DNA of 64,000 nucleotides from Cinnamomum chago (lineage: Eukaryota > Streptophyta > Magnoliopsida > Laurales > Lauraceae). The stretch covers positions 68,165,922-68,229,921 of the forward strand of contig CP142456.1 of the NCBI GenBank assembly GCA_038049695.1, written 5' to 3'. The notes under the pieces are model-generated. The model was not told the origin of the DNA. It saw only the letters and a program-made list of their open reading frames with translations, and ran no database searches. Made by a program: the position numbers and the translations under genes. Below, one piece after another: positions 1 through 64,000 of this stretch (position 1 is the stretch's first letter; every line of letters starts with the position of its first letter).

Positions 1-1299
1 AACAAGCTTAGGGCGATTAATCCACCACAGGATTCAGTAAATTTATTAAAAATTAATGAAGTTTCCTTACGGGCTGGCGATGCCGAGCCTGGAAGAGTTG
101 GGCAAGTTTTGCCCATTCCTAGTCCCATTTTGGCAGGGCTCTAAAATTATTGTGCAAGCCCAACCCATTGGGTTCAAATTAAAATTTTTTAAAAGCCCTG
201 TATTTTCGTGGCCGGACCGGGCCGATTATCCATTTTAGCGGGCTCATTTGACAGGCCTAGCCCCATTAGCTTTTTCATCGAAATTATTGTATCCAACAGT
301 TAACACTGTTGCATGTGATCACACATGCTCTCGGGGGATTTTATTATAAGACTAATTAACATTCAATCCTCATGCCGCTTCAATTTTAATGACCCCATAC
401 GAAAAAAAAAATTCTACAAGTGAAGTGCAGTATGTGCCAGTGACGAATCGAGGATTTTTGTTTAAGTGGGGCAGACAATGGTAATTTGAAAAAATTATAC
501 CCTTAGCAAGAAAACCTACAATATCACTCAATTCCCTAAGAACAAAAATACAAAATGGTGAGCATGATTGTGAAAAATAGCCAATTTCTTCTATTAATAT
601 AAGATTCAATAGACACAAATTACAAGGACAATAGGAATTATATCGTGGATCAACAAATGGAAAAGTTAGACAAGTGTTTGAAATCGTAATGAAAGTGAAA
701 GAAAAAAACATGCAAAAGTCCCGATTATCTTTTCTCCATGGATTAGTAAAAAATAAAGAAATAATTGATTTCTAATACCAAATAATCCAAAAGGGAAAAG
801 TAAAAAGGAAAAGGGGGGAAAGAAATCCAATAACCCTTACAGGTAGTAAAGCTAGATCGGATCGAGAGGGACTTTCTGATATTCGAATAGTTTGTGAATA
901 ATCGAACCATGGGTTTTGTGGGAAGACGGTAGTAGAGAAAAGGATAGAAAAAAAAGTGCATTAAAAAATAAAAAGGGAAGGAGATGAAGTCTTAGACATA
1001 AGACACGTGGGGCAAATTTTTGGACAAATGGCCTACGACCCATTTGATTCTCTTGAGATTTCAAGATGTGACCTAGGGCGGCTACCCTATATAGTCACAT
1101 CTTGGGTCCACCCATGGTACTTGCATTCATATTATATCGTGACTATTCGTCTTTTCGTCTTTTAATGTAGCATCAAGCTTATTGAATTGTCATTATCGTC
1201 TGTACATCGCGTCACATTGTAATTGGAGCTATACGTCTTTTCATCTTTTAATATAGCATCAAGTTTGAAAAAAAAAAAAAGGGAAGGAGATAAAGTCTT
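1..1299. repeat. R1 repeat, copy a, left part
   Basis: Noncoding repeat already running at the window edge. The same sequence recurs at 34366-34494 plus 41570-42001 and at about 46606-47708, always in this orientation. Its 3' part (about 981-1299, continuing 15869-16111) is a tandem duplication of a roughly 300-base block that begins with a purine-rich run and 'gaagtctta'. Short open frames here (56-238, 370-711, 743-1064) also occur, with different breaks, in the other copies, so I read them as chance. The last nine bases (1291-1299, taaagtctt) are the left target-site duplication of MULE-1. Confidence 0.75.
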
Positions 1300-1875
1300 G
1301 AGGATTTTACCGAAAAAATCCTCTTAAACTCATTTAAAATCAAAAGAGGCTTAGAAAGACTCTATACACTGCAATGATCCTACAGGCCTGATTTGGTATA
1401 AATTTTTTCAGTTTTCCTTGAGAGGGGATATCGCCGCTCGTTTGCCCTTTTACAGTCGATCAAAACCCGTTTTCCCCATTGTTCATCTTCCTCCTTTCCC
1501 TCACCTCCTCCATCGATCTAAACTCAACTGATAATAGGCGTTGCTCATCGATTCCAATGCTTCCTCTTCCACATCTTTTCACATTCTAGCAAGCTCGCAG
1601 AAATCCTAGTTGTATTTTTCATCTTCTGGATCTACAACTCGTCGGAGATCAATGAGCGTAGAACATGAAACCCTACCATATTCCACTATTGTGACGTTTA
1701 ATATGTGAGGTTTGGGTTTGAGATGGAGTTGGAGGAAGGAGGAGGAAGATGAAAAACAAGCAGCTGAGGAAGGAAGAAGATGAAAAATGGGTGGAGAAAG
1801 GAAGTGGAGGAGGAAGAAGAAGAAATAAGAGCGGGGACAATCGCGTGTGAGCGGCGATATCCCCGCTCATGACAG

Positions 1876-2126
1876 GTGCAGCTCTCAGATGAGTGTGTTC
1901 ATCATTTAGAAAAACTCTGTCATGGGTGGGGATATCGCCGCCTATCATCTATAAACTTCATATATTGAGCGGGGATATCCCCTCACATAAAAGGTTAAGC
2001 TCTCATATAAGTGTAAGAAAAATTCTGTCATGGGTGGGGATATCGCCGCCTATCATCTATAAACTTCATATATTGAGCGGGGATATCCCCTCACATAAAA
2101 GGTTAAACTCTCATTGGAAAAAAAGT
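1876..2126. repeat. Core of MULE-1: tandem units of about 105 bp
   Basis: The spacer between the arms holds two and a half imperfect tandem units, starting near 1917, 2027 and 2129. Each contains 'ggggatatcgcc' and 'gcggggatatcccc', which are themselves palindromic. An apparent 80-residue frame with a repeated peptide (1893-2135) is only the translation of this tandem and is not called as a gene. Confidence 0.7.
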
Positions 2127-2194
2127 CTGTCATGAGCGGGGATATCGCCACTCACCCGCGATTGTCCCCACTCTTATTTCACTACTAGAAAATT

Positions 2195-2660
2195 GACTTT
2201 TAGCGGCCGCCATTTGCCGTCGCTAAAAGTATTTTGGCGGTCACTAATACTCTTTAGCGACCGCCTCTCGACGGCCGCGAAAAGCTCGTTGCTAATAGTA
2301 TTAGCGACCGCCACATGACGGTCGCCAAAAAATTTAAAAAAACAACATTTTGACTTTTAGCGACCGCCAAGGCGGTCGCTAATACTTATACAGCGGTCGC
2401 TAATGCCCTTTTTTTTTCGAATTTTTATTTTTTTTTAAATTTTTTTTAGTATTAGCGGCCGCCAAGGCGGTCACTAATGGTATTTTTTTTTCGAATTTTT
2501 ATTTTTTTTAAAATTTTTTTTAGTATTAGCGGTCGCTAATACCTATCTGGCGGCCGCTAATACAATATTTATTTTGAATTTTTTTATTTTTTTTAATTTT
2601 TTATGCTACTAGCGACCGCCAATTTCGCTTTTAGCGACCGCCAGGTCAATTTTTTTTTTA
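2195..2660. repeat. CACTA-1 left subterminal motif cluster (GCGGTCGCTA)
   Basis: Many direct and inverted copies of a motif of the type tagcgaccgcc / ggcggtcgcta lie within 480 bases of the left end, between poly-T stretches. The right end has the same motif in fewer copies (15258-15305). Subterminal arrays of a 10-12-base motif are the usual TNPA binding sites of CACTA elements; the binding role here is inference. Confidence 0.75.
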
Positions 2661-3042
2661 ACAAATACTTTTTATTTTTTCAAATTATTTACTTGTATTT
2701 GTACCTGTACCTGTACCTAAGTATATACAAATCATGCCATCAATTAAAATTACAAATAACATACAACCACTACCATCAATTAAAATCACAAATAAAAAAA
2801 GAAAATCTTATATTAATTTCATTCAAAACATTAATTACAAAAGTTTCAATAACATATATCCATTACATTTAGAGGAAAAAGAAAAAAAAAATTGCCGGGT
2901 GCCGTGGTATGTCCGATGCTCTCAAACCTGAACAGAAAAGGAAAAATAAATATTAAAAGATTAGTATAAAAATTGGCAATTTATACTAAATATAAAAAAA
3001 TTAAGAATTAAAATTAAAATTTCAACTTATGTTTCAACATTA
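2661..3042. other. AT-rich stretch without a gene
   Basis: A/T-rich DNA between the subterminal motifs and the 178-bp array, with a small tandem of cctgta near 2700. The two small open frames here show no recognisable protein features. Confidence 0.5.
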
Positions 3043-4337
3043 ACATCAATCTTGGAGTCGGAATCTCGTTTCGTCAGTTCCTGTAAGTCAGGAATGACTA
3101 GGGGCCCGTGCCCGTCGAGTTTCACGAGCAACGGACACCGTTTACTCATTTTGGTCGCCCGGAGGCTCGTTTTCTAAATTTTAAGTTAACGTTCTAACTC
3201 AAACCTACATTTCAACTGTACGAGCAAACCGGGAGTCGGAATCTCGTTCCGTCAGTTCCCGCAAGTCAGGAATAACTAGGGGCCCGTGCCCCTCAAGTTT
3301 CACGACCAACAGACCCCGTTTGCTCATTTTGGGCGTCCGGATGCACGTTTTCTAAGTTTTAAGTTAACGTTCTAACTCAAACCTACTTTTCAACCGTACG
3401 ATCATTCCGGGAGTCGGAATCTCGTTCCGTCAGTTCCTGCAAGTTAGGAATGACTAGGGGCCCGTGCCCGTCGAGTTTTACGAGCAACATACACCGTTTG
3501 CTCATTTTGGGCGTCCCGATGCTCGTTTTCTAAGTTTTAAATTAACGTTCTAACTCAAACTTACTTTTCAACTGTACGATCAAACCGGAAGTCGGAATCT
3601 CGTTCCTTCAGTTCCCACAAATCAGGAATGACTAGGGGCCCGTGCCAGTCGAGTTTCACGAGCAACGGACTCCGTTTGCTGTGTTTGGTCGCCCAGAGGC
3701 TCGTTTTCTAAGTTTTAAGTTTACGTTCTAACTCAAACCTACATTTCAACTGTACGATCAAACCGGGAGTCGGAATCTCATTCCGTCAGTTCCTGCAAGT
3801 CAGGAATAACTAGAGGCCCGTGCCCGTCAAGTTTCACGAGCAACGGACTCCGTTTGCTCAGTTTGGTCGCCCGGAGGCTCATTTTCTAAGTTTTAAGTTT
3901 ACGTTCTAACTCAAACATACGTTTCAACTGTACGATCAAACCAGGAGTCGGAATCTCGTTCCGTCAGTTCCTGCAAGTCATGAATGACTAGGGGCCCGTG
4001 TCCGTCAAGTTTCGCTGGCAATAGAGCCCGTTTGCTCATTTTGGGCGTCCGGATGCTCGTTTTCTAAGTTTTAAATTAACGTTCTAACTCAAACCTACTT
4101 TTCAACTGTACGATCAAACCGGAAGTCGGAATCTCGTTCCGTCAGTTCCCGCAAGTCAGGAATGACTAGGGGCCCGTGCCCGTCGAGTTTCACGAGCAAC
4201 GGACTCCGTTTGCTCAGTTTGGTCGCCCAGAGGCTCGTTTTCTAAGTTTTAAGTTTACGTTCTAACTCAAACCTACATTTCAACTGTACGATCAAACCGG
4301 GAGTCGGAATCTCATTCCGTCAGTTCCTGCAAGTCAT
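3043..4337. repeat. 178-bp tandem array in CACTA-1 (about 7.3 units)
   Basis: The phrase gtcggaatctcg (or a one-base variant) recurs at 3057, 3235, 3413, 3591, 3769, 3947, 4125 and 4303, a constant 178-base step. Each unit contains a 'ggggcccgtgcc' block and 'cgtttgctca'. Alternating units resemble each other more than neighbours do (compare 3591 with 4125, and 3769 with 4303), suggesting higher-order duplication. No coding potential. A short echo of the unit ('ggagcccgtttgctcggtg') sits near 5597. Confidence 0.9.
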
Positions 4338-4425
4338 GATTAAATTAAATATCCAAATGAGAAATTTTCAATATTCAAAAAAATAATAGGATGAAGAGAT
4401 GGTAATTGCAAATGTCATTTACCTG

Positions 4426-4702
4426 TCAATCTTCATAGTCACCAGCATGCTCTAGTAAATAGTTTACTGCCAATTCTTCATTCCTATCACAGGCTAAGAA
4501 TGCTTCAATGACAAGGGCTCTGTCAAACCCCATTGCTTCAAACTATAAACAGTAACTAAATGTATTAGGTAATGTCAAAATGCTAGAACTGGGGAAAATT
4601 CCATGAGAGGAAGACATGCATACTCTTTCAATTGCCTCCTGCTCTTCCGGAGTCACATTGATGGAATGAGGTATATCTGGTTCCGCCTGCTCAAATAAAT
4701 CC
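4426..4702 (-). pseudogene. RAD23-like: Captured 3' end of a RAD23 ubiquitin receptor gene (UBA2 domain)
   Basis: Two minus-strand exons with good splice signals. Exon 4624-4702 encodes a segment ending with the XPC-binding/linker signature INVTPEEQEAIER. Exon 4426-4542 encodes the C-terminal UBA domain ([16 protein letters not shown], then [18 protein letters not shown]) and ends at a natural-looking stop. This is the conserved C-terminus of plant RAD23, which carries ubiquitinated proteins to the proteasome. The N-terminal ubiquitin-like domain and first UBA domain are absent from the window, so it is a transposon-captured fragment, not a gene. It lies between the 178-bp array and the TNPA-like gene of CACTA-1, on the same strand as the transposase genes. 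The two exons have no internal stop, which argues for recent capture. Confidence 0.88.
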
Positions 4703-5494
4703 CTGAAAAAAAAATGATCAAGGCCATTATCACATAAGTCGGAGCTCTGAACCATGATCAATGTTTATTGTGAATAGGTAACTCAGATCTTGCAAGAAAA
4801 CTCAGAGAAAAAATGCACAGTTTTTAATAACAATGCGAGTCAAATGCAAATGTCTAATAGAAGGGTGGGGTGGGGGGGGGGATAAGAAGAGTATGAAGTT
4901 CAGCATGTGGATAGTTTACAGCTTACACATGTAACTTGGGGTCTCAACTCTCAAGCAGTTGCATTGGGAAATCCCAACCAATCTCTTTTCAAGAAGGATA
5001 GTTCAGAAAAGAAAATCCTTGTAAGTAGTTGGGTGAAGAAATCCCATATATATGGAGTTCAAATTACAGAGTTTGCACAAAAAAGAGGACAGCTGAGACT
5101 ATCACATGAGAGATGGAGTGACCATTAAAATTACCAAAGCACCTTTAGTTCCCATATACCATTCAAAGAAAAACCCAAATATAAAAAATATAATAAAACT
5201 CAAGCCACCCTCATTCAATTATTGGAAGTCTTGAATCAAATGCATCAGCGAAGTTGAGAATGGTCAGTTATGGATAGAAATGTGTCAACCCATCAAAATG
5301 TGAGGGCATCAAAAAACACATCATCTTGATAGATAATATATTCTCAAGTGACTGCTGTCAACTAAATCAATATAGTTGAGTCAAAGTTATGACTTTATCA
5401 AGCATACATTCCAACTGTTAACCACCACAGAAATTACTCTTACAGGAATGGCTATAATACCTTCCATCCGATAGTTTTCATAAAACTAGTTACC
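4703..5494. other. No recognised gene; probably intron/flank taken with RAD23
   Basis: Moderately A/T-rich sequence upstream (in minus-strand sense) of the captured RAD23 exons. I found no further RAD23 exon here. It has a homopolymer G run near 4870-4880 and no repeat that I recognise elsewhere in the window. Confidence 0.4.
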
Positions 5495-5666
5495 TGCTTA
5501 TATTTCTTGTAGATTTGCTTGGTTACTATGTTCTTGGATTCATCAAAAAATGTGGGAACTTCTCTTATATTATTAATGGATGAATGTAACTCACCGGAGC
5601 CCGTTTGCTCGGTGATTGTATACAGAGGCTAATTAAAATATTGAATTAAAAAACAAATAATTATAC

Positions 5667-7509
5667 CTGGTCAGGATCAGTCGAGCCTGCTGGATCATGA
5701 CTGCCCTCTCCACCGAAGTCATGTCTAGCCCAGTGGCCGCTGCCAGCGTCAGGTGCCTGAAATTATTTATTATACAGTTAAAAACAATAAAAAAGACATA
5801 AGTATTGATGCATCAAAGACATAATTGACAATTTATACGTACAAATTTTTTTTCTTACTAACCTGAGTAGTGGGTGGTGTGTCTGAAGCAAGCGGGGCGC
5901 GACTCTGTGATAGACGACTCTCAAGCTCTGCCATCTCCGCTCTCCACTCGGCCCTCATCTCTGCCCTGAGGTCCTCTCTGATCGATGCCCTCATGGAAGT
6001 CAGCAACTCCTGAACCTCCTCATCCGTACGAAAGCGTATGCCCTGGGAGGAGCTAGCACCGGATGACTCTGATCGCGTGATGTGAGAGCGTGGAATGCCC
6101 GTCCCAAACGTCAGCGTGTATCCATGCCCATCCCGGCCAACGACGGACTGGAATATCTCATCCCTCCGCGATGGCAAAGCGCGATCCTCCTCGGGTAACT
6201 CCTCGAGGCGTGACTGATACTGGGCCTGCGTAGTTCATTCATTTAGTATATTATCATGCATAACAAGACATACTAATAGAAACATAATTTAAACAGTTCA
6301 ATATAAAAACTTACGAAGATAGCTGCAACATCTGGGTGGCGAGGATCTCGAGAACGCATCCAGATGGACATCCTATCCACCGGAACACCCTCGGAACGCA
6401 ACTGTTTGGTGGAGAAATGTATTACTAGTATACTATCATACAGAATGACAAAAACATAAATTAAATGTACGATCTAACTTTTTACCTCGTGGCGGACCTG
6501 GGTGATGTGTCGAGTCCCCAACCTATGTGCAGGACCCTGCAATGCGCGGTTCCGCGCATTCGTAGCAGACACTCTCTGTTTTCAATATTTATCAGTCGGA
6601 ATTTTTGTTAGTTACGTTAGTTATTAGTAAAATGTTAAAATTAAAATAAAGAAAGTACAAGTTTCTCACCTGAGCCTCCTCGCTCGTCCAGTACCGGACG
6701 AGCTGAGCCCACTGATCAGGAAGAACGCCAGTCGGAACTCGCTCAAGTATGTCAGGCGCATCCTGATGAGGCCTCCAGTGCTGCGTCTTTATTTTGTTTT
6801 TATGATCCTTCCACATCTTCCGGCACTTCGACATGCAAACTGGCCGGAAGAGCTCAGGACAGGCCCTCAAATTATCCTGAAAAGGACAAATAATTTTTCA
6901 TTGACAAATTATTTTTCATTAAGTTATGGTTTAAATTGACACATCCTGAGGAGAAATGTTAAATTATTACCTTGACCTGCTGCCATGTACGATCTAGCGT
7001 CGCCACCGGGAATGCCTCCCAATCGAGTGTGGTCAAAGGAAATGCATATGGATCCCGGACCATATGTCCTAACTGGCTAATGAGCTGGCGAGCATGAGGG
7101 CCCACCGGATGATATGTCTCATCGAACTGTACATCTATGGGATGGCCGGAATTCCATGTCCGGATCCCTCTAGCAGGGCCTCTCCCCCTGCTGGAAGATG
7201 GGCCCGTGCTCGTAGCACCTGTTTAAATTCGAGATAATCTAATTAAATTGAAATAAAATAATTTGCTAGAATTAAAATGTTTTCATTAAATAAACTTATA
7301 CCAGTCAGTGTATCTGCTGATGGTGGTGCTGAAGATGGTGGAGCTGCAACACTGGAAGACGCCGAAGCATCCACTGAAGCATCCACTGGAGTGGATGAAC
7401 TAGACTGGGCGGCATCTGGTGCCGGTCTAGGCCCCCCAGATGGTCCGCTGGCCTGGCGCAGCAGCTCGTCCATCGTCAGCGGACGATCTCTCCTCTTTCG
7501 TCCTGCCAT
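5667..7509 (-). CDS. TNPA/TNP1-like second CACTA gene (plant Ptta/En/Spm type)
   Basis: Seven exons can be joined in phase through GT/AG borders: 7302-7509, 6971-7218, 6670-6876, 6486-6575, 6315-6401, 5863-6225, 5667-5756. The start ATG at 7509 opens a basic, Ser/Ala/Pro-rich N-terminus. The middle has the tryptophan-rich segment seen in the Ptta/En/Spm transposase family (LDWEAFPVATLDRTWQQVK, then CRKMWKDHKNK). The C-terminal third is charged and helical (repeats of RAEMRAEWRAEM), a likely coiled coil. A further open stretch (about 5495-5627, after an acceptor) may be the last exon. In En/Spm the counterpart binds subterminal motifs and assists the catalytic protein. It lies downstream of the TNP2 gene on the same strand. 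I saw no internal stop. Confidence 0.8.
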
Positions 7510-7620
7510 ATCTGTTTAAATGTTTGTAAGATAAATTTCATTAAACAAGATAATTGAAATTAACATTTAAAAATTATTTACACTAAAATTTAACATTACT
7601 GAAATAGTTCCCAACCATTT

Positions 7621-10600
7621 ATTGGTCATGTAAGTCAACTGTATCTCCTTCAATCGTTTCCCGAACCCAATTAATATCTTCATCATGTTGAACAACTGTA
7701 TTCTGGTCAAGTTCTTGTTGGGCGAATGCATCAATATCTGGCTCATCACATTCAATCTGATACACTCCCCTCCTTGACATTTTAACTGCAACCTGCCAGT
7801 TAGGATCTTTCGGATCTCTGACATAGTAAACTTGCTCAGCCATTGAGGACAGTATGTACGGTTCGGCACTTATTCGATCATCACGGTGTAACAAATTGTT
7901 AAAATTTACCAATGTAAACTAGTAATTATCTGTTTTCACCCCTTGGATGGGATCCACCCAATCACACTTAAACAATAGAAACTTTAGCTCGTGATTATAC
8001 ACAACTTCAACAATATCTTTCAACCGGCCATAATAGTAACCAGCATCAACGGATGGACAACCGAGCCCACTATTTTGCGTCGCTCGTTTCTCATCTACAT
8101 CCTTGATGCGAAATCGAAAGCCGTTGACATCACAAGTTGTGTAACGTCGGGCCGTTATAAATGGGCCATCAGCAAACTGGTTCATTTCATCAGTCAAATA
8201 CGGATCGTTGGTTCTTCGTAAGCTACATACCTACGCAATGCATGTAATCAGTGAATATCACTACATGAAAGTAATATGACAAGAACAAGTGAAACTACTC
8301 CTAATGATTGAGTACATACGTGATTCTTGAACCATTCATGAAATGACTGGTAATGAGACTGATGAATTTCATTCTCTGTAGCATGAGGCATGTCCCGTTT
8401 CAGCTCATCAATGTGTGTCCTGCGATACATAATACGTGTTAACGACAAGTGTGATGTTTTAGGCAAAAAACTGACAAGTTACACGTAAGCATGAGTGATC
8501 ACTTACTGAGTGAAAGCCACAACAGATGGGGTGTTGAACAACACCCACCGGTGAGCTTGAATCCACTCAATATTGTTGAGATCAAATGGCGTGCCCTCCC
8601 CAACTGGACCATCATTAATCCGCGAGGGCCTAGTTAATCTTGTTTCAATATTCTCTTTAAGATATGCTGCGCAGAAATTTGTGCACTCATCCATCAGATA
8701 CCCCTTTGCTATCGATGCCTCCGGACGAGCTCTATTGCGAACATATCTCTTCAATGTGTTCATATACCTCTCGATCGGATACATCCATCTGAATTGGACA
8801 GGGCCACCAAGCAGGGCTTCACTGGTTAAGTGTATGGTCAAGTGAACCATGACATCGAAAAATGCAGGTGGGAAAATTTTTTCTAAATGACACAACGTCA
8901 CAGCAATCCTCTCTTGCAAACCATTCAACTCATCAATTCGATGAACTCTAGAACAAAGTTGTCTGAAGAAGTTACTGACTTCAATCAACGGCGCTACAAC
9001 ATTCTTAGGCAAACAATTCCGTATGGAGATAGGCAGTAATTGTTGAATAAGAATATGATTGTCATGACTCTTCAAACCCTGTAATGTTCTCTCTCTCATG
9101 TTCACACGCTTTGCGATATTCGAACAGTACCCGTCAGGAACCTTGACACCCTTCAGAACTGAGAGGAAGACATCTTTCTCATCTTTACTCATCGTGTACT
9201 GCGCAGGAGGCATGTATGCCTTGTTAGACTCTCTCAACTGCAAGTGCAAGGGCTTTCTCAAGCCCATTTCTTCCAAGTCACGGCGTGCATTGACACCATC
9301 CTTCGACTTCCCCTGAGCACCGAGAATGGTCCACAGTATATTATCACAAACGTTCTTCTCGATGTGCATAACATCTAAGTTATGCCTGAGTAAGTTATCT
9401 TTCCAGTATGGTAAATCGTAGAAAATACTTTTTTTCTTCCAATTATGACCTCGCCTTCTACTTGCACCGGGAATAGAAGGCAGCACCGGGGCCAGTAAAT
9501 CTTGAAAATCATACACAGTACGTATTTGCTCCTGCTCGAGCTGTGACAACAAGTCAACTCCCGTCATTGTTCGAGGTGCTGGACCATATTCTCGACTCCC
9601 ATCAAATGACACTTTGTCCCTCCTGAACCTATGCAATGGAGGTAGAAAGCGCCTATGACCCGTGTATGCCCATTTTCTGCCGTGCTTCAACCAAGTTGAC
9701 TTCTTCTCCTTATTGCAGCAAGGACATGCAAACTCTCCCTTTGTGCTCCAACCCGACAAGTTGGCGTACGCAGGGAAGTCATTGATTGTCCATAATAATG
9801 CGGCGCGGAGTTTAAACATTTCATTGCCTTCGGCATCAAATGTCATCAGACCATCAGCCCATAATTCATTCAATTCATCTATCAGAGGTTGCATATATAC
9901 ATCAATCTTGTCCCCTGGTCCTCTTGGTCCATCAATAAGTGTGGATAGGATCAGAAAAGGTTGCTTCATACACATCCATGGCGGAAGATTATAAGGTACC
10001 AAAACAACTGGCCACGTACTGTGATTTACCCCAGTCATGGATCTGAACGGACTAAAACCATCTGCAGCCAAACCAAGCCGCACATTGCGACAATCCAAGG
10101 CAAAGTCTGGATTCCTCCGATCGAAGTCTTTCCATGCTGGGGAATCTGCTGGATGGGTCAACTTACCATCGTCCCTGCTATTCTCGGCATGCCATCTCAT
10201 CAGTTTAGAAATATTTGATGACATAAAAAGCCTCTTCAACCTTGGCTTAAGTGGGAAATATCTCAATTGCTTTACTGCCACAAGTTTGCCATGGTTGATA
10301 ACACTTGTAGAACTATTCTGACGATTGTAACCAACCCCGTCCTCCTTCCATCTCGAAGTCTGACACACAATGCACTTATCAAGATGGGCATTCTCATTCC
10401 TAAACAACATGCAATTGTTCGGACATGCATCCAGAGTCTCATATGTGAAGCCTAAATTTTCAGTTAACTTGCGAGCCTGATAGTAGGACTCAGCAAGTTT
10501 TGCACCGGATGGGAGCGCTCGATGCAACAACTGGAGGAGCATATCAAAAGACTTGTCAGACCATAGGTTCAATGCCTTCAAATGTAACAACTCAACAATA

Positions 10601-11079
10601 AAGGACAATTTACTGAAGTCATTGCATCCAGGATACAATTCTGTCTGTGCATCGTCTAGAATTTCAAAATATCTCAAGGCTTCTTCATCGGCACCAGAGC
10701 GAGGATTACTCCCACCCGCCCCCTCAGTCGCACAACTTCTGTATTCGGGTGCCAACCCGCACGCGATATCATTTAACATCACGTTCATCGGATCAGCCTC
10801 TGACATATCATCCACCTCAATTTCATCTATTTCCTCTCTGCGACAGGAAACATACTCTTCTCCATGTTTTATCCAGTTCTTGTAGTCCTTCAAGAATCCA
10901 TTCAGAATCAGATGCTCTCGAACAATCTCTCTTCTGTAAAAATATCGATTCGCACATTTTTTACATGGACAACTGATGAACTCATTGTCAAACCCATTGG
11001 TAAATTCCATAAACTGGTTAATCCCCTCCATGTATTCCCGAGACATCCTATTCGGTAAATCAATCCAACTCTTGTCCAT
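7621..11079 (-). CDS. TNP2-like CACTA transposase with an internal stop
   Basis: Exons 8507-11079, 8320-8419 and 7621-8230 join in phase. Exon 1 alone gives about 858 residues. It starts with a transposase-associated domain (MDKSWIDLPNR; SCPCKKC; NWIKHGE), followed by the TNP2 core (LILSTLIDGPRGPGDKIDVY, INDFPAYANLSGWSTKGEFA, CPCCN, LDVMHIEKNVCDN) and the DUF4218-type region (GPVQFRWMYPIERYM). Exon 3 carries the DUF4216-type segment (GRLKDIVEVVYNHELKFLLF). The reading frame then meets TAG at 7919-7921, although the same frame continues with family-like sequence (FTLVNFNNLLH...) to 7621. The product would therefore lose roughly its last 100 residues unless the stop is read through. The conserved catalytic core is uninterrupted. 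It is the gene expected to cut CACTA ends. Confidence 0.9.
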
Positions 11080-14000
11080 CTCCGTAAGTGCTTCTGTGGA
11101 AATCTAAAATGAGCAAGTACAATTAGCCCAATGTTTGGAGACATCATGAAAGTCACCTATCCATAAACTGCAAACTCCTTACTACAAGGTGGTTAGTCCT
11201 ATCCCATTCGAGAATGCACGATCCAACTTGCACTCAACAACTCGAATGCTTCGTCCCCTAGTCAAACAAAATTTCGGCAGCATGTCCGCGTGGTTCTCCA
11301 AGTACACGACACAGGTACAACATCAGTCGTACCTATGTATGTACACAGAGAACAATGGGACATCAACCGAAACTTTGTCTAACATCAGACTTGCATGAGC
11401 TATTGAGTATTAAGATGTATAATTGCATTCTCAAACTGTCCGAACTGGACAATTCAAGAATTGTATACGACAAAGTTCGAATGTACATCACAAGAACAAC
11501 GAATCTAGTCGAAGACCCAATCCATCGCGTCAAGGATTACCGAACTTATGTCGTACACAATTCTCGAACGGGTCTAAGTTTCACTAATGCATGCAAATGA
11601 ATAGAATAAGTTGATAATGAAAGGTTCACAACCAATGAAATCATCAAATATAAATTTACTGATTCAGGGACCGAGTAGAACAACACAGAAAAGCAAGAAT
11701 GGAATAAGAAGATGAGCAAATGAATGTTACAAACTTACAATTGACCAAGGTAAATAGATGAATCTACATGTAAATAGTAACATCACTAATCAAGACACGA
11801 GCCTGGCATTTCAATTCCTACTTGGGTCATTAACTCATTATTAGTTGTGATTTTAGGCAAAAAGAATAAAAATGTGTATATATCAAATTCCAACAAGAAA
11901 ACAGGGTGTTACTCCAAATACCAACCAGAACAAATACTAATTCAAAGTATTACCATTATTTGCTCAACTTGGGATTCGTGAACATGCCAGCAGACCTATT
12001 GACTAATTCAGAATGCACTACCAATACAAAAATCACTTCTTTTTTTTCCAAACCAATTCCAGTACTGCCTGTTTGCTTAATTGCCATTGCGTTTTTAGTT
12101 CTACTTTTCCTTTTTTTTTTTTTATCATTGACTTTCCAATAAGAATTCATAATAAATGAGGTTACATACGTGACATAAATATTGAAGAGTTTATGACTGA
12201 AGAAACCCAAGGTAAGGAAATCGATGTGACCTCAATCAAAGCAAAAATGATTCGTGCAAATTTATTGTCAATGAGTGAATATTCGGTAATTTCTTACCTA
12301 AACTTACTAAAAAATAAAAGTAATTGGTGTGGAGTCCATCTTCCACAGGTATTTTTTCGTTATCTTTCTCATTTCTTACCATATAAGTTATGATTGAGGC
12401 CAACTATATTGACAAGACAAATGTCCTAGCCTTATGCATTTGTCCATTTATTTCTATAAGAGCATATGGTATTGAAGAGCTTGTTTCTTATGGAACTTGT
12501 TCATGTATTTCTTATACTTCACCTTTTGTGTTTTTAGGTTTCACAGAGACCATTCCCCCACCACTCCAATCCAAGAAACCAATCAGTACTAGGATTCATC
12601 GTTGAGAATGAGTCCCCACCAAAGGGAAAGAAATTTAACATCAAGATAGATAAACACAAGGACTAGGTTTTACTCAATGATGACAAGCACATATTAGATG
12701 TTTAAGCTTGATTTGGTCATAGATTAGATGGGGGAACTATTTTTGTCTTTAATTAGCTCATCCAAACAATGACCGTTTGATTCGTTGGGACGTTTTTAGG
12801 ATGGACTGCAGTCATCATCGTCATCATCTTCGCCTTATTTCATTAATTTAATGTCCAGTTTTTGTATGGATTGGGTAATGGATTTCTATGAGTCAAATTT
12901 AAGGTGATGATTTATTTTTTTAAAATACCCCACCCTTTGTTTCAACTTCCTTGAAGTTTCATATAAATGCAAACTACCTGTATAAATCAGTTGGCAGGCA
13001 CCTGAGTCACTTTAGAGAGGAAAATGTTGCATCTTTTACACTATAAATAATATATAAAAATAATACAAAAAGTCTAAATAAGAGGAAATAAAACTAGAAG
13101 GGATGGATAGCAACTGCATAACACTTATTGCCTATGCATCAAGTATAATACATAAAAAATTAAATAGAGATGAAAAGAACCAAGTATGTGTGTATATGGT
13201 GCAAACAGAGGACAAAAACACTGTTTTGCAATAGCCAGTAGTTGGAACTCAGAACCAGCAGTGAAGACAACACCTACTGGTGGTTGGAACTCAGGTCCAA
13301 CTGTGATAATAGGGACCAAAGAGCTCCTGCTATTTGAAACTTTGAAACTCTATATCGAAATCCATCAACAAACATCAAACTAAATAAGGGTAGAATCATC
13401 TTTTCTGCATTCCTACTACAGTAATTCAAACAGTTGGTAAGCATTTCAGTAGTAATATCTTATATTCTTATTAAAAAGTTCCATCAAACAATTTAACTTT
13501 CATGGTAAAAAGACCTCATTGAATCTTTGGATCAAGCACTCGGAAGTCATCCATAAGTGATAAAAAAAAAGACCTGGAATGATCTCACTGTGGCTTTCCT
13601 TCACTTACTTGTCAAATGTCCACAAATAAAGAGCTATCAAGAACCTCATATCCATGCAAATATCTCATTTAGGCATTGCATTAAACATTTGCAATATGTA
13701 CTACATAGCAAATGACATTTGTTAGTTCACATCACGAAGCAGTAGTAATAGTAGTAGTCTTACCCGCTGATGACTTCAAAGGTCAAAATCTAATGTTCCC
13801 TTTCAAATTGGAAGAAAACAACAGATACAGTAACTGTGAGAAAATAGAAGAAGAAAAGATAATTAGGAGAGATGAAAGGTTATTCTAAAAAATAACAGAT
13901 ATGGTAACTGTGACAAAAAGGAAGAAGAAAATGTAGTTGGGAGAGATGAGAGGTAATTCTCAAACCACACACACACAGCAGAAAACTCATTTACAAATGG

Positions 14001-14640
14001 AAGAGGAATTGCTCCAATTTTAATAAAAGTTACAAATAATCCCTTTAATCAAATGGGCAGTACCTTCATTACTAAGCATGCATAATATTTTACAAGGCTT
14101 CCTAAACAAATAAACATTACAGAACCTACCTACCAGACTGTAATGAGCCACCATGGTCATAAACTAAAAGAAGGAAATTGAAAATTACAAGGCAAACCAC
14201 ATTCAGTAGAAGTTGCCTTCTTGCCAAATGGATTCAGTGGAAGAGTACCTCTGTTAGTGACAGAATAAACATCGGTGTTCAAAAGATTAAGATATTATAT
14301 AGCCACACAAATATCAGATAGAGACCCCAGTGATTCTTGTAAGGCTATAGTGTCATAAACACATCTCATCAAAACAGGCAAAAGTAGCCAAGATCTACAT
14401 GCATTCAACCACTGATTTCGACTCCGAGGCCTTGCATCACCGATTTTCCCCATCATTCATTCAACAACATTAACAAACAACAACAAATAAATCAAACGAA
14501 AATAAAATAAAATAAAATAAAACATACCAGCAGCTTTAGCAAGAGTAGAAATCGCTGAGATTGAATGGTGCGAGCTAGGGTATCCTACACTCAATACACA
14601 AAAACAGCAACAGGGAAAAAAATAAAAAAATTTGTAACTG
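11080..14640. other. CACTA-1 interior upstream of TNP2, no clear gene
   Basis: About 3.5 kb with no long reading frame. Two places look exon-like on the plus strand: one after an acceptor at about 12538 (open about 120 bases, encoding VENESPPKGKKFNIKIDKHK) and one at 13230-13320 with repeated GGWNSGP-type phrases. I cannot match either to a known protein, so they are only possible captured exons. The minus-strand transposase transcript must cross or start within this stretch. Confidence 0.4.
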
Positions 14641-14654
14641 TATACAGTTACAGA

Positions 14655-15250
14655 GAGAGACGGAGGGAGAAGGGGAAAAGGAGAGAGAGAGAGAGAGAGA
14701 GAGAGAGCTGGTGGTGGTTCCGGTGACAGCTCCAAACGCACGGGACGGCACAGTGCAGAGCGAGAGGAAGAGAGAGGGAGGGAGAGGGAGAGGGAGCGGG
14801 AGGGAGAGAGAGAACTCGGTATGGGCGGCGGGATGGCAGGTTTAGGCACGGGAGAGCAGAGGGCGGCGGCTGGGCAGAGAGGGTGAACGCAGGGAGAGGG
14901 GGAGAGAAGGGAAGGAGAGGGAGAGAAGAGAGAGAAGCGAAGGGGGAGCGAGTGAGAGAGAGAGAGAGGAGATGAGCGATTGAGGGCAGAGGAGATGAGC
15001 GCGCGGGAGAGCAGAGGGCGGGAGGGGAAAAAAACAGAGGAAGGAAAAGCAGAGGGCGGCGGCTGGGCAGAGAGGGTGAACGCAGGGAGAGGGGGAGAGA
15101 AGGGAAGGAGAGGGAGAGAAGAGAGAGAACCGAAGGGGGAGCGAGTGAGAGAGACAGAGAGGAGATCGATGAGCGATTGAGGGCAGAGGAGATGAGCGCG
15201 CGGGAGCTGAGGAAAAATGAAGAGGGAAAGAAAAAGAGGGTTTGGCGGGG
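14655..15250 (-). promoter_or_regulatory. CT-rich (minus strand) leader region of CACTA-1
   Basis: Nearly pure purine on the plus strand: (GA)n runs around 14683-14708 and an imperfect duplication in which the block around 14860-14980 is repeated around 15045-15180. On the minus strand this is a pyrimidine tract upstream of TNP2, at the place where CACTA elements keep the promoter and 5' leader. Similar CT-rich leaders occur in CACTA-2 (20060-20330) and CACTA-3 (35180-35480). The long Ser/Leu/Pro frames here are low-complexity artefacts. Confidence 0.5.
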
Positions 15251-15868
15251 TATTGACATTAGCGACCGCCATTTACCTTTTTGCGGCCGCCTATGGCGGT
15301 CGCCCGCTTTCTTGTGAGCAAATGCTCATTTCTCTAGTAGTGTTTCTTCTTCTTCCTCCTCCACTTCCTTCCTCCACCCATTTTTCATCTTCTTCCTTTC
15401 TTAGCTGCTTGTTTTTCATCTTCCTCCTCCTTCCTCCAACTCCATCTCAAACCCAAACCTCACATATTAAACGTCACAATAGTGGAATATGGTAGGGTTT
15501 CATGTTCTACCCTCATTGATCTCCGACGAGTTGTAGATCAAGAAGATGAAAAATACAACTAGGATTTCTGCGAGCTTGCTAGAATGTGAAAAGATGTGGA
15601 AGAGGAAGCATTGGAATCGATGAGCAACGCCTATTATCAGTTGAGTTTAGATCGATGGAGGAGGTGAGGGAAAGGAGGAAGATGAACAATGGGGAAAACG
15701 GGTTTTGATCGACTGTAAAAGGGCAAACGAGCGGCGATATCCCCTCTCAAGGAAAACTGAAAAAATTTATACCAAATCAGGCCTGTAGGATCATTGCAGT
15801 GTATAGAGTCTTTCTAAGCCTCTTTTGATTTTAAATGAGTTTAAGAGGATTTTTTCGGTAAAATCCTC

Positions 15869-16111
15869 TAAAGTCTTATACATAAAACACCTGTGGCAAT
15901 TTTTCGGACAAATGTGCGTCATGGCCAACGACACATTTGATTCTCTTGAGACTTCACTTGGGGCGGCCACCCCCATATAGTCACAACTTGGATCCACCCA
16001 TGCTGCTTGCAATCCTGGTATATCGTGACTATTCCTCTTTTCATCTTTTAATGTAGCATCGAGCTTATTAAACTTTCATTGTCGGCTGTATATCGAGTCA
16101 ATATATATAGT
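15869..16111. repeat. R1 repeat, copy a, right part
   Basis: Continuation of R1 after MULE-1, starting with the second TSD copy (15869-15877). It runs parallel to 985-1265 and to 47390-47700, and includes 'gtcttttcatcttttaatgtagcatc'-like text and 'ggctgtatatcgagtcaatatata', after which R2 begins. Confidence 0.75.
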
Positions 16112-17087
16112 AATTTTTCAAAGGTGAGCGCTATACAAGGCCCGCCAGTTTTGAAAATAAAAACGCCCCGTCAGTTTGACGTTTACTGCATTGAATGGGT
16201 TGTCATATCAAAAACAAGGCAACTAAATACCTTGAAGTACTCCTAATTTCTTTCTTCAAACCGATAATATATAAGTCCTAATTTTTCGCTAGATGGCTCT
16301 GTTTTTTCTCCAAATGGTTTCCATTGACGTGTTGTGACATTAAAAACTATTGCTATGAAAAAAGTGTGGCCCACAAGTTAGATGGTTTGGATTAAATACA
16401 TGGCCTACAAGCTCAAGTTGGTAGCAGGGCATAGTCCTCAGACGATAGCCCAATGAATCTATCAATAGGGCCCACCACTGACCCAAACTGCTTGAAATCC
16501 ACATCACTTTTTTTTACTAGGGGCGGTCTTATTTTGTCCAATCAAAGGTGTGATTTTTCATGAGGGCCCCAACATCCATTCATCACATGTAAATCACATT
16601 ATTTAACGGGGGGCATTTGTGGAAAAGAAAAAGATCATTACATATTTTGCCATAAAAGAGAAGGCCATTTAATTTGATTGGTTGGGATTTTTCATGAGTG
16701 GGCCATCGACAACCACTCACCACATGTAAATCATATTCTACAGTGGGACCACTTATGAAAATAAAAATAATTATTAGATAACGCGATTTAGAAGGCTGTT
16801 ATTTGGCCCACTTATAAAAAAAAGAAATCCGATCATAATAACTCTCAACTTATATGGCCCCTACTATAATCTCATTCAAATAGGAGCTTAACATATGTAC
16901 GTCCAACCTTTGAATCTCTCTCTCTCTCTCTCTCAAATTCAATCCTCCTAGTTAGAGCCTTGTATCTTATTTCGTCTCTCTCTCTTTCAAATTCAAGCCT
17001 CCTATTTTATATAGCCTTGTGCTCTGTTTCCTTTCCTACACACTCTCATAAAGAGGTGTGTTAATAAATGCCAGTAGAATGTTTTTA
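16112..17087. repeat. R2 repeat, copy a, left part
   Basis: Noncoding repeat beginning 'ggtgagcgctatacaaggcc' just after a TA run. Closely similar to 42002-43036 and to 57157-57975. It contains several TC microsatellites and near its end a 65-base unit ('gaggtgtgttaataaatgcc'). The final nine bases (17079-17087, atgttttta) are the left TSD of MULE-2. In copies a and c, R2 directly follows R1, so the two parts probably form one older mobile or duplicated unit. Confidence 0.75.
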
Positions 17088-18117
17088 GGGGAAACTACAT
17101 GAAAAATCCCTCTAGGACGCCCGAAGTAGGGAGAGAACCCAGCATTATTCTAGTGATGGGAGGGGTCCTTTGGGTGGGTTTCTTTATTTATTTTTTTGTC
17201 GTTTAGCGAGGTTGTCGATATCTACAATATAGTTGTCGATATCGACTAGTATGCGAAAACCTTTTATACATCGCCCCATGTCTTCATTTCTTTGTCAGAA
17301 CTTTTTCATCGTCTACAACAAGTGCTCTGCCGAATTTCCTTCTCAAAAAACAGCTCAAAAATTACTCCAAGTGGTGGTTCGATTCCATTAATAGGTTGGT
17401 ACCCACATTAAACACCTTCCTATATTGCATCATCTACCCTAAAATGTCATAAGTTTGATTCCTTTTCAGTAATGATTTCTATCAGTTGTATTCTGAACCC
17501 TAAAAGGAGCCGTTTGAAAACTGTACCAGTTGTGTAAATGCATATCTGTATGTAGCTTTGCTTGAAGATTACCATTTGTGTGGTAAATATCGTATTCGTT
17601 TTGTGCTTCGTTAATATCACTTTCGTTTTGGGTTTTTAGGTTTTGAAAAGGGGTTTCTTTTTTGTAGGCACTGTTTTTCTCTATATTGCATCATCTACCC
17701 TAAAATGTCATAAGTCTGATTCCTTTTCAGTAATGACTTATTTCAGTTGTTGTCTGAACCCTAAAAGGAGTCATTTTAATACTATACCAGTTGTGTAAAT
17801 ACATATCTGTATATAACTTTGCTTGAAAATTACCATTTGTGATGTAAATATCAATTTCGTTTTGTACTTGGTTAATATCACTTTTGTGTTGGGTTTTTTA
17901 GGGTTTGAAAAGGAGTTTATTTTTTGTATGAACTGTTTTTCTCTGTTGTGTTCTTTCAGTAAGTGACACTTAGCATAGTTTCATTATGTTCAAATAAGGC
18001 ACAGCATGGGCAATTTAACAGTGGCTAATGGTTTAGAAATATATACTTGCTCTGTCTTTATAAATGTTTTGAACTTTCGTATTTCTCTAACCAAAGTTCT
18101 TGTGATTTGACGATAGC
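17088..18117. promoter_or_regulatory. 5' end and leader of MULE-2 upstream of MURA
   Basis: About 1 kb with no reading frame of note. It includes a tandem duplication of a roughly 255-base block (17425-17680 compared with 17683-17940; shared phrases 'catcatctaccctaaaatgtcataag' and 'tttgcttgaa'). The MURA promoter is expected here; I cannot point to a TATA box with confidence. Confidence 0.5.
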
Positions 18118-19535
18118 ATGTCAGTGAGCGAGGTGTTGGTCATATTCCACTATGATGGTGACTTCCAATTCGATATAATCCATCCGGTGTACAATGGAGG
18201 AAATCAAAAGATGAGATATTTACCGACGGATATAACATATGACTCACTGGTTAACGAAGCAACTGAAGCATCTAATTGGAATTCATCCATTCGGAGATTA
18301 AGCATACAATACCTTCATCACAATGGACGGGCATTTTCAATGGCAAGCATCGACGACGACAATGATGTGAAGAGAATGTTCAAAGCATCGGGGAATGATG
18401 TGAATGGGATATATCTATATGTCTTCAAAGATACTAAGAACCGGCAAAGTATAGGAGGAGAACAATGGAGGTATGTGCATAGGTTCTATCGGTAAATCAA
18501 TAGATTACCAAAAACTAAGTATGTCTTCCTAGTTGCTTATTGTCCTTTGTTGATTCATTGTAGGTATGAAAAGAACGTTCGAGGTCAAAACTGTGCAAAA
18601 AAAGTGAGGATCCCGTGTAGAACTTGTACGAGAAACCATTGTATAGAGCCAACGCCCGCTACAGAGCTGCCTACCATTGATCTACATGAAGACAAAGACA
18701 TCCATTTCCCTTATGTGAGTAATGAATGCAGTCCACATCAGGTTGCAGTACAAGATGATGTTATTGATGATATTGACATTGGAACAAACAGTCATGATGA
18801 AATTCATTCCGATGAACATACTGCCATCGGACAGATTCGTCAGATCCCAAATGTGAAGATCGAAAGCAATGGTGTCGAGGTCAATCTAGTTAACACTGCA
18901 AATTGTTCAAATCAAACTTCAGTTGTTGATTTTGAAGACAGAATGGAGCCTGAAGAGGTGAACACGGAGGTTGGTAATAACTCGGCTAAGGAAATGTGGG
19001 TTGGCCGTGAGTTCCCTGATCGTCAGACATTTCGGAATACTCTTGCCAAGTTTGCAATTTATGCCAACTTTACTCTTAAACACTTGAAGACCAACTCGAC
19101 CAAGGTGACAGCTTGCTACAAAGATCTGGGTTGTCCTTGGCGGATCCACGCTTCTATTGTAGAATCAGGACCACAATTTAAAGTTAGAACATACAATCCT
19201 AACCACCGATGCTCGAAGCCATTGATGGGCATGACACATCGACAGGCAACTTTGGCCCTTATTTCTGAATTCATCATGGATAGAGTCCGACAAAACGTAG
19301 ATTTAAAGCCGAAGGAGATAATGAACGACTACCAAATGGAATTTGGGTCGACCATCAGCTATAGGAAGGCACTTATAGCAAAAGATTTGGCTCTGCGTAT
19401 TGTGCGAGGATCATACGAGGAATCCTTCCAGCTTCTGCCTCTCTACTGTATTGAATTGAAGAAAACCAACCCTGGCACAATAACAAACATAGACACCACG
19501 TCTGATGACCGTTTCAGAAGGTTTTTTTGGGCATT

Positions 19536-21987
19536 CACTACTAGAAAAAAGGGCTTTTATATCGGTTGCAAAAAGTGCCCTATATCGGTTTTTCATATAA
19601 CCGATATAATATCTTCAGTCAAGGTATTTTATATCGGTTAATATTTTTTTATATCGGTCATTTTTTTTTTATATCGGTTACACTGGAACCGACATAATAA
19701 TCTCTATATATAATATCGGTTAGGAAAATATGTGATATTAATTTCAATAAAACCGATATTATAGACAAATATTTTATATCGGTTGTATACATATATTTTA
19801 TATCGGTTGTATAGACATATTTTATATCGGTTATTATGGAACCGATATTATATATACATATTTTATATCGGTTATTTCCCCCCTTTTTATTTTTCCTTCT
19901 TCCCTCCCTTTTCAGGACGTCCTGCGGCTAACCGCCTGTGCACATGCGGCTAACCGCAAGTGCACATGCGGCTAACCGCCAGTGCACCTGCGGCTAGCCG
20001 CCAGTTATATATAATATTTTATATCGGTTATTATGAAACCGATATTATATACCTCAAATCCCTTAATCCCCCGCGCGGGCTCAGTCCTTCTTTCCCTCTT
20101 TTTTTTTCTTTCCCTCTTTTTATTTCCTTACCTCCCTTCTCTTTCTTTCTCCATCATTCCTTCTTTCCTCTCACTCTCGCTCTCTTCTCTCCTCACTCTC
20201 GCCTCTCTTCCCAGCGCTTCTCTCCCTCCAAAAACCCATTTCCTCTCACTCTCGCTCTCTCTGCTCTTCTCTCACTCTCGCTTTCTCTACTCTCTCTCTG
20301 CTCTCCCTGTCTCTCTCGCTCACTCTCGTTCTCCGGAGAAGTAGAAGACGACGACGACGACGACGAAGAGGAAGAAGCTGCTCTTCCGGCGCTGTGCAGG
20401 TGCCAGGTACATCACGTTCTTTCCTTTCTTTTTGTTTCGTTTCTTTCTTTCCCTTTTCTTCTGCTGCTACTGTTTTCTGTTCTCTCTCTCTCTCTGTTTT
20501 TCTTTTTTTTTTCTGTTTTCTCACGATCTCTGCTGCTGTTTTTCTTGCTGCTGTTATGTATTTTTTTTCCCTGTTGTTTTTCTTTCCCTGCTGTGTTTCT
20601 GCTGTTTTTTTTCCCTGCTGCGTTTCTTCACAATTTTTTTTTCCCTGCTGTTTCGGCTAGCCGCCTCCAAGTTGACGGCTAGCCTCCAACTTGGTTCGGC
20701 TAGCCGCCTCCAAGTTGGAGGCTAGCCGCCAGAAGTTGAAGGTGATTTTACACTACTTTCCATTCAATCTGGGTTAAATCTCAAAACATGAAAGTTGTAG
20801 CCCTCTGAAAAATCTTTCATTTGGATCAAGAATCATGTTGTTTGGAGTTCAGAAGAGGAAGTTATGAATTTTCTACTGGAGACAACTCTGCTTCACTCGG
20901 GTTGCTGTTTTTCTGTGACCAGTCCGCTTCAAGGTGAGTTTACACTACTTTCCATTCAATCTGGGTTAAATCTCAAAAGATAAAAGTTGTAGCCCTCTGA
21001 TAAATATTTCATTTGGATCAAGAATCATGTTGTTTGGAGTTCAGAAGAGGAAGTTATGAATTTTCTACTGGAGACAACTCTGCTTCACTCAGGTTGCTGT
21101 TTTTCTGTGACCAGTCAGCTTCAAGGTGATTTTACACTACTTTACATTCAATCTGGGTTAAATCTCAAAACATGAAAGTTGTAGCCCTCTGATAAATATT
21201 TCATTTGGATCAAGAATTATGTTTTTTGGAGTTCAGAAGAGGAAGTTATGAATTTTCTACTGGAGACAACTCTGCTTCACTCGGGTTGCTGTTTTTCTGT
21301 GACCAGTCCGCTTCAAGGTGAGTTTACACTACTTTTCATTCAATCTGGGTTAAATCTCAAAACATGAAAGTTGTAGCCCTCTGATAAATCTTTCATTTGG
21401 ATCAAGAATCATGTTGTTTCGAGTTCAGAAGAGGAAGTAATGAATTTTCTACTGGAGACAAATTCTGCCATTCAAATCAGGATGGCTCACGGCTAGCCGC
21501 AGGAAAAGTTGGGGGCTAGCCGCAGGTGCACTGGCGGTTAGCCGCAGGAAGCACAGAAAATCATCCTGAAAAAAAAAATGCTTACTGGAAAGCTGACCGT
21601 GGGTCTGGCGGCTAGCCGCCAGGTGACCGTAAGGTCACCTGACCCTTTCTAGAAGGACTATTTATAAAAAAAAAAATACATATATAATATTAAATCGGTT
21701 ACAGAACAAACGATATAATACAATCCCAAAAAACTGATATTATAAATATTTTTTATATCGGTTTCACTTTTTTTATATCGGTTTTACAGCAATATGTGTT
21801 ATAATTTCAGGTTTAAAAGACATCAGTTGTCCAAAAACCGATATGAAATAATACACATATTATATCGGTTATTGTTATCTATTATATCGGGGGTACTTAT
21901 ATCGGTTTGAAGTTTACTAAAAAACCGATATAATAGGTCTTTTATATCGGTTTTTAGCCGATATAAAAACCCTTTTTTCTAGTAGTG
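19536..21987. mobile_element. CACTA-2: 2.45-kb non-autonomous CACTA inside the MURA gene
   Basis: Ends CACTACTAGAAAAAAGGG and its reverse complement, with TSD att (19533-19535, 21988-21990). Both subterminal regions (19555-19880, 21690-21975) are full of tatatcggtt / aaccgatata in both orientations, the probable transposase binding sites. The interior has a CT-rich leader-like tract (20060-20330), palindromic gcggctagccgc motifs, and a four-unit 192-bp array, but no transposase. The termini and interior match CACTA-3, so both belong to one family, distinct from CACTA-1 in subterminal motif. Confidence 0.95.
20735..21480 (+). repeat. 192-bp tandem array in CACTA-2 (about four units)
   Basis: The phrase aaggtgat/aaggtgagttt recurs at 20738, 20931, 21123 and 21315. 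Each unit contains 'catttggatcaagaatcatg' and 'cttcactcgggttgctg'. The same unit occurs at 40075-40600 in CACTA-3 and, reverse-complemented, at 29525-30842 in MULE-2. Units differ by only a few bases. Confidence 0.9.
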
Positions 21988-23149
21988 ATTTGGACCCTGT
22001 TTAAGGTCTTTCACGTCTTCGCTGAGACCGATGATTGCTGTAGACGGTACACATCTACGAGGTAAGTATCCTGGTGTCTTGCTTGTAGCCGTGACATACG
22101 ATGCGAATCATAAGCTACTACCCATCGCCTTTGCCTTTGCGGAAGCAGAACGGCGTGATAGTTGTGAGTGGTTTCTTGCGAACTTATTCATAGCGGTTGG
22201 AGAACCACCCAATTTGACCATTGTTTCAGATCGTCAGAAGGGTCTTATTCCAGCTCTCCATAACACTATACCCTCCGCAGTGCATTGCTACTGTTGCCGT
22301 CACATAGCTGAAAATATCAAAACCGCTTTCAGTGACGGCGCAATCGTTATCAAATTCTGGCGTGCCGCAAAGTCCTATAGGCCTTACGTTTATGAGGCAT
22401 ACATGACAGATATACGTGCAGTCAACCAAGAGGCTTTCAGCTACATTGAGGCAATTGGGAGGCAGCGTTGGGCAAATGCATACGTGCAAGGCTGTCGATA
22501 TGACATACTAACTAGTAATGCGGCTGAGTGTACTAACAGCCTGTTAAGGGACACAAGGGTACTGCCTATTGTAAAACAGGTCGAGGAGATACGTGCCAAG
22601 TTAATGGAGTTCTATCAAAAGCGTCATCTTCAGTCAAAGAGTGTAACTACTCGTCTAACTCCGTATGCGGAAAAATTCTTGAGCCAAGAAATGGAGGAAG
22701 CACGCAGGGTTCATGTACGTGTCGCTGGCCTGGTCGAATTTCAAATACAATCCGCAGAGTACGTGGACGTAGACGATCTCGAACGCAGAACTTGTACATG
22801 TCGTAAATGGGAGATTTTGGGCCTCCCATGTTGTCCTGCACTTGCATCAATGAAGGTAAGGAACTATGATCCATATGAGTTTTGCGAGCATTGGTACCTA
22901 TCAAGCGTTTATCGTGCAACGTATAATGAAGTTCTACATGCTACCCGGGACAACAAGCAATGGGAATACACAATTGAAGAAAGAGTTCTTCCACCACAAG
23001 CAAGTAAACAACCAGGGCATCCTAAAAAGAACAGGATTCGTACCGAAAATCGTGGCCTCCAACGAAGGGTAGTTACCTGCTCCAATTGTAAAGCGAGGGG
23101 GCATAACCGTGGAGGTTGTCGCAATCCTCCACGTGATGTGAATTGCTGA

Positions 23150-23560
23150 TTCAAGATAAATGATGTAAATGGGTTGTTCAAAGCTTGAACAGTACATGGT
23201 TTTTTTTTGGATTTTGGTGTAAATGGGTTCCACTGTGGAATTGAAGATTACAGTGATTTTTTTGGTACAGTTTGTGATGTAAATGGGTTGTTCAAAGCTT
23301 GAACAGTGCATTGCCTTTTTTTGGGGTTTCTTGTGTAAATGGGTTCCATTGGGGAATTGAAGATTGCATTTATTTTGCTAGTACAGTTTGTCATGTACAT
23401 GGGTTGTTCAAAGCTCGAACAGTGCAGTTCTTTTTTGTTTTCTTGGGGATTTTGGTGTAAATGGGTTCCACGGGGAATTGTAGATTGCATTTATTTTTGT
23501 GGTCCGGTTTGTGATGTAAATGGGTTCCTAGAAACTGTTCGAACGTGAATGAATGGTGAT
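23150..23560. repeat. 116-bp tandem repeats downstream of MURA
   Basis: Units beginning 'atgtaaatgggttgttcaaa' start near 23162, 23278 and 23393, with a partial unit near 23511. Each unit has two halves that both start with 'gtaaatgggtt'. It probably covers the 3' untranslated region of the transposase gene. Confidence 0.8.
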
Positions 23561-23639
23561 ATAAATGGGGTTTATATACATTTAGATTATTGTATCCATG
23601 TTGTTCTTATTAAGTAATTCCTTCCGTTCAAAATTATGA

Positions 23640-24340
23640 AATGCAAACATTCCTGCAGCCGTCAGTAGCGAAACTGACATTTCAAAACTAGTCGATACTG
23701 ACAACTATAAGCTGTCAGTATCGATATTTATTTTACATTCCAAAAGATGATTACTTACAACTTTTATTTCAGCCACCTGACAAAACTAGTCGATACTGAC
23801 AACTTTAATCTGTCGATATCGACAACTTTGATACATTCCAGCAGCTGATTACTTACAACTTTTAATTCAGCCATCTGACGAAACTAGTCGATACTGACAA
23901 CCAAAGGTCGTCGTTATCGACAACTTTTATACATTCCAACATCTGATTACTTACAACTTCTAAATCAGAAGACTGACAAAACTGGTCGATACTGACAACG
24001 AAAAGTTGTCGTTATCGGCGACTTTTATACATTCCATCATCTGATTAGTTACAACTTTTAATTCAGACGCCTGACGAAACTAGTCGATACTGACAACCAA
24101 AAGTTTTCGTTATCGACAACTTTTATACATTCCAGCATCTGATTACTTACAACTTTTAATTCAGACGCCTGACGAAACTAGTCGATACTGACAACCAAGA
24201 GTTGTCGTTATCGACAACTTTTATACATTCCAATCCACATAGAGTTACAACTTTTATTTCAAAACACTGACAGACCTAGTCGATACCGTCAACTTTAAGT
24301 TGTCGATATCGATGAGTTTTATACATTACAAGAATTACTT
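23640..24340. repeat. 98-bp tandem repeats with gtcgatactgac motifs
   Basis: The phrase ctagtcgatactg (or ctggtcgatactg) recurs at 23688, 23785, 23883, 23982, 24080, 24178 and 24277, a step of 97-99 bases. Each unit has two inverted motifs (gtcgatactgacaac and gttgtcgttatcgacaac). The related gttgtcgatatcgac also sits near both ends of MULE-2. The array separates the convergent MURA and PMD-C48 genes and may hold transcription ends or transposase sites; that role is inference. Confidence 0.85.
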
Positions 24341-24678
24341 GCTTCTATAATTCAACCCACCAAATTGGCATACAATATTTGGGATGGTTACAGCAACCAT
24401 CATCACCTCCCTGCAAAATTAAGTATTGGACTCCTTTAATGATCACCCCAAACATGGCATCAACCCCACCACCATACAGACTCCAAGTGGAACCCAAAGC
24501 ATCCCAAATTCAATAAACTGATATTCAACCATTCTAAACCATAACATGCATTCAACCATTCTATTGTCCAACAACAAAAGGATTATATATACAACTAATA
24601 TTCATTTTGCACAATGGGCAAAAAATAAAGTTTGCGAGAATCAATATAAAGTTCTGCACAATGTCTTCTTGAGTTAAG
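24341..24678. other. Spacer downstream of the PMD-C48 stop
   Basis: Unique, A/T-rich sequence between the 98-bp array and the PMD-C48 stop codon. Probably the 3' untranslated region of that minus-strand gene. No frame or repeat seen. Confidence 0.4.
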
Positions 24679-27600
24679 TCATGGGAAGTCACTTAAGTCG
24701 GTCAACCCCAGTCTGTTGGCATTCAACCGCCAGCTCCTTTTGAATATCTCTACGACGATTTTGCTGCGAAAATAGGGAATGTCTTCTTGGGTGAAGTTGA
24801 TGCTACGGCGGTGCACACAGTGTTCCGCGAAAGACATTGCAAACACTCCACAGTCATTTCCATTTTGCTGACGAGGGATGCCATCCTTTACAAGCTAACC
24901 CCAAAGGTAAGGGTCTGACCATCCAAATTAGCTATATCTTTCATTCAACCATGCAACATGCGTGATCCATTATCACAATGCACTTTTAGATTACGAATAG
25001 TATATGTTTACGCCAATAGGCAGATGCATATGATGCGGAATTTGGAAAAGTTATGATGTTTTAGGTAACATAACATACAAATTTCAATGCGTGCTTTACC
25101 GATCGCCGATCGCCGGCCAAGCTATTGTAGAACTCCCATCGTTTCTCGTCAACCAATCTGACAAGCAAGGAGAAATGTGATCGGTGATAGACTATAAAGA
25201 TAAGCGTGCGTGTTTCCCTGGAGTCCCACACCCTATGTCCATGCTTCCCAAATGTGGCTTCCACAGCAGATTCAGAACCATCCGACCACCAACTCTGCAA
25301 GATAAATTGAGGACATAGTCAGCTACAGCATAGAACTGGAAATACACTTACTAGTATGCTCCTCTTTCACAACTATTGACTTACACAGACACTTGGATCA
25401 ACGATAAAACATGTATCACATTCATCCCGTAATATTTCAAAATAGTAATACATGACATTAGTGTCCATCCAAGTCCCTTCTTCAAGAACCTTCTTCAGAT
25501 CCGAGCTTGAGATCATTGTGCAGATGCTATCCAACTCATCGTTCCTGTAACAAATCACAAACAAGCACTTAAGCGCATGGTTATTTTGCTCTGCTTTGTT
25601 TTGCATTTTACAGCTCATTGATAAACATAGAGAAGTCCTAAATGAAGCCAAGGAAGAATATAACAAGCTAAAGAATACAATAGATGAGTCAGGAACTACT
25701 GAGGTTCTGTTCACATGAAGACACACCATTTGATTTTTGAACTTCATTACCTTGTAATTGGTCAGTGATAAAAAAGAACTTCCTATTAATCTTCAGGTTG
25801 ATACAGAATATAAGTTACAAGATTTAAAAAAACTCTCTAAGGAATGGGAAGTGAAGGGAAAGGTATACAGGAAAAGGCTTAATGACTTAAAAGTAGATCT
25901 CATGAAACAAATTGAACAGTAAGATTCCTCAGAGTATTAATCAGTATTAATCAGCATGATTTTCACCATCATCATAAAAAAGGTCATAATTATTATTTAT
26001 CATTATTAATTAAGCACAATATATGATTTCTTACATTTCCTCGTAGTATTCTTTGAATCCCTTGAGAAAGTACTTATCAAGGTCGCTCAGCACGTAACTG
26101 CTGTGAACTATAGAATGAGCATAATCTTCAAACTTCATCGGTATTTTGCGCATACGAGGCAGCCGTTTGATCCTCCACAAAAGTGAGTCGAGTGTAGCGA
26201 AGGGGGCTGAAACAACCAAAGCGGACTCACTGGATATTGGGACTGGAGAGGTGAACAATGTTCTGCTAACTGAAGGGGTACCGAGTACTTCTTCGATTGG
26301 TGGTGCTTCCGGAGAGTGAGGCCAGCTGATAGAACCGTCTGTTATACACTGTTGGGCTGGTTCGGCATCAACTGGTGTTGCACTCCTCTTGGCACTTTTC
26401 TTTATCCCCGGACTCTTCACAGCAGCTCTTTTCCGATGTTTAAACGTTATTGTCACCTTCTTCTTGACATCCTCTTCATCGGATTGCGAGCTACTACACC
26501 CATCCAACTTAAAGTCCTCAAATGTTGTCCCAAAGGCACCCTTAAATTTTGTCAATTTCTTCCGGATTGATGTTGTTAGCTTCTCAATAGACACTTTCCG
26601 GCGTTCCGCTCTATCACAGGAGCGCTCTAAACGAGCCACAAGATCCTCCGCCTGAAAATTCAACGCACACATATTCATTTATCATGTCATTACGAGCAAG
26701 TCAAATGTATTAATGATGAATTGAAAATATGTTTAATGGAGGGTCATTAGCAGTGACTTAATGGAGTGATTTTAGACATACATGCTTAATTGGGATGGTG
26801 CTTTCCTCCGGTTTGGCGATCTCCTCCGCTTGGCTATCCTCCATATGATCCATCTGAGCTGACCTCCCAATAAACTTTAGCGTGTTTTCACCATACCATA
26901 ACAAATACTCATCGGAATGTGCTTTTAGCTTACACTTCTCCCCATGTAGAACAAGTTGGGCTCTAGCAGCCCATAATCCAGCTACCTCCTCGTCCAACTG
27001 CGTGCTGTAGTCAACCACAACATACCATGTTCGTTCTCGTCTGACAAATGGCATATTGAATTGTGGTGGCACCAACTGTTTGAATCTGAATTGCTTCATA
27101 ACACGCCACGTATTATGTCGTTCCACGATCCAATAATAGACAAGGACGGTGGACGATGAAAACAGAGCACGATCAACTTTCCGCACCTTCTCAACAAACT
27201 TTTTACCGTATCCCCGATAGGGTTGCCAGTCGAACTGCATACACAAAATTAGCAAGTTTCTACAGTCAGTATAGTATTTGTATAAAAGAATACAACAGGA
27301 TTTAAAAAATGAAAAAAAAGAACTTTTTACCTTACCCCATCAGCCTTCAGATTGTTCAACTGCTTTCTAACTTCATTCACTGTTGCAAGAGCTGGTTGTT
27401 CTTTAAGCCTCTTCTTCCAGGTCTTAAACAATGGAAACTGTATATCCTTTTTCCACGTTTCGGCCGGTTTAGGACACCGCCCGATCGACATCCTAGTGTA
27501 AGCCCATAACTGAACCATTCCAAAAAAAAATTATAGGTTATATAAGATTGAAGAAAATAAGCTACACCAAAACCCCAAAATGTAGTTATTTAGATGGCAG

Positions 27601-28565
27601 ACTGGACAATGTGTAAAGAATGAGAACAAGGACCTGTAACAGCTGAAGAGGCCCGGTGGGTGTCCTAAGTTGGTGTCCCTCTTCCTCTCCGTGTACATCC
27701 TTCCCCTCCTTTCCCTGTTCATCCTTCCCCTTCTCTTCTACCCCGATCTTCTCCTTATTACACCGAGTAGCGTTTGCCAACATCCTATAAAGATTCGCAA
27801 GACAAGCCGGTGCCCAGGCGTACGGTTTAAAATCTTTAAACAACTCCAGCAGATAGGCAGGGCCTCGGGCACCAGAAGTTTGTGAGATGATTTGACCGGA
27901 CACCAAGAAGAAGAGGTAGGCCCGTGTAGCCTGAATCTCATATTCCTTGTATTTCTTCTTCTTCTTCTTCTTTTCCAGTTCCTCAGCCTTGAAATTGTCC
28001 TCAAGCTACTTAAATTTCAAAGTCATGCCGACGAAGTCAACCTTCTTTTGTGGGGTAATACCGAGCAACTCCTGACATACTGTTTGAACTAGCCTCCCCG
28101 GGAAAGTTCGACCGGTTACTAGGTCCCCTTCAATGGGTAGACCGTATATATAAGCCACGTCCTCAAGTGTTATAGTGGCTTCTCCGGATGGAAAATGGAA
28201 AGTATTTGTTTCAGGACGCCACCTCTCTACCAATGCAGTGATTAACGCGTGGTCTATGACCATACGACTTATCTCTACCAAATGATGGAGACCCGTCTGC
28301 CTAACATATTCCTTCTGGGTGTTTGTAAGCCCCCATATTGCTGCGTCCGGGTTTGTTGGGATGCACCTGAGGCGACCGAACTCCTGCTACAAGGCTAGTT
28401 AGGAATCATACACTAAAAGGAAATACATTACTGATTGAGAAAGTTAAGGAAGTAAGTCTATATGTAGTTACAATATACCTCTCCCTGACGAATTCCTTCC
28501 GATATATGATTTTGTTGGTTATATAGGAGAACTTTTGGAGCCTCGGCGGTCTGTTCTGCTGACGT
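24679..28565 (-). pseudogene. Plant mobile domain fused to ULP1-like C48 cysteine protease (transposon gene)
   Basis: Eight exons fit in phase with GT/AG borders: 28479-28565, 27634-28386, 27336-27509, 26782-27234, 26035-26651, 25385-25544, 25100-25294, 24679-24885 (about 880 codons). The first half is a plant mobile domain (AIWGLTNTQ; ALITALVERWRPETNTFHF; TITLEDVAYIYGLPIEGD; LWAYTRMSIGRCP). The linker (26200-26560) is basic, Ser/Pro-rich. The second half is C48 protease: LEEGTWMDTNVMYYYFEIL, catalytic His in SHFSLLVRLVDEKRWEF, then Gln and Cys in RQQNGNDCGVF. The expected Asp after the His strand reads Asn (FYNSL). One nonsense codon, TAG at 28006-28008, stands where the family usually has Trp. 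The first coding exon with ATG was not found. Such fusions are known from plant transposons; the cargo role is unknown. It faces MURA. Confidence 0.88.
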
Positions 28566-29524
28566 CTGCAAAGTAACAAACGTAACAATTAGTACATTGG
28601 AGACATGACGATAATATAATTTATGGATATGATTAATAATGCATAAGCATACAGCAAAAGCATAAGCATCCACCAAAAGGTATAAAACTACAGAAATCCA
28701 AATTGGCTTTTCCCAATTTGAAACAATCACAGTACCCAAACTGCAACCACCACCAGCAAGTGAGGTACTAGTCAATATATGTGTCAATTTCTTTTTTTCG
28801 GTCATATAGGTTTCGTAAAAAATATTAAAGATGTGATGGAGTTACATAAACAGTAATATAATGCAAAGACAATCTGTGCATGAACTCTTTAACCTTTATG
28901 TATTCAGCACTCTGTAAAGAGTTTCTTACAGGTTCGAAATCTCTCACTCTACGATTCCCAATTGCTTTTTAGGAATTTATTATTCTGTGTTCAAATGGTT
29001 GTATGGGTGTTGATTATGGGTTATGGGTTCTCAATTTTTCATTCATTGGTTTTATGAGTCAAGTTATGTTTTAACTGTTCCTCTGAATTGGCATTATAAT
29101 GGAAGATTGAATTGACATACAGAGGAGTTTTAATTCAGAGAAGTTCACGTGGTAATCTGTTCTGTTGGCACTATCATCTTGACCATTTTTGTGTTTGATT
29201 CATATTTTTTTAAAACTGACAATGAGTGGTAAGGGAAAGGGCAAAGAAAAAGTTCTCCCAACAAGTGAAGACAATGCTTGGGAGAAAAAGAAAACTGAAT
29301 GGAAGATGAGTGATTTGCATTTGCATTGATGAAATTTTCATTTTTTTTTTGTCTTTTGGATCCAAAATGGTGTTTGTTATCTTTGTTTGTTGCAGATTTC
29401 TTTTGTTATTATCATGTATTATTGTGGATTTGTTTGAGATTCTCAGATCTTGTGCATTAGAAGCAGATCTGTTTCTGCACTGCAAGCTCTAGTTTCTGCA
29501 GTCCCTATCACAGCCTTCTCCACT
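28566..29524. other. Intron/upstream of PMD-C48, no gene seen
   Basis: Noncoding in my reading, apart from weak frames. It lies between exon 28479-28565 and the 195-bp array and is presumably part of a long first intron of the PMD-C48 gene. Confidence 0.4.
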
Positions 29525-30842
29525 TCATCTTCCAGTAGAAAATTCGTAACTTCCTATTCTGAACTCGAAAAAACATGATTCTTGATCCAAATGAAAGATT
29601 TATCAGAGGGCTACAAATTTCATGTTTTAATATTTAACACAGTTTGAGAGGAAAGTAGTGTAAAATCGCCTTGAACCTGACTGGTTTGAGAAAAACAGCA
29701 ACCTGCTGAGTGAAGCAGAGCTGTCTCCAGTTGAAAATTCATAACTTCATATTCTGAACTCGAAACAACATGATTCTTGATCCAAATGAAAGATTTATCA
29801 GAGGGCTACAACTTTCATGTTTTTAGATTTAACCCAGATTGAATGGGAAATAGTGTAAGATCACCTTGAAGCTGACTGGTTTGAGAAAAACAGCAACCTG
29901 CTGAGTGAAGCAGAGCTGTCTCCAGTAGAAAATTCATAACTTCCTCTTCTGAACTCGAAACAAGATGACTATTGATCCAAATGAAATATTTATCAGAGGG
30001 CTACAACTTTCATGTTTTTAGATTTAACCCAGATTGAAGATTGAATGGGAAGTAGTGTAAGATCACCTTCAAGCTGACTGGTTTGAGAAAAACGGCAACC
30101 TGCTGAGTGAAGCAGAGTTGTCTCCAGTATAAAATTCATAACTTCCTCTTCTGAACTCGAAACAACATGATTCTTGATCCAAATGAAAGATTTATCAGAG
30201 GGCTACAATTTTCATGTTTTGATATTTAACCCAGTTTGAAAGAAAATTAGTGTAATATCCCCTTCAAGCTGACTGGTTTGAGAAAAACAGCAACCTGCTG
30301 AGTGAAGCAGAGCTGTCTCCAGTTGAAAATTCATAACTTTATATTATGAACTCGAAACAACATGATTCTTGATCCAAATGAAAGATTTATCAGAGGGCTA
30401 CAATTTTCATGTTTTGATATTTAACCCAGATTGAAAGGAAAGTAGTGTAATATCACCTTGAAGCTGACTGGTTTGAGAAAAACAGCAACCTGCTGAGTGA
30501 AGCAGAGCTGTCTCCAGTAGAAAATTCATAACTTCCTCTTCTGAACTCGAAACAATATGAATATTGATCCAAATGAAATATTTATCAGAGGGATACAACT
30601 TTCATGTTTTTAGATTTAACCCAGATTGAATGGAAAGTAGTGTAAGATCACCTTGAAGCTGACTAGTTTGAGAAAAACAGCAACCTGCTGACTGAAGCAG
30701 AGTTGTCTCAAGTAGAAAATTCATAACTTCCTCTTTTGAACTCGAAACAACATGATACTTGATCCAAATGAAAGATTTATCAGAGGGCTACAACTTTCAT
30801 GTTTTTAGATTTAACCCAGATTGAATGAAAAGTAGTGTAAAA
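29525..30842 (-). repeat. 195-bp tandem array in MULE-2 (about seven units)
   Basis: The phrase cttgaagctgactgg (or variants) recurs at 29671, 29864, 30067, 30262, 30458 and 30652. Each unit is the reverse complement of the 192-bp unit in CACTA-2 and CACTA-3 ('cagcaacctgctgagtgaag', 'catgattcttgatccaaatg'). Units here replace 'gtcacagaaaaa' by 'gtttgagaaaaa', so they form their own subfamily. The array lies inside the presumed first intron of the PMD-C48 gene. Confidence 0.9.
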
Positions 30843-31386
30843 TCCGGGATATGGATTTAACTGTTTCATGTTTTCTTGATGGTCTAAGTCCGTGGTATGG
30901 ATCAACCATGAATATATAATGGGCGAAATACCAATTAGTGGCTACCATACTTATTATTGACTCAATAAAAGCAATCTAAATATGGCCATTATTGCAAGAA
31001 GACTTGTGAAAAGAAGGAATACTCACATAACATAAACCTAGATCTAGTAATTCAGTATTAAAAGGGTTTTAAAAAAAAAAACAAAAAAACGAACTGAGTC
31101 TTTAGCGTCTCTGTGCATTGAGAGGGTTTGAAAAAAACAAAAAAAACATCTTCTCAGTTGGGTAACAATGCCATACAATCCCTTTTTTTCCTTAGAAAAC
31201 CCAATCAACAAACCTAATCAGTCAAAATCACTATGGGTTCGTTTAATTTGGAGATTGGGTTTCATGTTAAAGAACAGTGGAAAAAAAATGAACTTGCATT
31301 TTCGAACCAATGCAGGAAAAAAAAAAAAAAAACGGAATCTCTGTTTAAACCAAATGCAAACAAGAGAAAATGATTAGAATACATAC
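30843..31386. other. MULE-2 right interior, no gene seen
   Basis: A-rich noncoding stretch with poly-A runs (31066-31090, 31316-31332). Nothing further recognised. Confidence 0.4.
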
Positions 31387-31699
31387 CTCCATGTGCTTGC
31401 CCACTGTGTATAACCTTTGAAAGAAGGCGCTAAACGATGCTTGGGACCACTACCAGGGACCAGCGAAATGGAAAGTTGTCGACAGCGACTGTGGAAGAGG
31501 GAAAATGAAGATGACGAAATAGGGAAGAAAGAGTTTCTTGCGGTTAAAGGAAAACCGCATTAGTTGTCGATATCGACAATACCAAAAACCAACTAAAAAA
31601 AACAGGAAGGGGCCCAGAGGGCCTCTTCAGTGTATTAACTCCTACTGGGCCGTCCAACTGCACCTGGCTCACTATGGGGCTTTTTCCCCTAGTTTCCTC
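31387..31699 (-). promoter_or_regulatory. Right end of MULE-2: likely 5' exon and promoter of PMD-C48
   Basis: On the minus strand a donor-like GTATGT lies at the exon edge near 31387. Upstream of it is about 140 bases of C/T-rich leader with no stop in one frame, then gttgtcgatatcgac at 31563-31577 and the terminal repeat. This fits transcription of the PMD-C48 gene starting at the right end and splicing over the 195-bp array to 28565, but that is inference. Confidence 0.4.
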
Positions 31700-31708
31700 A
31701 TGTTTTTA

Positions 31709-31833
31709 ATATGGTCTCTCCTACACTCTCATAAAAAGGTGTGTTAATACATGCCGTAGAATGTTTTTAATATGGTGCACGGTGGCTTGCCTTTATTGGA
31801 TGGGGGATTTTGGAGAATTTCTCTTTTTCAAAA
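31709..31833. repeat. R2 repeat, copy a, remainder
   Basis: R2 continues after the MULE-2 TSD with another 65-base unit ('aaaaaggtgtgttaataca', 'gccgtagaatgtttttaat'), comparable to 42965-43035. Its last nine bases (31825-31833, ttttcaaaa) are the left target site of MULE-3. Confidence 0.65.
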
Positions 31834-33385
31834 GAACTGAACTTCCGTACAGAAACGCTGTATTTTAATACAATGCAGCGCCCTATTCTGTCTATGAAAA
31901 TCCACCATGTGAACTGTTTAATGTCAAAAACGAGAATGCATTGCTATTAACTTTTGGAAACCCAATTCAGCACAATTTTTCCCATTCATTCCAAATCTGC
32001 CCTGGCACAGTCTCTCTCTCATATCTCTGTGGTTTCCGTTGCAACCCGTAAGATTTGAGTGACCCAGCAAATGATGTAATAGTAGGGCTTGTAGGACTTA
32101 AAATTAGATTAAATTAATTTATCCATATATATATATATATATAAAAGATCCGCTGGATGAAATATTTGACAATCTACCAATGAAGTGGGTCCCTTGAGAA
32201 GGCGGGTAGATGGAATATGGTGAATCTCATTTAGATAAGGAAAAAAAAAGATACGTAAGTAAATAAATTGATATAGAGGGTCCCATTAAATAAGGATGCA
32301 CTGGAGATTTATCTAGTGGCTCCTAGTAGATGGGTATAAGGGTGGATATGTACATGTTCCATCCATTGATCTCACATAGATGGGTGGCTTGGTTTGATTT
32401 AGTGAGTTTGAGGTAGGCAACCGTATTAGGGAGCATGGGTAGATGGTCAGATTGTTTCACCCAATTGTATATTTGATTTGAGCAGTTCCAACAACCTACG
32501 TGGGACCCCTTAGATTAAAGATGGACCATCCAACCAATCATATGGAACCATCATATCTAGCAAATTATATTGATGAGAATCCAACTATATGACCATTCAC
32601 CCATTCCACCCATCACACCTACCTACTTCAAACTCACTAGATTTGATCAATCCGGCCATGCATTCATGTGGAATCAATTAAATTAAACATCCAATGCTTC
32701 TTATATCCAATGGGAGCTACTGCATCCAATCAATTTACCCACTCTATTTCTTTTCATTTTAGGTAGGAACCATCATATTCCGCACATCCACCCTTTTGCA
32801 TGGAACCCGCTTGATTTACGGATAGTCATATATTTCACCTAACAAGTCCTAAGTAGATGGACATATTAATTTGATCTAGTAATCTTAGGTCCGATGTAGA
32901 GATGTGGATGGACTTATTTGCAGTGTCAACTATCATTATATCATCACCTAATTCTATAATATTATGCCTATTAGGTGGGTCCACCATAAATCATCATTTT
33001 GGTAGGCACTACTATTACGTCATTGAGTGGGAGAGAAGTGACGAGCTCTCGTCAAATATTTCACCAGGAGGTCCTATCTATTTGGATAGATTAACTTAAT
33101 CTAATCTTAGTCCTACAAGCCCTGCTATTACATCATTTAGGGGGCCACTCAAATTACGGGCTGCCATGGAAACCACATAGATATGAGAGTGAGAGAGAGA
33201 GAGAGTGCAAGGGCAGATTTGGAATGAATGGGAAAAAATGTGCTGAGTTGGGTTTCCGAAAGTTAATATTAATAACTGCGCATCCTCGTTTTTGATGTTA
33301 AACAGTCCACGTGGTGGATTCTCACAGGCAGAATGAGGTGGTGCATTGTATTAAAATACAGCGTTGCTGTAAGGGAGTCCAGCCC
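31834..33385. mobile_element. MULE-3: 1.55-kb non-autonomous element with about 290-bp inverted repeats
   Basis: The left arm (31834 to about 32125) reads GAACTGAACTTCCGTACAG. The right arm (about 33085-33385), reverse-complemented, reads GGGCTGGACTCCCTTACAG. The arms stay alignable over about 290 bases (shared phrases 'gctgtattttaatacaatgc' and 'ttcccattcattccaaat'). Flanks ttttcaaaa (31825-31833) and atttcaaaa (33386-33394) are a 9-base TSD with one mismatch. The arms are clearly more diverged than those of MULE-1, so it is older. The interior (32126-33084) has no reading frame; it repeatedly mentions 'gatgg' and 'ggtgggtccacc'-like text. Confidence 0.8.
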
Positions 33386-33394
33386 ATTTCAAAA

Positions 33395-34365
33395 TGTACG
33401 AACCTTCTTTATCCAAGTCTTTTTTTTTCTCTCTTTTTCCTTTTTTTTTTTTTTTTTTTTTTGTCATGGGCTCATCTTGAGCCAATCTCATCTTTTCACA
33501 CACTATATTTTAGAGAATTTTTTTTTTTAAGTCTTTCTAAAAATTGGACGGACACAAAGTAACAAACTTGGATCGACTCTTGAACCGAATTCATTAAAAT
33601 AAAGAAATTAAGAGAAATAAATAAGTATAATAACACGAATGATGTTTTAAAAAATACATCAAATAAGTTATATTTCCTTGAAATTTAAGTTACAAAAGTT
33701 CAAAAAAATTACTAGTTTGAACTGGGATCAATATATATATATATATATAATGAAATTTAAACCTTCTGATAAATGAAGAAAAAATTACAACTTTAGAAAC
33801 CTCTGATACATTCTAAAAAATAAATTACATCTTTAAAAACCTATGATACATATAAAAAAATAAATTACAAGTTGAAAGCCTATTATACATTCTAAAAAAA
33901 AAATTATACTGCTAAGAAAAATATCAAAGAAGAAAGAAGCAGAAAAAACCAAAAGATGGCAAATTTTCGACCAAAAGGGATAAAAAGCCGCATGGCGACC
34001 TTAGAAATCCGGGTCACCAGGATGTCCGGCAAAAACCCACTCTAGCTAGGTGTCTTTTCGTGTTAGCGAGCTGGATCTGGTTTCATACTTGCATGCGTTC
34101 AGGCATGAGTTCGTTTAACGAATTACCATTGAGGAAGTAGAATCTGAATCCCGATCATAGTCTCCATACTCTAGGATTTAAGTACTCCAACTTGGAAACG
34201 AAAGGACTCCATGTGTCTTCCATCTAAGACCATTAGTGATTTCGTAGTATGATTCGAACTTTATAGACCTAAGCACGAACTTTATAAAAAAAATAAACTA
34301 CTAAAAAATTTCTCTTTCATTAGACTGCTAGTAGATTTTCAAGCAACTATCAAAATCACCGTAAT
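33395..34365. other. Noncoding stretch between MULE-3 and R1 copy b
   Basis: Starts with poly-T/CT tracts (33419-33462), then A/T-rich DNA. The segment from about 33950 has normal base composition but no frame I can support. It may be the remaining part of the R1-R2 unit, since R1 copy b follows directly. Confidence 0.4.
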
Positions 34366-34494
34366 AAGCTTAGGGTGATTCCAGCACAAGACTCAGTAAA
34401 TTTATTAAAAATTAATGAAATTTCCTTACAGGCGGCTGGGCCGAGCCTGTTTTGTCCATTCCTAGTCCCATTTTGGCAAGGCTCTAAAATCATT
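34366..34494. repeat. R1 repeat, copy b, left part
   Basis: Matches 3-150 of the window ('aagcttagggtgattc', 'cagtaaatttattaaaaatt'). It is interrupted at 34495 by CACTA-3 and resumes at 41570. The uninterrupted copy at 140-160 shows the empty site. Confidence 0.8.
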
Positions 34495-35129
34495 CACTAC
34501 TAGAAAAAATGGTTTTTATATCGGTTGCAAAAACTGCCCTATATCGGTTTTTCATATAACCGATATAATATCTTCAGTCAAGGTTTTTTATATCGGTTAA
34601 TATTTTTTTATATTGGTCAATTTTTTTTTATATCGGTTACACATGAACCGACATAATAATCTCTATATATAATATCGGTTAGAAAAATATGTGATATTAA
34701 TTTCAATATTTTATATCGGTTATTATAAAACCGATATTATATACACATATTTTATATCGGTTGTATACATATATTTTATATCGGTTATTATAAAACCGAT
34801 ATGATATACACATATTTTATATCGGTTGTATACACATATTTTATATCGGTTATTATGGAACCGATATTATATAAACATATTTTATATCGGTTATTATGAA
34901 ACCGATATTATATACCCAATGATTTTACATCGGTCTTCAAATCCCTTAATTGCCCGCGCGGGCTCAGTGGTTCTTTCCCTCCTTTTTATTTTTCCTTTCC
35001 TCCCTTTTTCAGCACGTCCTGCGGCTAACCGCTAGTGCACCCACGGCTAACCGCCAGTAATATATACATATTTTATATCGGTTATTATGAAACCGATATT
35101 ATATACCCAATGATTTTACATCGGTCTTC

Positions 35130-36235
35130 AAATCCCTTATTCGCCCGCGCGGGCTCAATGGTTCTTTCCCTCCTTTTTATTTTTCCTTCCCTCCCTTCTC
35201 TTTCTTTCTCCATCATTCCTTCTTTCCTCTCACTCTCGCTCTCTTCTCTCCTCACTCTCGCCTCTCTTCCCAGCGCCTCTCTCCCTCCAATAACCCCTTT
35301 CCTCTCGCTCTCGCTCTCGCTCTCTCCTCTCTTCACTCTCGCTCTCTCTTCTCTCTCTTCTCTCTCTGCTCTCTCGCTCTCCTCTCACTCTCGCTTTCTC
35401 TACTCTCTCTGCTCTCCCTGTCTCTCTCGCTCACTCTCATTCTCTTTCACTCTGCTATTTCTCTGTCTCTCTCGATCGACCAACCCTCTATCTCGTTCTC
35501 ACCTGTCCCTCTCGCCATCGCCCTCCATGCGAGCAATACTAGCCGACCCTCCTCCAACTATTGCGCGGACCTCACAACCTATCACCCTTGTCGCCTCCCT
35601 GCGCAGAGTCTCCACCGATCTCACATCTCATCATCCTTTTCACGATGCCCTCTCCATCGTCGTCATCTCCTCGTGTGTGGAACCTCGCCAGAGCCTCGGC
35701 AGAACCTATCTGGACTCCCCCTCTGGCGCCGATCCTCTCCATTATCACCGACTGCGCTGCTACCCTGAGGCGACGCTCATTCACGCCCAGACACGCCCCT
35801 TTCCCTTTCCCTCTCCACGCCAAACCGCACCACTGCCATCCACAGGTAAGGAACTGCCCCTTCTCTCCCTGTCATCTACACCAACTCCACTGCCTTGCAC
35901 CGTCACAGCACCTATGGACAGCCACACCCTTCATGTCCATCTTCTTCTTTTTTTCTTTCCATCACTCTCTCTCTTTCTCCTCGCTACATCTGCCCTTCTC
36001 CCTCATCGTGCACCCCCTTCCCCCCTCTTTCTTTTTCTCTCTTTCATTCTCCTTCTTCCCCACCTCCACTCCATCTCCCTTCTCCTTCACCACATCTCTC
36101 TTTCCTCTCTCTTCCACCCTCTCTCATCTCCTTCGCTCACTGCGCTAACCCACTACCCTGCACACTTCCCTCATTGCTTGAGCCCGTCTCTGCATCATCT
36201 TCTCCATACGCAGTGGCACAACTTTGAATAAGGGA
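35130..36235. other. Pyrimidine-rich leader and low-complexity tract of CACTA-3
   Basis: CT-rich DNA similar to 20060-20330 of CACTA-2 for the first 300 bases. It is followed by C-rich sequence with a 398-residue open frame (35035-36231) made almost wholly of Ser, Leu, Pro and His. Other frames of the same stretch are also open, which is expected of such composition. I do not call a protein. Part of 35500-36235 may be a captured 5' untranslated region. Confidence 0.5.
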
Positions 36236-39078
36236 TTTAGGTTGAAGAAGACACCCTAAATCCCTATGTAATTGGTATGTGTAAACCCTAGTTTTTCCCG
36301 TCTAGACCATTGATTGATAGGCTTGCTCCAAGGAAATCCCAAAATCTCCCAGATTAGAGGGCCCTAATTCTTTGTTTCTGGGTATAGACGACTCCCTTTG
36401 AGTCACATAGAAATTGAAGTTGTTAACTTGCGAGGAGCAAGAGATAAACCAAGGAATCAATTTTCTTAGGTGCTCAAATGTTCCAAGGCTGACAACCACA
36501 TCCACTAAAGGCCTAGAAAACAACTTGGTCCTCCAATTTATTTATGTTTTTTTTTCTACAATCTATTTAATTAAGTGCAACTTTGTTCGTTGAATGGGTG
36601 CTGAAAACTTATACTTCATTGTTCCCTATTTCATGCCATAAAGGTGGTATTTAACAACTTTGGCTACTACACTAGATTGTTTTTCACACTAGTACCCATT
36701 TGGATAAATCAGTCTTCTCACAACATATTGAATGCTCTTTGCCCAGTGATTTAGTTCAACATTTTGAAACCTTTATCTAGGAGATAGAGGTTTGAAAGTG
36801 CTAGATTAGAATTATAACATTTCCTCTCTCTCTCTCTCTATTTTTTTTTTATTTTTATATCTAACTGAGTTAGCTGAGTTTTATAAATAATTGTCTTGTT
36901 GAGTCTTTAATATAGAGGGGCTATGTGTCTTTTGTTCAAAATGCTGGTATTTGCCATTATATATTGAAATAGACATGTAGGCTATGCTCTCAAATGACCC
37001 CATTGGAATATGCGGGGGCTGCGTATCTGGTGGTGTTCTGTTGTTACCATCTGTGTGAATGTTCTAATGTTTCAGTTGGTGGAGATTGCTTCTCTGTATT
37101 CTAATGGGCAGAGGAATGTTTGGGACTGACTGTTAAATGTTGCGCTGCGTTGTTAATGCTTTTGCATATGTGTTCTAGTTTATGATGTTCATGATGATGA
37201 TTCTTTCTTTATCCCTATACTTGGATGGCTCTCAACATGGAAAGTAAGTGTTAGAACTACAAATTTTACTGGAATCTTTTATATAAACATGACTTTCAGT
37301 TTTTTTATCTAATCATGTGCTAGTTTATCATGTTTTTTTTTTTTAGTGCTAAAAGCATGAGACATTAGAAGTGGACACCAAAAGTTTTGTTTCATCTTCT
37401 GTCAATCCATCAAATTTAGAGGCCTAGAAATATTTCCACCCAAGTTTCACCTAAATAAAAGTTATAGAGGTCCCTCTTTTCTTAAGCTGTAAGTGAGTAG
37501 GGAAAAGAGACAGACACGGAGTATAAGTAGAAGAGGAGAGGTGTTTGTGTGGATATGAAGAGTAAGAGGAAAGGAAAGTTGGCTCCATGACAGGGGATTG
37601 CCGATTTTATGATGCATCAGGTACCTATAAGTGGAATTTGGTTATTTTGAGCAAATTGATGAGAAAGTGCAGAAGGAAACATAAGAGTCAACTATGGATC
37701 AAAATTTAGAGTATAAGATGAACATCTTGATAATAGAGAATGAGCAAATGATAATTTAGAAATTACTAATAAAGCAATAACATTATGATAAAAATTTATG
37801 AATTTCATATAACAGTTCAATTATATGAATGTCATTGCCACTTTAAATGTCAGTATCTCCATCACCAACTTGCACAACAATGTGCAGAACAGTAGAAGTG
37901 TTCCTAATTGTGTCACACTCTCCTGGTAAGTTTCATTTATATGAATATCATTGTTACTTCAAATGTCTATATTTTCACCATCAACTAGCACTAAACTGTG
38001 TACAAGTCTTCCTAATTTTTTATATCTCTTCTGGTGAAACCATATTCTCTTTAGTCCCTGGTTTTTTATTAGACAGATTTGGTAACATTTAATTGTTGCC
38101 TCTATGCATTATCTACATATACCAATGAGTGCAAACAAACACTTCCTAATGGCCATTGCACTTGGAAACAAAACTACAACTTTGGAGTGTACAAATTTAT
38201 ATACACCAATCAATAAAAACAAACAATCCCTAATGGTTATTGTACTTGTGGGAAAAACAACAATTTTGAAGTAGGAAGTGTGAAAATTCCTGTGGAACCC
38301 TCATTTACTATAAATATGCCGAAAGTTTTGAATTCTAGATTGTAACACCAGAGGAGAGACCATCAAAGGAAAAAGGAAGAATCTATGCTTTACTTACAGA
38401 ATAAGGGATTTGAAGCTCTTGATTTTCAAGAAAGAGAAAAAAACAACACACACACACACACACACACATACACACAAACACTAATAGATTATACTATGTA
38501 ATACATAAATATCCAAAGAAAGAATGCAAGAATTATCCACACATATCTTTGCATATAGTTATGTTGTATCTATTTATAATTGTGAAGATTTTGATAACTT
38601 GTCACAGAATATCATTTTCTTCCACCCTAAAAGCTCCATACCTTATAGAAAACCATGACATTTACTAATCCAATTGAATGTCCTCTGTTATGCTCTGCTG
38701 CTGCATTATCACAAGTCCTTCTTAATTTAGCTGATGTTTTTGAAATGTTTGGTTATATTGAATCAACTTGTTCTTAAGAAGTGGTCATGAAGATATCAAG
38801 CTTTATGGAATTTATGAAATATTTGCTCACTATTCAGGTGTACAGAGCCAACTTCTGTGGTCAGAAGATATAAATTTGACTCTTGCTTCAAATTGAGAAA
38901 TTGCGCTTCATTGAAAGTTCAGTTGTGTGTGATGTTAAGAACATGGATCTATGAGTAGGTGGCTATTCAGCATCCTCGATCCTTCTTATATTTTTGCTTC
39001 ATCAAATGTGCAAATGACATTAACAGAACTGCTTTGTTGTTGTTATTTATCTTCTGCTTTATGTTGAATTTGAAACAG
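36236..39078. other. CACTA-3 interior, probable captured introns, no complete gene
   Basis: Nearly 3 kb of T-rich DNA with the look of plant introns and no long frame. A (CA)n microsatellite lies at 38446-38474. A minus-strand frame at 36302-36523 has no recognised features. The LSD1-like exon that follows suggests this stretch came with it from a host gene. Confidence 0.4.
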
Positions 39079-39152
39079 GAACGGAAATGGCTCAGTTGGT
39101 TTGTGGAGGCTGCCACACTCTTTTAATGTATATTCGTGGAACATCAGTTGGG
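39079..39152 (+). pseudogene. LOL1-like: Captured exon of an LSD1-like zinc-finger gene (LOL1 type)
   Basis: After an acceptor (ttgaaacag) the exon encodes [20 protein letters not shown] followed by TSVG, then a donor gtaggt. This is the second LSD1-type C2C2 zinc-finger repeat of LSD1-like regulators (programmed cell death control in plants). Against the family pattern (RGATSVQC) one residue is missing and the exon ends just before the second Cys pair. I found no neighbouring zinc-finger exons, so this is a fragment carried by CACTA-3. Confidence 0.75.
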
Positions 39153-40074
39153 GTAGGTATTCATGTATACATATTATTCTTGTTCTATTTCTATGTTCAC
39201 ATTATTCATAAATCATGCATGTGATTATTTTGATATATATGCTCACTTTTAGAGTATGTGTATTGTTTACCCGACTGAAATAAGAAGACATGAAGATAAA
39301 GCAATGAAGAAAAGAAAAGGGTCTTCAGTAAGAGAAAGTACCTTTGAATTTAGATGGAGAGATGAAACTATGGAATTCTTGGTCAACCTCAGGGATATTT
39401 TCTAAACAAGCTGGTAAAACAGGCATAGCTCGACTCAAATTTAAAAATAAAATAAAAAATTAGGAACTCTTTGAGTCAAGCCAACTGAGCTGAAAAGGCT
39501 CACATTTTTGTGGCGTGGTGGGGGGCACTCATTTTTGCTGGGTTTTGATGGGAAACAAATTGCAGAGCATATATGAAGTTATGGTTTTGGGTGTTGTAGG
39601 CAATGCTCAGATGAGGGTTGGGATGTGATGGGGTGCTTTAATGATGTGTTAATTGATATGGCTATAGTGGTTTGCAATCCGTGAGTGATTAAAATAAATA
39701 GGGTTTGGTCGGTTTATCTTAATCAAGACTCAAGAGTAACTTTAGTTGTCACATATACTCAAAGAAAATAAAGTTCATTGATTATAAACAATCCAAATTG
39801 ATGGAAATTTTATTGTGATGGCGAAATAAGTTCTTAAGTTTGATATAAATTAGACCAAGTTGCAAGGAGATGGTCCTTCCCATTCCACTGTGGGGGGGAA
39901 TTTATTGTCATCCATTTTCCACTTGAAAAGAATGGGGGTTTTTCAAGAAATATCTCTTGTTCCATATGATTTAGCTGATCTTTCAGATGAGGGAAGCTTC
40001 TTGGTCTTACAGATATGCGACCTAGTATTACCTTAGTTTATTGCTTTCCTCTCTATCTACTGTTGTTTAGCAAC

Positions 40075-40600
40075 ACATCCATTCAATATGGGTTAAATCT
40101 CAAAACATGAAAGTTGTATCCCTCTGATAAATATTTCATTTGGATCAAGAATCATGTTATTTCGAGTTCAGAAGAGGAAGTTATGAATTTTCTACTGGAG
40201 ACAACTCTGCTTCACTCAGGTTGCTGTTTTTCTGTGACCAGTCAGCTTCAAGGTGATTTTACACTACTTTAAATTCAATTTGGGTTAAATCTCAAAACAT
40301 TAAAGTTATATCCCTCTGATAAATCTTTCATTTGGATCAAGAATCATGTTGTTTCGAGTTCAGAAGAGGAAGTTATGAATTTTCTACTGGAGACAACTCT
40401 GCTTCACTCAGGTTGCTATTTTTCTGTGACCAGTCAGCGTCAAGGTGATTTTATACTACTTTCTATTCAATCTGGGTTAAATCTCAAAACATGAAAGTTG
40501 TAGCCCTCTGATAAATCTTTCATTTGGATCAAGAATCATGTTGTTTCGAGTTCAGAAGAGGAAGTTATGAATTTTCTACTGGAGACAAATTCTGCCTTTG
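40075..40600 (+). repeat. 192-bp tandem array in CACTA-3 (about 2.7 units)
   Basis: Same unit and orientation relative to the element as in CACTA-2 (phrases at 40250 and 40442, a 192-base step). It lies just upstream of the gcggctagccg-rich segment (40770-41100), as in CACTA-2, so the order array - palindromes - subterminal motifs is a family trait. Confidence 0.9.
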
Positions 40601-41569
40601 TAAGTAGACTACTGACAAATTCTGCCATTCTACTGAAGTTATGAATTTTCGTTTGGAAGTTATGTTTTTATACTGAAATCCATTTCCATGTTGATGCCAT
40701 TGTAGTAGTCTACATATATGTGGGATTGGAACCCATCATATTTGTGAGCTATAATTCAAAGAAAGACTATATTGGCGGCTAACCCTTTTAGATCAGTGGC
40801 TAGCCGCTTTCAAATAACGGTCAGAAAATTCAAATCAGGATGGCTCACGGCTAGCCGCAGAAAAAGTTGGGGGCTAGCCGTGAGGCAACCACAGGGGTGA
40901 CCGCAAGATGGTTCTGAAAAAATTGGTCTCTGGAAATCAAACCGTAATCCCACGGTTAGCACTGCGGCTAGCCGTAGGTGCACTGGCGGTTAGCCGCAGG
41001 AAGCACAGAAAATCATCCTGAAAAAAAAATGCTTACGGGAAAGCTGACCGTGGGTCTGGCGGCTAGCCCCGTTGCAAAGGGCGGCTAGCCGCCAAGTGAC
41101 CGTAAGGTCACCTGATCCTTTCTATAGAAGGACTATTTATAAAAAAAAAAATGCATATATAATATTAAATCGGTTACAGAACAAATAATATAATACAATC
41201 CCAAAAAACCGATATAACAAAGCCCTTTATAATCGATATTATAAATAATTTTTATATCGGTTTTATAGTAATGTATGCTATAATTTTAGTTTCAAAACAC
41301 ATCAATTCTCCGAAAACCGATATTATAAATATTTTTATATCGGTTTCATTTTTTTTATATCAGTTTTACAGTAATATGTGTTATAATTTCAGGTTTAAAA
41401 GACACCAGTTGTCCAAAAACCGATATGAAATAATACACATATTATATCGGTTATAATTATTTATTATATCGGGGGTACTTATATCGGTTTGAAGTTTACT
41501 GAAAAACCGATATAATAGGTCTTTTATATCGGTTTTTAGCCGATATAAAAACCCTTTTTTCTAGTAGTG

Positions 41570-42001
41570 ATTGTCCAAGCCCAACCCATTGAGTTCAAAT
41601 TTTTTTAAAAGCCCAGTATTTTCGGGGACAGCCCCGGCGGGGCTGGATATCCATTTCGACGAGCTCAATTGACATGCCAAGCCTCATGAGCTTTTTCATC
41701 GAAATTATTGTATCCAACAGTTAACAGCGTTGCATGTGATCACACATGCTCTCTGGGGACTTGTATTATAAGACTAATTAACATCCAATCCTCATGCCGC
41801 ATCAATTTTAATGACCCCATACGAAAAAAATTGTTCTACAAGTGAAGTGCAGTACGTGCCAGTGGCGGATCGAGGATTTTTGTTTAGATGGGGCAGACAA
41901 TGGTAAATTGAAAAAACGATACCCTCGGCAAGAAAACCTACAATATCACTCAATTCCCTAAGAACAAAAATACGAAATGGTGAGCATGATTGTGAAAATT
42001 A
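41570..42001. repeat. R1 repeat, copy b, right part
   Basis: Matches 152-580 of copy a. At 42001 it breaks off and jumps into R2 ('cccgccagttttgaaaataa'), lacking the 3' half of R1 seen in copies a and c. A deletion between R1 and R2 explains this. Confidence 0.75.
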
Positions 42002-43036
42002 GCCCGCCAGTTTTGAAAATAAAAACGCCCCGTGACTTTTACCAATGAGGAGAGAACGACGTTTACGGCATTGAATATTTGAATGGGTTGTCATATAAAA
42101 AACAAGGCAACTAAATAGCTTGAATTAGTCCTAATTTCTCTCTTCAAACGGATAATATATAAGTCCTAATTTTTCTCTAGATGGCTCTGCTTTTTCTCCA
42201 AATGGTTTCCACTGACGTGTTGTGACATTAAAAACTATTGCTATGAAAAAAGTGTGGCCCACAAGTTAGATGGTTTGGATTAAATACATGGCCTACAAGC
42301 TCAAGTTGGTAGCAGGGCATAGTCCTCAGACGATAGCCCAATGAATCTATTAAAAGGGCCCACCACTGACCCAAACTGCTTGAAATCAACATCACTTTTT
42401 TTACTAGGGGCGGTCTTATTTTGTCCAATCAAAGGTGTGATTTTTCATGAGGGCCCCCACCATCCATTCATCACATGTAAATCACATTATTTAGCAGGGG
42501 CCATTTGTGGAAAAGAAAAAGATCATTACATATTTTGCCATAAAAGAGAAGGCCATTTAATTTGATTGGTTGGGATTTTTCATGAGTGGGCCATCGACAA
42601 CGACTCACCACATGTAAATCATATTCTACAGTGGGACCACTTATAAAAATAAAAATAATTATTAGATAACGCGATTTAGAAGGCTGTTATTTGGCCCACT
42701 TATAAAAAATCAAATCCGATCATAATAACTCTCAACTTATATGGGCCCTACTAGAAGCTCATTCAAATAGAAGTTTAAGATATGTACGATCATAATCTCT
42801 CTCTCTCTCTCTCTCTCTCAAATTCAATCCTCCCAATTATAGCCTTGTATCTTATTTCCTCTCTCTCTCTTTCAAATTCAAGCCTCCTATTTTATAGCGT
42901 TGTACTCTGTTTCTTTTCCTGCACACTCTTATAAAGAGGTGTGTTAATAAATGCCGGTAGAATGTTTTTAATATGGTCCCTACTCTCATAAAAAGGTGTG
43001 TTAATAAATGCCGGTAGAATGTTTTTAATATGCAAG
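42002..43036. repeat. R2 repeat, copy b
   Basis: Matches 16141-17087 plus 31709-31780 of copy a. The 65-base 'gtgtgttaataaatgccgg' unit is present twice (42940-43030) without interruption, giving the empty-site reference for MULE-2. Contains (TC)n runs at 42796-42820. Confidence 0.8.
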
Positions 43037-43829
43037 CAGAGGGCTGCTACGGACCCTAATCGGGGGACCCGAGATGTCAAATGGGCGGGGCCGGGCCGAA
43101 CCCGCAATCAACGGGCCGTGGCCCAGCACGGCACGACCCACAAGGCACGGCCCGAGACACGGGCCGTGCTGGGCCCGTTGGCCCGCCAGGCATGCCAGGC
43201 CCGTGGGCTGGTGCTTCCAGCTCGCTGGGCACGCTGGAACTGGCCTGCCCGTCAGCCCGCCCAACGGCAGGCCCGGCCTGCCCAACGGCCCAATCCACTT
43301 TTTTTTTTTTTTAAATCACTTTTACCCCCCCCCCCCCACAACCATAAAACGGTCATATAAGGGGTATTTTGTGTCATTTGTCATTTTACAAAGTCTATAA
43401 ATACCTAACCCTCCCATTCTCATTCCTCACCAATTTACACAACTCTTTCATTTTCTTTATACATTCTCTAGTTCTATCTCAAAGCATTCAACTCTTTCAC
43501 TCTCTCTAAGAAGTTTTTGGAGGGCCAAAGATCAAGTCATCAAGAGACAAGATAAAGGGGCCTTCAAAGATTTAGAGGTATTTATATTATTTAAATTTGA
43601 GATTCCATATATATAAGTTTATATTATATTATATTAACTCTCATTTCCTCCCCTTTCTTATATTAATTATCACAAAAGAAGGCTATTAGAGCCTATTACT
43701 GTTATTATTTATAAAATTTATTTTTTAAAATATGGCAAGAAGACTTCCCACAGAATCTTCTTCTGTTAATTTAGGGGGGAACATGAAAATTTTATTGAAT
43801 TACAATATGAAGTAGGTGATTTACCACCA

Positions 43830-45790
43830 CTTCCTCAAAGTTCCTGTAAATCAACCAAGAGAAATAGAACTTCATCAGTTTGGGAAATATTTACAAAGTT
43901 TGATATTATTGAAAATGGAAAAACAGTCGAAAAGGCAAAATACAAATTTTGTAGTAAGATTTATGGTGCCACGTCAAAAATGGGTACCGGCCATTTGACA
44001 TGACATATGCAAAAATGTCTTGCCTTACATAAGCCGGCAGATGCAGGGACAGGGAGGCCTGGATCACAGACCCAAATTTTTAGTACTGGTGGTGGTGGTG
44101 GTAGTAGTAGTAGCAGTTTAGGTCTTTTTTCCTTTAATGCACAAAGTTGTAGACAAAATCTTGTTAAAATGATTGTGTTATCCGAATTACCATTTTGTTT
44201 TGTTGAAAATGAGTTTTTTAAAAAATGGGTCCAGGAATACTGTCAACCACAATTTCACAGTATTTCAAGAAATACGCCAGAAATGATGCTATTAGACTCT
44301 GGCAGGAAGAGAAAATAAATATAAAAAATTACCTTACAGAAATTCCTGGCAGAATAGCCATAACCACAGATATGTGGACATCTCAAGGGGGTGACAATTA
44401 TCTTTGTATTACTGCACATAACATAGATTCAAAATGAATTATTAATAAACGTATAATTAGTTTTAGCACTCTTGAATGGCCACACAGTGGCACTAGAATA
44501 AGTACATTTATTTTGGAAAAACTAGATGAATATAATATTAAAGAAAAAGTTTTATCTGTAACTTTAGATAATGCCAGTAATAATACAGTGGCTATTGAAT
44601 TAATGAGAATGCAGATGCCACTTGCAACTTTGATAGATAGCTCTATCTTTCAAAATAGATGTGTATGTCACATCTTAAATCTCATTGCAAAGGTTGGTTT
44701 AAAGAATATTGTAACTTACACAGATTCTATTAAAGACATTGCTAGATTTATTTTTACATCCGCACAAAAAAGACAATTGTATGCCCAAATATGTGCGAGG
44801 CAAGGCGTATCAGCTATTAAAATACCCAAGGAGGTAGAACATAGATGGAATTTTATGTATGATTTGTTAAACAAGGCACTTGACCGGAGAACTGTTTTAA
44901 ATGAATTTTGTGCTTTTCATGCACAACATTTGATGATTAGTGATGAACAATGGGAGTTATGTGCACATATAAGGGATTTATTAGAAGCTTTTTATACTTC
45001 AACATTATTTTTTTCCGGGATATATTATCCCACATCTAATGAAGCTTTAATGAAGCTTTTTAAAATTACTGTACAATTCTGTAGATTTAGAGATCATGAT
45101 TTACTGAGTACCCCTGTTAAAAACATGGAAGAAAATTTTAATAAATATTAGAAAGAGGCTCCAATGACATTTTCTTTAGCTGCCGTATTTGATCCTAGGT
45201 TAAAATTAAGTGGTGTACAATTTTTTATTGATGAAATAAATAAAAATATGAATTATATAAATTTAAATACTTTATCAATTATTAAGACAAATTTACAAGC
45301 ACTTTTTCAATTTTACTATGAGCAAATGGGTACAGATGGGCTTAGTATGGCCAATTCAGAAGTCCAGCAAACAGGTGTTGGTGAGTGGGATGTGTGGTAT
45401 TCTTCCTTGTCTACGGGCATGGCATCCGGCTCAAGTTCAAGTAACACTATGACGGAGTTATCATCGTATCTTGATGTTGGTGTAATACGGATGCAGGATG
45501 CATCTAGTTTTGACTTTTTAGCTTGGTGGAAGCAACAAAAAAGCGTTTATCCGGTGTTAGCCGCCATGGCTCGTGATCTATTGACTATTCCAATGTCTTC
45601 TGTAGCATCAGAACAGGCTTTTAGTGTAGGTGGACGTGTGGTGGATGGCAAAAGAACCAATCTGACTGAAGAAACGGTGGAGTGTTGTGTTTGCCTACGA
45701 GACTGGTATTTGGCAGATAAGAGGAAGCAACAGTTGACATCACTGGAAGATTATGATCCAATAGAATACTTCAGTGGACTACACGTCTGA
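43830..45790 (+). pseudogene. hAT transposase pseudogene (BED finger, RNase-H core, dimerisation domain)
   Basis: N-terminal BED-type finger region at about 43850-44030 (KIYGATSKMGTGHLT, stop, HMQKC) with the first zinc Cys replaced by Tyr. The core follows with ITTDMWTSQGGDNYLCITAH (first catalytic Asp), VLSVTLDNASNN (second Asp) and CHILNLIAKVGL. The C-terminal dimerisation domain is well kept (FDFLAWWKQQKSVYPVLAAMA; IPMSSVASEQAFSVGGRVV). Three in-frame stops lie at about 44000 (Arg position), 44435-44437 and 45149-45151 (both Trp positions in the family), and a frameshift lies between 44220 and 44318. It cannot make a working protein. Confidence 0.9.
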
Positions 45791-46032
45791 TTTTTTTCTT
45801 TTTCCTTCATTGTAATTTTTAAATTTATAAGTTTAACATTCTTTTTTTTTTTTCTAAAAAGATTGTAAGGTTTTGAAGGTAATCCTATTTAGAAACCTTC
45901 AAGAAGTTAAGATCCAAATGGTTTTCTCTTCTCAGTGGAGTAGGTTGAGTTTGACCGAATCACTTAAGTATCTTTGTCATTCTCTGTAATTGTGTATTCG
46001 TGTTCTATTTTTTTTTTTTTTTTGTAATACTG

Positions 46033-46046
46033 AAAAGAAAAAAAAA

Positions 46047-46082
<36 letters not shown>

Positions 46083-46318
46083 AAAAAGAAAGAAAGAAAA
46101 AAAACAAAGAAAGAAAGAAAGAAAGAAAAAAAAAAAGAAAGAAAGAAAGAAAGAAAGAAAAAAAACAAAGAAAGAAAGAAAGAAAGAAAAAAAACAAAGA
46201 AAGAAAGAAAGAAAACAAAGAAAGAAAGAAAGAAAAAAGAAAAAATGAAAGAAAGAAAGAAAAAAAAGAAAGAAAGAAAAAAAAAAGAAAGAAAAAAAAA
46301 ACAAAGAAAGAAAGAAAA
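46033..46318. repeat. (GAAA)n microsatellite
   Basis: About 285 bases of near-pure aaag repeats with short poly-A interruptions, at the 3' side of the hAT pseudogene. Open frames on both strands here (Lys/Glu/Arg or Phe/Ser/Leu only) are artefacts. Confidence 0.95.
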
Positions 46319-46605
46319 AACCAGACCAGGCCCGGCCCGCTCCAGCCCGCGTTGGAATTGGGTCCCCCAGTCTCTAGGGGACCGGGCTGGAATTGGGTCC
46401 CCCAGTCGGGTCCATAGACTTAATGATGCAAGAAAGGGGAAAAACGCCCCTTTCCAGATGTGGCATTTTGGAGAAAGGTACATCTAAAGGTAGATGTGTT
46501 TTTTCTCAATGGAGATGCACATATTTCAAAACCTGTCAAATCACAGAAATAAAAGACATTCAAACAGGGTTGTACGTTTTCGATCCCCAATCGGGTCCGT
46601 AATAT

Positions 46606-47708
46606 TCAAGGAAACCTACAATATTACTCATTTCCATAAGAACAAAAATACAAAATGGAGAGCATAATTTTGAAAATTATCCAATAGATGTAATAATTAA
46701 GGCAAACATGATACAACAACAATCTAAGCAAATCATAAGCACATGGTCAATAGGAAATACAATTCACACTAGATCTAATTTTTAATTTCTTTAAATCAAA
46801 CAGTCTATGCCTAAAACCTATAAATCAAAATCTCTTCCATCAATATAATATTCAATAGGCACAAATTACAAGGACAATAGGAGTTATATCGCGGATCAAC
46901 AAAAGGAAAAGTTAGACAAATGTTTGAAATCGTAATGAAAGTGGAAAAAAAAATGCAAAAGTCCCGATTATCTTTTCTCCATGGATTAGTAAAAAATAAA
47001 AGAAATAATTGATTTCCAATACCAAATAATCCAAAAGGGAAAAATAAAAAGGAAAAGGAGGGAAAGAAATCCAATAACCCTTACAAGTAGCAAAGCTAGA
47101 TCGGATCAAGAGAGACTTCATGAGATTTGAATAGTTTGTGAATAATCAAACCATGCGTTTTGTGGGAAGACGGTAGTAGAGAAAATGGTAGAAAAAAAAG
47201 AGTATTTTTTTTAAAAAAAAAAAAAAAGGAGGGAAGGAGATGAAGTCTTAGACATAAGACAGGTGGGGCAATTTTTCAGACAAATGTGAGGCATGGCCTA
47301 GGGCCCCATTTGATTCTCTTGAGACTTCAAGATGTAACCTGGGGCGGCTGCCCCATATTGTCACAACATGGGTCTGCCCATGGTCTTAGACATAAAACAC
47401 ATGAGGCAATTTTTCAAACAAATATGGGGCATGGCTTAGGGCCCCATTTGATTCTTTCGAGACTTCACTTGGGGCGGCCGCCCCAAATGGTCACAACTTG
47501 GATCCACCCATGCTACTTGCAATCCTGTTATATCGTGACTCTTGGTCTTTTCATCGTTTAAGGTAGCATCAACCTTATTGAACTTTCATTGTCGGTTGTA
47601 TATCGAGTCAAATAGTAATCGGGACTATCCGTCTTTTCATCTTTTAATGTAGCATCAAGCTTATTGAACTTTCATTGTCGGCTGTATATCGAGTCAATAT
47701 ATATATAT
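46606..47708. repeat. R1 repeat, copy c
   Basis: Matches copy a from about 515 onward, but holds about 150 bases (46681-46840) that copy a lacks at 580-600. The 3' part is again a tandem of the 'gaagtcttagacataagac' block (47245-47385 and 47386-47600). It ends in a TA run (47700-47708) used as target by Pack-MULE-4. Confidence 0.75.
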
Positions 47709-48290
47709 GGGACGGGATCACACAGGCTGCAGCCTGTTTTATCCCAAGCTGGACGCGTGCGAGGGCCCGTCGGATCCTGCCTGACGCTTATGCCTAATTT
47801 GAATTGCAAACAGTAACGAAATGAAATTGTCGCCCGCTCTTTCTGAAATCGTCTCCCCATTTCTCATTTCTCATTTCTCATTCCACAGAGCATCGATGAC
47901 CTGCTTCCAAAATCGCCTCTCTCTCTCGGACGACGACGACCGGCATCGACTGGAGAGCTCTCCATCTCTCGTTTTCCCCCTTTCTCATTCCTCTCCTCTG
48001 TCTCTCGCCTGAGTTTGTTCGCCTGAGTCAAACTCGCATCTCTCTCTCTCGGACGACAACGACGCGGCAGAGACGACCACCAGCCCTCCATCGCCTGCTC
48101 TCTGTCTCTCACGACGACGATCGGACGACGAGGGGAAGCTCTCTGTCTCTCGTCTGATCTCTCTCTCTCACGGCGACGCCGGACTCTCTCTCGCTGCTTC
48201 TCTCTCTGAAAGTGACGAAACCCTACCCTCTCTCAGAGCCTCATCTCTCCCAGCGAAGCTCTCTCCCTCCCTCGCCGGTCTAAACTCAGG
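47709..48290. repeat. Left arm of Pack-MULE-4
   Basis: Inverted copy of 56530-57040. Beyond the outer 68 bases it is CT- and cgacgacg-rich ('ctctcggacgacaacgac'), like a plant 5' leader. Transcription of cargo genes often starts within such arms; I see no clear TATA box. Confidence 0.75.
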
Positions 48291-50779
48291 TCTAAACTCC
48301 TTTTCAGATGTTACATGATATGCATGTTATTACCACAATCCCCATTACCCATTAATTGGCAACGAAAGTCCTTATAAAACCCCTTTCATAAGGAGTTTAG
48401 GGCATCGATACCATTGAAGCAGTGGGAGTGGAATGCATCAGCCCTTCTAGGAGAGCAAAGGAAAGAGGGATTAGGGAAGAGAGAAGCAAGAACCCCCTGT
48501 GATTAGGGTCCATCTTCTTCTTCTCCAATTCTTCATGAGACCTTGCTGTTTTTAGTTCTAACATCCTTTTTTTTTTTGGAGTTGATTGAGCTTTTTTTTT
48601 TTTTCTTTTTTTTTTCCTTTACCGAAAACTGGGTGGGAATGGTATCAAAACGTTCTGCACCTCATGAGATTATTTTATACAAGTGCAATGGGGATCCTGC
48701 ACCTCCACCAAAATGGTCATTGAAAGGCCTTAATAAAATTTTGTTACTCCCTTGCTTGTTTTGGGATGAGAATTATGTAATACATTTAGGCCCTGTTTGG
48801 ATCCTCAGAACTTAGTTCTGTTGTAATAATCAGTTTACCTTCGAATCTATTATGCTGCAACTACTGCTTACCGCTGTAGTTGGTTATGGGACAAGGAACA
48901 ACACAACTGTAACTTATGGGTAACTTGATGTGCATTGTAGTTTTACCTAATGAAATTTGTAGTTTTACCTACAGTGGTGAGACCTTGTCTTGTGCACTGT
49001 TTAAAAACTCAAAAGAAAGCCCGCATGAGGCAGGTTGATTACAACTTGGTCGAGAGTTAATTGACTTGACCTAGACTCGGTCCAACTCTGCAAAACCAGT
49101 GCAAAAATTTGTTACCAAGTTATATTTGTTATATTTTTATACCGAAAATCTTCATTTATAACTCTTTGAATGAAACTCTCGTTCAGAATCTAGTTTTGGG
49201 TTCATAAACAATGATCTTATGTTTTCAGAATGAGATCGTGTTATGGGGCATTACAATCACAACTGTTCAATGTTATTTATGAACACCTAGTTGTTGTTGT
49301 TGTTGTTGTTTCCTTTTCCTTTTCTATGTATTAAATAACTAGTTTATACCCTTGAAAAAGTTGTCAGGTGCTATTAGGCAAGACCTTTAAATTTTCTTCA
49401 CTTCTTAGACTCAACTTATAATTCTAATTCTTAAATGCAGGATAAAAGCAATGTTGTCTTACTAGTTAGTGTCTTACTGTAATGTGGTTGGGTGCTGTGT
49501 TTTGGGATTTTTGCATTGTTCCAGTTTTCAGGCTACGGTTCTCTGTGATCGATGTGCAGCTCCACATGGTGGAAGTGTTGGTTATTTTGGTTTATGAACT
49601 TCATTAGCCGATTGTTTGCTTTTTGTATGATGTTTGCAGTACTATTTTTACCTTCCCAAAATATCTTGAGAAAAATGTTCAATTCTGATTGGAGGTCGTG
49701 GTTCCAATCAGCAGACTTTTCAATAAAATTAATTGTGAAAATTCGTATTGAATCGTGGCCCATCCATAGTTTATAAAACTCAACTGATGGAAGGACATAG
49801 AGTCAAGTAACTCAGATGAATGTGTTTAGGATTTTTGCAGAGTCAATTTGACTTGGTGCCACTCGAATTGAATTATGGAGTACTTCAATTAGGGGGAGGG
49901 TACAAAGAAAGGTATAGAAGGTGGAGTAAAGCTCGGGCAAAGATTAAGACTCGTTCCCCTTTTATCATCCTAGCCTCAAGTTTTTAAGAATATAATTGCA
50001 ATCTTCCATCAAGGCCTAACTCAAGGGTGCACAATGGTCAGACAAAGGGTCGAAGTTACCATTTAATGGTTGAAAGGTGGGAAAATGGGCAGAAATGAGG
50101 AAGGAGCTAGAGGGTTTCAAGTTATTCAATATAACTACCATGCCAAGTAGTTTCAGAAGACCCTACAGTCTCTAGCCCTTTTTTGTAATGCCTTCTGTTT
50201 TAATAAATTTATCCTGCTAGCCATCAAAGAATGTATGGTGCATTACAGTCATAGCAGTGTCAAATTGGGATGTGTTCATTGTGAGGAGTTGGTCAGTTGG
50301 GTTGATTATAGTCACTAAATAATTGATTGGTCATCATTTGCAAGGATCACTCTTAAAATTTTACGTTCCAATCTTCTTCTTACAGATCTGCCTTTCAAAA
50401 GCAAAAAAATAAGACTCAAAACACCCATTAATTATTTCACACAAACAAGATCCATGAGACAAAACTAAATACAAATTTCATTAGGTAAAACTACAATTGC
50501 AGTGTATAGAATCAAATTATTCAAGTTGCAAGTGGAAAAGTGATGGACATGTTGATGAAGATTTCTATTTCTTTCATTCATTTCATATGATTCTAAAATT
50601 TCACATGGAATGTTGTTTTTTCGTTGAATAGATATCTCTTTTGGCAGAAATATCTCAACTTTTCCCATTTGAGTTGCTAGCTTTTGAAAGTTATGTCTGA
50701 ACTCTTTTATCTGATGTTATCATTTTGTTTAAAGACTTTTTGTTTAATTTTTCTTCCCACAATGGGAATAGGCTTACAA
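48291..50779. other. Pack-MULE-4 left interior, no clear gene
   Basis: Intron-like, T-rich DNA. A possible captured exon near 48640-48800 encodes MVSKRSAPHEIILYKCNGD (plus strand), and another open stretch lies near 49527-49610; I can name neither. The long poly-T at 48569-48615 is noncoding. Confidence 0.4.
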
Positions 50780-51277
50780 ATGTCGTCAGCATCGTCTTCC
50801 GTTAGAAAATTAGATTGGGCTCCAAAGTGCCCATGTGGGCATGGGTTTATGATTTTAAAGACATCTCGTACGGCCCAGAATCCAGGACGAAGATTTTGGA
50901 AATGCCCGGATTTACACGTAAGTATTAATAGATTTCAACTTCTTAAATTACTATGTATTCTCACTCTAAAATTAATATTTCTTTTGCTATGAATTTGTGT
51001 GTAGGGAGAAGGAGGTTGTGGGTTTTTTATTTGGATGGATGAGGCTGCGATTGAAAATTCACCGGTCCGAAGTATGGGACGTGTGCAAAGCGAACGAAGA
51101 GAATATGAAATGAGAACGTTACTTGAAGAGATGAAGCAGGAGATAAAATCTTTGAGAGAAAGTGTTGAAGCTCATAATGTTCAGCCGCAACACCCAAATT
51201 ATACTAGCTATATATTGATGATGTTTATACTATTTGTTGCATATGTATGGACTTCAAACTTGGCAACCCGAGCTTAG
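50780..51277 (+). CDS. Small GRF-type zinc-finger protein with coiled coil and C-terminal membrane segment
   Basis: Two exons, 50780-50917 and 51005-51277, join in phase (donor gtaagt, acceptor tgtgtag) and give about 136 residues. Residues about 10-60 form a GRF zinc finger: CPCGHG, QNPGRRFWKCP, then GGCGFFIWMDE after the junction. It is followed by a charged helix (EMRTLLEEMKQEIKSLRESV) and one hydrophobic segment near the C-terminus (YILMMFILFVAYVW). GRF fingers bind nucleic acid in larger proteins; the function of these short plant versions is not known to me. ATG 50780 is chosen because it precedes the finger directly; an upstream in-frame ATG at 50762 would add six residues. No stop or frameshift, so it is the only intact-looking frame in Pack-MULE-4. 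Confidence 0.75.
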
Positions 51278-51740
51278 CCATCTCTGTTAGTTTTTTCTTT
51301 TTTTTTCAATGTTGAGTGTTGAATGTTGATTTATGGAATGTCCAGATGCACTCTTTTTCTTATTTATGTTCACTGTTGAGTTTAAAATAGTTGATGTTGA
51401 AGCGAATGTTAAATGTGAATGTGGAATGATCATGTTGGATTTCTTTTTGTCCCATGTTGATATGTGTATCATGTTGAATGGTTCCTACATAAGTGTTGTT
51501 GGCCTTGCTCATGATGAGCATGAGCATGGTGCTGAATCTGAAAATTTGTTAATGTCGAGTAAGAAAGGTGATGTTGGTGTTGAATCTGGATGCTTGTGCT
51601 GATTATAGGTGAATGAATGGTTGGTTTGATGTTGAATAAGAATGAAAAATGTTGATGTTTTAAGTGATGGGCAACAACAGGTTGAGTTTGAATGTGGAAG
51701 TTATAGGTGAGTGGTTGGTTTGATGTTGAATAAGAATGGT
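51278..51740. other. Region 3' of the GRF gene
   Basis: Degenerate 'gttgaatgttgatgttga' phrases dominate, probably 3' untranslated sequence that expanded by slippage. Frames here are not supported as genes. Confidence 0.4.
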
Positions 51741-53105
51741 GAATGATAATCTGAGTAGCCCTGTTTAGGTCACCGTTTGACCCACTTCCGGATGGTATTT
51801 TTTCATGAAAATTGGGGAACTCGAAGTCCATATAATGAACTTAAAATTTGCATTTTTTGGTTTAAAAAAAATAGCGTTTGCCTAGCATTACAGTCGCGCA
51901 CTTTTGGAACCCAGTCATTCAAGTCTGCCAAAAACCAATCTGAGTAGCCCTGTTTAGGTCATCGTTTGACCCACTTCCGGAGGGATTTTTTTCCTGAAAA
52001 TTGGGGAACTCGAAGTCCATATAATGAACTTAAAATATGCATTTTTTGGTTTAAAAAAATAGCGTCTGCCTAGCGGTCCAGTCGCGCACTTTTCCAACCC
52101 AGTCAGTCAAATCTGCCAGATTGGTTTTTGGCAGATTTGACTGACTGGGTTCCAAAAGTGCGCGACTGGAACACTATGCAGACGCAATTTTTTTTTAACA
52201 AAAAAATTCAGATTTTAAGTTCATTATATGGACTTCGAGTTCCCCAATTTTCATGAAAAAAATGCCTCCGGAAGTGGGTCAAACGGTGACCTAAACAGGG
52301 GTACTCAGATTGGTTTTTGGCAGACTTGAATGACTGGGTTCCAAAAGTGCGCGACGGTAACGCTAGGCAAACGTTATTTTTTTTAAACCAAAAAATGCAG
52401 ATTTTAAGTTCATTATATGGACTTCGAGTTCCCCAATTTTCATGAAAAAATACCATCCGGAAGTGGGTCAAACGGTGACCTAAACAGGACAGATTGGTTT
52501 TCGGCAGAATTCACTGACTGGGTTCCAAAAGTGCACGACTGTAACGCTGGGCAAACACGAATTTTTTTTAACCAAAAATTTCAGATTTCAAGTTGATTAT
52601 ATGGACTTCGAGTTCCCCAATTTTCATGAAAAAATACCCTCCGGAAGTGGGTCAAACGGTGACCTAAACAGGGCTACTCAGATTGGTTTTCTGCAGAATT
52701 CACTGACTGAGTTCTAAAATTGCGCGATTGGAACGCTGGGCAAACACGAATTTTTTTTAACCAAAAATTGCAGATTTCAAGTTTATTATATGGACTTCGA
52801 GTTCCCCAATTTTCATGAAAAAATACCCTCCGGAAGTGGGTCAAACGGTGACCTAAACAGGGCTACTCAGATTGGTCTTCCGCAGAGTTCACTGACTGAG
52901 TTCCAAAATTGCGCGATTGGAACGCTGGGCAAACACGAATTTTTCTTAACCAAAAATTGTAGATTTCAAGTTTATTATATGGACTTCGAGTTCCCCAATT
53001 TTCATGAAAAAATACCCTCTGGAAGTGGGTCAAAGAGTGACCTAAACAGGGCTACTCAGATTGGTTTTCGGCGAATTTTTTTTAACCAAAAATTGCAGAT
53101 TTCAA
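51741..53105. repeat. 188-bp repeat array with an internal inversion
   Basis: Two units in one orientation (key phrase gaactcgaagtccat at 51816 and 52004) are followed by five in the other (ggacttcgagttcccc at 52230, 52419, 52603, 52792, 52981). The turning point is a near-perfect palindrome at about 52095-52165, around 'ggtttttggcagatttgactg'. A peptide beginning MDFEFPNFHEKIP in several frames is just this unit translated. Confidence 0.85.
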
Positions 53106-53289
53106 GGAGAACATGATAAAATCAAAATTAAAAAAATAAATTTTAACCCTGCGATTACCAATGGAACATATTCACTAATTGGCAAACATGGATCCTTACA
53201 GTCGAAACAACTAAACAAATCTCAACCACAAAACCATTCATACTAGTTCTGAAAATTGAATATAGAAAATGCCCTACAACATGGTTAAA

Positions 53290-53471
53290 CAAGGTGCTGG
53301 GCATCTAAAGATTCAGTCTACTTGACAAACAGATACATTAACCTTGACAAACAGATACATTAAAGATTGAGTCTACTTGACAAACAAATACATTAACCTT
53401 GACAAACAGATACATTAAAGATTCAGTCTACAAACAGATACATTAAAGATTCAGTCTACTTGACAAACAAA
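53290..53471. repeat. Short tandem of 'gacaaacagatacattaaag'
   Basis: About five degenerate copies of a 30-45-base unit ('agattcagtctacttgac' and 'aaacagatacattaa') adjoin the broken end of the SRP-receptor fragment, and may mark the capture or repair junction. Confidence 0.6.
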
Positions 53472-53745
53472 CTTGACATTAAGCTTTTTTAGGTCTGTGT
53501 AAGACTGTCCGCAGCCAACAAACATCACAGGGGCTCCAGAAATATAAACCATGGTCAAAGCAGCTCCAACCTGCATGAGAGTTCATGTTATGTTAGATGG
53601 CTCCCAAAAAATATCACATCCATCATGATTTGCTTGCACCTCTACCCAACAGTCAGCATACCTTGTCATCAATGGTATCAAAGTTTGTGAGCAAGATGCC
53701 GTCAATCAATCTCGCATTAGGTGCAGTTGAGAGATCCGCTAATTT
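53472..53745 (-). pseudogene. SRPRA-like: Captured 3' exons of SRP receptor alpha subunit (GTPase C-terminus)
   Basis: Exon 53662-53745 encodes KLADLSTAPNARLIDGILL followed by TNFDTIDDK. After an intron, exon 53472-53570 encodes VGAALTMVYISGAPVMFVGC followed by GQSYTDLKKLNVK. Both are the conserved closing segment of the NG GTPase domain of the signal-recognition-particle receptor at the ER membrane. Homology stops after NVK; the reading runs into unrelated tandem repeats and a stop, so the natural C-terminus is lost. Splice borders fit in phase and there is no internal stop. The N-terminal SRX and the rest of the GTPase domain are absent. This is cargo of Pack-MULE-4. Confidence 0.9.
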
Positions 53746-53910
53746 CTGCACAGCATAAGAGAAGTCAATATTAACAATATGTCCAGGGGGATTGGTGGGT
53801 TAATCTATGTGCAAGTACAGCTAGAAATCAAAGCATCTCAAGTCCAAAAAATGTTGCTTAAAGAAAGTTTTGACATTAGATTGTTGTTATGCTTTTTCCA
53901 TTCATTGCAG

Positions 53911-53985
53911 GTGAAAGTTGCTCTTGCAAAAGCTCGTCTTGAATTCTCCAATCTCATCGACAGAATTGATTTCACAAAGAGCTAG
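53911..53985 (+). other. Unidentified exon-like segment ending in a stop
   Basis: After a strong acceptor (ttttccattcattgcag) an open segment encodes VKVALAKARLEFSNLIDRID, FTKS and a TAG stop. It looks like the last exon of a captured host gene on the plus strand, but I do not recognise the protein. Confidence 0.4.
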
Positions 53986-54300
53986 GAATGGACAGGTTCA
54001 CCTAGGAATCTTGGTCAAGCAAGTTGAAGTCTGTTAGTTTTACTGCTGTTCCTCTGTTTGTGATTTCTTGCTGTGTCACAACAATACTACATTATGACCT
54101 GAGTTTTTCATGAGATTTTTTTTTTTTTGGCTGTTAGTTGGTTTTACTGGTTCCTCTGTGATTTCTTACTGAGTCTATCTCTACATCCAGATATGTATGT
54201 CTAAAGTTTTGGGTGCTCCAGAAGTTTCAACTATTCTGCAGAAATTTAGTTTTAATCCTTATCTTGTTATTTTCATGGCTAGAAGCTTTGGAAAACCTTA

Positions 54301-54402
54301 GGAGGTGGAATTAGACATACTAAAGAAGCCATCTCTGATCATGGGTTCTTTTCTAGGAAATTTGCAGGAAGCCATCTTTACCATGAATGCTAAAACCACA
54401 CA
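54301..54402 (+). other. Unidentified exon-like segment
   Basis: Open plus-strand segment encoding EVELDILKKPSLIMGSFLGN and LQEAIFTMNAKTTQ, followed by a gtatat donor. It has the look of an internal exon of a captured gene. Not identified. Confidence 0.35.
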
Positions 54403-56529
54403 GGTATATTCTCCATTTTCTGTGAAAATATGTTGTTTTTTTATTTCCACTCGCCACGTCTTAGGGCTTTTCTGTGTACATTTATCCATCACAGTATCTT
54501 TTGGTGTTTTATTTTCTGTGTAAAGGAGAACTGAAGAGTTCATTTCTACAGGAAATTGTTCTCTGATTTATGAATTGTTTCTCCTGTTATTAAAGATAGT
54601 TGTCTCTGATATTCAGTGCATCATGTATACATGTTCCTTAATGTCATTATAGACTTCCATGCTTTTAGCCTTCTTTGCCAACATCACTTCTTCAGTTGCT
54701 TTTGACATGGTTTCCTTTTCTTCTAATGATAGAATTGATGCATATGGGTGAAACTGTAACATTTTTTTTTTTATTTTGAGTTCTCCTCTAGACAATGTAT
54801 AAAATAGAATCTCCTGTGCATTGCAGGTGATTAGGATAGTGATTATAGTGGCATGTGGAACTATTTTGTACAGCACTAGACAAAGAAAGACCAGGTCCTG
54901 GTAAATAGGGCTGGTAAAGTTGATTAAGCAAAGTCTGGTGATTGTTTAAGACATTGGGTGGCAGAAAAAGAACACTTTTGGCTAGCAAGGCTTATTTCAA
55001 AATGTCAGTAGAGGGGTGAGTGTGGTACTAGTGTTGGTCCAAAAGAGTCTTATTCTGTGATGCTTCAGTTTGTTTGTGTAGTTTGGTCTTTTCTTTTCTG
55101 TGTAGTAGGGTCTTTTCTTTTCTCTATCCTAGTTTTTTCTTTGGCTCTGTGATGTTCCAAAGTATATAATCTTTATCAAAGACAATACTAAGTAAATGAT
55201 GGGTTTTGTGTAAACTGTATCTCTGTCAAAGTGGTGTCTTCTAATTGCTTTCAAATCGTTTCCAGCCTAGCCTTTACTTCTAGCTGTTTAAAGCTATTAG
55301 TTTAGATGAGGAAGGTAAAATATTGAAATCTTAATGGTAGGCATGCAGTCACGAGTCTGATGTATTTTGGTAAGCAGTTCTTCATTTTTTTTCTGGAATT
55401 AAAGCATGAATGCATTACTTTCCTCTATGAAAATATCACGCAGGAAGAATTGCTTGCAGCTGCTAGAGTCTAAAGATGGTACCAGACCGGTCTTCAGTGA
55501 ATCTGCCCTACAGTAAAATTTAGATGGCTAGAAATGTTTGATGTAAACTCCATTTTTCTGGTTGCTTGCTTTTTGGTCGGTTTAGGACTACAGGCATACC
55601 ACATAGCTGGGCAGGGTGGCATTCCAAGTTTTCAATCAAAGGAACCCTTGGTATGCTTTTCAAAGCATCAAAGAGAGGTGGAACTCTGAAGGGGCTTGTG
55701 GTTTGGAAGTACAATTGAGGTACTTCCAAACAACCAGCAAAGGGGGAAGATCATATATTTCATTGAACTTGCACAAGGGACTCACTCACTTACTAGCTGA
55801 GAATCTTTGCATTGGCAAAGATTTCCAGGTTAAGTTAATTCAACGCTGAATTACCCAGATGGGATTCTCCGTGCTGACCATGCTGGGTCTTTTTGTTTTA
55901 GTAGATGAAAGTCACTGTTTGACCCAAAGCTATATTCCATCCTATATTGTACTCAGATTTGGCCTTTATGCATGACTAAATTTGAAGACAGTGAAATTTA
56001 AAGACTACAGTGATGAGATCTAATATGAAAGACAATGAAATTTAAAGAATGCCATTCCATTCCAATCATTTTCACATATTCCATCCATTCCAATCATTTT
56101 CACATTTTTTTTTTGACAGCCCAAAAACTATCAGCTTCCTTACTCAAGTCAGGGAAAAAAAAAATTGAATAAATAAACGATCATCAATACTATCTCTACT
56201 CAGAGATTTTGAGCCTCAATGGGAAGTGAATGCAATCCAAATAAACGCCATTATGACCTTAGCATGTCCAGGAGAACAAGGAAATCCACAACCTCATCAG
56301 CAAACTCTTCTGATCAAAATGGTGAGTTAGAGGATTATGCTGATCAAAATGGTGAGTTCGTGGGCTCTGGTGATCAGGGTATTGCAGAAAACTCAACGAT
56401 AACTCAAAGAATACAAATCCATTGGCACTCTTCCAAAATGGAGAGCCTGATTGTTTCTTTTTTTTTTTTTTTAGCCCCTTTCATTTCAACCATATTTGAG
56501 TCACAAGATAATAAAAGGAGTTCATACCT
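54403..56529. other. Pack-MULE-4 right interior, possible captured pieces
   Basis: T-rich, intron-like. Exon-like pieces: a charged minus-strand segment near 54610-54750 (LSLEEKETMSKATEEVMLAK), a plus-strand stretch near 55610-55850, and a plus-strand start at 56219 (MGSECNPNKRHYDLSMSRRT) whose frame continues into a Ser/Asp-rich duplication (DQNGE twice). None identified. Confidence 0.35.
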
Positions 56530-57040
56530 GAGATGAAAGACCTGATTCAGACCGGCGAGGGAGGGAGACAGCTTCGCTGGGAGAGGGTTTCGTCGCTTTC
56601 AGAGAGAGAGAGAAGCAGCGAGGGAGAGTCCGGCGTCGCCGTGAGAGAGAGATCAGACGAGAGACAGCCGCGTCGTTGTCGTCCGACAGAGAGAGATGCG
56701 AGTTTGACTCAGGCGAACAGGCGATTCGATGAGAGAAAGGGAGGGAGACGAGAGACAGAGGAGAGGAATGAGAAAGGGGGAAAACGAGAGATGGAGGGCT
56801 GGTGGTCGTCGATGCCTCTCGTTGTCGTCCGAGAGAGACAGGCGAGAACAAACTCAGGCGATTCGATGATGAGAGAAAGGGAGAGAGACGAGAGACAGAG
56901 GAGGAATGAGATAGGGGGGAAAACTTTTTCATAAGAGCGGGAATCTCTTGCAGGGGAGCAATTCAGTCATAGGATCCGACGGGCCCTCGCACGCGTCCAG
57001 CTTGGGATAAAACAGGCTGCAGCCTGTGTGATCCCCTCCC
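56530..57040. repeat. Right arm of Pack-MULE-4
   Basis: Reverse complement of the left arm. Internally it has duplicated a block containing 'gggggaaaacgagagatgg' and lost others, so alignment is patchy beyond the outer 68 bases (56973-57040). Confidence 0.75.
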
Positions 57041-57145
57041 TATATATATATGAGTAATGCTACTTGGACAAACTTTTTGGCCAGAATTTTGGCCAACCCA
57101 TATGGTTTCCATTGAATATCCTATGATATTCAAGTAGACTTTTTG

Positions 57146-57975
57146 TATATATATATAGTAATCTTTCAAAGGTGAGCGCTATACAAGGCCCGCCAGTTTT
57201 GAAAATAAAAACGCCCCGTGAGTTTTACCAATGAGAAGAGAACGACGTTTACTGCATTGAATATTTGAATGGGTTGTCATATCAAAAACAAGGCAACTAA
57301 ATAGCTTGAATTACTCCTAATTTATAAGTCCTAATTTTTCTGTGGATGGCTCTGCTTTTTCTCCAAATTGTTTCCACTGACGTCTTGTGACATTAAAAAC
57401 TATTGCTATGAAAAAACTGTGGCCCACAAGCTAAATTGTTTGGATTAAATACATGGCCTACAAGCTCAAGTTGTTAGCAGGGCATAGTTCTCAGACGATA
57501 TATACCCCCAATGAATCTATCAATAGGGCCCACCACTGACCCAAACGGCTTGAAATCAACATCACTTTTTTTACTAGGGGCGGTAATCAAAGGTGTGATT
57601 TTTCAAGCGGGGGCCATTTATGATAAAAAAGAAAAGAAAAGATTATTACATAGTTGGCCATAAAAGAGATGGCTATTTAATTTGAATGGTTGGGATTTTT
57701 CATGAGTGTGCCCTCAACACCCACTCACCACATCTAAGTCATATTCTACAGTGGGACCACTTATGAAAATAAAAAATGATCATTAGATAAGGCGATTTAG
57801 AAGGCTGTTATGTGGCCCACTTATAAAAAATCAAATCCAATCAAAATAACTCTCAACTTATATGGTCCCTACTAGAATCTCATCCAAATATATAGGAGTT
57901 TAGCATATGTACATCCAACCATTAGAATATATCTCTCTCTCTCTTTGAAATTCAAGCCTTCTAGTTTATAGCGTC
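57146..57975. repeat. R2 repeat, copy c
   Basis: Matches 16112-17000 with several short deletions (for example near 57320 and 57590). Before it, 57050-57145 is a short segment not found in the other copies, containing 'ggccagaattttggcca'. Similarity ends near 57975, where sequence of the COMT locus begins. Confidence 0.75.
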
Positions 57976-58175
57976 TACGTGGAATATGACGAATTTTGCA
58001 ATACTAAATTGGAGCCCCAGCTTGAAGGCTTGATTTCCTTGCAACTTCTCTTCAGATTCATAGCAAGACTGGGTTCTTAGCTCTTGTAGCATAGAATAGT
58101 TTTATTGTAATTAGAATTCCCAACTCCCATTGCAACTAACCTTCCTAGGAGTCTTTGATGGAGATATATGTATAT

Positions 58176-58242
58176 TCCTATGAGAGCATCTCTCACCTTA
58201 CTAAGAGATAAGGTAGAAGCTTTCAGAGGTGCTCTCATAGGA
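58176..58242. other. Short nested hairpin in the COMT 3' flank
   Basis: TCCTATGAGAGCATCTCT pairs with AGAGGTGCTCTCATAGGA over 18 positions with one G-U wobble. An inner ACCTTA/TAAGGT pair lies in the loop. It could be a tiny inverted-repeat element remnant or a small RNA hairpin; I cannot tell which. Confidence 0.45.
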
Positions 58243-58979
58243 GCATCTTCCATATATATATATTCTAAGTAAATATTTAATGCAGAATATAAACTTTTTG
58301 GTGAGGACAACATAATATTATTATTTCGAGTCCTTTCAAAAATCCAATTCAATCATGGTATACCACTAAAATAAGTTTAAAATGTAATGCATCAAACTTA
58401 ACTTTTATCTACACCTTATTGAAAAGTAATAGGGTTCTATCACAATAAAATTATATTGTAACCATCTAAAATATTTTCAAATGACCCTGCTTCTATCACT
58501 TCTTTCACTGCTGATTTGGGAAGCCTTAAAATATGCACCTACTAAGATCAAATGAAGTTAATTTTAGGCAGGCTATTTCTTATCCATGCATTGGATTTCT
58601 GTCTATTTGTTCATTTCAATTTATTAAACGGGTTGGATGCCACAACGCCTAGTAAATTGCTTCAATGGCCTCTCAACTCAAATAGGTATAAGAGAGGAGA
58701 GGGATTAGGTGGTTCTGACCCGTTTTAACTGCCTGTCAGAATTTCTTGATCCTGGACTGACCCATACATGGTGTGGTTTGAGTTCTGGTCTGGTTGGGCG
58801 GTCAGGTCAGGTTCTGCCACCTTCACTCTATTATGCTTAAAATTACTTTTAGAAAGATTAAGCTGTAAACAAATCAGATGTAAGTTTGTAATCTCTTAGA
58901 TCCTTATTTAACATAGCATATGATGTCATCTCATAAACCTCTTTTAGAGCCTAAGGGCCCATGGAGGCAGAACTCACAA

Positions 58980-60999
58980 CTATTTAGAGAATTCCATGAC
59001 CCAGGTGTTGTAAACACAGCAAAGAGCTCTGAATCCATTGAACCCAGCTCCCTTGGCCAGGTCCTCTAACTTCTTGTGTGTCCTTTCTTTTCCTCCAGGG
59101 TTGTGAACCAACATGGCCAGGTCTAGTTGGAAGACACCGTTAGCGGCAGCATTCCTCTCGGGGGCCACCGGCAGCGCTGACTCGGCGACAATCACCTTCC
59201 CAGACTCAGGCAGGGCTTTGTTGCAATTCTTCAGAATTGTCATGCAGTGCTTATCACTCCAATCATGAAGTATCCACTGCAGGTCCACACACTACAAATC
59301 AATATACTGATGAATTTTCATGGTGTTAGTGGGCTGGGCCACTGGCCTATGCCTGGCCGATGCCCTGCATTTCTGCTTACGGGAATCGATGGGCCTGATT
59401 CAGGCCAGGCTCACATGGACAGGAGTTCGGACCTGTTAAGAATTTCATGGTGCAAATCTGAGTACACAATGATTCGTTTCTTAATAAGGGAACGTTATTG
59501 GAGGCCTGAGGCCATGCAATAAAGGCTGAAGTCCAATAAGGACCTAAGGGTTCCAGTGACAATTCAGGTTTACTTTTATTTGGACTGCAGAGAATCTGAA
59601 TATGGTTTTATTAGATCCGGGCTTGGAGTCAAAAGAAAGTTCTTTCGGTAGCCCAATTTGAAATTAATAGACCCAGCAGAAATTATATGTGAGTCTGGTC
59701 CTTCAACCCAAAATTGAATCCTATCCAAGGCCCACAGTGATATCGATCCTGTTCCATTGATCCCACAATGAGAATGACATTATCGTTGTTGCTCACTGTT
59801 GGATCCAGCAGATGAATGGTTAGATCCTGTTGAGATCTTGGGCCTAAGTGAAGAGAGATCAAGCACACAAAAGAACAAACAGATTTATGTGGTTCAGCTT
59901 TTGTCCTACGTCCACGGGGAAAATGGGAGAAATCACTATGCAATCAGAATAAATGTGTACATCATAGAGACTCTGAGTCTCTATTTATAATATCAACCTC
60001 AAAACCCTGTTTCACCCAAACACAAATCTATAACAGGCATACTTCTAATCACAGTACAACTTGGGCAATCCAGGAGCCCGATTAACCCAGATTAATTAAC
60101 TTCTATTGACCCATACAAATTAACAGATCCATTTTACATGGACCCTTTCAGATACCCAAGAAGTTGACCAAACTCTCACCTTCGTGAAGATGGCTTCAGC
60201 TTTGGGAATTCTAACAAACATATCTCCCCCCACATGCTCCACTCCTGCGCCCAAAATCACACTTCATTCTCATGCATTGCTTATACTCCCAGCACACATT
60301 CTTTAGTGACAGATTGGGATAAAACTCAGGTGGGATGGGCCAATCACATTTCGACAAGCCAAGCCCAAACAGCCCGGATGAGGTCCAAATTATCAGGCCC
60401 AAGAATGACCCGATTCAAATGTAAATTCCTAGCTGTGCAGAAGAACAAGCCCAGTTGATATTATATTTATATAATCTACATGTTTGACATGATATAGCAT
60501 ACATATTAGTAATATTTCTGTATAAATTATTGTAAAATACATGTATTCAAGGTATCCAGGCCCGCTACAGCCCAAACCAGAGATTACCCAGAAAGAATTG
60601 GCTTTCATGTGGGCAGGGTGATGTAAGGCTGAGCCTGGCCCAGCCCAACTGTGTCAACTGATAATATACAACAGAAATAAATGCATACCAGAATAAGCAG
60701 GTGCATTGGCGATTACATGCTCTAAATAAAAGTTGATGCCCTTGATGTTGGGATGCTTGGAAACAATCAGATTGAGGGTGGCCCCAATACCTCCCCCAAC
60801 ATCCACCAGCTCTTTGACTCCTTCAAATCCCTTATAGGTATCCAGGATCTTCTTCATGACCATGGTGGAGTGATCAGACATGGCTCTGTTGAAGACCTTG
60901 TTGAACGTGGGGTTAGTGCTACTGTAATCGAATGCAGTCATTCCATAGGCCTTGTTGAAAGGGATGCCTCCATTCAGGATTGCATCTTTTAAGTAGTAC
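58980..60999 (-). CDS. COMT-like: COMT-like caffeic acid O-methyltransferase, exons 2-4 (partial gene)
   Basis: Three exons in phase: 60689-60999 (starting [20 protein letters not shown]), 60180-60244 ([20 protein letters not shown]) and 58980-59276 ([11 protein letters not shown] to a TAG stop). The protein would methylate a phenolic hydroxyl using SAM, as in lignin or flavonoid synthesis. Visible are the SAM loop [13 protein letters not shown], the GGDMF Asp, the catalytic His in LHDWSD, and the supporting Glu residues in VAESALP and NPGGKERT. Odd: the Asp of the usual FDLPHV (SAM ribose contact) is Tyr (TAT, 60726-60728), and the next Pro is Glu. Exon 1 (about 130 residues) is not found up to 64000. 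It is either beyond the window or lost, so the gene could be a decayed copy. Confidence 0.88.
59828..60150 (-). mobile_element. Solo LTR of a copia-like retrotransposon in COMT intron 3
   Basis: Begins TG and ends CA, flanked by gatcc (59823-59827) and gatac (60151-60155), a 5-base TSD with one mismatch. On the minus strand it has a TATA-like attataaatagag, and downstream of it the 'gtggacgtagg' and 'gaaccacataaatc' phrases that are typical of copia LTR leaders. No internal domain is attached. Its 3' end lies about 30 bases from exon 3. Confidence 0.6.
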
Positions 61000-61517
61000 C
61001 TGGGAAATAAAAGTTAGAGCATCTGAGAATTGCCAATATGTGTTTTCCTACACAAGCCCAGCCCACCCTGGGAGAAAATTTGGTGGTAAGTCTTTGTTGG
61101 GCATTTTATCTGTGGGCCAGTTTAGGAGGAGTGGACCCCCTGACCCAACTTATTCGACACGAACTAATCTTAATTTTTCTAATGGGTCGGGCTGTTTTAG
61201 GCCCATAGTTTTAGCACTGGTATGACTCGTCCTGGTCATGGCGCGCGAATAATCTCAGTTCCAATTGCCAAGAGATTGATCGACTAATTTTGAATACTGG
61301 GCTAGACTGGCCTTCCTGACTCCATTTGACTCAGTGACATACTGGGTCGAGTCGAGTTGGGTTTCTAAGCTTTTAAACAGTGTTTAGGCCTAATAACTAA
61401 GAAACTGTTATTCAGCTGGCTCCCAACAACCCGGTTCCAATTCACATGGGAGATCAATTAAAATGAAAACTGGAATCATAAGGCTAGTGTTTCTCTTGTT
61501 GCTATTGAAGGTTTCCG
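61000..61517. other. COMT intron 1 or 5' region, no feature seen
   Basis: Unique-looking noncoding sequence upstream of exon 2; no exon-1 coding found on the minus strand. Confidence 0.4.
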
Positions 61518-62060
61518 TAGGGGTGAGCGTCAGTCTAACGAACCAAAGTTTCGAACCGAACCGAACCGAACCAAAATTTTTTATTTGGTTCAGTTATACA
61601 GTTAAATTGGTTAGGTTCGGTTAAGATTTATAGCAAATTTGGATAATATAATTCGGTTCAATTTTGGATTTTTTTCACCAAATTAACTGAATTAACCGGA
61701 TTTATTAATATACATATAAAAGTTTGTATTTTAGATATATAAAATATATAAACTCTTAAGGCTGATAAACTGTTGAATACTTGACTTTAATATCTTTTTT
61801 ATTTTGGATATTTAGAATTTGCTAGTTGTCTACACTTTGGGTTTTTTTATTATAGAAATGTTCCCGACAAATTTGGGCCCCATAACAAAGCCCAACATGT
61901 GGCCTTTCGACCGAATTAACTGAAATTTAACCGAGATATTATCGGTTCAGTCGAATTCGATTACAACTCATAATTCGGTCGGTACGGTTAAGAATTTTTT
62001 CGACCGAAATATTTCGGTTCGGTCAAAATTTCAACCACACCGACCGAATACTCACCCCTA
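61518..62060. mobile_element. hAT-type MITE (543 bp)
   Basis: Ends TAGGGGTGAGC and, inverted, TAGGGGTGAGT, with flanks gtttccg and gtttccc (7-base near-match, close to the 8-base hAT TSD). The interior is made of aaccgaaccgaa / ttcggttcggt words at both sides and is A/T-rich in the middle. No protein coded. Confidence 0.75.
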
Positions 62061-63840
62061 GTTTCCCATGGTATTTACCCAACAGGACTATTCTTTCTCG
62101 AGAGGTGTCTGACTTGCACAGACACCCTTTTCGGGTGTTGAATACAAGATTTGGTGAGCAAACTCAAGTCTCATGCCAATGCACCATTGCCCATGTGCAC
62201 TGTTCTTTTTTGTAGTTTGAAAAACAATCATTTAAACACTTCTAATATTATGCAATGCTTTATTTTCTGCTTTGATTGTAACCAAAGAGACAATATTTTA
62301 GACCTTTTTTTAACATAGAAGTGTTTTTAATTTGTTTATTTATATCAATAATTAATATAAAGTTCTAACATATTAGATTTATTGTCCTATTTTATAAATA
62401 AGCCCTGTCATTGCTGCTTGTTGTAAAAAGAGCTACTAAAGTGAAGGTTCTCAATATTTGGGTCTAAAGGTATTTGGCCATTTTCATTATAATTTGTAAC
62501 AAAGCCTAGGGATGGTTGTTAATATCAAGGTGATGCAACCCTTAAACATGGGACCCAGTTAGGCGCATGACCAGGCGGCCTAACCCAAATCTAGAGTCAG
62601 ATTAACCAGATCAAGCTAGATCAAGACCCAAATTCATGCAAGCCAACAAGATTATCCAGATCTATGAAGGTCCCATTATTTGAATGATGTTTAAGTCGTA
62701 GTAGTTTGGATTAGGAGCACAAGTTAACCATCCTCTTAGATTGAAGTTTTATTGGACTCTTAATTCATGTATTAGCTTTACCTCATCTCTATGATTATGA
62801 TTTTTTTTTATTTAAATGTGGTTATATGTAAATTTCTTAAAAGTTATGAAACAAATGGGGGTACCTTGTTTTGATTTTTTATTTAAGACGTAGGTACAGA
62901 CTCAGGGGCAGACCTAAGTGGCCACCACAGGTCTGAAATGAGATTATCTTAGACTTGAATGGGACCTTAGATCGAGGGTGAACATACGTTGGAGCGATCT
63001 AGCTCGATTGCCGCAGGTTAGAATTCAAATGCCCATAGAGTTGAATGGGGCCTTGGAGCATGCACGGCATGTCTAAACTTGTCACTTCATATATGTCTAA
63101 AGATAGCCTCATATATGTAAAGTTTCCTTGGTAAAAAAGAGGAAAGAAAAAAAAACATTGCGGTAATACAGTACTCCCTCTTCTTTTACCTCTTTTTTCG
63201 AAACCTCTTCACGCCTATTGTCGATTGACCTCGTTGTTGCCGTTCTCTATGTACCGTATAGGCTATCGCATCTTCACCTGCCAAACGTATCTTAATCTCC
63301 AAAAACTAATCCTAAACCCTGAATCCCCAAGTCCTAATCAATCCATAAGCCCTAAACCACCAAATCCGAGCATATCTACAAACCCAAAGATGACCAAATC
63401 CATTCATGTTATCATGTCTTCTTACCCCCACCATGATTCAAAGATGGAATTCCACTCTCATTATCTAAAGGTTGAAGGCTTTAGAAAGTGAAAATGGAAA
63501 GTGTGGGTGTCCTCAAAATGTTGCTATATTCAGTCTTTTCTCACACACTCACACACGTCGAATTTGTGATCTCCATTGGGCATTGATTTTGATATCAATT
63601 TAGTGAAACACAATAATGTGAGTCTAAGTATCTAAAATCAATGTTAGAATCATTTTTTTTAATCCATCTAATGCTTTTTGGTACATCTTATTAACATCCT
63701 AACATCTTCATTACTCAATGTAGAATAACCGTCATGCATTTAGTTGAATTCCATGAGTTGGACATTTTCTAAAAAAAATGTTTAGGTGTTATTTGGTAAT
63801 GTGAAAAAAGTCTTACAATTTTTTTTTCAAATGTTAAGTC
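62061..63840. other. Noncoding region, nothing supported
   Basis: A/T-rich sequence with mixed short phrases. A plus-strand frame at 63225-63491 lacks recognisable features. No splice-supported exon seen on either strand. Confidence 0.4.
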
Positions 63841-63900
63841 TAGCAAAATTTTAGCCCCATCCAAACAAAAATCCTAGGTCCGCCACTATGCAGACTAAAA
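63841..63900 (-). repeat. Fragment related to R1, inverted
   Basis: The reverse complement reads 'agtggcggacctaggattt' and 'ttgtttggatggggct', close to 'cagtggcggatcgaggattt' and 'ttgtttagatggggcagac' of R1 (41860-41895). A diverged relative of R1 may start at the window's right edge. Confidence 0.5.
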
Positions 63901-64000
63901 GAGGTAGTTTTATTTAATAAAAATATTGGTAGTAAGTTAAGAAAAAAGATAAAGTCGAAGGGATTTTTCTGATTGTGCCCAACTTAGGGTTTGGGACCCC

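Follow-up and report, generated by a model that had tools for sequence, protein, structure and literature searches.

We found that three families of Mutator-like elements (MULEs), each with a transposase gene and a gene for a plant mobile domain (PMD) protein, contain dyad-symmetric sites of family-specific sequence. These sites adjoin both genes and lie between them, and in two families they are also located near both ends. This suggests that the private dyad sites of an element may be a family-specific way of escaping host silencing. In our preferred reading, to which we give a probability of about 0.5, the PMD protein, with or without a C48 protease domain (PMD(-C48)), would bind the dyads of its own family and counteract silencing like VANC. 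The occurrence of family-specific dyads at both ends and in an array of PMD(-C48) MULEs is new here; a literature search, which covered few subscription journals, revealed no account of PMD(-C48) MULEs with dyad arrays in the text that the sources make available.

A whole family-1 element is located in the window, by which we mean the complete stretch of 64,000 nucleotides of Cinnamomum chago DNA analysed here. It is 14,612 bp long in this copy and has the exact 9-bp TSD ATGTTTTTA on both flanks (Table 1). In addition to the 9-bp TSD, MuDR DNA-binding, MULE and SWIM domains typical of MULE membership were found in MURA (profile search: DBD_Tnp_Mut 1.2e-12, MULE 9.4e-18, SWIM 1e-4). MURA on the plus strand and PMD-C48 on the minus strand are convergent, and arrays of 116-bp and 98-bp units lie in between. 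The initial annotation had described a MULE with both genes within an exact 9-bp TSD, in convergent orientation and with internal arrays, and all of this was confirmed. It had given the terminal repeats as about 10 bases, which corresponds to the best part of an imperfect repeat of about 24 bp; according to a by-eye count over the copies, the usual ends agree at 21 of 24 positions. A sequence of approximately 50 bp (CTCATAAARAGGTGTGTTAATAMATGCC...) was seen by eye at 17030-17087 and 31700-31780, outside the 9-bp TSD. It flanks both sides, and the target of the window element is thus a near-repeat.

Table 1. Positions of features in the window and, in the last three rows, in the family-3 element L046.
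Feature	Position	Strand	Remark
TSD, left copy, ATGTTTTTA	17079..17087	.	flank comparison
Whole family-1 element	17088..31699	.	end matches and TSD
Left terminal repeat	17088..17111	+	about 24 bp, imperfect
Left subterminal dyad site 1	17212..17227	.	1 mismatch to TTGTCGATATCGACAA
Left subterminal dyad site 2	17233..17248	.	1 mismatch, 21 bp from site 1
MURA exon 1	18118..18470	+	predicted
MURA exon 2, first part	18564..19535	+	DBD_Tnp_Mut domain
CACTA-type insertion	19536..21987	.	TSD ATT, splits MURA
MURA exon 2, second part	21991..23149	+	MULE and SWIM domains
116-bp tandem array	23161..23526	.	downstream of MURA
98-bp tandem array	23683..24331	.	with dyad sites, between the 3' ends of the genes
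PMD-C48 exon 9	24679..24894	-	C48 Gln and Cys (QQNGNDCGVF)
PMD-C48 exon 8	25079..25294	-	C48 His (HFSLLV), Asn replacing Asp (WEFYNS)
PMD-C48 exon 7	25385..25544	-	
PMD-C48 exon 6	26035..26651	-	linker
PMD-C48 exon 5	26782..27234	-	last part of PMD
PMD-C48 exon 4	27336..27509	-	
PMD-C48 exon 3	27634..28386	-	first part of PMD; in-frame TAG 28006-28008
PMD-C48 exon 2	28479..28565	-	predicted
About 195-bp tandem array	29531..30844	.	PMD-C48 intron 1, only in 11 of 19 copies
PMD-C48 exon 1	31387..31392	-	Met-Glu, inferred
Right subterminal dyad site	31564..31579	.	perfect
Right terminal repeat	31676..31699	-	
TSD, right copy, ATGTTTTTA	31700..31708	.	flank comparison
L046, dyad run of 7	3663-3878		about 50 bp upstream of the inferred PMD start
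L046, dyad run of 7	6199-6414		between the two genes
L046, dyad run of 6	8034-8216		upstream of the transposase frames

The copy in the window is dead and represents a decayed member of a large plant transposon family, since MURA is split by a CACTA-type element of 2,452 bp and PMD-C48 has a single in-frame TAG; the insertion had been missed in the initial annotation, and the stop codon is a further correction to it. When MURA is read across the insertion, the frame is open over 827 codons. The insertion is present in one of the 19 family-1 copies compared below and holds a 192-bp array at 20739-21461. This array and that in intron 1 of PMD-C48 (29531-30844) are related, with units of approximately 192-195 bp in opposite orientation (about 92%), and the intron-1 array is perhaps the remnant of an older CACTA element. 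Facing CACTA-type ends (CACTACTAGAAAAAA) are also found about 7 kb apart at 34495-41569 of the window.

The PMD-C48 gene was drawn on the window copy as a model of nine predicted exons with GT-AG introns on the minus strand. The same exons from the copy C6:61400628-61412226, which has a large MURA deletion, are open throughout and correspond to a spliced protein of 890 aa. It contains PMD at residues 63-451 (2.5e-68, profile positions 1-346 of 347, above the gathering score of PF10536) and Peptidase_C48 at residues 821-869 (8.1e-8; 32.8 bits vs a gathering score of 20.7). The catalytic residues of C48 are His, Asp, Gln and Cys. In families 1 and 2 the domain, which matches SENP1 with an E of 2e-11, keeps His, Gln and Cys but has Asn at the Asp position of SENP1, the His/Asp stretch aligning to SENP1 weakly (4.3 bits). 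Thus, activity of the Ulp1-like part is plausible, not certain. The predicted PMD structure was unusable (mean pLDDT 38.7). DUF1985, which is linked to VANC, was found neither in the spliced PMD-C48 protein at E<=1 in a profile search nor in a genome search, which ran without a positive control.

The genome (1.06 Gb, 14 contigs) was searched with the left end of the window element (1,013 bp; 40 matches, 40 of 181 candidates scored) and with its right end (850 bp; 42 matches, 40 of 98 candidates scored). A left end could be paired with a right end, at a distance of 6 to 24 kb, at 33 places, one of which is the window; seven left and seven right ends are unpaired. We compared 19 copies, namely the window and 18 of the other 32 paired places. 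PMD exon sequence is present in all of them (one holds 51% of it) and the C48 region is at least 99% present in 16, the three copies without most or all of it being internally deleted or incomplete. The C-terminal part of MURA is at least 90% present in 15 of the 19 copies, and all seven tested parts of MURA, PMD and C48 are at least 90% present in 12; an intact pair of both genes was found in none. Among the 14 pairs outside this set, at least nine contain a C48 match within the best 150 of 978 candidates. An exact 9-bp TSD was detected in nine of 16 testable copies, a weaker one in four (1-2 mismatches; two only with shifted borders and one by eye) and none in three. An assembly artefact was ruled out by the location of the copies at separate insertion sites with TSDs of their own.

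The pairwise distances of MURA and PMD-C48 (Mantel r 0.947, 0 of 5000 permutations, 14 copies) indicate that the two genes share one history within family 1. Relative to neutral, N/S over the 19 copies is in MURA 0.59 for changes in at least two copies vs 0.88 for singletons (Fisher p 0.041), and in PMD-C48 0.48 vs 0.75 (Fisher p 0.013); since the copies are related, all these p-values are guides only. For the shared changes, N/S is 0.47 in PMD, 0.36 in the linker, 0.54 in C48 and 0.55-0.61 in MURA. The shared changes include stop-creating ones (four in MURA, nine in PMD-C48), and some of them thus arose post-inactivation or in parallel. Between family 1 and a second family described below, dN is 0.34 in PMD exon 3 (243 codons) and 0.19 in the MURA C-terminus (229 codons), with dS saturated. 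Purifying selection on both genes is indicated by the lower N/S of shared changes together with the between-family dN, and we read the pattern as probable decay after insertion combined with constraint in the lineage that made the copies.

The initial annotation had considered that other copies might lack PMD-C48 or that it might be a single recent capture, and had named constant presence, purifying selection and agreeing histories of both genes as the features to look for. With 33 paired places, PMD in every copy compared, C48-poor copies being deleted or incomplete ones, and the N/S values and Mantel correlation given above, the copies bear out the joint presence of the two genes. Passive capture by the window copy only is ruled out by the 19 copies and the second family.

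Inspection of family 1 revealed a 16-mer dyad, TTGTCGATATCGACAA, which is located about 120 bp from either end of the element and again in the array between the genes. In the window copy the right site precedes the inferred PMD-C48 start codon by approximately 170 bp, and the 98-bp array has 13 inner sites at three or fewer mismatches. When the 19 copies were scanned for TTGTCGATATCGACAA, allowing up to three mismatches (0-0.25 sites per copy with shuffled sites as the control), the left site was found in 17, the first one 110-145 bp from the end; the other two copies have no left end, and some copies contain two to four left sites, 21 bp apart. The right site was found in 18 copies, 101-123 bp from the end, and there is none among the bases of C12:16703518-16714611, in which the right end is incomplete. 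Inner sites, 6 to 18 each, are present in 17 copies, the other two having lost that region. With a weight matrix made from six array sites, both ends were the best places outside the array, and genome-wide TTGTCGATATCGACAA occurs exactly or with one mismatch at 655 sites vs 10 for the reversed control. Palindromes overall are not above shuffles (13 vs 15.5 14-mers in the window element outside the CACTA insert), and thus the dyad claim rests on this one repeated dyad, which also rules out an artefact of counting palindromes. Conservation of the dyads within the family-1 array does not clearly exceed that of the remaining unit (entropy 0.29 for dyad 1, 0.55 for dyad 2 and 0.45 for the rest).

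End sites and array were kept in a short relative of 3,682 bp (C1:1948213-1951894), which is too short for both genes. It is one sampled from the dyad-site clusters listed genome-wide, and since 723 bases in and around it were read, gene remnants may exist in it. Its flanks agree over TTAAAAAAA, a weak TSD because it is AT-only. Compared to the window element, its ends are 82% and its array about 81% identical. Against the majority of 10 copies, its end sites show a difference at one of 48 positions, compared to 47 of 268 positions in the remaining parts of the ends (p 0.0037). The loss of both genes with retention of the array needs two separate deletions, which fits a cis role of the array.

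When the genome was searched for PMD (5,124 candidates, 117 scored), we found L044, in which the C-terminal part of MURA faces a whole PMD-C48 with an 85-bp array between them, as in family 1. This second family is 70% identical to the window element in the C-terminal part of MURA (229 residues) and 42% in the main stretch of PMD-C48. The element is 12,200 bp long, has the exact TSD TTTTATCAA, and contains GCGGGGATATCCCCGC-like dyads at both ends and in the array, in positions as in family 1; the array has 23 GATATC sites. Its left end (800 bases) shows an exact TSD and two dyads about 120-155 bp inside, which were expected from the window layout, though the expectation was not recorded beforehand. 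The right end of L044 resembles the window terminal repeat by eye. Its 6 kb are found wholly or nearly so at four other places, one of them in two pieces and one nearly identical to L044. With up to two mismatches, the family-2 end pattern occurs 333 times forward and 333 times reverse, with clear pairs (control: 3 and 10), and the family-2 dyad at 641 sites vs 11 in the control. Applied to one element each, the matrix of family 1 fails to detect the sites of family 2 and vice versa, and the motif change is partial, since the core GATATC is common to both. One dyad in roughly the corresponding position was also found in each of two further ends of the family-2 terminal-repeat group, L048 (4.6 kb from a PMD match) and L049 (ends 1.4 kb apart). 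The window itself contains another MULE-type element of this group at 1300-15868, with the exact TSD TAAAGTCTT and long terminal repeats. Its subterminal dyads lie about 120 bp from either end, a 108-bp array (1908-2149) in it contains the family-2 dyad, and tblastn revealed no match to MURA or PMD-C48 in it. An open frame of 866 aa at 8505-11103, inside this element, is of CACTA type and encodes tnp2 transposase, DUF4218 and Transpos_assoc domains.

The third family is represented by L046, a MULE with terminal repeats of about 110 bp and the exact TSD TTGTTTAAA. Facing a PMD gene that revealed no C48, its transposase has FAR1 and MULE domains and an interrupted frame, and is 22% identical to the window MURA over the sole matching stretch. 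Given this third MULE type with PMD and arrays, C48 is not an essential part everywhere. The family-3 dyad TCGGC-N8-GCCGA forms 20 sites in three 33-bp-phased runs (up to 3 mismatches of 10), the longest run in 100 mononucleotide shuffles being 2. There is no phased site within about 690 bp of either end. The piece L046:3104-6994 (query 139-4029), which contains the PMD gene and two arrays, is 99-100% identical in 15 others of 34 scored candidates. As the identity is limited to this piece, a module of PMD and arrays was apparently dispersed very recently in a different context.

Two further PMD loci were considered. L043, with a PMD gene beside a 74-bp array containing GGGTTCGAACCC, was left out of the argument, since the array may be that of a neighbouring retroelement and its 10 kb revealed no match to the window MURA; we found no family-1 dyad in it and one weak family-2 score (4.8 bits vs a background maximum of 0.8). 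L045 is a case without the pattern, with no TRF tandem array, MURA match or dyad clearly above background, and its element borders are undefined. The 5,124 first-look PMD and 978 C48 candidates of this one genome include several nearly identical copies with open frames. At C10:59768590-59801066 there are three whole stop-free PMD frames within about 33 kb, which are possibly host MAIL-like genes.

In its full-length form, family 1 is a short-TIR MULE with convergent genes for the transposase MURA and for PMD-C48, a PMD fused to an Ulp1-type cysteine protease domain. Each family has a private dyad-symmetric site upstream of each gene and in a tandem array between their 3' ends. All this is seen in the sequence. 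Based on these data we propose that the sites would be bound by the PMD(-C48) protein of the element, and that the promoters of the element would thereby be freed or shielded from silencing, in the manner of VANC in VANDAL elements. Silencing factors at these sites may lose SUMO, or a modifier related to it, through the C48 part where this is present. The anti-silencing part of this proposal is suggested by the VANC precedent (PMC5735166, PMC10398659) and by silencing roles of host PMD proteins (PMC5418596, PMC7156037), as described in the accessible parts of these papers. The initial annotation had supposed that PMD-C48 helps the transposon; the site arrays strengthen this, and it is still something we infer. 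A more general version, in which PMD would be a sequence-specific DNA-binding module in two unlike MULE types, with or without C48, and would provide a second, VANC-independent class of self-encoded anti-silencing directed at the private dyads, is tentative and in our estimate falls somewhat short of an even chance. In this version, host silencing proteins such as MAIN and MAIL1 would be relatives of a site-specific anti-silencing factor.

Since all three families have a transposase gene too, the sites could be the transposase's own. The end dyads would then serve MURA in excision, the array would titrate or regulate MURA, and PMD-C48 would have another role. The distance of the family-1 end dyads from the ends (about 100-190 bp in the 19 copies) would be within transposase reach, dyads are kept in elements without both genes, and the FAR1 domain of the family-3 transposase is a DNA-binding domain. 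However, an array located 4 kb from the ends is unneeded for end recognition, and in family 3 the phased sites adjoin the genes instead of the ends. Further, the strongly diverged family-3 transposase goes along with the same habit, PMD being the other gene in common. We consider MURA binding rather unlikely and favour PMD as the binder, because family 3 has another transposase, no C48 found, and sites away from the ends.

Tandem repeats are frequent in plant transposons. Together with the similar conservation of dyads and remaining unit in the family-1 array, this speaks for arrays which are promoter or enhancer repeats for host factors or neutral slippage repeats, with PMD-C48 acting elsewhere. 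This is clearly unlikely in our opinion: the same dyad is found at both ends and in the array, the difference between families is alike in both, and one short derivative retained the dyad. Neutral repeats would not match the ends, and a motif that changes from family to family would not be accounted for by host factors. The view that PMD-C48 is passive cargo acquired by transduplication is in line with gene capture by MULEs, which is known from the accessible text of PMC13317346 and PMC5418596, and with the lack of both intact genes in any of the 19 copies. Against it stand the presence of PMD in all 19 copies, the occurrence of the two genes in a second family that is divergent, the constraint on shared changes and the congruent gene histories, which make it highly improbable.

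As far as the available parts of the respective papers describe them, VANDAL21 and VANDAL6 with VANC in Arabidopsis (PMC5735166, PMC10398659) resemble our elements in the combination of a MULE with an accessory gene and in short noncoding tandem-repeat motifs, which differ between related families; family-specific short motifs in noncoding tandem repeats were found here. The VANC21 motif YAGTATTAY has no dyad, whereas the motifs of our families are dyads, and there is a similarity, which may be fortuitous, between the VANC6 motifs AGTTGTCC/AGTTGTAC and the family-1 half-site AGTTGTCG. A difference to VANDAL/VANC is the negative result for DUF1985 in the spliced protein and in the uncontrolled genome search mentioned above; in its accessible text, the paper of Hosaka et al. 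uses the word DUF1985 once. Kaonashi (KIU) elements are presented as Ulp1-carrying VANDAL/VANC elements (PMC13317346) and are, like family 1, non-TIR or short-TIR MULEs with an Ulp1/C48 domain. Among their features, family 1 has the Ulp1 domain and the short TIR, and a VANC-type gene was not found in it. Unlike in Kaonashi, the partner of C48 here is PMD, and the part of that paper available contains no description of dyads at both ends.

PMD inside MULEs is known from PMD-C of grasses and Amborella (Ikeda 2017, PMC5418596), and in the accessible text the authors speculate that captured PMD serves TE anti-silencing. PMD-C is there described as transposase fusions, whereas here PMD is encoded by a separate convergent gene with site arrays, fused to C48 in two families and C48-free in the third. 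MAIN and MAIL1 belong to the same domain family and are silencing-related, and a promoter motif (DOWN) is enriched among the genes requiring them (PMC7156037, PMC5418596). They differ in being host genes for standalone PMD proteins, and direct DNA binding is left open in the parts of these papers available.

The dyads described here are of importance for the understanding of PMD proteins. In the host they affect silencing and gene expression, and the molecular role of PMD is open according to the accessible text of PMC5418596 and PMC7156037. As each PMD gene is paired with a defined candidate DNA target, the question of DNA binding by PMD can be addressed by gel shift. Should PMD be the binder, plants would have a second transposon-encoded, sequence-specific anti-silencing system, the family-specific targets of which would evolve alongside the protein.
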